A stretch of DNA of 29,664 nt from a virus, in IMG/VR virus record IMGVR_UViG_3300031539_011780, positions 1 through 29,664 of that record, one strand, 5' to 3'. Positions within the stretch are counted from its first letter, which is position 1. Every line of letters starts with the position of its first letter. Below are positions 1 through 29,664 of the stretch, one piece after another. Under the pieces are notes generated by a model. The model saw nothing but the letters and a program-made list of their open reading frames with translations, had not been told where the DNA came from and ran no database searches. Both the position numbers and the translations under genes were made by a program.

Positions 1-560
1 GGGGCGAGTTCGGCGAAGGTCGTCTTGCCGCGCTTGACCACGGAGAAGAGGAGGTCGGAGACAGCACCCGCGTGCTCCGCCGCGAGGCCGTACGAGTTCA
101 GGACCGTCGTGATGGCGTCGGCTGCCGTCTTCGTGTCCGTGAGCCCTGCCTTCGCTGCCCTGGAAGCAACGGCCAGGACCTCCAGGGCCTTCTCGGCGGG
201 AATGCTGGCCGACAGGATGTCGTACAGTCCACCGGCCAGCGCCTCGGTCGATTCGCCGAACTCCACCGCCATCGACCGGATGCCCTTCTTGAAGGCGTCC
301 ATGTGGTCAGCAGGCTTGTCGAGCATCGTGGCAACGTTGGCCATCTGCTGCTCGAAGTCGGCGTAGACCTTGGCGCCGGCCACGAGCGGTGTAGCCATGA
401 CGGCGCTCGCCTTGACGAGGCGCGCACCGATGTTGCGGACGTTCGCGCCGAACGCCTTGAGGCGCCTGGAGGCCCGCTTCAGGCCGCGGACGAGCTTCGA
501 ATCGTGGGCGTACAGTTCGACGTAAGCCGCGCCCGCTCGGATACCGCGTGACGAGACCAT
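1..560 (-). CDS. Phage tail tape measure protein, N-terminal part (runs off the window)
   Basis: The frame stays open from an ATG at 560 to the window edge, giving about 186 residues with no stop. The N-terminus is basic and helical. It is followed by a block of the PhageMin_Tail type: residues FEQQMANVATML, then EFGESTEALAGGLYDILS, then a stretch around NSYGLAAEHAG and KRGKTTFAEL. This family sets tail length and forms the inside of the siphovirus tail tube, and the rest of the protein must lie before base 1. The start sits 3 bases after the stop of the holin-like gene, with AGGGG upstream as a ribosome site. Its place after the tail tube and tail chaperone genes fits standard siphovirus order. 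The identification is strong; the length cannot be judged here. Confidence 0.9.
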   Translation of the reverse strand, partial: MVSSRGIRAGAAYVELYAHDSKLVRGLKRASRRLKAFGANVRNIGARLVKASAVMATPLVAGAKVYADFEQQMANVATMLDKPADHMDAFKKGIRSMAVEFGESTEALAGGLYDILSASIPAEKALEVLAVASRAAKAGLTDTKTAADAITTVLNSYGLAAEHAGAVSDLLFSVVKRGKTTFAELA

Positions 561-563
561 CGG

Positions 564-752
564 TTACCCCTGGCCCTTGGCGACTCCCGCACGGAGAAAG
601 CCGAGGCCGAACGCAACCAGCGCAGCCCACACGAACTCCGGGATCTCGACGCCGTACAGCTGGAGGACACCGCACACCAGGATCGTGACCGCCACGGCGT
701 AGGTCTTCTTCCCTTCGAGCCACTGGACGACGACGTTCTTCTCGTCAGCCAT
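564..752 (-). CDS. Small two-helix membrane protein, holin-like
   Basis: This is a 62-residue protein starting MADEKNVVVQWLEGKK. Two hydrophobic stretches, roughly residues 18-35 and 41-58, are joined by a short loop (YGVEIPEF), and the C-terminus is short and Gly/Lys-rich. Size and hairpin topology resemble small phage holins, which open the inner membrane for the endolysin. No endolysin is visible in the window, so holin is inference from topology. I chose the ATG at 752 rather than an upstream in-frame start because the extra N-terminus would only overlap the preceding gene. AAGGGG lies upstream, and the start overlaps the stop of the preceding gene by 8 bases. The position between the tail chaperones and the tape measure gene is not a typical lysis-cassette location, so a structural membrane role is possible. 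Confidence 0.5.
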   Translation of the reverse strand: MADEKNVVVQWLEGKKTYAVAVTILVCGVLQLYGVEIPEFVWAALVAFGLGFLRAGVAKGQG

Positions 753-942
753 CGGTCTGCCCCTTGTCTGTTCCTTCGGCGTTCGCCTTATCCCACGCGG
801 CGTCAGCCCGGTCACACCGGGCGAAGACGGCCGCGAGTTCCTCGTCCGTCACGTCCCTGCCGGCCTCGATGGCCCGCGCCACGAGCCCCGTGGCTTCGGT
901 GATCAGGTGGATCAGGATCAGAATGTTCGTGAGGTCAGTCAT
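745..942 (-). CDS. Small hypothetical phage protein
   Basis: This is a 65-residue protein with a hydrophobic, helical first third (residues 5-25, containing ILILIHLITEATGLVARAI). An acidic, Ala-rich helical second half contains DVTDEELAAVFARCDRADAAW. Its start overlaps the stop of the preceding lipoprotein gene as ATGA, so the two are probably translationally coupled. It overlaps the following holin-like gene by 8 bases. I do not recognise the family. Sitting between a lipoprotein and a holin-like gene, it may belong to a lysis or membrane-associated set, but nothing in the sequence shows a function. Confidence 0.6.
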   Translation of the reverse strand: MTDLTNILILIHLITEATGLVARAIEAGRDVTDEELAAVFARCDRADAAWDKANAEGTDKGQTDG

Positions 943-1292
943 TTCACCCGCCTCCTGTCTGCGGCCAACTTCTCATCCAGAAGGACCTGGAGCTGACGGT
1001 TGAAGTTCGAGACGGCCTCGCTCACAGGCCGGTTCTCCTTGACGGCCGCGTACCACTCGTTCAGCGCTGCCCGTGCAAGTCGCATGGCCGTGTTGATCCG
1101 CTCGGCCGCCTCATCGTCGATGAAGCCGGCGCGACGGTATTCGGCAAGCAACATCACGGTCGTCGCGTACACGTCCGCGCTTGCCCGAAGGGCCTGCCGT
1201 TCGGTCGGCACCTGGATCGCCTGACACCCCAGGGCCCCGGTCGGGATGAGCACGATCCACCACACCACTCCCAACATCGCCAGTCGTCTCAT
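939..1292 (-). CDS. Putative phage lipoprotein
   Basis: This is a 117-residue protein with a signal peptide: MRR, then a hydrophobic core (MLGVVWWIVLIP) and a lipobox-like TGALGC with Cys23. This predicts cleavage before Cys and lipid attachment at the membrane. The mature part is helical and charged, without aromatic clusters, and ends in a basic tail. The start at 1292 is supported by a strong GGGAGGAG ribosome site and by ATGA overlap with the stop of the tail chaperone ORF. The long upstream in-frame extension is a shadow of the chaperone genes. An outer-membrane spanin or a superinfection-exclusion lipoprotein are possible roles. Neither can be shown from sequence. Confidence 0.65.
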   Translation of the reverse strand: MRRLAMLGVVWWIVLIPTGALGCQAIQVPTERQALRASADVYATTVMLLAEYRRAGFIDDEAAERINTAMRLARAALNEWYAAVKENRPVSEAVSNFNRQLQVLLDEKLAADRRRVK

Positions 1293-1531
1293 ACGTCTCC
1301 TCCCTTCCCGCGCCTGACAAAGACCTGTTTCAGCAGACCAATGTTCCCCGCCCGAAGCGGAACGCCCTGGCCGCGCTTCACCTCGTACGGATTGAAGTCC
1401 GACGGCTTGAAAGCCTTCCCTCTCTTGGGATCCCGGTGGATGTTTGCCAGCAGCGCCATCACCGCGCTCGTGTGATTCCACGCCTCCCGGCACCGGGCCT
1501 CGGCCATCCACACGAGTTCCCGGAGCGTCAA
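1289..1531 (-). CDS. Tail assembly chaperone, downstream (GT-type) ORF
   Basis: Read from the TTG at 1531 this is an 80-residue protein containing TLRELVWMAEARCREAWNHTS, then LLANIHRDPKRG and FKPSDFNPYE. I recognise this as the second ORF of siphovirus tail chaperones, comparable to the T part of lambda G/GT. The TTG overlaps the upstream stop as TTGA. The same frame is open further upstream (1588-1532) and reads WQLAGLVGTDPGP directly before TLREL, which looks like part of the conserved domain, yet there is no start codon there. The natural product may therefore be a fusion to the upstream chaperone made by -1 frameshifting, rather than an independent protein. I see no canonical slippery heptamer. 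Confidence 0.7.
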   Translation of the reverse strand: MTLRELVWMAEARCREAWNHTSAVMALLANIHRDPKRGKAFKPSDFNPYEVKRGQGVPLRAGNIGLLKQVFVRRGKGGDV

Positions 1532-2013
1532 CGGTCCGGGGTCGGTTCCGACGAGCCCGGCGAGTTGCCAGATAAGTCGCCAGACCGAAAGGCCTCCTCG
1601 ATCTCCCGATCCACGTCCACTGCCTCGATCCTCGCCTCGGCTGCCTGGACCGCTGCCCGGACCATGGCGATCTGTTTCTCCACCGCCTTCGTGACGTCCG
1701 TCCGGCGAAGGCTCCGGAAAAAATCCGCGAGTTCCTCCAACAGCGCATCGTGCGCCGCGATGATCGCGTCACCGCCCAGGGCCTCGGCGAACGCCTCGTC
1801 CGTCACGCCCTGCTCGTCCGCCTGGGGCTTGACGAGGGCGAAGATCACGTCACACAGGAGCACGATGTCGGTGTCCAGGCGCGTCAGCAGCGGAGGGTCA
1901 CCGTCCATCAGGTCCGTGAGGTCCACGTCCAGCAGGCCCTTGACGCGCTTGACGGCGTTGATGGTCACAGCGACGGTCCAGGTCCGCCCGGCGTTGTCGT
2001 CGAACGTCTTCAT
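1528..2013 (-). CDS. Tail assembly chaperone, upstream (G-type) ORF
   Basis: This is a 161-residue, acidic, mainly helical protein that opens MKTFDDNAGRTWTVAV and continues with a D/E-rich stretch (VKGLLDVDLTDLMDG). Helices include ALLEELADFFRSL and AVEKQIAMVRAAVQAAEARIEAVD. It lies directly after the tail tube gene and before the GT-like ORF, the normal place for the chaperone that keeps tape measure protein soluble during tail assembly. The ATG at 2013 follows the tail tube stop after one base. The C-terminal tail (SGNSPGSSEPTPDR) is low-complexity, and the overlapping -1 frame carries the conserved-looking peptide instead. That is typical of a frameshift-produced pair. Confidence 0.75.
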   Translation of the reverse strand: MKTFDDNAGRTWTVAVTINAVKRVKGLLDVDLTDLMDGDPPLLTRLDTDIVLLCDVIFALVKPQADEQGVTDEAFAEALGGDAIIAAHDALLEELADFFRSLRRTDVTKAVEKQIAMVRAAVQAAEARIEAVDVDREIEEAFRSGDLSGNSPGSSEPTPDR

Positions 2014-2016
2014 GGT

Positions 2017-2457
2017 CTACGGCACCTCCATCCACTCGGGCGCGTTGTCGGCGTAGGTCGGCTTGATGGTGACGCTGACGGTGATGGCCTCCTCCAGCGG
2101 TTCGTTCCGAGAGAAGTTCGTGACGGCCATCGTCGCCCGGAGCCCTTGAGTGCCGCTCGTGGCGATGTCACCGTCCATGACGGCGAACTCGAGGGAGGTG
2201 TTGTCGAAGTACGCCTCCTGGATGGCCGTGAACCCCGCGTCGGCCGTGTCCCAGACCATCTCGAACTCGACCGACCCGTCCTTCAGCGTGGCCGCGGTGG
2301 CACGCCAACCGTTGTTCGCGCGCGTGGTGACGTCCGCCTCACCCGTCTCCAGGTTCAGCGTCACGTCCTTGACGTTGTCGATCTCGGTCCACGTCGGCGT
2401 TTCGTAGGTGCCCGTGTTCTGGTACAGCCGCGCTTCCATTCCGAGTTTGAATCCCAT
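2017..2457 (-). CDS. Major tail tube protein
   Basis: This is a 146-residue, beta-rich protein starting MGFKLGMEARLYQNTG. Motifs typical of phage tail tube proteins are visible: EIDNVKDVTLNLETGEADVT early, then a central GSVEFEMVWDTADAGFTAI, and FAVMDGDIATSGTQGL. The C-terminal strand contains AITVSVTIKPTY. It polymerises as rings to form the inner tail tube. A GAGGAG ribosome site lies just before the ATG at 2457, overlapping the stop of the upstream gene region. Its position between the tail Z-like/gp10-like protein and the chaperone is standard. Length and gene order make the call good even without a database search. Confidence 0.85.
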   Translation of the reverse strand: MGFKLGMEARLYQNTGTYETPTWTEIDNVKDVTLNLETGEADVTTRANNGWRATAATLKDGSVEFEMVWDTADAGFTAIQEAYFDNTSLEFAVMDGDIATSGTQGLRATMAVTNFSRNEPLEEAITVSVTIKPTYADNAPEWMEVP

Positions 2458-2467
2458 GGTTTGCTCC

Positions 2468-2863
2468 TCACCTCACCGACCCGGCCCACAGCCTCGGGAG
2501 CCTGGGTCGCAGTTTCTCAAGCGCCGGGCCCATGAAGGGCCGTTTCGGGTACCGGCCGCGCCGGTACCTGCCGCCGAACTCGTGGGCCGTGGCCGAGAGG
2601 CCGATGCCCGCATAGTCCGGCCCGATGATCACACGATCTTGGGCCCGTTCGACGGCATACAGGATCGCTCCGCGAAGTTGCCCGCGCCGTGTGTGCGGCG
2701 GCTTGCCGGGCGCCGACGGCCGAGGCGAACGCCGGATACTGCGTCGCGCCGTAAGACGGATAGCAGCGCCGGCGTGACCCAGGCTCTCGATGGTCGCCCG
2801 CCGCACCTTGCGCAGCACCTTCGGCACGTCGCTTCGCGTTCTCACCGTCATGCCGACCATCAC
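2468..2863 (-). CDS. HK97 gp10-like / tail completion (virion morphogenesis) protein
   Basis: This is a 131-residue basic protein. The middle carries ARRSIRRSPRPSAPGKPPHT, then RRGQLRGAI, and the C-terminal half has TAHEFGGRYRRGRYPKRPFMGPALE. The 'S/APG.PP..R.G.L' segment followed by 'HEFGG..... RPFM.PAL' is what I know from the HK97 gp10-like and phage virion morphogenesis families, which connect the head-completion ring to the tail. The ATG at 2863 overlaps the stop of the coiled-coil gene as ATGA. ATGs at the second and fifth codons are alternatives. The following tail tube gene begins 10 bases on. Confidence 0.75.
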   Translation of the reverse strand: MMVGMTVRTRSDVPKVLRKVRRATIESLGHAGAAIRLTARRSIRRSPRPSAPGKPPHTRRGQLRGAILYAVERAQDRVIIGPDYAGIGLSATAHEFGGRYRRGRYPKRPFMGPALEKLRPRLPRLWAGSVR

Positions 2864-3084
2864 GCTTCCTTCAGTTGTGGCTTCTTGGCCGCCAGGTCGT
2901 CCCGTGCAGCCCTCAGGTCCACCAACTCCGCCTCCATCCGCGCGATGCGGTTGTCGATGTTCTCGATGGCGGCCTGGACCTGCGCCTCGTCCATCAGCCG
3001 CTCGTCCGTCCGTGTGTGAACAACCTTGAGGCGCTTGCCCTTCGCGGTATCCACGACCTCGCGCGTCTCGTTCCTGCGGCCCAT
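2860..3084 (-). CDS. Small coiled-coil phage protein
   Basis: This is a 74-residue charged protein. The first 30 residues are basic (MGRRNETREVVDTAKGKRLK). The rest is a predicted coiled coil with regular hydrophobic spacing (IENIDNRIARMEAELVDLRAARDDLAA). AGGAG lies just upstream of the ATG at 3084, overlapping the stop of the glycosyltransferase-like gene. The end overlaps the next start as ATGA. No family is recognised. The context among head-tail connector genes suggests a small assembly or accessory protein. Confidence 0.6.
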   Translation of the reverse strand: MGRRNETREVVDTAKGKRLKVVHTRTDERLMDEAQVQAAIENIDNRIARMEAELVDLRAARDDLAAKKPQLKEA

Positions 3085-3093
3085 GGCCTTCTC

Positions 3094-3618
3094 CTACCGT
3101 TTCCGATCGTGGTCACACCAGCCGGCGCGGACGACCGTGAAACCTGCCTCCACGACCTTGTCCCGGAAATACCCGCACTCACACAGGCCGAGGCCCGCCC
3201 CGTCCTCGGCGTAACCGAACAGGAACCACGGCGGCTCCAGTGCCTCGAACACCTTCCGCCTGACCCGCACCATGCCCAGGTGGATCATCGCCGGGTCCGC
3301 CCAGCCGGCCATGTGCGAGATCGGGTACGTGCATCCCACCACGTCGCCCTCGGCCTGAAGCATGGGCAGCGCCGCCTGCCCCGGCCGCATGTCGCGGTCC
3401 ATCAGGATGAAGTTCGTGATCTCGGGCGGTGCCTTCAGGCACAGCTCTTTGACCACCGCATTCCGGGCCACCACCAGGTTCCGGCCGCAGAAGCCGATGA
3501 TGTTCTCAGGCGGCAGCAGGTGGTATAGCCACGCGGCCCCTTCCCACGTCAAAGCGTGGTCCGGCCACGTGAGCACGATGGCCCGCGTCGCCTCGGGGCG
3601 AATGGCCAGGCCGTCCAC
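3094..3618 (-). CDS. Glycosyltransferase-like protein (GT-A fold, possibly partial)
   Basis: This is about 174 residues if it starts at the GTG at 3618. The order of motifs suits a family 2-like GT-A enzyme: an ARN block (NLVVARNAVVKELCL, about 48-62), a DxD-type metal site (FILMDRDMRP, Asp74 and Asp76), GDVVGCTYPI, and a late ED motif (GYAEDGAGLGLC) followed by a helix. GT-A enzymes transfer sugar from a nucleotide-sugar; in a phage the target may be capsid, tail or the host surface. It is short for the family, and the first strand of the fold is poorly represented. The true start may therefore lie upstream, overlapping the fibre-like gene, or the enzyme may be reduced. GAGG lies 11 bases before the GTG, which is weak support. 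Confidence 0.6.
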   Translation of the reverse strand: MDGLAIRPEATRAIVLTWPDHALTWEGAAWLYHLLPPENIIGFCGRNLVVARNAVVKELCLKAPPEITNFILMDRDMRPGQAALPMLQAEGDVVGCTYPISHMAGWADPAMIHLGMVRVRRKVFEALEPPWFLFGYAEDGAGLGLCECGYFRDKVVEAGFTVVRAGWCDHDRKR

Positions 3619-3631
3619 GTCCGGGCCGGCC

Positions 3632-4081
3632 TCAGCACCCGCTCTCGAATTGGAGGCTGTACCAGCATCCACCGCAGTAGACCTGCAATCTGGCATCGTA
3701 CGTGCACCAGCGAATCGAACCGCCCGTCTCGAGCTCCGAGCCGCCAAAGGGGGCCAAGAGACCGTAGTCGAAGTACCCGGCGCCTGTGGAGAAGTCGTAG
3801 CCGACGACCAGGTCGCTCTGGATCTGGGTCTCGGCCGATACCTCGAGTCCGCCCAGCACCGCCACCGTCTGCGGGAACGTGAACGCGTTGTCGCCACAGA
3901 TGTGCCCCGAGCAGATCGACCCACAGGCGATCTTCGCACCGGTCACGGCGCCGCCGGCAATCTTGGCCTCGGCGACCGCGCCGTTGGCGATCTTCGCGCA
4001 GGTCACAGCGCAGTCGGTGAGGTCGACCGTCTCGACCGTGCCGTCGGCGATCAGCGCCGAGTTGACCACCCGGTACCCCAC
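3632..4081 (-). CDS. Tail fibre-like repeat protein, Cys-rich
   Basis: This is about 149 residues from a GTG at 4081 that overlaps the preceding TAG stop by one base, with GGGAGGG upstream. The N-terminal half is built from about ten-residue repeats of the type 'AVxxAKIAxGA' (TCAKIANGAV, EAKIAGGAV, GAKIACGS). Such repeats are common in the shafts of phage tail fibres. The C-terminal half is beta-rich and contains WCTYDARLQVYCGGCWYSL. Cysteines are unusually frequent for a phage structural protein (about ten). It is followed closely by the glycosyltransferase-like gene. A role in adsorption or virion decoration is inference from the repeats only. Confidence 0.55.
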   Translation of the reverse strand: MGYRVVNSALIADGTVETVDLTDCAVTCAKIANGAVAEAKIAGGAVTGAKIACGSICSGHICGDNAFTFPQTVAVLGGLEVSAETQIQSDLVVGYDFSTGAGYFDYGLLAPFGGSELETGGSIRWCTYDARLQVYCGGCWYSLQFESGC

Positions 4082-4338
4082 TACCAGGTCCCTCCCACCA
4101 GCGTGACGGTGTTGCCCGGCGCGCCTTTGACCTCGATCTCTGAAAGGTCCACACGCTCGAAGTCGTGCCACTCGCCCGGCACCCAGGGCACGTCGGAGCC
4201 GTCGTCGCCTTTGAAATACACCGTCCCCGTATTCGTCGGGGGCGAAGAGATTGTCACGGCGACGACGGTCGGCTCGGAGGCGAGCGGCTGGTAACTCGCC
4301 GTCACCTCGATCTTTCGCATCAGGACGTTGTTAGCCAT
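4081..4338 (-). CDS. Small hypothetical phage structural protein
   Basis: This is an 85-residue, beta-rich protein starting MANNVLMRKIEVTASYQPL. Alternating polar and hydrophobic strands (VVAVTISSPP, TVYFKGDDG, VEVKGAPGNTVTLVGGTW-like ending) look like a small beta-sandwich. It follows the head-tail completion gene with only two bases between stop and ATG, and GAGGTAACC is the ribosome site. It abuts the fibre-like gene, whose GTG overlaps this stop. No family is recognised. Context suggests a small virion or fibre-attachment component. Confidence 0.55.
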   Translation of the reverse strand: MANNVLMRKIEVTASYQPLASEPTVVAVTISSPPTNTGTVYFKGDDGSDVPWVPGEWHDFERVDLSEIEVKGAPGNTVTLVGGTW

Positions 4339-4340
4339 GG

Positions 4341-4769
4341 TTACCTCACAATACGGAACGTGAACGTTAGGACGCTCGTGAACTGCCGCAGTTCATCCAT
4401 GTGCTCGGGTGCGTAGACGGTCGGGTGTTCGGTCCTTCGCCAGACGGCGGTCGGGTACGCCGTGAGGCGCCGGAGGCGGAAGAAGTCGGCGATCTCTTCG
4501 ACGAGCGTCACGAGCGGGTCGAGTTCAGCCGCATCGCCCTTGCTGAACTTCTTCTGGACCGCCACGTCGACCTGGTAGTCGTAGTGGTTGTTGCTCCGAC
4601 CCGCCGGCGTTACCTCGACGCCTTTCGGCACGACCGTCACGTGGAGCGTCTTCATGTCCTTCAGGTCGAAGATGGGCCGGTAATGGCGCTCGGCCGTCAG
4701 CGGCAGGCTCAGCGTGGCGGCGTTCAGTTCGGTCACCACCGCGTCGGCGATGTCGATGATGACGGCCAT
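4341..4769 (-). CDS. Head-tail completion / minor tail protein
   Basis: This is a 142-residue alpha/beta protein beginning MAVIIDIADAVVTELN and containing KTLHVTVVPKGVEVT, then YDYQVDVAVQKKF. A helix (LVTLVEEIADFFRLRRL) follows, and a final strand ends FTSVLTFTFRIVR. This pattern (N-terminal helix, beta strands with 'Y...V.V.Q', terminal strand) is what is seen in small neck or tail-terminator proteins encoded between the gpFII-like and tail tube genes. AAGGAG lies before the ATG at 4769. Exact family assignment is not possible by eye. Confidence 0.6.
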   Translation of the reverse strand: MAVIIDIADAVVTELNAATLSLPLTAERHYRPIFDLKDMKTLHVTVVPKGVEVTPAGRSNNHYDYQVDVAVQKKFSKGDAAELDPLVTLVEEIADFFRLRRLTAYPTAVWRRTEHPTVYAPEHMDELRQFTSVLTFTFRIVR

Positions 4770-4780
4770 GTCAGGTCTCC

Positions 4781-4948
4781 TTACAGCAGGGCGAGGATGG
4801 CAGCCGCGATAGCGCCGACGGCGGCAGCCAGCGCGGTGATCGTCACGGCCCAGTGGTGCTGAAGATGGTTCACGAGGCAGCTCTCCACCTTCTGCAACCG
4901 CTCATCGATCCGAATCAGGAGGTCATGGTCGCTTGGCTCTTGGATCAC
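4781..4948 (-). CDS. Small coiled-coil plus membrane protein, XhlA-like
   Basis: The protein has 55 residues if it starts at the GTG at 4948, which overlaps the upstream stop as GTGA. I prefer this to the longer in-frame start at 4987, because that one overlaps the upstream gene. Residues 1-30 contain DHDLLIRIDERLQKVESCL, a short coiled coil. Residues 33-55 form one hydrophobic helix (VTITALAAAVGAIAAAILALL). The layout 'LxRIDERLxxVE + C-terminal TM' is that of the haemolysin XhlA / phage membrane-anchor family, often near lysis or neck genes. Function here is uncertain. Confidence 0.55.
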   Translation of the reverse strand: MIQEPSDHDLLIRIDERLQKVESCLVNHLQHHWAVTITALAAAVGAIAAAILALL

Positions 4949-5331
4949 ACCACCTCCGTATCCACGTGCTTCGTGTGAATGCGCCACGCCTTCCGGTACG
5001 GGTCCGACGGCTCGTAATGGCTCATCTCGCCTCCGGGCGACATCACCTCGTACACGTGGACGGCCTGGCCATCCGTCACACGAATCTGGTCGCCCCGTTC
5101 CGACAGAACCGCCTCGCCACCCAGGACCAGTTCGGCTGCCGACACGATGAAGTCCGTCGAGTCAGCCCACACCAGCGCGCCGTAACCGCCCTCCACCTGG
5201 TAGGACTTGCGGCCGACCGTCGCCTGGACCTCGACCGAGTCCTCGCCACGCTCGTACGTCACCGCCTGCGAAGCGTGTTTGGCACGCTGCTCATCGAGCC
5301 AGGCGGCCCCTTGTTCCAGCAGGTCGGCCAC
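4945..5331 (-). CDS. Phage head-tail joining protein (gpFII-like)
   Basis: This is a 128-residue protein beginning ADLLEQGAAWLDEQRAKHASQAVTYERG and continuing with beta strands (DSVEVQATVGRK, YQVEGGYGALVW). Near the end it has VMSPGGEMSHYEPSDPYRKAWRIHTKHV. The opening 'L..G..WL...R..H.S..V.Y.RG' and the closing '..P....D.....WRIHTK' match the family annotated as phage head-tail joining or 'ATP-binding sugar transporter from prophage' (lambda gpFII-related). The start is a GTG at 5331 with AAGGGA upstream. The gene follows DUF2190 by 12 bases, as expected. Confidence 0.75.
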   Translation of the reverse strand: MADLLEQGAAWLDEQRAKHASQAVTYERGEDSVEVQATVGRKSYQVEGGYGALVWADSTDFIVSAAELVLGGEAVLSERGDQIRVTDGQAVHVYEVMSPGGEMSHYEPSDPYRKAWRIHTKHVDTEVV

Positions 5332-5343
5332 GGCGGCGGTCCC

Positions 5344-5679
5344 TTACTGGCTGAGGCGCACGCGGACCGTCGCGTCGTCGTCGCCGGCTGCCGCGACCGT
5401 CTTGCCGATCAGCTTGTTGGCGCCCGACTCGTCGTCCGTCTTGGCCACGCTGTCACCGACGTCCCAGTACACCTTGGCGCCCGCGCCGATGGCCTCTCCG
5501 ACGCCGGCCGTCTTCGGGAAGTCGAAGACGCCCGCGACGGCGAGCGCGCCGAGCGCGTCGGCCGCGATGGGCTGCTTGGCCACGCCCACCAGGTCGCCCT
5601 GGACCACCACGTCGCCGGCCGCCACGTCCGAACCGGGCGTGTAATCGACGGCCGCACCGTCATGCACGAAAGTTGCCAT
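5344..5679 (-). CDS. DUF2190 capsid cement / decoration protein
   Basis: This is a 111-residue protein starting MATFVHDGAAVDYTPGSDV. The features of DUF2190 are all here: 'DYTPGSDVAAGDVVVQGDLVGVAK', split by turns, then GALAVAGVFDFPKT, AGAKVYWDVGD and the ending NKLIGKTVAAAGDDD...VRVRL. The family is found next to major capsid genes and is believed to decorate or stabilise the capsid shell. GAAAGG precedes the ATG at 5679. It lies 295 bases after the capsid gene, a gap unusual in this otherwise tightly packed operon. Confidence 0.85.
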   Translation of the reverse strand: MATFVHDGAAVDYTPGSDVAAGDVVVQGDLVGVAKQPIAADALGALAVAGVFDFPKTAGVGEAIGAGAKVYWDVGDSVAKTDDESGANKLIGKTVAAAGDDDATVRVRLSQ

Positions 5680-5974
5680 GTTCGTTTCCTTTCGCCCTCA
5701 AAGCGTGTACAATGCGGTTAGCCGCACTTCAGCGGCCGGAAGGAGGTGTCTTTTGAAGGCCATATTGACCCTTCCGGGAAAACCCCATGCGGGGATAACC
5801 ACAGCCCTTCCCTCGATCCCTTGGGATCGCTGACGGACAGGCGTCAGAAACGGGCAGAGAGATGTGGCGCGCGCGGCAAGGCATGGCATGGGACCGTGGG
5901 TATCACGGTCACGGCTCCCCGGGCCTGTCACCGGGGGGTCGCCTTCCTTGTACCTTGCCCTCAGGACCATCAGC
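5680..5974. other. Intergenic stretch between capsid and DUF2190 genes, with tandem hairpins
   Basis: No convincing minus-strand gene is seen here; the only open frame (5970-5698) has no ribosome site and no family resemblance. Two tandem inverted repeats occur: ACCGTG/CACGGT at 5893-5909 (five-base loop) and CCCCGG/CCGGGG at 5917-5936 (eight-base loop). Neither is followed by a T-run, so they are not good terminators. On the plus strand, AAGGAGGT at 5740-5747 stands five bases before a TTG at 5753 that opens a 26-codon frame ending at 5833. This is antisense to the late operon and may be chance. Confidence 0.5.
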
Positions 5975-8095
5975 CTACGCCTCGCCCTTGTTTTTCACCC
6001 CGCCCTTCGGATCCTGCAGAGCGACCCCGAAATCATGGTAGCCCCGCATCTGGACACCCAGGACGTTGAAGTCCGCCTCGGCCGTCTCGATGGTCGGCGA
6101 CTCCTGACCGTTGAGGAACGCGACCTCGATCACCGGCAGGTCGTTCGCGTCGGCCAGCAGGTACCACGCCTTGTCGCTCGCGCCGGTGTAATGGGTGTTC
6201 GCCAGGTACCGGCTGACCTCCACCCGGAACTTGCCCTGGTGGGGGTTGGCGACCGGGTACTTGGTCGAGGCCGTCGTGTCACGCAGTTCCAGCGACTTGT
6301 AGAGCTGCGTGCCCATGGCCGACAGGGCCGTCGGCACCAGGACGATCTGCGGCATGATGCCGATGGGCTTGCCGTCCGAGTCCACCTGGTCGAGGAACGC
6401 CACCTCCGCCTTCGTCAGGCCGTCAATCGACAGGACCGTGTCGGTCCCCGTCAGGTAGTTCTTGTTGGCCGTCTTGAAGAACCCCGAGTTGGCGAGGAAG
6501 ATCGTCCAGAACACGTCGTTGATCTTCAGGCCCGACCCACGGCCGAGTTTCCGGGGCACGGTGGTGATGGCGCCGAGGTCGTCGTTGATGATGTCACGCC
6601 GGTCGACCGACAGGAGCAGGCCGTAGGTATCGGCCTTGTTCGCGTACTGTTCCTCTCCCAGCGTGCCGTGCTTGAGTTCCCCGCCTGGCGCGACCGGCTC
6701 GTACTGGTCCTTGCCGATCAGGCGGTAGGAGGTGACGGTCTTGAAGTCCGAGACGTTGCGGACGGCGCAGATGTTGCGCCACACGCGCTCGACGCTGAAG
6801 AACCCGTCCAGGAGGAACTTGTTGGCGACGTTCGACAGGATGCCGCCGATGTCGATGGTCGAGAAGGCGGCCGCCAGGTTCTGGCCGAAGGCGAACCGAA
6901 GGACCTCGCGGGTCGCTCGGAAGTTGCGGCCGGTGTACCCATTGGCCCACGCCGCCTCCAGCAACAGTTCCTGGAGGCCGATGCCGCCGCGGAACCGCTT
7001 GGCGGCCGCGTCGAGCGCCTGCTCGTCACAGTGGTCCTCGGGTTTCTGGAGACCGGCCGTCAGGAGACAGGCGGCCTCGAGGACGGTGCCGTTGACACCG
7101 GCCTCCGGTACGTGGGCCGCCGGGGCCTTGGGACGCGAGGCCCGAAGGACCTCCAACTCGGTCTTCGTCTCGTCCCAGCCTTCCTCGATGGCCTTCGCCT
7201 CGATCTCCGGATGCCTGCCGGCGCAGGTCTTGCGGATCGTGGCCACGCGCTTCGTCTCAGTGGCCAGTTCCGCCCGCAGGTTCTCGACGGCCGCTTTCGC
7301 GTCCACCGCGCTTGGCGCGGCTTGCGTGACCTGCGGTTCGTCGGACCCGTCCGGGTCGGCCGGAGGCGGCTCCTCGCCGCCATCGTCACCTTCGCCGCCG
7401 GCCTGACTCGCCTCGATGGCCTCGTACGTGCCTTTGAGGTTCTCGGCCTGTTTCTCCGACAGGTCCGCCAGCGTGAAGCCCTGTGCTTCCACCCACTCTT
7501 CGAAGTTCATCGCAAACACCTCCGTGTTCTGTCGGGCCGCCTGGGCGGCCACCTTCGCACTCGTGTCCTCGTCCGCTCCCAATGCCACGAAACTCATCTC
7601 GCCGAGCGTCGCACGCCGGGCGACGTAGACCGGCCCGGAGAACTCGCGGCCGTTTGCGCGGGCCGTCTTACCCTCCGGCACGAACACGACCTTCTCGGCC
7701 CGGGCGCCGACCGACGCCTGCCAGGGAAAGCCGTTCTCGCTCGACTGGACCACCTCCTGTGCCACGCGGCCGGCGCCGGAGATGACACCGGTGACCTCGA
7801 GCGTGGTGTCGGTCTTCGTGATCCGGTCCGTGTGACCCACGATCAGGCTGCGGTTGTGGTCCTTGAGAATCGGCCGCGACTGTTTCGGGATCTTCAGGCC
7901 CTTCAGGTCCACGACCACCGGGTAGGGCCACCCAGCCAGGACCATCTCGCCGCCGGTGTAGGCCGTCATCGTGAACCGCCGCAGTTGCTGACCTTCTTCG
8001 GCGGCGGCCTCGATGGCCAGAGCACCCGCCTCGCCGCAGATCTCGAAGGTCGTCGGGACCGACTCAGGCAGCTTCACGGTTCGTTTCCGGCTCAT
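5975..8095 (-). CDS. Prohead protease / major capsid protein fusion
   Basis: This is a 706-residue protein joining three parts. Residues about 15-190 are an HK97-type prohead protease: LKDHN with a candidate catalytic His80, FPWQASVGA with candidate Ser128, and a late LGEMSFVALGAD strand. Residues about 190-400 are acidic and coiled-coil-like (EEWVEAQGFTLADLSEKQ, a Gly/Asp/Pro-rich linker, then a long helix around VENLRAELATETKRVA), as expected for a scaffold or delta domain. Residues about 400-706 are the capsid protein, with FLLDGFFSVERVWRNIC, VTSYRLIGKDQYEPVAPGG, LLLSVDRRDIINDDLGA and PQIVLVPTALS. Protease-capsid fusions are known in some tailed phages. The protease presumably frees the capsid protein in cis during maturation. 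The ATG at 8095 overlaps the portal gene by 32 bases. Confidence 0.88.
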   Translation of the reverse strand: MSRKRTVKLPESVPTTFEICGEAGALAIEAAAEEGQQLRRFTMTAYTGGEMVLAGWPYPVVVDLKGLKIPKQSRPILKDHNRSLIVGHTDRITKTDTTLEVTGVISGAGRVAQEVVQSSENGFPWQASVGARAEKVVFVPEGKTARANGREFSGPVYVARRATLGEMSFVALGADEDTSAKVAAQAARQNTEVFAMNFEEWVEAQGFTLADLSEKQAENLKGTYEAIEASQAGGEGDDGGEEPPPADPDGSDEPQVTQAAPSAVDAKAAVENLRAELATETKRVATIRKTCAGRHPEIEAKAIEEGWDETKTELEVLRASRPKAPAAHVPEAGVNGTVLEAACLLTAGLQKPEDHCDEQALDAAAKRFRGGIGLQELLLEAAWANGYTGRNFRATREVLRFAFGQNLAAAFSTIDIGGILSNVANKFLLDGFFSVERVWRNICAVRNVSDFKTVTSYRLIGKDQYEPVAPGGELKHGTLGEEQYANKADTYGLLLSVDRRDIINDDLGAITTVPRKLGRGSGLKINDVFWTIFLANSGFFKTANKNYLTGTDTVLSIDGLTKAEVAFLDQVDSDGKPIGIMPQIVLVPTALSAMGTQLYKSLELRDTTASTKYPVANPHQGKFRVEVSRYLANTHYTGASDKAWYLLADANDLPVIEVAFLNGQESPTIETAEADFNVLGVQMRGYHDFGVALQDPKGGVKNKGEA

Positions 8096-9524
8096 CCTCG
8101 TCGTCCTTTTCTGCCACAGGCAGGGCCTCGGGTTCCGTCAGGCCCAGTTCCCGCATCAGTTCCTTCTCCTTGGCCCGTTGCCGGAGCTGCTCCTCCCAGT
8201 CCAGGCCCGCCTTCGCGTACTCAATCGCCAGCGTGGTCGTGTGGTTCGCAAGGCGGGTCGTCTGGGCCCTCGCTTCCTTCGCCGGGTCCACGTGCTCGTA
8301 GCCGTCCCAGAACCACTGGTGCGGGTACGCGCCTCGCTTGCGCAAGAGGAGCAGCGGGAGACTCAACACGCGGGTCGCTTCCTGCATCCATGCCCCGAAG
8401 ATGCGGTCCAGGGCGACCGCGCCGAGATGGGCCTGTTCCACGCGGACCGACTTGAAGTACGTCTGGTGGTCGAGGCGACCCGAAGCGTAGTTGTAGCCCG
8501 AGGAGTTGCCCGCCGCGACGTTGAACGGCATGTTCAGGCACCGGGCGATCTCGTTCAGGATCTGGTTCTTGAACTCCGCGTAGGTCGTCGCTGGCTGTTC
8601 GGCGTGGACCTGGGCCATCTTCCACCCGCCCGGCATCGTCATGAGCATCCGCTGTTCGAGTTCGATGGCGTCCATCGGCTCGATGGGGTCGGCCTCGCCG
8701 TTCGGCGGCGCGTCGGTGTAGAGGACGCCGGCGAACTCGGCAGCCGTCTCGGCGGATGCGATGACGGCGAGGGTGAACCGGCGCAGTTGGGCAAACAGAG
8801 GCAGCGCCGGCATGATGTCCGGGATACCGCGCGACTGGCCCGGCCGGTCGGCACGGAACCAGTGAATCATCGATTCGGCAGGGACCCGGTCGTATTTCAT
8901 GCCGAGCGCGGCCTGTTTGCTGCCTGGATGGGCCTTGAGGACGTGGTACTCGCGCGGATTGCCGAACCGGTCGAACACGATGCCGTCCACGGCGCCCTTC
9001 GCGTCGGGCTTCAGGTCCGGCGTGGCGACCTGGTCCGCCTCGATGAGGCGCAGGTCGAGTTTCACGGAGGACGGGAGTGCGTCGTTCGAGACGAGCATGG
9101 CGAACGCCTCGCCGTCCTCGGCCCGGGCCATCCGCATCGTCCGGAGTTTTTCGGCGAGACCCACGGCCCTCGACCACTCGGCGAACTCGCGTTCGATCCG
9201 GCGATTGGCTTCCGGGTCGTCCGTCAGCATCTGGAGGCGCGGTCCGGTGCCCACCAGGTCGTTCGCGAGCGTCAGGACGATGCCGCGGGCGTAGGAGTTG
9301 TTGGCGACCTCGTAGCGGGAACGGTTCCGCAGCGTCCGCCGAATCTGCGGGCTGTTGGCGACGTCGGCCGAGAGGCCGTCGGCGCTGGCCCAGTGGCGGC
9401 GGTTCTCGTCGGTCGTGGTGGCCGCATCGTAGCGGCCGCGCAGGAAACGGAAGAGGAGGCCCTGCCGGTCGCTCACACGAGCGGGCTTCGATGAAGAACG
9501 GATTCTCTTGAGCCAGTTGAACAA
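8064..9524 (-). CDS. Phage portal protein, lambda gpB family
   Basis: This is a 486-residue protein, normal for the lambda portal family. It opens MFNWLKRI and carries NRSRYEVANNSYARGIVLTL (split by one turn), NDLVGTGPRLQM, EDGEAFAML, and LRLIEADQV. Later come GIVFDRFGNPREYHVL and WFRADRPGQSRGIPDIMPALPL. These are hallmark segments of phage_portal_2. The portal ring forms the DNA entry/exit vertex and binds terminase. The start is a TTG at 9524, two bases after the gpW-like stop, with GGGAG upstream. In relatives the large terminase lies only one or two genes upstream; here about 14.5 kb separates them. Confidence 0.93.
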   Translation of the reverse strand: MFNWLKRIRSSSKPARVSDRQGLLFRFLRGRYDAATTTDENRRHWASADGLSADVANSPQIRRTLRNRSRYEVANNSYARGIVLTLANDLVGTGPRLQMLTDDPEANRRIEREFAEWSRAVGLAEKLRTMRMARAEDGEAFAMLVSNDALPSSVKLDLRLIEADQVATPDLKPDAKGAVDGIVFDRFGNPREYHVLKAHPGSKQAALGMKYDRVPAESMIHWFRADRPGQSRGIPDIMPALPLFAQLRRFTLAVIASAETAAEFAGVLYTDAPPNGEADPIEPMDAIELEQRMLMTMPGGWKMAQVHAEQPATTYAEFKNQILNEIARCLNMPFNVAAGNSSGYNYASGRLDHQTYFKSVRVEQAHLGAVALDRIFGAWMQEATRVLSLPLLLLRKRGAYPHQWFWDGYEHVDPAKEARAQTTRLANHTTTLAIEYAKAGLDWEEQLRQRAKEKELMRELGLTEPEALPVAEKDDEDEPETNREAA

Positions 9525-9526
9525 GC

Positions 9527-9718
9527 CTATGCTCCCGGCGGTACGAGCTTCGTCAGACGAAAGCCCCGGCCCTTCCGCACCGCGTCCTTGGAGGCGAGGT
9601 AACGGTCGGCCTCGACCTGGTCCTTCAGGTCGTGCTGGCGCATCGAACCCGAATCGCCCGTGGCCTCGGCAGGGCCCTGGGCGTTCTCGCGAATCGTCTG
9701 TTCCAGGTCGTCGGCCAC
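9527..9718 (-). CDS. gpW-like small head-tail joining protein
   Basis: This is a 63-residue protein beginning at a GTG at 9718 with a strong GGGAGGT ribosome site. The first half is an acidic helix (ADDLEQTIRENAQGPAEATG). The second has DLKDQVEADRYLASKDA, followed by a conserved-looking RGFRLTKLVPPGA. The pairing 'ADRYLA.K' with 'G...R....LVPPG' directly before a lambda-type portal is characteristic of the small gene found between terminase and portal in this phage type. It is the first phage gene after the cargo, so the late operon must be restarted here by a local promoter or read through from the cargo. Confidence 0.7.
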   Translation of the reverse strand: MADDLEQTIRENAQGPAEATGDSGSMRQHDLKDQVEADRYLASKDAVRKGRGFRLTKLVPPGA

Positions 9719-9762
9719 CTCTTACCTCCCGTCCGACAACCAGGCCGGGCGAACCAAAAGAG

Positions 9763-9796
9763 AAGGCCGCTCGGGTGTTCGGCCCCGAACGGCCTT
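9763..9796 (-). terminator. Hairpin with T-rich tail upstream of the gpW-like gene
   Basis: On the minus strand an outer stem AAGGCC/GGCCTT encloses an inner stem GTTCGG/CCGAAC with a two-base loop and a bulge, and is followed by CTCTTTT (9762-9756). The shape is that of an intrinsic terminator for transcription leaving the cargo. It lies downstream of the candidate promoter at 9864-9892, so if it terminates it would also attenuate transcription of the capsid operon. Confidence 0.4.
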
Positions 9797-9863
9797 GATT
9801 CTTTCGGTGGCAACCCGGTGGGGATCAGCCTCCGGATCGTCGCCTGGTCTGGTTGTCTATCCT

Positions 9864-9892
9864 ATGATACGGTTGGCACAGGGCGGTCGGAA
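9864..9892 (-). promoter_or_regulatory. Candidate promoter for the capsid operon
   Basis: Minus strand: TTCCGA (9892-9887), a 17-base spacer, then TATCAT (9869-9864), which matches five of six bases of the sigma-70 -10 box. The -35 box is weak. TATC/GATA flank four bases around the -10 as a small dyad. It lies about 145 bases before the gpW-like start and is the best candidate for restarting phage transcription after the cargo. Confidence 0.3.
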
Positions 9893-10276
9893 GAGACTTT
9901 CGGGTGGTGAGGTGAAATGGTTACGGATGTGGACCTTGGGGGCATTCCAGCTAAGGGAACGGGCGACCAGATATGAGCTTCCCACAGGGGGGCGCCCGGT
10001 CCGTGCCCTGATGGTACGTTATGCGATGCAATCCAGCCCCTTGCGGTGGCACTTCCTGCTGCAACGCGCATCCGCCGGGCCTTCCACACGAGGGTCTCGC
10101 CCCGTGCTCCTCGTACCGCTCGCCACCTCCTGGGGAGATTTCCTGCTCGTCGGCATGCCCTCGACTGAGGTCCCAAGTCTAGCGTGACGCGTTCCCACTG
10201 AACTCAGCAGGTCACCGGCCGCAGCCGAATCGCCGCCAATAGCGACCGCTCAGAAAACGATAGCAGATTCCAGTCG
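9893..10276. other. Left junction region between cargo and phage, no clear gene
   Basis: About 380 bases lie between the symporter stop and the promoter-like site. Several open frames cross it on both strands, none with a recognisable product. The only one worth noting is a 45-codon minus-strand ORF (10156-10019) ending CSRKCHRKGLDCIA, whose Cys/His spacing could bind zinc; the ribosome site (CGAGGG) is poor. I see no direct repeat shared with the right junction, no tRNA and no integrase or transposase remnant. Confidence 0.4.
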
Positions 10277-11620
10277 TCAATCACTCTTCCCGCGCCCTCG
10301 TATGCGTGCGAGAAGTTCAGTTATGAGCAGCGCAACCAGGGCTACCGGCAGTGATACGAGGGAGGTCTCGGGCATCACGTATCCACTCAAAAGAAGAGCG
10401 CCAACTGCGGCCGCACCCAGCATGATGCTGACGAACACGGAGATGCTTCGCGGATCGAAAAACCGAACGGCTACAACAGCCGGCGACAGGCCAATACCTA
10501 GCCCTGCTATGCTGAGAGCGATAGTGAGTATGTCCTGTACGGCAATGGCCACAATCACCCCCAGCAAACCGGCTACGCCCAAAGCGTAGCGCACAAGGCG
10601 TACCCTCCTTGCATCCGTCCAGCGGCGTCTTCTTTCCGCGAAGTCCTTGACAACGCTAGAGCCAATCACGAAGAGCATCGTGTCTGCACTGGACATGATC
10701 GCGGCAAACAAAACGACAAACCCCAGACCGCGCCACCCTTCTCCCAAGGCCCGTCCGAATCCATACAGGAGAGCCTGAGTAGGATCATCCAAGCCCGGAA
10801 ACTGCTGCCGTGTAGCCAGGGCTATGATGCCAATCACTGCGCCGGCGAGAGGGAGCATGAGAGCAGCAAGAAACAGTCCCCGTCGCAGACTCTGAACGGA
10901 CTTCGCAGCATAAGCGCGCTGCCAGAGATCCGCTGCCACGATCGTATTCAGCGTCCCAATCACAAGGAAGGCAGCACTCTTACCGATGCCGATGCCCAAG
11001 GGACGCGCCGCAGCCCAGGATGGTGCGAGATCTCTCCGCACCACAAGAGCCACGATGCTCGCGAGCAGCACGATCAGCAACCACTGAAACACGTCCGTGC
11101 GAACGCTTGCCCGGAACCCCCCGATAACCATGTACAGCATCACGACAATCCCCACGATCAGCACGCACGACGTGTAGCTCCAACCTGTGAGAAAGGCGAG
11201 CACTTGGCTGCCAAATATGAACTGCACAAGGAGTAGGGCAAGAAAGAAGACCACCAGCAAACCGGCGACGGCATAACCCGGCTTCGCGTCGCGTGGGAAC
11301 CGCGCGAAGAAGTAGTCGGCCATCGTGTGGAAGCGCCCGGCATCGGAAGCTTCCTTTATAGGCCTGGCCATCAGCGCAAAGACACCCAGTCCGACCGCGA
11401 CACCGACAAAGAGCCACAGCGCTGACAAGCCGTATTGATAGACGTAACCAGCGTACACCGCCAGCACAAAGGCATCAAAGAAGCCCGCCGAGACTGAACT
11501 CCCTACCGCAAACGCACCCAATTGGCGGTCCGCCATCATGAAGCCCTCGGCAGACTGGCGCCGCGCTGCGGCCACGCCAATCACGAGGACAGCTACGAGG
11601 TAGGCGATAACATACCACAT
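10277..11620 (-). CDS. Sodium:solute symporter family transporter
   Basis: This is a 447-residue membrane protein with about 12-13 hydrophobic helices. Family signatures are visible: SAEGFMMADRQLGAFAVG near the N-terminus, VIGGFRASVRTDVFQ in the middle (the 'GG..A...TD..Q' site), AADLWQRAYAAKS, and AAIMSSADTMLFVIGSSVVKD. These are diagnostic of SSF transporters, which import an organic solute with sodium. The substrate cannot be read from the sequence. It is the last gene of the block-2 operon, 11 bases after the six-helix membrane protein, so its substrate is probably linked to the radical SAM enzymes upstream. It ends in a basic tail (RIRGRGKSD). Confidence 0.88.
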   Translation of the reverse strand: MWYVIAYLVAVLVIGVAAARRQSAEGFMMADRQLGAFAVGSSVSAGFFDAFVLAVYAGYVYQYGLSALWLFVGVAVGLGVFALMARPIKEASDAGRFHTMADYFFARFPRDAKPGYAVAGLLVVFFLALLLVQFIFGSQVLAFLTGWSYTSCVLIVGIVVMLYMVIGGFRASVRTDVFQWLLIVLLASIVALVVRRDLAPSWAAARPLGIGIGKSAAFLVIGTLNTIVAADLWQRAYAAKSVQSLRRGLFLAALMLPLAGAVIGIIALATRQQFPGLDDPTQALLYGFGRALGEGWRGLGFVVLFAAIMSSADTMLFVIGSSVVKDFAERRRRWTDARRVRLVRYALGVAGLLGVIVAIAVQDILTIALSIAGLGIGLSPAVVAVRFFDPRSISVFVSIMLGAAAVGALLLSGYVMPETSLVSLPVALVALLITELLARIRGRGKSD

Positions 11621-11631
11621 GGCATCCGCAC

Positions 11632-12324
11632 CTATTTCCGCGCTGCGCCACCTCCCAAGCCAGCAACAGCCAGGTGCCTCCGGGCAATACGTCTAAGCCC
11701 TAGGCAAGCGTAGCACAGCCCGACAATGAGCAACAGCACCAGCGCGTACTGGAGCCATACCAGCCAAGCATTGTCGCCCAGTTTCAATCTGGCTTCTGCT
11801 GGCGTCATCCCAACATTCATGGGATGTAAGCTCCAGACCTCATACGGAACCGTCGCTGCCACAAGAACCAAGAGCGCCAGGCTACCGTACAGAACCATCG
11901 CCAGCACCGTGCGAGGCTTATCACCGTGGACGGGGAGAAGCAGGACAGTATCGAAGAGAAAGCACCAGCAGAAAAGGAACATCATGCCGCTTCTGCATCC
12001 CCCCGCCAAGAACACAAACGCACCCGTCATGAACAGGTCGACCAAGATGACGAGCCAAGGCTTCTCCTGCTGAGCCTTTAGCCATTCCCCGTGTGGCCCT
12101 CGGGACTTCTTACAATGACAGCCGAAGAGTATGAACGACGCAGCGACCCACGCGGCATAGCCGAGGAGCCAGGGGCTCTCGGCAAACCACCCCGTCACTA
12201 CCTGGGACAGACCGTGACCGGCGCTCACCAAGAAAACGAACGCCGTGCAGGCCAAGAAATGAGTCTCCACTTCCTCGCGGTAGTCTTGGAGTGGCTGTGC
12301 TTCCGCACCTGCCGCCTCACACAT
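11632..12324 (-). CDS. Six-helix membrane protein of unknown function
   Basis: The protein has 230 residues from the ATG at 12324, five bases after the upstream stop, with GGAGGG as ribosome site. The longer in-frame start overlaps the radical SAM gene and was not chosen. A short polar N-terminus (EAAGAEAQPLQDYREEVETH) is followed by about six hydrophobic helices, including FLACTAFVFLVSAGHGL, WLLGYAAWVAASFILFGC, LVILVDLFMTGAFVFLAGG and the last, LVWLQYALVLLLIVGLCYAC. A loop of about 30 residues (EVWSLHPMNVGMTPAEARLKL split) lies before the last helix. Cysteines are frequent near membrane ends. No family is recognised. Its location between a B12 radical SAM enzyme and a symporter suggests a membrane partner in the same pathway. 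Confidence 0.7.
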   Translation of the reverse strand: MCEAAGAEAQPLQDYREEVETHFLACTAFVFLVSAGHGLSQVVTGWFAESPWLLGYAAWVAASFILFGCHCKKSRGPHGEWLKAQQEKPWLVILVDLFMTGAFVFLAGGCRSGMMFLFCWCFLFDTVLLLPVHGDKPRTVLAMVLYGSLALLVLVAATVPYEVWSLHPMNVGMTPAEARLKLGDNAWLVWLQYALVLLLIVGLCYACLGLRRIARRHLAVAGLGGGAARK

Positions 12325-12329
12325 GTCGA

Positions 12330-13622
12330 TCACCCTCCACCTGAATCCGCACTCCTGCCTAGCACACCGTAGTCCCTGTTTATGGCCGAGAAATACCACG
12401 CCGGCTGGACCGCGCGGCGGCGGCGACGGGCTATTGCCTCCGGCCGATAGAACTCCTGGTACGCCTCACGGAAGCCTCGCAAAAGCCTCTCCGCGGACAT
12501 GAGAGCAGGCTTGAACACCACGTGAAACCCATCAAAGTAGCGCCACTCTTGTTTGAGAAGTCTTTCTTCGCGAAGGCATCGCGCGTAGAAGCTCGTTCCC
12601 GGAAAAGGAGTGAGTATAGAGAAGTGTGCCAGCTCAACGTCGGCATCGTAGCAGAACCCTAGCGTCGTTTCGAAGACACCCTCGTCCTCTTCGTCAAACC
12701 CAAATATGAAAGCCGCCTCAACACCTATTCCCTCCCCCCGTATGGCATCAACACAGGATCTGTATTCGTCCGGCACATTGCAGGTCTTGCGGCTTGCTCT
12801 CAGGGACCGCGCCGAAAGTGACTCCAGTCCTATCAGCAGAGAGATGCAGCCGCTCCTTTTCGCGGCTACAAGCGTGTCCAGATCATGGCCGATTGAAATA
12901 CTCGCTTGGTTCAGCCATGTGAGCTGGAGGGGCTCGATAGCCCGGAAGAGCCTTAGCGCATACTCCCGATTGCAATAGAGGTTGTCATCAACAAACCACA
13001 CAAACTGCCCGCTCATGGGCTTAAGGTCTCGAACAACATCCTCAATCGGTCTCGGCCTGAAGCCTATCCCAGAGGAGGCGTAGACGGTACAGAAAGCACA
13101 CCGGTGACTGCAGCCCAGGCTTGAGAGCGCTACATTCATAGTGCCATATCGCGGCGCGAGTCTTGCGACCTTGGAGAAATCCGGTAAGGGCAGATTCAAA
13201 AGCCTACCAAGCTTTGTGTCGCTATACAGTCGTCTAGCAGAATCTGCGGCGAACTCTGAGATGAACTGCGGCCACGTTCTCTCGGCCGGCCCCACGAAGA
13301 CGAAGTCCGCATGCCCAAGTGCCTCTTCGGGAAGCAAGGAGGGATGGCATCCTCCGAGAGCTACCCGAACCCCAAGGTTCTTGCAGTGATCGGCAATCTC
13401 GTAAGCCCTCGTCGATGCAGCAGTGGAACACGTCATACCTACCAGGTCATAAGTGCTGAGATCTGGAAGCTCCTCCAGATGCTCATCGAATACGTCGACC
13501 TTAACCGTGTCCGGAGTAAGGGACGCAAGAATAAGGAGACCCAAGGGAGGTATACGGAGTGGCTCAACGCCAAAGATGCCGTCCGACGAAGAGGGGCGAG
13601 GCGAGACAAAGCAGATATGCAT
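12330..13622 (-). CDS. B12-binding radical SAM protein, DUF4070-like C-terminus
   Basis: This 430-residue protein starts MHICFVSPRP. Residues 1-140 look like a cobalamin-binding domain, with PLGLLILASL, a DLVGMTCST strand and LGGCHPSLLPEEAL. Residues 160-370 are a radical SAM barrel with the cluster motif GCSHRCAFC (Cys171, Cys175, Cys178), then VWFVDDNLYCN and LLIGLESLSA. The C-terminal part (SILTPFPGTSFYARC, WRYFDGFHVVFKPALMSAE) resembles DUF4070. B12-dependent radical SAM enzymes of this architecture include methylases and the hopanoid enzymes HpnP and HpnR, which act on isoprenoid lipids. The reaction here is unknown. GGAG lies nine bases before the ATG. The gene is 55 bases after the RaSEA-like gene. 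Confidence 0.88.
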   Translation of the reverse strand: MHICFVSPRPSSSDGIFGVEPLRIPPLGLLILASLTPDTVKVDVFDEHLEELPDLSTYDLVGMTCSTAASTRAYEIADHCKNLGVRVALGGCHPSLLPEEALGHADFVFVGPAERTWPQFISEFAADSARRLYSDTKLGRLLNLPLPDFSKVARLAPRYGTMNVALSSLGCSHRCAFCTVYASSGIGFRPRPIEDVVRDLKPMSGQFVWFVDDNLYCNREYALRLFRAIEPLQLTWLNQASISIGHDLDTLVAAKRSGCISLLIGLESLSARSLRASRKTCNVPDEYRSCVDAIRGEGIGVEAAFIFGFDEEDEGVFETTLGFCYDADVELAHFSILTPFPGTSFYARCLREERLLKQEWRYFDGFHVVFKPALMSAERLLRGFREAYQEFYRPEAIARRRRRAVQPAWYFSAINRDYGVLGRSADSGGG

Positions 13623-13677
13623 GTCGGTACGCTCCGGATCCCGTACTCAGTTGTAGCTTCAGAACACCGCGCTCAGA

Positions 13678-14586
13678 CTACTTGCTCTTGCTGACACCAC
13701 AGAAACAACCAGCCACCGTCCTCTGGCAATGCTGTTGGGTCCTCCTCTCTGCAACGGCACTCGGCGCAACAACCCTCGGTGACGCGATGTCACCACCCCG
13801 ACGGACCCCCATCACCTCAGAGCACGCTGCCTCGATCTCGTCGACAATACTGGGTTCCGGCAATCGGTATTCCCCAGCCTCCCAGAGCTCCTGTAGCCTA
13901 CTGCCTGCAACCACAAGAACCGGCTCCATCCAGCACTCGGTAACCCCCAAGTCCCGAAGGAAGATCACGGTGCTCACGGCTTCGGCCACTGCCTGAGCCC
14001 GTGTCACGCCGGGCGGTTGAGCAACTACGAAGGGCACAGGTCTAGTGCCGCGCCTCTTCGCACACTGGACTGCTCGACGCAGCTCGTACCTTGAGATCTT
14101 CTTGCCGATAACGCCGTTACGGACCGAATCCGAGACAGTATCGAAACCGATCGCGATCTCGACCTGTGCACCAGCGGCGGCCCCCCGGAGCCACTCCACA
14201 GACGCGTCCGACACAAACGTCGGTCGGCTTTCCACCGTGACCGTCTCGACACGCAAAGAGTCGATCGCGCTCCGCACCATCTCTTCGGCGGTGTGCCGCG
14301 GCAGGTCCTGCTCGTCGAGAAAGGAACCTGGACACAGCAGACTTACTACATCTATCTGCTCTCCAGCGTACTCCTGAATCGTCGCGGCGAAGTCCCTTAT
14401 CGCAACGTCCGGACTCTGGCAACAAAGAGGATCGTTTAGGCAAGCACAGTAAATGCACGGTCCAAACGAGCGCGCATGTGCGCAACCGCGCGACCTGACA
14501 GCAACTGCAAGTCGGCTACGTCCTTCGAAAGACGTATCTGTCGGAAACAGCACAGCCCTTCTCGAAAGCAAACGCTGCCGGTCCAT
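13678..14586 (-). CDS. RaSEA-like radical SAM protein
   Basis: This is a 302-residue protein from the ATG at 14586, four bases after the upstream stop. The cluster motif is unusual: RSRGCAHARSFGPCIYC, giving Cys35-x8-Cys44-x2-Cys47. It is like Elp3 and the archaeosine enzyme RaSEA rather than the common CX3CX2C. Further RaSEA-like segments are VTVESRPTFVSDASVEWL, EIAIGFDTVSDSVRN, a Lys/Ser-Tyr-Glu helix (KKISRYELRRAV) and GEYRLPEPSIVDEI. RaSEA acts on 7-deazaguanine in archaeal tRNA. No partner for that pathway is present here, so this homologue probably has a different substrate, perhaps shared with the B12 radical SAM enzyme downstream. The C-terminal 40 residues are Cys- and Arg-rich and look poorly ordered. 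Confidence 0.75.
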   Translation of the reverse strand: MDRQRLLSRRAVLFPTDTSFEGRSRLAVAVRSRGCAHARSFGPCIYCACLNDPLCCQSPDVAIRDFAATIQEYAGEQIDVVSLLCPGSFLDEQDLPRHTAEEMVRSAIDSLRVETVTVESRPTFVSDASVEWLRGAAAGAQVEIAIGFDTVSDSVRNGVIGKKISRYELRRAVQCAKRRGTRPVPFVVAQPPGVTRAQAVAEAVSTVIFLRDLGVTECWMEPVLVVAGSRLQELWEAGEYRLPEPSIVDEIEAACSEVMGVRRGGDIASPRVVAPSAVAERRTQQHCQRTVAGCFCGVSKSK

Positions 14587-14590
14587 ACTG

Positions 14591-15328
14591 TTACGCTGCC
14601 CCCACCGAGGCCACCGTCCTCCCGCCACCGGCAAGGGCCAGCCAGCCGAGCTTCTCAGGGATCAATGCCCTGAACCTTTCTTCCTCATCAGCCATCGCCG
14701 CCTCCAGCACGGCACAAGACTCAGCATCCAGAGCCCCACCAGCGCACAGTCTTCGCAGTGTAGCCAGAGCTACGCCGAGCAAGGCGTCGAACTCTGCGCA
14801 TACCACGCTTACCGGATCCACGCTCAATCGCTGCGCGAGAACAAGGAAGTTGAAGTTCGGCCTGACCAAGTCTTCCTCAACGTCTGCAACATCATCACAC
14901 AGTTCCCGGAACGTATCCGTCGCGCGGAGCGCTTTGTAGACGTCAGGGCAAAGCTTCTGGCCTGCACGGCAGGCCAAGCTCCGACGATAGATGTTAATGT
15001 CGGCGGACTTTAAGTAAAGAATGCGACTAAGGCGCCCCTCTATGACACCTTTGCCTTGCCGAAGGTCCTTCTCATGCCGTTCGTAGATCTGCAACTCCTC
15101 CACTTCCGCCGCGCTGACCGAGCGCCAGCTCTCCTCAAGAGGTGCCGTCAGAAAGCGGAGTCGTCTCCACAAGCAAGGCGTCGCTGCCCAATCACCAGCC
15201 TCAACGGCGTGGTCTAAGCGACGGATTGTGAGCACAATATCCTCAATGTCTCTCAAGGCCACATCAGGACATCGCAAAAAGATGTGCGCGAACTCCCTTA
15301 CAGGAACATCGATTCTCGCTCCGTACAT
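14591..15328 (-). CDS. All-helical protein with DDxxDxxED motif, possibly isoprenoid-synthase-like
   Basis: The protein has 245 residues from the ATG at 15328 (GGAGGATGG as ribosome site). It appears wholly helical. Around residues 145-153 it carries an Asp-rich motif, ELCDDVADVEEDL, followed by RPNFNFL. A basic segment precedes it (SADINIYRRSLACRAGQKL). Asp-rich DDxxD motifs in an all-helical protein bind Mg-diphosphate in class I isoprenoid synthases, and this is the best clue available. A second clear metal-binding motif is not evident, so it may be a distant relative, a non-catalytic one or unrelated. It is the first gene of a five-gene operon with two radical SAM enzymes and a transporter. 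I am unsure of the family. Confidence 0.5.
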   Translation of the reverse strand: MYGARIDVPVREFAHIFLRCPDVALRDIEDIVLTIRRLDHAVEAGDWAATPCLWRRLRFLTAPLEESWRSVSAAEVEELQIYERHEKDLRQGKGVIEGRLSRILYLKSADINIYRRSLACRAGQKLCPDVYKALRATDTFRELCDDVADVEEDLVRPNFNFLVLAQRLSVDPVSVVCAEFDALLGVALATLRRLCAGGALDAESCAVLEAAMADEEERFRALIPEKLGWLALAGGGRTVASVGAA

Positions 15329-15399
15329 GCCGCCATCCTCCACTCTTTCGGCGCGTCGCCGATCCCCGCCTTTGCACAAACGCAGGTGGACCAGGGATT

Positions 15400-15436
15400 G
15401 CTGTTGAATTGTAACAGCCTGTCAAGTGGGCGCCAA
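15400..15436 (-). promoter_or_regulatory. Promoter with overlapping operator-like dyad for the block-2 operon
   Basis: Minus strand: TTGGCG (15436-15431), a 17-base spacer, then TACAAT (15413-15408), a good sigma-70 pair about 80 bases before the first gene. A perfect dyad GCTGTT-ACAATTC-AACAGC spans 15418-15400 and covers the -10 box, where a repressor could block polymerase. A TTGACA also occurs at 15425-15420, but with no fitting -10 box. Confidence 0.55.
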
Positions 15437-15440
15437 GGAA

Positions 15441-15773
15441 TTAGGGCTTTATGGCATCGGCTTTGGGCCAAAGAGCGACGGGCGGCCCGGATTGCTGATT
15501 GGCCCAGCCAGACGGGGGCGGATGGCAAACCTGCTTATAGGGTCTTCGCCCGGACAGGTGGGCGAGCCACACCTCCTGCACGGCCTCCTCCCGGTCCACG
15601 TGCGGCACGAGGCTGAGTTCCGCCTCAAGCCGCGCCACATCACACGTTGGCGAAAGTGGTTGCATCATCTGCCCTGTACCGACACGAGAAGTGCGAAATG
15701 GGACGGGAAACTGCAACTCGACACAGATTCTTCCGCATCTAGACGCTGGCACCGCAAATGGGCGGCCCGGCAT
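15441..15773 (-). pseudogene. Decayed phage-like ORF (sigma-factor-like segment)
   Basis: An ORF beginning at an ATG at 15773 behind a good AGGAGG contains, near 15641-15560, a convincing helical segment VARLEAELSLVPHVDREE followed by AVQEVWLAHLSG. It resembles the start of small sigma-like proteins ('REE..QEVWL.HL.G'). After LSG the frame becomes Pro/Gly/Trp-rich and implausible, while the neighbouring frame would continue EDP, the expected next residues. This looks like a one-base frameshift. The stretch seems to be a relic of a phage gene, stranded between the two cargo blocks. Confidence 0.35.
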
Positions 15774-16008
15774 GGGGTCCCTCCTCACGGAGGCCAACAG
15801 GCAGTGACGAACCCCTCGCTTCGCACGTCATTCTCTCCCCCATCTTGCGTATACGCTCCCTGGATCCCGGACTGGGCCCCGTTTCCGGGACCGCCATGCC
15901 TCTGGACTGTCGGGCCAAGGCCGATCGAGGTGTAGGGAAATCTGTCAAGAAACGCGGCCAGAAACTGCCGCCGAAGAAGCCTTATTGAGCCGAGGGCCAG
16001 GGCCGGGT
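15774..16008. other. Intergenic remainder between cargo blocks, palindromes only
   Basis: No gene is seen. The stretch holds a perfect ten-base palindrome GCGTATACGC (15847-15856) and several GC-rich imperfect palindromes around 15860-15900. There is no T-run terminator after the second asparaginase stop at 16009, and no recognisable RNA gene. Confidence 0.4.
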
Positions 16009-17520
16009 TCACGCCTTGCAGAATAGCGCCAGGTACAGGCCATCGTACCAGATCTTCTTTCCTCCCATCGGCACAAGTGTGATGTTGATCGGCCGTCCGG
16101 ACTCGACCACCCTGTTGACGGCAGCTGTCACCTCTCGCAGAAACCTCGTGCCCTTCGGCCCCTTGTACTTCTCCTCGAAAGCCGCCGCGAAGTGCGGGTC
16201 GGCTGTGGGCGTGTCGGCAGTTGCTCCGGGCAGGTTGATGAACACGCGCAGCCCTACATCTTCGCCCTCTGCCGTGTCTGCGAAACCCACGCCCGAAATG
16301 CGCAGGACGGCGCGGTGGAGAGCGGTCTTGTCAAACTGGCCCGAAGGCCGGGCGGAGACCTTGACGATTGCCTGCGGTTCGGACTTCTTGCCGGCCCCGC
16401 CATACCGAACGTCAAACAGGTTTTGGCTCTGTTCCCCGCGTTGGTTTATCTGGAGCTGCTTCTGGATCTCTTCAGGATCCGACTCCGTGGCAAGTATCCA
16501 CATCAGCTTCGCCAACGCTGCCTCGGGCGTCATGTCCAAGCCGCTGATGACTCCACGCTCAAGCAGGCCGCTGCTGGCTGCATAGAGGCCCATCTCAACC
16601 ATGCCCTCGACGCACTGCGTGACGTTGAGGATAAGTCTCCCCCCCTGACCTTCGCCCCTGATGGCCTTCCCGATCACATCGAGGAAATCGTCGTAACTCG
16701 GTGCATTTCCCGCACCGAAGGTCCTGAGGACAATGCCCTTCAGGCCCTCCATGCCGAGGAGCCTTTCCAATTGAGTGGCCCTAAGGCCCGGGAACAGGCC
16801 CATGTCCATTACGTCGGAAACTAGGGTCTTGTGAGCGAAAAACGGGGCCTTCTCATTGTCGGCTGGTGGACGGACAAGGTTGGTGTTGATCCGGATGTGC
16901 TCGCCGATGGTACCCAGTTTTGGGAAGTTGGGCGTGTCGAAGCCCTGCCATGAGGCGGTGCTCACCTTGCGCGTGCGGTTCCCCCGAAGCAGGACGTCGC
17001 CGAAACAGATCGTGACTTCCGGCACGAGAGGGAAGCCTGTGGCTTTGTAGCCGGCGATGTAAAGGGCATTCACGAAGTTCTGAACGGCGTCGGTCCGCGT
17101 CTGGCAGATCGGCAGCTGTGAACCGGTAATGACAACCGGTTTTGCCAGGTTGGCTAGGAGGAAGGAAAGGCCTGAAGCCGTGTACGCCATGGTGTCAGTG
17201 CCGTGGAGAATGACGAAGCCGTCAAACTCGTCGTAGACTTTCTCGATGGACGTTGCCATGTAAATCCAATGCTCCGAGTTAACGTCGGACGAATCGAGGG
17301 GCGGAACGTCGTCGCCCTTCTCGTCCACCAGTCGCCCGATTTCCCAGTGAATGCCCTCCTTCTCCCCCAAGCCCGGCACGTACATCTTGAGTTCGTCCTC
17401 ATTCGCCGGAACGAGCGGGCTGGCTGGGTTGTCCGGGTCCTCAGGTACCATCCCGATAGTGCCGCCGGTGTACAGGATATAGACTCTAGCCACGGCGTTC
17501 TCTGGCTTGAGATTTCCCAT
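16009..17520 (-). CDS. Asparaginase family protein with C-terminal extension
   Basis: This is a 503-residue protein. Residues 10-360 are a type I asparaginase: VYILYTGGTIGM with catalytic Thr18, then FVILHGTDTMAYTAS with the Thr108-Asp109 pair, PVVITGSQLP, and LKGIVLRTFGAGNAP. The family hydrolyses Asn (or Gln) to the acid and ammonia in the cytosol; there is no signal peptide. The last 130-140 residues go beyond the usual 330-350. They form a beta-rich domain (AIVKVSARPSGQFDKTAL, DVGLRVFINLPGA, NITLVPMGGKKIWY). The start follows the other asparaginase by 19 bases, with AAAGGAG upstream. Two unequal asparaginases side by side suggest different substrates or a hetero-oligomer, which is inference. 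Confidence 0.85.
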   Translation of the reverse strand: MGNLKPENAVARVYILYTGGTIGMVPEDPDNPASPLVPANEDELKMYVPGLGEKEGIHWEIGRLVDEKGDDVPPLDSSDVNSEHWIYMATSIEKVYDEFDGFVILHGTDTMAYTASGLSFLLANLAKPVVITGSQLPICQTRTDAVQNFVNALYIAGYKATGFPLVPEVTICFGDVLLRGNRTRKVSTASWQGFDTPNFPKLGTIGEHIRINTNLVRPPADNEKAPFFAHKTLVSDVMDMGLFPGLRATQLERLLGMEGLKGIVLRTFGAGNAPSYDDFLDVIGKAIRGEGQGGRLILNVTQCVEGMVEMGLYAASSGLLERGVISGLDMTPEAALAKLMWILATESDPEEIQKQLQINQRGEQSQNLFDVRYGGAGKKSEPQAIVKVSARPSGQFDKTALHRAVLRISGVGFADTAEGEDVGLRVFINLPGATADTPTADPHFAAAFEEKYKGPKGTRFLREVTAAVNRVVESGRPINITLVPMGGKKIWYDGLYLALFCKA

Positions 17521-17539
17521 TGCCGCCTCTCCTTTGAGA

Positions 17540-18613
17540 TTACGGTCGGATCCGTTCAGTCGGGACGTCCATTTCTCCTACGTACACGGTCTGCATCATC
17601 TTGGCAACCCGATCAAGTCTTTGGGATTCGCTAACAGCGCCCTCGCGGATCTCACGCTCTACCTGAGCCAACACCCACCGGAACTTGGCAGCAGCGCAGG
17701 AACTGGTCATATTCCCCGTGGGGATGGCCCCCGCCTGCACGGCTGCGCGGCCTGGCTCGTATGCCGTGTGGAGCGTGGCATTAGCCGGGAACTGACTCGC
17801 GATGGTTACCGGCTTGTTCAAGGCTCTGGCCTGACGGACAAACTCTGTGAAGGCGTACGGTTTTTCGTGGGGGACGTTCCCCGCCCCAAAGGACTGGAGC
17901 ATGACGCCCTTGCATAAAGGCGATTCCAGGGACGGCACGAGAAGCTCCGGTTCCAAGCCGGGGATCAGCGAGACCTGGAGCACGCCCTGCACGAAGTCCG
18001 CCCTCAACTCGATGTTGTCCTGGCGATGGCGGCGCTTCGCCAGGGGCTGGATGACGATCTCCTCCGTGATATAACCGAGGGGGAAGAAGGCGGGCGACTC
18101 GAACGCGTCGAACCGTCGCTCGTCCTTCTTCTGGGCACGGCAGCCGCGGAAGATGTAGTCGCCGAAGGAGATCACCACCTCCGCGAGGTCCGTCGTGGCG
18201 ACCTTGCAGGCCCGCAGGAGGTTGACCCGGGCGTCCCCGTGGCTGACCTCGGGGATCGTCTGGGCCCCCGTGAAGACGACGGGGAAGTCGAGGTTCGGGC
18301 CGAGGGCGAACGCCAGGGCCGACGCCGAGAAATGCATCGTGTCCGTGCCGTGCGCGATGACAAAGCCATCGTACCCGGCCAGGCGCCGCTCATAGACGGC
18401 CTTCGCCATCTCGGTCCAATCCCCGGGGTGCACATTCGTGCTGTCCTTGTTCATCAGAGGTACGAAGTCGAATTCCGTGATCTTGGGCAGTTCGGGCGCG
18501 ACGCGAAGGAAATCTCTGGGGTCGTCAGGGGGGGTGAGCGTGCCGTCCGACAGCCTCTGCATCCCGATCGTTCCGCCTGTATATATCAGGCAGACCCGCG
18601 ACTTGCTCGCCAC
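17540..18613 (-). CDS. Asparaginase family protein (type I-like)
   Basis: This is a 357-residue protein, full length for the family. The N-terminal nucleophile motif is CLIYTGGTIGM with Thr12. The second catalytic segment is VIAHGTDTMHFSAS with Thr90-Asp91. Other conserved blocks are DSTNVHPGDW, PVVFTGAQTIPEVSHGDARV, VVISFGDYIFRG, KGVMLQSFGAGNVP and the C-terminal AAAKFRWVLAQ. No signal peptide is present, so it is cytosolic. The start is a GTG at 18613 with a strong GGAGGG. It follows the ParA-V4R gene by 45 bases and precedes a second asparaginase by 19. Together with the GatA-type amidase upstream, amide hydrolysis or transfer is a theme of this block. Confidence 0.87.
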   Translation of the reverse strand: MASKSRVCLIYTGGTIGMQRLSDGTLTPPDDPRDFLRVAPELPKITEFDFVPLMNKDSTNVHPGDWTEMAKAVYERRLAGYDGFVIAHGTDTMHFSASALAFALGPNLDFPVVFTGAQTIPEVSHGDARVNLLRACKVATTDLAEVVISFGDYIFRGCRAQKKDERRFDAFESPAFFPLGYITEEIVIQPLAKRRHRQDNIELRADFVQGVLQVSLIPGLEPELLVPSLESPLCKGVMLQSFGAGNVPHEKPYAFTEFVRQARALNKPVTIASQFPANATLHTAYEPGRAAVQAGAIPTGNMTSSCAAAKFRWVLAQVEREIREGAVSESQRLDRVAKMMQTVYVGEMDVPTERIRP

Positions 18614-18658
18614 AGCCTATCCCTCCATCGGACGTACGGCCCATGCACAAGCGCGAGG

Positions 18659-20335
18659 CTACGTCTCCGTCGTGCCTGTTGGTTTCTTCGCAACCTTGAA
18701 CACGCAGCTCTCGCTTCTCGACTGCTCGTCCTCGTATCCGAGAATTTCGTGGATGACCGTATAGGTGCCTCCGAGTATGTGTGATAGAACGCCTTCGATG
18801 TATCCGCTGATGAAACTGCACAAAGCATGGTCCCCGTACTCGGAATCGTGAGCAGGCGCGAGGAAACTCTCTCGCAGAACGATTTTGCAGGAGGTCAGTC
18901 GTCCTCCCTCAACGCGCAAACTCCCTGACTTGGGTGCGAACCGCCCGAAACCAACGTCCGAGTCGAAGTCGGACCATTTCCTCACCCAGTCCTCATGATT
19001 CTCCTTGGCTGGCCCTTTCAGACGCCAGACGTCGTTTATCAACACAGAGCCGAATCTCTTGCCACACTCCGCTCCTGCCACGCGCAGGGCCTGCTCGAAC
19101 CCAGTGGGCTCGTCGGTTGGCGCCGCCCCTGACTCCGTGCCATCGTGCCCGCTCTGAGCCTGTTCTGCCTCCGCCGGGGTCAGCAACTCCTCCCGCAAAC
19201 TGTGCAGTAGGAGCTTTATGGTCTCCACCTTGAATGAAACGTTGCGTGCATTGTCACTAGGGTTGATAAGAGCGCCGCGCTCCGTCTCGAGCCTAAACAC
19301 ACGGTCCTTCCACTGGACAAACTGGCCGAGCTTGATACTTGATTTGATCGCCCTAGCCATTTCGTCCACTTGTTCCGTTACATCCTGCCCTGCATACTCC
19401 TTCGCGGGAAGCATGAGTCGAGCGAACAGCCGGACATACTCGTGAGAAAGGAGGCAGTTGTGCGGCATATGCGACAGCCCGAGCCGCAAATGCTCGAACA
19501 TCTCCACGTCGCGGTCTGAATGCAGATAGTATAGTTCGTCCTCTTGCAAGGAAAGCATCGAAAGAATAGTCTGCTTCACCTCGACTCCCCGCCCGGTCTC
19601 GAGGGTCATGGGTGTACGGGTCAGCACCGGAACAACCGCTTCATAAGTCAGTGGTCCGTCAAACCAAGCCTGCATCTCTCTCAGCATCCCGCTAAGAATG
19701 CTGACGCTCTCAACGTTGCTTGCCAGGAAAACGGCGACGACATCCGCCCAGAGCCTGATGGTTGTCCGACTCAGTGGCCCAAAACCGCTGCGGAGGTCGA
19801 GGAGAAAATACTCGGGTTCAGGGCTGAGGTCCGACACCTGTTCCTTGAAGCTTTCCAGAAATCTCTCGCACTGGGAGGCCTGCTTCGCGGTGAAGGCCCC
19901 CACCCCGAGCCCTACGTCACTGGCGAAGAGCATAGTCCAGACAGGACTGGCAACACTTGCCAAGTATTCCTCTTGGTGAATGTAGTCACCGGCCGCGATA
20001 AGGTGAATCGTGCCAAGATCGGCGCCTCGCTGCGGCACGGGGTAGGTGAAGTCAGACAGCGGCTTCTGCGCCTTCCGGCTGCTTACCAACTTCACCGAGT
20101 TCCAGCCTGTCCAGGGGTCTCCCTTGGTGTGGGATCGGACAAAGTCCACGACCCCGCCTGCGCCTGGCGCATGGTCGCACAGATTCTCGAATTTCAGATG
20201 AAGGGTCGGGCAGTCAAAATCGAGATCGACAACCGCACAGTGCTTGCCGAGGCGCGAGAGGCAGACGGCCATGTTGGCAGCCGCGAGCGATTTGCCCGTT
20301 CCTCCCTTAAAACTGTAAAACGCTACCGTTCTCAT
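18659..20335 (-). CDS. ParA/MinD-like ATPase fused to a V4R-like domain
   Basis: This is a 558-residue protein. The N-terminal 300 residues are a ParA/MinD-type ATPase: deviant Walker A SFKGGTGKS (Lys10 and Lys15), VVDLDFDCPT as switch I, and FLLDLRSGFG (Asp180) as Walker B. A helical linker with a low-complexity stretch follows (QAQSGHDGTESGAAPTDEP). The C-terminal 150 residues resemble a V4R (4-vinyl reductase) domain, especially HALCSFISGYIEGVLSHIL and the ending ESCVFKV. V4R domains bind small hydrophobic molecules in sensors and BchJ-like proteins. No ParB partner or centromere repeats lie nearby, so plasmid partitioning is unlikely; a regulated ATPase that positions or activates a partner is inference. 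AAAAGGGG precedes the ATG. Confidence 0.75.
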   Translation of the reverse strand: MRTVAFYSFKGGTGKSLAAANMAVCLSRLGKHCAVVDLDFDCPTLHLKFENLCDHAPGAGGVVDFVRSHTKGDPWTGWNSVKLVSSRKAQKPLSDFTYPVPQRGADLGTIHLIAAGDYIHQEEYLASVASPVWTMLFASDVGLGVGAFTAKQASQCERFLESFKEQVSDLSPEPEYFLLDLRSGFGPLSRTTIRLWADVVAVFLASNVESVSILSGMLREMQAWFDGPLTYEAVVPVLTRTPMTLETGRGVEVKQTILSMLSLQEDELYYLHSDRDVEMFEHLRLGLSHMPHNCLLSHEYVRLFARLMLPAKEYAGQDVTEQVDEMARAIKSSIKLGQFVQWKDRVFRLETERGALINPSDNARNVSFKVETIKLLLHSLREELLTPAEAEQAQSGHDGTESGAAPTDEPTGFEQALRVAGAECGKRFGSVLINDVWRLKGPAKENHEDWVRKWSDFDSDVGFGRFAPKSGSLRVEGGRLTSCKIVLRESFLAPAHDSEYGDHALCSFISGYIEGVLSHILGGTYTVIHEILGYEDEQSRSESCVFKVAKKPTGTTET

Positions 20336-20393
20336 GAGTTACCCCTTTTAGATACTGACAGACTCCGGTGCAGGCCCTCGGGAGCCTCGCGCC

Positions 20394-20407
20394 CCGCGTT
20401 CACGCGG
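20394..20407. repeat. Small perfect inverted repeat upstream of the ParA-V4R gene
   Basis: CCGCGT-TC-ACGCGG lies in the 103-base gap before the ATPase gene. It is palindromic enough to be either an mRNA hairpin or a protein site. No clear promoter pair accompanies it, and there is no T-run. Confidence 0.3.
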
Positions 20408-20438
20408 AGTGATGATCTGCGCCTGCAACCGAGCTCCC

Positions 20439-20852
20439 TCATAATACGGGCCCTCGCCCATGCTTGACAAGCACCCAGTCTCCCCGCGAACGCCAACCTG
20501 CTTCACGGAAGGCAGCCGAAGCGAATCGCTGGCCGACCACCCCACAGCGCTTACCGCAATCGGTTGCGGGGCGCAATGTGACGATGATCATCATAGTGCG
20601 CATGCCGCCCGCCGTATGAGCACGACCGTCAGCCCTTTCAGGCGTCTCTCTGCCTCGGAGCCCGCGCAGCTTCCTCCCGAAGCGGCGCAACAAGCCGAGC
20701 AGATAGGCTACCCGCAGCCGTCTCCCGCTTGGCGTGCGCAGGAGCCACCGCGCGAACGCGGGAGCAACGCGAGCCTCAACCACGTAGACCGCGATGAGCC
20801 CCGCCGCAAACGAGGCAATCAGGCCTGCCAATAGGAACAAGAGCAACTCCAC
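20439..20852 (-). CDS. Small membrane-anchored hypothetical protein
   Basis: This is a 137-residue protein starting at a GTG at 20852 with a G-rich ribosome site. Residues 1-27 form one strong membrane helix (LLLFLLAGLIASFAAGLIAVYVV). The next 45 residues are very basic (RTPSGRRLRVAYLLGLLRRF and on). The last 60 residues look less natural in composition, so the true protein may be shorter or frameshifted. It follows another membrane protein by 12 bases and lies just before the ParA-V4R gene. Such an anchored basic protein could be a membrane partner for the ATPase, which is speculation. Confidence 0.4.
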   Translation of the reverse strand: MELLLFLLAGLIASFAAGLIAVYVVEARVAPAFARWLLRTPSGRRLRVAYLLGLLRRFGRKLRGLRGRETPERADGRAHTAGGMRTMMIIVTLRPATDCGKRCGVVGQRFASAAFREAGWRSRGDWVLVKHGRGPVL

Positions 20853-20864
20853 AGTCGGCCCCCC

Positions 20865-21401
20865 CTAGATGCCAAAGAACACCGCGGAAGCCACAAACAG
20901 CGAGAAGACCCCAAGAGCGGCAACAACAGCTCGCAACTTCCTCGCTCGCGCGCGCTCGAGCCTTCCTCTCAGGCGATCCCAGCCTGGTTTCGGAGCAATC
21001 ACCAGCCTACTTAGCAAAACCTTTCTCTCATACATTTCGGATGATCGAATGCGAACACACAGCACGCTCGCCACCCCCAGAGACAGTGAAGAGAGAACCG
21101 TGGAAGCAATCAGGCTAAGCACAGGCCAGTCCCGGAGACAGGTCGAGGAATCAGCCAATCGGTCTCTGTTCAGCGCTATGAGCAAGCCTGTGGCAAGTCC
21201 CAGCACGCAGAACGAGTAACCCGAAGGGGAATCGCCGCCCGTGAGCAACGCCGTACGCCCGCGCTCGCCTCTCGTCCGGTCTGACCAATCCGCCGCAAAA
21301 GCCATCAGTGCCTTTAGCCCGATCTCAAACACGAGGGCCCCTACCGGAATGCCCACGTAAGAGCCAAGCAGAATTGCATAGTCTAATAAGCTTCTTGACA
21401 T
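20865..21401 (-). CDS. Four-helix membrane protein, hypothetical
   Basis: The protein has 178 residues from the ATG at 21401 (GAGGGCA upstream); the longer in-frame version adds an unlikely polar N-terminus. About four hydrophobic helices are visible: LLDYAILLGSYVGIPVGAL, FCVLGLATGLLIAL, VLSLIASTVLSSLSLGVASVL, and the terminal AVVAALGVFSLFVASAVFF. A basic amphipathic stretch (DRLRGRLERARARKLR) precedes the last helix. No family is recognised. It lies in the GatA operon, 100 bases after the unknown helical protein. Confidence 0.5.
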   Translation of the reverse strand: MSRSLLDYAILLGSYVGIPVGALVFEIGLKALMAFAADWSDRTRGERGRTALLTGGDSPSGYSFCVLGLATGLLIALNRDRLADSSTCLRDWPVLSLIASTVLSSLSLGVASVLCVRIRSSEMYERKVLLSRLVIAPKPGWDRLRGRLERARARKLRAVVAALGVFSLFVASAVFFGI

Positions 21402-21501
21402 TGCCCTCTGTCCCGATCCCGTGGGTTGTCCCAGTGCCGTTCTGTCGCCTTGGGGGCGAATAGGCACCCCTCACCCACTCTTGTATTCTCGCGTGCTGGG
21501 C

Positions 21502-22038
21502 CTAACGAGCACGCTCGCGGCCGTTGCCGCGGGGCCATACGGTGTTCTCACTGAACGCACGGGCCTCCGTTGCCAGTTCTTCACACCATCCCACGCCTCG
21601 GCCTTGGTTATCGAACAGGCAGAGCAGATGCTCCCCCCCCATTTGCATGTGGAGAACCGATCTGCGGCCTTCTAGCTCGACTTGTACGGCTTCAAGCAGG
21701 TCGTTCAGCCTCCAGACAGTAAGCAGCGTTCGCGCAACTGCATGGATCAGCCATAGATACTCGTCTGTGTGCCTATGTGAGAGGATGCACGCACGAGCGA
21801 CACTTGGCTCGAGGTCTAACCTTAGGAGTTTCCCCCGTACCCTCTCCTTGTCGCGTTCAGGGACGAAGGACTCCAGTACGAACGATGACGTCTCGTGGAA
21901 GAAGGGGAGCAGTTCTTTGCTCTTCGCACTCTCCACGTCGGGCAAGGAGCGTCGCAAAAGCCGAATATGGTTCCCCAGGCAGTCGGGGTAGGTGGCGTCT
22001 GTTTCCCAGGGAATCGTGTCCATGTCATCCCCGCTCAT
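21502..22038 (-). CDS. Hypothetical helical protein coupled to the amidase
   Basis: The protein has 178 residues from the ATG at 22038, which overlaps the amidase stop as ATGA. The two are therefore very likely translated together. It is soluble and mostly helical (SKELLPFFHETSSFVLESF, then YLWLIHAVARTLLTVWRLND), with a beta-like end around SVLHMQMGGEHLLCLFDN. His and Cys residues are scattered without a motif. It is too long and unlike GatC to be the usual GatC partner. I do not recognise a family; the overlap suggests a role tied to the amidase. Confidence 0.55.
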   Translation of the reverse strand: MSGDDMDTIPWETDATYPDCLGNHIRLLRRSLPDVESAKSKELLPFFHETSSFVLESFVPERDKERVRGKLLRLDLEPSVARACILSHRHTDEYLWLIHAVARTLLTVWRLNDLLEAVQVELEGRRSVLHMQMGGEHLLCLFDNQGRGVGWCEELATEARAFSENTVWPRGNGRERAR

Positions 22039-23483
22039 GCGGCAGAACTCCGGAGCAGGCATTCAAGATGATAAGCCGCAGCGAGCAGCGTCCCCTCGTC
22101 GAGGGCTTTTCCTGTCAACTGTATGCCGACGGGCAGCCCTTCGCTCGTGCGTCCGCAAGGGACACTTGTGGCCGGAAGGCCAGCTAGGTTGGCCGTCACG
22201 CTGAAGATATCACCCAAGTACATGGCCAGGGGATCATCGATCTTCTCGCCGATCCTGAAGGCTGCTGTTGGGGCAACAGGGTGCAGTATGACGTCGCAGG
22301 TCTTGAATGCGGACTCGAAGTCCTGAGCGATGAGCCTACGCACCCTGGCGGCCTTCAGGTAGTATGCATCATAGTAGCCAGCGCTCAAGGCGTAGGTTCC
22401 GAGCATGATTCGGCGTTTGACCTCCGGGCCGAAGCCCTCTGCTCTGGTCTCGCTGACCATGCCTATCATATCGCCGATGCCCTCAGCGCGGAAGCCGTAT
22501 TGGCATCCGTCATAACGCGCGAGATTTGAACTAGCCTCGGAACACGCGGCGATGTAGTACGCGGCTACCGAGTACTCAGTGTGGGGAAGGCTGATCTGTA
22601 CCACTTCCTGGCCGTCTTCCTTGAGGGCGTCAATGGCTCCCTCTACGGCCCTGCGGACCTGTCTGTCCACGCCCGGCCCGAAGTACTCATCGGGAACGCC
22701 AAACCGGAACCCTCGTTGGCTCCCAAGGCCCGCGACGTATCCCGGAACGCCGGCCGCCAGGCTCGTCGAGTCCATGGGATCGTGTCCTGCAATCACCTCG
22801 AGAAGGAGGGCGGCATCTCTCACGTCCTTGGCAATCGGCCCAATCTGGTCGAGCGACGAGGCATAGGCGATGAGGCCATATCTCGACACTCTGCCATAGG
22901 TCGGCTTCATGCCGACGACTCCGCAGAACGACGCAGGCTGTCTGATGGATCCTCCGGTGTCTGAGCCAATGGCCAAGATGCACTCGTTAGAGGCCACAGC
23001 GGCCGCCGACCCCCCACTTGTCCCCCCGGGCACGTAGTCGTGGTTGTGGGGGTTCCGCGTGGTCTTCATTGCCGAGTTCTCTGTGCTCGAACCCATGGCA
23101 AACTCGTCGAGGTTCGTCTTCCCCAGTATGATGCCATCGGCTGCTTGGATTCGCTGAACCACGGTTGCGTCATACGGGGGAACCCAGTCTGCCAGCATTC
23201 GGGATGCGCATGTGGTTGCCATTCCTTGAGTGCAGATGTTGTCTTTAACGGCGATCGGCAGCCCCGCCAACGCGCCGATCGCGTCGCCGCGGCTGCGTCG
23301 GCGGTCGACCTCATCCGCTTCCGCAAGTAACTCGCCGCGATCCCGAACGGTAATGAAAGCCTGCACGTCAGACTCTCGGCGCTCGATCTCCTCCAGTACT
23401 GAAAGCATGACCTCACGACAAGTTGTCTCGCCGCCAGCGATGAGCGACTTCAGCTGGTGAGCTGTGCTCTTTGACAGATCCAT
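22035..23483 (-). CDS. gatA: GatA-type amidase (glutamyl-tRNA amidotransferase subunit A)
   Basis: The protein has 482 residues from MDLSK at 23483, the normal GatA length. The Ser-cisSer-Lys triad is intact: AGLPIAVKDN with Lys80, VPGGTSGGSAA with Ser156, and GSDTGGSIRQPA with Ser179. Other GatA blocks are ILGKTNLDEFAMGSSTENSA, GMKPTYGRVSRYGL and FSVTANLAGLPA. In the GatCAB complex it releases ammonia from Gln or Asn to amidate misacylated tRNA. Neither GatB nor GatC is in the window; the slot upstream, where gatC often lies, is occupied by phage DNA. A stand-alone amidase is an alternative, but the resemblance to GatA is close. Transcription probably starts from the promoter at 23575-23603. 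Confidence 0.9.
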   Translation of the reverse strand: MDLSKSTAHQLKSLIAGGETTCREVMLSVLEEIERRESDVQAFITVRDRGELLAEADEVDRRRSRGDAIGALAGLPIAVKDNICTQGMATTCASRMLADWVPPYDATVVQRIQAADGIILGKTNLDEFAMGSSTENSAMKTTRNPHNHDYVPGGTSGGSAAAVASNECILAIGSDTGGSIRQPASFCGVVGMKPTYGRVSRYGLIAYASSLDQIGPIAKDVRDAALLLEVIAGHDPMDSTSLAAGVPGYVAGLGSQRGFRFGVPDEYFGPGVDRQVRRAVEGAIDALKEDGQEVVQISLPHTEYSVAAYYIAACSEASSNLARYDGCQYGFRAEGIGDMIGMVSETRAEGFGPEVKRRIMLGTYALSAGYYDAYYLKAARVRRLIAQDFESAFKTCDVILHPVAPTAAFRIGEKIDDPLAMYLGDIFSVTANLAGLPATSVPCGRTSEGLPVGIQLTGKALDEGTLLAAAYHLECLLRSSAA

Positions 23484-23574
23484 GTTGAGCCTATCCTCTG
23501 GCCCCAGCCGGCGCGAGCGCAGACACAACACCACACTGGCGCCCCAACTTCCGCACAGACCGGGCACGACATCC

Positions 23575-23603
23575 CTTATGCCACAGTTCTAAGCGTGTTT
23601 CAA
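23575..23603 (-). promoter_or_regulatory. Candidate promoter for the GatA operon
   Basis: Minus strand: TTGAAA (23603-23598; five of six consensus bases), a 17-base spacer, then CATAAG (23580-23575; four of six). It lies about 90 bases before the GatA start. It marks the outer edge of the cargo, as an overlapping phage-side ORF ends inside the -35 box. Confidence 0.5.
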
Positions 23604-23866
23604 CTGCTTTTTCTGCTCAACGGGACTGCGGATTCCGTCACACGCGGTACTCGGAGCGCGCCCACTGCTGGGGCGTCATCGTTGCAGGCGAGATCTCGAA
23701 TGCCCTGCGCCCAACGTGCGATCTGCCTGGAGGGCGCCGAGAAGTAGACCTTGGCCTTGCCACCATCTTGGGGCGGAGTGTCATGCTGACCGGCATAAGA
23801 CCCGCCGTGGCTGGCGTCATAGGGCAACCGCCGAGTTCCCAATCCGTGCGGAGTCGGCCCCATCAT
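23600..23866 (-). CDS. Small ORF coupled to the zinc-ribbon gene, perhaps truncated at the cargo junction
   Basis: This is an 88-codon ORF whose ATG overlaps the zinc-ribbon stop as ATGA, the usual coupling in this phage. The first part reads MMGPTPHGLGTRRLPYDASH and later KVYFSAPSRQIARWAQGIRDL, which is plausible. The last 30 residues (after about ACNDDAPAVGALR) are less protein-like, and the stop lies in the cargo promoter. One reading is a phage gene that lost its natural end at the junction. Chance overlap is possible; another frame (23820-23638) is also open. Confidence 0.35.
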   Translation of the reverse strand: MMGPTPHGLGTRRLPYDASHGGSYAGQHDTPPQDGGKAKVYFSAPSRQIARWAQGIRDLACNDDAPAVGALRVPRVTESAVPLSRKSS

Positions 23867-24036
23867 CCGCCGAGGGGCCGCTCCCACGTCGTCATTCTCT
23901 TTCCGCAGTTCCGACATTCCCGCCGCCGCATAATCCGCCCGCCCCAGGCGGGGCGGGTGTAGATGACGCGGAAGTGCCGGCAGCCGCAGTGACGGCATTC
24001 CAGCCCGCGTTTCTCCTCTGTCGCGTTCTCACTCAC
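23863..24036 (-). CDS. NrdR-like zinc-ribbon phage protein
   Basis: This is a 57-residue protein. Two Cys pairs form a zinc ribbon: ECRHCGCRHFRV, and then GGRIMRRRECRNCGKRMTTWE. The 'RRRECxxCGxRxTTxE' ending is the same as in the N-terminal zinc ribbon of the ribonucleotide reductase regulator NrdR, but the ATP-cone domain is absent. The GTG start at 24036 overlaps the terminase stop as GTGA and has AAAGGAG upstream. Such small zinc proteins often follow the large terminase in phages of this type, where they may help packaging or regulate late genes; the role is not established. This is the last clearly phage-encoded gene before the cargo. Confidence 0.75.
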   Translation of the reverse strand: MSENATEEKRGLECRHCGCRHFRVIYTRPAWGGRIMRRRECRNCGKRMTTWERPLGG

Positions 24037-26297
24037 CGCGTGCTCCTTTGAAGCTCAGAGAGCCTGATCCGCTTACGCTTCTCCCGCCGGCCAGCGTCCG
24101 TCCCGAACAGCACCGCGCCCTGGACCGACGCGGCCACCGCACAGCCCACCAGGCAGTCGAGCCAGTGATTCTCCGGGTGGCCAGCCCGGAGTTTCCACTC
24201 GTCCACCGTCCGGTTCCTGGCCTCGGTCCGGACGCAGTACTCGGCCGTGATGTGCTCGGCGAAGAGACGGTGGCGCTTCGAATCCCGGCCGAAGAGCGAG
24301 AGGCATCCCTTGTCGCCCATCGCCGCCTGCAGCCGCGCGTGGACGAACGACTTCCAGTAGTTCGTGTCCACGAGGACGTGACGGATCGCCCGTTGACCGC
24401 GCGTGTTCGGAATCCGCCAATGATGGCCGACGCGCTCGCCCGGCTTGCGCTTGTACTCGGCGAAGGGAACGCTCGATGCCCCGACGTATCGACCGTGGCT
24501 CGGCAACAGCACCGCCGCGTGGGCCGATTGCCGGCAGAACTGGTACACGACGTCGGTGGACTGGCCCCAGTTGGCGTCCACCAGGCACCGCTCGACCCGC
24601 ATGACCGTGCCATCGTCCCGCCGCCACTCGCGGCCGAGGAGGTCACCGGTCAAGGCTTCGAGGCCCGCATAGATGGACCCTTCCAGCCCCGCGCCCGGGC
24701 TCGCCCTGGCGAGCGTCCGCTGGGCATCCCGGAGCGTGAAGTACGCCCGTTTCTGGTCCGGGTACGCGCCGTAATCGATGACGTATCCGGCAAAGTCGCT
24801 TCCCCAGGCCGCCACGACGTAGAAGAGGACCTTCTGCTGCACGTCGATGAACGCCGTCAGGTGGTCACAGCCCACGGGCACGAGACACCTCTTGTAGCCG
24901 TTCATCTTGGCGGCGACCTCGTCGGCCGTCAGTTGCTCCTCATCACCTTCGTCCTCCGGTAACGGCTCGTTCTGGTACTCGGCGAAGAACGCCGCTTCGT
25001 CCTGCAACCGGAGGTTCATCGCATGCTGCAAGGCCGACAGTTCGTCCTCGTTGTACCGTTCGGCCCAGGCCACCACGGCGCCCGCGTCCATCTCGCCACG
25101 GTGCTTGCGGTAGAACTCGGTGGCCTCTGACCCGTCGCCGCCGTTCTGAAAGCTCTCCGCCCGGATCTGGGCGTACTCGGCCCAGAGCTTCTCGTTCGTA
25201 GGAAAGGTGTAGACCATCTTCGTCCGTTCCCCCTGCCACTGGGGGTGTTTCTCGCGGTCGAGGATCGAATCGGCCATGTCGCCGGGCCGAATGACCGTGC
25301 AGGGCATGACGCCGGCGATCTTCTTCTTGGGTCCGGCCAGGCCGAGGACCGCCCCGGCCAGGACGCTCTCGCGCGTGGCGCACTGCGAGGCGCTTCGCGC
25401 CGACTCGTCGGTCTGCGGATCGTCCAGGACGACGAGCGACGGCCGGACGCTCCGTCCACCGGGCCGTTTGAACTTCATGCCGCGGATACGGCCCGTCAGA
25501 CCTGCCACACGGATGATGGCTCCGGAAGCGGTGCTCCCGTCGATGGTCGGCAGGACGATCTCGCGGGCCGTCCAGACCATATGGGTCCGCTCGCCGCGGT
25601 ACAGTTGCCCGCTGCATCGGTTAGCGATCCCGTCGAGGCGACGGATGGGGTAGACCGCCTCCGGGAAGTCCTCCAGAAGCCGGTCGTTGCCGTCGAGTTC
25701 GGTCTTGATCGAGTCGAGCATGTCCTCGGCGTGGCCCTCGTCGCTTCCGATGAGGCACACGAACTCGCGGGCGCCGATGAGCATGGCCCAGATACAGGCC
25801 GTCTCACAGAGGCTCGTCTTGCCGCTTCCGCGCGGCATGGCGAAGGCGAACAGACCGCCCCGCATGACACCGTCCTCGATCCTGGCCATGGCCTTCAGGT
25901 GGTCCTTGGACCAGGGCAGGTGGAAGACTTGCGGGAAGTAGACCTTGCAGAAGTACTCAAAGCCTTTCTGGGCCTTGCGCTTTCGGCGCGGGTGCTGGAC
26001 CTCGGGGATCTCGCCGATGTCCCGGCCGATGGCCGAGAGACGGGCGTTTCGGGCCCGGGCCGACTCCTTCATCGCCTCGTAGTCGGGTTCCGACCGGGCC
26101 GGCTTGGGTCGCCGCCGCTCCTGGATCAGCCAGGCCGCGTAACGGATAAGGTCCACGTGCCGGCCGTCGCCGATGTGAAACCCGGCCCGGTCACGGTGAC
26201 GGTACAGGATGTGTGGCCGCAGGACCTCGCCCAGAGGCGTCGAGTTCAGTAGCCGCACGAGTTCGGCGGGCCGCAAGTTGCGCGGGTCAACCTTCAC
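24033..26297 (-). CDS. Terminase large subunit
   Basis: This is a 754-residue protein. The ATPase has Walker A FAMPRGSGKTSLCE (residues 153-165) and Walker B PSLVVLDDPQTDE (Asp292, Asp293). A GpA/gp17-like AEYQNEP segment (439-445) closes that domain. The nuclease domain follows, with AFIDVQQKVLFY (Asp485), CLVDANWGQSTD (Asp574) and the late GHPENHWLDCLVGCAVA as probable metal-binding positions. It packages phage DNA through the portal and cuts it. The N-terminal 62 residues (LRPAELVRLLNST ... IRYAAWLIQERR) form an extra small domain similar to the product of the preceding gene. The ATG overlaps that gene by 11 bases. Confidence 0.92.
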   Translation of the reverse strand: MKVDPRNLRPAELVRLLNSTPLGEVLRPHILYRHRDRAGFHIGDGRHVDLIRYAAWLIQERRRPKPARSEPDYEAMKESARARNARLSAIGRDIGEIPEVQHPRRKRKAQKGFEYFCKVYFPQVFHLPWSKDHLKAMARIEDGVMRGGLFAFAMPRGSGKTSLCETACIWAMLIGAREFVCLIGSDEGHAEDMLDSIKTELDGNDRLLEDFPEAVYPIRRLDGIANRCSGQLYRGERTHMVWTAREIVLPTIDGSTASGAIIRVAGLTGRIRGMKFKRPGGRSVRPSLVVLDDPQTDESARSASQCATRESVLAGAVLGLAGPKKKIAGVMPCTVIRPGDMADSILDREKHPQWQGERTKMVYTFPTNEKLWAEYAQIRAESFQNGGDGSEATEFYRKHRGEMDAGAVVAWAERYNEDELSALQHAMNLRLQDEAAFFAEYQNEPLPEDEGDEEQLTADEVAAKMNGYKRCLVPVGCDHLTAFIDVQQKVLFYVVAAWGSDFAGYVIDYGAYPDQKRAYFTLRDAQRTLARASPGAGLEGSIYAGLEALTGDLLGREWRRDDGTVMRVERCLVDANWGQSTDVVYQFCRQSAHAAVLLPSHGRYVGASSVPFAEYKRKPGERVGHHWRIPNTRGQRAIRHVLVDTNYWKSFVHARLQAAMGDKGCLSLFGRDSKRHRLFAEHITAEYCVRTEARNRTVDEWKLRAGHPENHWLDCLVGCAVAASVQGAVLFGTDAGRREKRKRIRLSELQRSTR

Positions 26298-26508
26298 CGG
26301 AGGTCACCTCCCTCGCGAGCCACGCCGTGTAGTGCACCAGGTTGATGGTCCCGTCGGCGTTCGTGGGCGCGCCGGCGTCCAAGTCGGCCTGGATCATCTC
26401 CGCGGTGACGGCCCCGCCGCCGGCGGCCGTGAGAATCCTGGCGGCATCGGCGACTGTCAGGGCTGCCGGGTTCAGCGTTTTCGCCATTTCTGGGCCGTCA
26501 TCGGCCAT
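26287..26508 (-). CDS. Small protein upstream of terminase, candidate small terminase
   Basis: The protein has 73 residues from the ATG at 26508 (GAGGTG five bases upstream); an internal ATG at 26487 is an alternative. The body reads LTVADAARILTAAGG, then AVTAEMIQADLDAGAP, and NLVHYTAWLAREV. It is helical, with the look of a helix-turn-helix. It aligns by eye with the first 60 residues of the large terminase (both end in an 'L..Y.AWL..E' motif). The position directly before the large terminase, overlapping it by 11 bases, is that of the small subunit that recognises packaging sites. It is shorter than most small terminases, so the call is tentative. Confidence 0.55.
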   Translation of the reverse strand: MADDGPEMAKTLNPAALTVADAARILTAAGGGAVTAEMIQADLDAGAPTNADGTINLVHYTAWLAREVTSGEG

Positions 26509-26553
26509 CCGGGCACCTCGAAGAATTATGCAGGAAAATCCATGATTTCGCCT

Positions 26554-26572
26554 TGCTTTCCGGCCGAAAGCA
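26554..26572. promoter_or_regulatory. Dyad in the divergent region between packaging genes and the plus-strand trio
   Basis: TGCTTTC-CGGCC-GAAAGCA is a perfect seven-base inverted repeat with a five-base centre. It lies in the 107 bases between divergent starts at 26508 (minus) and 26616 (plus). Size and position suit an operator for a dimeric regulator controlling both directions. A CATAAT on the minus strand (26530-26525) could be a -10 box; no matching -35 box is evident. Confidence 0.4.
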
Positions 26573-26615
26573 TGCCCCTGTGTGTGTGAGGACGCGAATA
26601 CAGGAGGAGACGACG

Positions 26616-26957
26616 ATGAACACGACCTACGACGCACTGGCCGAACGCGAGAGGCTCGCTCACGCCCTGGCCGCCTGGAAGACGGCCGGGTGGGTGGCCT
26701 CGGGCAAAGCGACTTGGTGGCACCGCCGAGTCCGGCGCCTCGCCCGGGCCTGCGCGATGCCGTTGTCGAAGGTCATGGCCGACCTCGAGCGCGATGCCGA
26801 GGCCATCCTGGCCGAGGAGGAGGACGAAGCGCATGTCGCCCCGGAAGACGCGTGCCCGGCCTGCGGTGAAGACCGCACCGATTGCCTGGTCTGGGACGAT
26901 GACGGTGCCTGGGTCCAGTGCCAAACCTGCAGCCACACCTACAAGCCTGGGAACTGA
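26616..26957 (+). CDS. Small zinc-ribbon phage protein
   Basis: The protein has 113 residues from an ATG at 26616 behind AGGAGG (26602-26607); in-frame upstream sequence is non-coding. The first 70 residues are helical and basic (AERERLAHALAAWKTAGW, WHRRVRRLARACAM, LSKVMADLERDAEAILAEE). The end is a zinc ribbon: CPACGEDRTDCLVW, then WVQCQTCSHTYKPGN, with CxxC ... CxxC spacing. It opens a three-gene plus-strand set, opposite to the late genes. Zinc ribbons of this sort bind nucleic acid or protein; a regulator role is inference. The family is not recognised. Confidence 0.7.
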   Translation: MNTTYDALAERERLAHALAAWKTAGWVASGKATWWHRRVRRLARACAMPLSKVMADLERDAEAILAEEEDEAHVAPEDACPACGEDRTDCLVWDDDGAWVQCQTCSHTYKPGN

Positions 26958-26990
26958 GTCCCGGGCGCAACAGCAAAAGGAGACGGAACC

Positions 26991-27290
26991 ATGGCGAAGA
27001 ACCAGCAAATTCGGAAGAAGGCGACGACCGCGAAGCGCAGCGCTGCGAAGCCCAAGAAGACCAGCGCCCTCGACGCGGCCGTCAAGGTCCTCGGCGAAGC
27101 CAAGAAGCCGATGACCTGCAAGGAGATGGTGGAGCAGATGCTCGCCAAGGGCCTGTGGCAGACGAAGGGCAAGACGCCCGCCGCGACGCTCTACTCGGCC
27201 ATCATCCGTGAGGTGGCCAAGAAGGGCAAGGACGCGCGGTTCAAGAAGGTCGGCCGCGGCAAGTTCGCCCTGGCCAGGAAGGAGGCCTGA
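26991..27290 (+). CDS. HARE-HTH domain protein
   Basis: This is a 99-residue protein. The first 25 residues are Lys/Ala-rich (MAKNQQIRKKATTAKRSA) and probably disordered DNA-binding sequence. The rest is a HARE-HTH winged helix: LDAAVKVLGEAKKPMTCKEM, VEQMLAKGLW, PAATLYSAIIREVAKKG and the wing FKKVGRGKFALA. This domain occurs in ASXL proteins, RNA polymerase delta and restriction enzymes and is thought to sense or bind modified DNA. Short Lys-rich HARE-HTH proteins are very common in Planctomycetota genomes and phages. AAAGGAG precedes the ATG. A phage-encoded DNA methyltransferase nearby (28414-29664) makes a link to DNA modification thinkable. Confidence 0.85.
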   Translation: MAKNQQIRKKATTAKRSAAKPKKTSALDAAVKVLGEAKKPMTCKEMVEQMLAKGLWQTKGKTPAATLYSAIIREVAKKGKDARFKKVGRGKFALARKEA

Positions 27291-27293
27291 GCC

Positions 27294-27515
27294 ATGGCAG
27301 CGACGAAGACCCGCCCACCGCGGCTGAAGAACGGCACCCGCGTCCATGTCCGCAGCGACCACTTCGTCGAGGAGTGCGACGCCCGTATCACGAAGGCCAC
27401 ATGGGACGACGGCTGGCTTTACCGCGTCGAGGTGACCGCCGGCCAGACACCCAAGGATGCCCAACACGATGACGGCACGGTGTGGGTGTGGGACTTCGAG
27501 GTCACGGCCCTGTAG
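27294..27515 (+). CDS. Small hypothetical protein, SH3-like
   Basis: This is a 73-residue protein starting three bases after the HARE-HTH stop, with AAGGAGG inside the end of that gene. The sequence alternates short strands and turns (NGTRVHVRSDHFVEECDARI, WLYRVEVTAG, TVWVWDFEVTAL). It resembles a small beta-barrel of the SH3 or KOW type, with many Trp and acidic residues. No family is recognised. It is the last gene of the plus-strand trio and converges on the radical SAM gene with eight bases between the two stops. Confidence 0.65.
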   Translation: MAATKTRPPRLKNGTRVHVRSDHFVEECDARITKATWDDGWLYRVEVTAGQTPKDAQHDDGTVWVWDFEVTAL

Positions 27516-27523
27516 GCACCACA

Positions 27524-28417
27524 TCACGTATCCTCCTGCACGCCGGTTCCTACCGGCGTGCTCTTCGGGAACTCCAACTGCTCGGCCTTCACACCGGCAG
27601 CACCCTCGTGGCTCGCGAAGATGCATGCCGGGCGGGTCCACTTCCTGACGAACCGTCGCCACGCCGGTGGAATGCGAAGCCGCCGCTCATCCGGCGGTCG
27701 AAAGTACATGGCGAACGGCATTCCGCCCGTCTGGAAGACCCACTCCAGGCGCTCCTCGGCCTGCACCAGCGTGTCGCCCTCGTATCCGACGAGGACGTAG
27801 CAGCCGACCTGCCGCTGCGTGAGACCTGCGTCGCGCAGCGTCTTGATGGTCCGTTCGACGTGCGGTCGCTGGGCGGGCTGGTCATAGGCCGTGTAGAGAA
27901 TCTGCACCCGCATCCGGCCCAGCCGCCTCGCGAACCACGGCCGACATAGCCGGGCGTCGATGCCGCCCGTGAACCGTGCGGCCTTCGGCTGCGCTTCGAG
28001 CATGTCCAGGACGGCCTCGACGTGGCGGCGTGGACACGCCAGCAGGTTGTTGTCGAGGATGTCCCAGCCGGGTCTGATATCCAGCAGGCGCAAGGGTCCT
28101 TCCCTCGTCGGCACGAAGCAGAACGGGCACCGCCGAATGCAGCCCCGGCTCGTGATCGTCACCCCGCGTTGGACGTACAAGCCGGGTGTGAAATCCTCCG
28201 CCGGCGACCCGTAGGCCGGCCCACCGAGGCGGACCTTGTAGCCTTGAGCGGCCCATGCCTTCGCCAGATGCTCCGCTTCCGGGCGGTCCCAGGTGAAGGT
28301 GCACGAGACATGCACCTCGTCCACCTCCGGCAGGAAGAGCGGCGGCTCGCCCACGAAGGCGAGCGGGTCGTCCGGCGTGGCGCTCGTGCGACGCGGAAAT
28401 ACCCGGGCAATCCTCAC
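27524..28417 (-). CDS. Phage radical SAM protein
   Basis: The protein has 297 residues from a GTG at 28417 that overlaps the methyltransferase stop as GTGA. The longer in-frame ORF to 28753 is only a shadow of the methyltransferase. Residues 1-75 resemble a degenerate B12-binding or Rossmann domain (EVDEVHVSCTFTW, YKVRLGGPAYG). The cluster motif SRGCIRRCPFC gives Cys93, Cys97 and Cys100 (CX3CX2C). Further barrel segments are WDILDNNLLACP, ARFTGGIDARL, and CYVLVGYEGDT. Homologues are familiar from prophages, with unknown reaction. Position directly after a DNA methyltransferase makes DNA modification, or repair of modified bases, a candidate role, which is inference. Confidence 0.82.
   Translation of the reverse strand: MRIARVFPRRTSATPDDPLAFVGEPPLFLPEVDEVHVSCTFTWDRPEAEHLAKAWAAQGYKVRLGGPAYGSPAEDFTPGLYVQRGVTITSRGCIRRCPFCFVPTREGPLRLLDIRPGWDILDNNLLACPRRHVEAVLDMLEAQPKAARFTGGIDARLCRPWFARRLGRMRVQILYTAYDQPAQRPHVERTIKTLRDAGLTQRQVGCYVLVGYEGDTLVQAEERLEWVFQTGGMPFAMYFRPPDERRLRIPPAWRRFVRKWTRPACIFASHEGAAGVKAEQLEFPKSTPVGTGVQEDT
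27538..27561. repeat. Perfect inverted repeat between convergent genes
   Basis: GCACGCCGGT-TCCT-ACCGGCGTGC is a ten-base perfect stem with a four-base loop. It lies inside the last codons of the radical SAM gene and just beyond the end of the plus-strand trio. It may act as a bidirectional terminator for the converging transcripts, but no T-run follows on either side. Confidence 0.4.
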
Positions 28418-29664
28418 GCTTTTCCCTCCGCCGCCACTGCCTGCTGCCGCTCGGCCTTCTGCCCCGTGAACTGCTCGAACCGCTGGACGATGACGTCGCA
28501 GTACAGGGCGTCCATCTCCATCAGGTAGGCCTTCCGCCCCGTCTGCTCGCACCCGATGAGGGTCGATCCCGACCCGCCGAAGAGGTCCAACACGTTCTCG
28601 CCCGACCGCGACGAGTACTGGATGGCCCGCACGGCCAACTCCACCGGTTTCTCCGTCAGGTGGACCATCGCGGCCGGGTTCACCTTCTTCACGTGCCAGA
28701 GGTCGGTGGCGTTGTTCGGGCCGAAGAACTTGTGCCCTGCGCCTTCTCGCCATCCATAGAACGCCAGTTCAAACGCCCCCATGAAGTCCTTGCGCGTGAG
28801 GACCGGGTGCTGCTTGTCCCAGACGATGCCCTGTGAGAAGTAGAGCCCTGAGGCCTTCAGGGCGGGCGGGTAGTTGCCCAGGTTCGCGTACCCGCCCCAG
28901 ATGAAAAACGAGCGGCCCGGTTCCAGCACGCGGGCCACCTGGCCGAACCAGGCCAGCAGCAGCCGCTCGAAGTCCTCGGCGGAGAGGAAATCGTTCTCGA
29001 GCGGCCGGTCCTTCGGCCGCATCTTCTTCCGGGCCTTCTTCGGGTCCGTCACGCCACGGGCGACGTCAAACCCCTGGTGGTGCATCTTGCGCGAGAGGTC
29101 CGGGTACGAACTCTGGCCGGCGGCGATGGCGGTGCTGGACCGTGGCTCGACGCGGACGTTGTAAGGCGGGTCGGTGTTCACGAGGTGGATGCCGGCGCCA
29201 TCGAGCACCCGGTCCACGTCCTCCGTGCTGCCGGCATCGCCACAGAGCAGGCGATGGTCGCCTAGAATCCACAGGTCGCCCGGCTGCGTGACCGCCTCGT
29301 CGGGCGGCTCAGGCACGTCGTCCGGGTCCGTCAGACCGTCTTTCACACCGGGGTCGAGGAGGCCGGCCAATTCGTCGTCGTCGAACCCCAGGAGCGCGAG
29401 GTCGAAGTCGGCCGCCTGGAGGTCCTTGAGTTCGATGGGCAGGAGGTCATAGTCCCAGGTCGCCAGGTCCGCCACTCGGTTGTCCGCCAAGCGATACGCC
29501 TTGGCCTGCTCAGGCGTCAGGTCCGTGGCTACGTGGACCGGCACGAACTCAAGGCCCAGCTTCTTCGCTGCCTTCCACCGGGTATGGCCCACGACGATGA
29601 CGCCGTCGGTGTCCACCACGATGGGCTGGCGGAAGCCGAACTCGCGGATGCTGGCCGCCACGGC
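28414..29664 (-). CDS. ParB-like / DNA methyltransferase fusion (5' end outside the window)
   Basis: About 416 residues are visible; the frame runs off the window (the first in-frame GTG at 29661 is inside the ParB domain). Residues 1-100 are a ParB/sulfiredoxin-type domain (GFRQPIVVDTDGVIVVGHTR, LADNRVAD). Residues 125-400 are an N4/N6 amino-methyltransferase of beta class: LLCGDAGST, then motif IV VNTDPPYNV (164-167), HLTEKPVEL, and motif I LDLFGGSGSTLIGCEQ (361-367). It methylates adenine N6 or cytosine N4 in DNA. In phages such ParB-methylase fusions protect against host restriction or mark packaging DNA. The gene overlaps the next start as GTGA. Confidence 0.9.
   Translation of the reverse strand, partial: AVAASIREFGFRQPIVVDTDGVIVVGHTRWKAAKKLGLEFVPVHVATDLTPEQAKAYRLADNRVADLATWDYDLLPIELKDLQAADFDLALLGFDDDELAGLLDPGVKDGLTDPDDVPEPPDEAVTQPGDLWILGDHRLLCGDAGSTEDVDRVLDGAGIHLVNTDPPYNVRVEPRSSTAIAAGQSSYPDLSRKMHHQGFDVARGVTDPKKARKKMRPKDRPLENDFLSAEDFERLLLAWFGQVARVLEPGRSFFIWGGYANLGNYPPALKASGLYFSQGIVWDKQHPVLTRKDFMGAFELAFYGWREGAGHKFFGPNNATDLWHVKKVNPAAMVHLTEKPVELAVRAIQYSSRSGENVLDLFGGSGSTLIGCEQTGRKAYLMEMDALYCDVIVQRFEQFTGQKAERQQAVAAEGKA

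Follow-up and report, generated by a model that had tools for sequence, protein, structure and literature searches.

Two questions are raised by this locus: how an operon of five genes, which encode two unlike radical SAM enzymes and a sodium symporter among other proteins, came to lie in a phage genome, and what such an operon might do. The window, i.e., the whole 29,664-nt stretch of DNA analysed here, is a single metagenomic IMG/VR virus record (29.7 kb) from which runs of N are absent. A preliminary description had reported the operon and suggested stepwise synthesis and transport of a small molecule, perhaps isoprenoid-derived. The place of the operon as an insertion inside a phage genome is new relative to that description. 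The genes, in the order 1 to 5, and a control element are:

14591–15328, minus strand: gene 1, an orphan of 245 aa, predicted to be all-helical (ORF; low-confidence helical model)
13678–14586, minus strand: gene 2, a 302-aa radical SAM protein resembling RaSEA/Elp3/MnmL (TIGR01210, C-x8-C-x2-C)
12330–13622, minus strand: gene 3, a 430-aa B12-binding radical SAM protein with a DUF4070-like C-terminus (PF02310, PF04055, PF13282)
11632–12324, minus strand: gene 4, a 230-aa integral membrane protein with 5–6 TM segments (hydropathy)
10277–11620, minus strand: gene 5, a 447-aa sodium:solute symporter (SSF/SSS; PF00474, TIGR00813)
15400–15418, no strand: dyad GCTGTT-N7-AACAGC, overlapping the promoter-like hexamers of the operon

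All five minus-strand ORFs are intact in the ORF list, each with an ATG start and a stop codon, and the intergenic gaps from gene 1 to gene 5 are 4, 55, 5, and 11 bp, which agrees with the tight, operon-like spacing reported earlier. A GGAGG ribosome site precedes gene 1. The dyad, previously called operator-like, is indeed present as a perfect 6-bp repeat. The promoter is weaker than the "good" one described: a promoter scan found a single site, TTGGCG-17-TACAAT at 15436–15408, with 9/12 matches, which is the chance level for the region (1.3 such sites expected). The operon was not met a second time in viral contigs (where only close relatives are detectable), plasmids, or Actinomycetota genomes, and the unity of the operon is therefore argued from gene spacing and borders. 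In IMG/VR, genes 1, 2, 3, and 5 likewise lacked close relatives, and the operon did not turn up in the corresponding slot of another phage.

The operon belongs to a 14.4-kb stretch whose GC content is low for this GC-rich phage, with the terminase large subunit (TerL) on one side and the portal on the other:

24036–26297, minus strand: phage TerL gene, upstream flank (PHROG 15/38)
23866–24036: zinc-ribbon gene, next after TerL
15711–23862, minus strand: second inserted block with gatA, two unknowns, a KGGVGR-type ATPase, and two type I asparaginases (GC 59%)
8067–9524, minus strand: phage portal gene, downstream flank (PHROG 21, 3.2e-69)

The GC content drops from 66–67% to about 59% across roughly 9.9–23.9 kb of the window. 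Both phage flanks have 66–67% GC compared to 58–59% for the operon, and the GC3 values are 0.88–0.89 for the flanks (left 0.89, right 0.88) and 0.645 for the operon. Codon usage is near-identical between the left and right phage genes (distance 0.06), and the operon departs from it. The right flank carries the terminase, zinc-ribbon, and ParB-methyltransferase genes, and the left flank the portal and capsid-protease genes. The window also encodes the phage's own radical SAM protein (27527–28474, minus strand; PHROG 9298), adjoining a ParB-methyltransferase fusion (28417–29661), and on the opposite strand a small basic protein (26991–27290, plus strand) which, judged by eye, is similar to a HARE-HTH domain protein. 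In the second block, the ATPase with the KGGVGR motif gave a weak PADLOC match to PDC-M28B. A phage slot is an odd place for gatA. This part of the stretch looks like ordinary host chromosome, which counts against the cargo-unit reading proposed below.

TerL and portal are neighbours in about 170 related loci, and the gap between them mostly measures close to 0.5 kb and does not exceed about 4.5 kb. Where it is larger, it holds lower-GC genes (AbiEii, PLD, REase-ARP, AAA_14/DUF4143, or the phosphoesterase Metallophos), often of defence type, and the TerL-portal gap can therefore be regarded as a cargo slot. At 14 kb in total, the insert seen here is roughly threefold the size of the largest complete gap among the relatives, a second point against the cargo-unit reading. 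Three relatives (L013, L014, and L189) have a large serine integrase just after the terminase, and two further loci have cellular-looking genes directly after it (L219, 12496–17277; L220, 12834–15677), so that integration near the TerL-portal region may occur in this phage family. By eye, the genes after the terminase in L219 and L220 include TrkH/TrkA-like and two-component genes and a large repeat-type protein. In L175, which belongs to the same record as L013, the portal-capsid module lies on the strand opposite the terminase. Beyond the tail genes of a near-identical phage (L172, 2974–9196, contig G399), we observed DUF4007, PAPS reductase-domain, cysteine-desulfurase-like, and large unknown genes, a set that resembles a phosphorothioation (Dnd-type) island.

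The borders of the insertion are marked by three elements:

15528–15710, minus strand: truncated remnant of a phage "gap gene" at the operon-insertion border; the intact form is about 70 aa, ...REDAVQEAWLAHLEGRNPARAV...
9915–9930, minus strand: conserved motif of the ACATGCGTAACSATTT type, common to about a dozen loci
9735–9857, minus strand: conserved structured RNA with an outer stem and two hairpin domains, at the portal-side border of the cargo slot

The gap-gene remnant was recognised by tblastx in L002 (E 3.8e-18), L211 (1e-12), and further loci, and the gap gene sits between TerL and portal in all ten related loci that carry one. On the other side, the border motif, which can also be written as the ACATGCGTAAC[CG]ATTT type, adjoins the RNA element. 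Two near relatives (L093 and L094; portals 96% and 94%) follow the window as far as 9940 and 9946, respectively, and then continue with other genes including glycoside hydrolases.

The structured RNA precedes the portal in 17 or more loci of related phages and shows strong covariation. An alignment of 14 copies has 37 pairs with 92% of the cells paired, and 18 pairs have changed on both sides compared to 10 in shuffles and 4–7 in slid controls. A covariance model located the RNA upstream of the portal in further phages, typically 340–370 nt before the portal start. No Rfam family matches it. A hairpin with a T-run behind it forms part of the element, which is possibly a late-operon leader, a terminator, or a packaging RNA.

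The operon is thus bounded by phage slot sequence on both sides, i.e., by the remnant (15528–15710) upstream and by the RNA and motif (9735–9930) downstream, which makes a discrete cargo unit the most likely reading. With good confidence we regard it as a self-contained unit of about 5.6 kb (window 9946–15527) in the TerL-portal slot of a temperate-type phage.

Part of this evidence could also be read as host chromosome between two prophages, in which case the 59% GC stretch would be bacterial DNA that separates the TerL end of one prophage from the portal end of another, and the operon an ordinary host operon. In GC content the stretch is level with the DNA that follows the tail genes in contig G399 (58–61%), gatA is a housekeeping gene, and both the cellular-looking genes of L219 and L220 and the glycoside hydrolases of L093 and L094 would fit. 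L092 would fit as well: it is 100% identical over window positions 1–9718 and ends exactly where the first phage gene begins, and we infer that it may once have had the same insertion, trimmed as host. The gap-gene remnant, however, lies in the middle of the stretch and in the correct orientation, and it is mainly for this reason that we consider host DNA improbable. In addition, the TerL and portal sides show the usual gene order and orientation and agree in codon usage, and an integrase is absent from the stretch. An assembly chimera, in which bacterial contigs were misjoined into a phage contig, would explain why the 14.4-kb gap is far above all others, and the window does come from one metagenomic record. 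Yet the joins would then have to coincide with the borders of a recognised cargo slot, phage slot sequence occurs inside the stretch, and the record lacks N runs, which makes a misjoin highly improbable.

If the operon is a cargo unit, its function has to be judged from its proteins. The presence of two different radical SAM enzymes, as stated in the preliminary description, was borne out by the intact C-x8-C-x2-C motif in gene 2 and the intact C-x3-C-x2-C motif in gene 3. Gene 2 matches TIGR01210 (RaSEA) with an E-value of 1.2e-28, and its three-cysteine motif is of the kind that holds a 4Fe-4S cluster. It scored 25.3 bits with PF04055, below the gathering score of 29.5, and was placed in the radical SAM superfamily because of its similarity to TIGR01210 and TIGR01212 together with the cysteine motif. 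The long-spaced cysteine motif and a match over 219 model residues are shared with RaSEA, but the score of 100.3 bits is below the curated cut-off of 212.15, nothing in the operon is related to tRNA, and the ArcS partner is not seen in the window. The assignment to the RaSEA/Elp3 type thus holds as a likeness, and not as membership of the RaSEA family. The relatives of gene 2 are radical SAM proteins from Streptomyces plasmids (30% identity), and one weak relative was present among 396 Actinomycetota genomes.

Gene 3 scored above the gathering thresholds for both PF02310 (37.2 vs. 32.1) and PF04055 (42.6 vs. 29.5), and marginally so for DUF4070 (PF13282; 22.1 vs. a cut-off of 22), and it is a B12-dependent radical SAM protein of the DUF4070 type as first described. 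The combination of B12-binding, radical SAM, and DUF4070-like regions is shared with the lipid and pigment enzymes HpnJ, BchE, and HpnR. Unlike these, gene 3 has no hopanoid or chlorophyll genes nearby, and it scored 89 bits vs. 577.6 for HpnJ, the nearest curated family, and 67 vs. 481 for BchE. Because it falls so far below the HpnJ cut-off, the proposed link to hopanoids applies at the superfamily level and not to HpnJ itself. Radical SAM proteins with 27–37% identity to gene 3 are found on plasmids.

The membrane protein and the sodium symporter were also as reported. Gene 4 has no family in Pfam, where it gave just a weak match to PilS-TM. Gene 5 scored 81.8 bits with PF00474, well above the gathering score of 22.8, and 8.4e-31 with TIGR00813; hydropathy indicates about 11 TM segments, and its PDB relatives are Na+/iodide and multivitamin transporters. 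SSF transporters are sodium-coupled importers.

The product of gene 1 gave no matches in Pfam, PHROG, PADLOC, or PDB and one sub-threshold match in NCBIfam (E 0.091). No relatives were found in viral contigs, plasmids, or the 396 Actinomycetota genomes (where the best match, E 0.0026, is not credible), nor in the plasmid neighbourhoods around relatives of genes 2 and 3. A match in L084 from the genome contig scan was false, as it lay in the wrong frame of an unrelated gene. AlphaFold single-sequence models were helical and of low confidence (pLDDT 51 and 49), and Foldseek searches with such a model gave no match at E ≤ 0.001; matches to bestrophin were dismissed as noise. The protein had been called Asp-rich, which is true of one DDxxD-like motif, CDDVADVEED (residues 144–153), and not of the whole protein (about 7% Asp, counted by eye).

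We propose that the product system most likely alters a single small molecule chemically, by two radical steps, and transports it across the membrane. Two such steps are plausible since both cysteine motifs are intact and the B12 domain of gene 3 scored above its cut-off. Gene 3 would use B12 to methylate or cyclise an unreactive carbon, and gene 2 would carry out a second radical step, an order that, like the use of the cofactors and the direction of transport, we infer. Gene 4 would anchor the complex at the membrane. Sodium-driven uptake of the substrate or a precursor would fall to gene 5. Uptake is the simplest role for gene 5 because SSF proteins are importers, and export of the product is less likely. 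Substrate binding or pre-processing by gene 1 is a guess, as the protein has neither relatives nor a usable fold model. Taken as a whole, a cargo unit that encodes a two-radical-step modification of one small molecule with membrane transport has, in our judgement, about an even chance of being correct. It is rather doubtful, though conceivable, that a temperate phage here brings a complete, transporter-equipped pathway with two radical enzymes as cargo, that lysogens thereby gain the making or salvage of a new small molecule, and that gene 1 founds a new protein family.

Two other functions should be weighed against this two-step modification. In the original proposal the molecule was isoprenoid-derived, so that gene 1 would be a class I isoprenoid synthase whose product is tailored by both radical SAM enzymes. 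The Asp-rich motif fits this, and the best phytoene synthase alignment of protein 1 falls on the first Asp-rich motif of those enzymes, though with an E-value of 0.22. The same value was obtained by hhalign with both the squalene/phytoene synthase (SQS_PSY) and the polyprenyl synthase profiles, and it is inside the range of shuffled sequences. A single PSY aligned to the polyprenyl synthase profile as a control reached only 0.001–0.2, and a very remote link of protein 1 to isoprenoid synthases is therefore possible at the sequence level. No clear second Asp-rich motif was seen by eye, and with the lack of a Pfam match and the distance of gene 3 from HpnJ, an isoprenoid pathway appears very unlikely. 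What stands of the synthesis and transport proposal is the five-gene operon, the two different radical SAM enzymes, and the transporter. Chemical anti-phage defence, in which competing phages would be blocked by a nucleotide or lipid that the operon modifies, with a logic like that of bacterial viperins, is somewhat less far-fetched but still unlikely. Prokaryotic viperins are radical SAM enzymes, and the slot often holds defence-type genes in relatives (AbiEii, PLD, REase-ARP). Against this, PADLOC gave no match for genes 1–4, a sodium symporter is unexpected in a defence system, and at this border the relatives have glycoside hydrolase genes as well.

Neither a matching gene cluster nor a matching phage slot was found in the literature, in agreement with the earlier statement that no characterised cluster has this content. 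Plasmid radical SAM clusters are comparable to the operon. On plasmid unnamed1 of Citrobacter portucalensis and on pFRL5 and pFRL3 of Streptomyces, relatives of gene 3 (27–37%) belong to a cluster of several radical SAM genes that also includes GH3 and desaturase genes, and relatives of gene 2 (30%) adjoin P450, SHMT, and carbamoyltransferase genes. None of these clusters contains gene 1, gene 5, or both radical SAM types together. What is known of phage cargo slots concerns mostly single genes or small modules for defence. A phage that hands its host five genes in one operon, with two radical SAM enzymes of different kinds and a sodium symporter, would be making an unusual metabolic gift. The conserved RNA sharply delimits the slot, so that a screen of further phages for cargo of this sort is feasible. 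Like the morons and cargo in the TerL-portal gaps of related phages, the insertion is a low-GC block between the zinc-ribbon or gap gene and the portal, but where the relatives hold toxin-antitoxin, nuclease, or single-enzyme genes, the slot here holds a five-gene metabolic operon with a transporter and a second large block.
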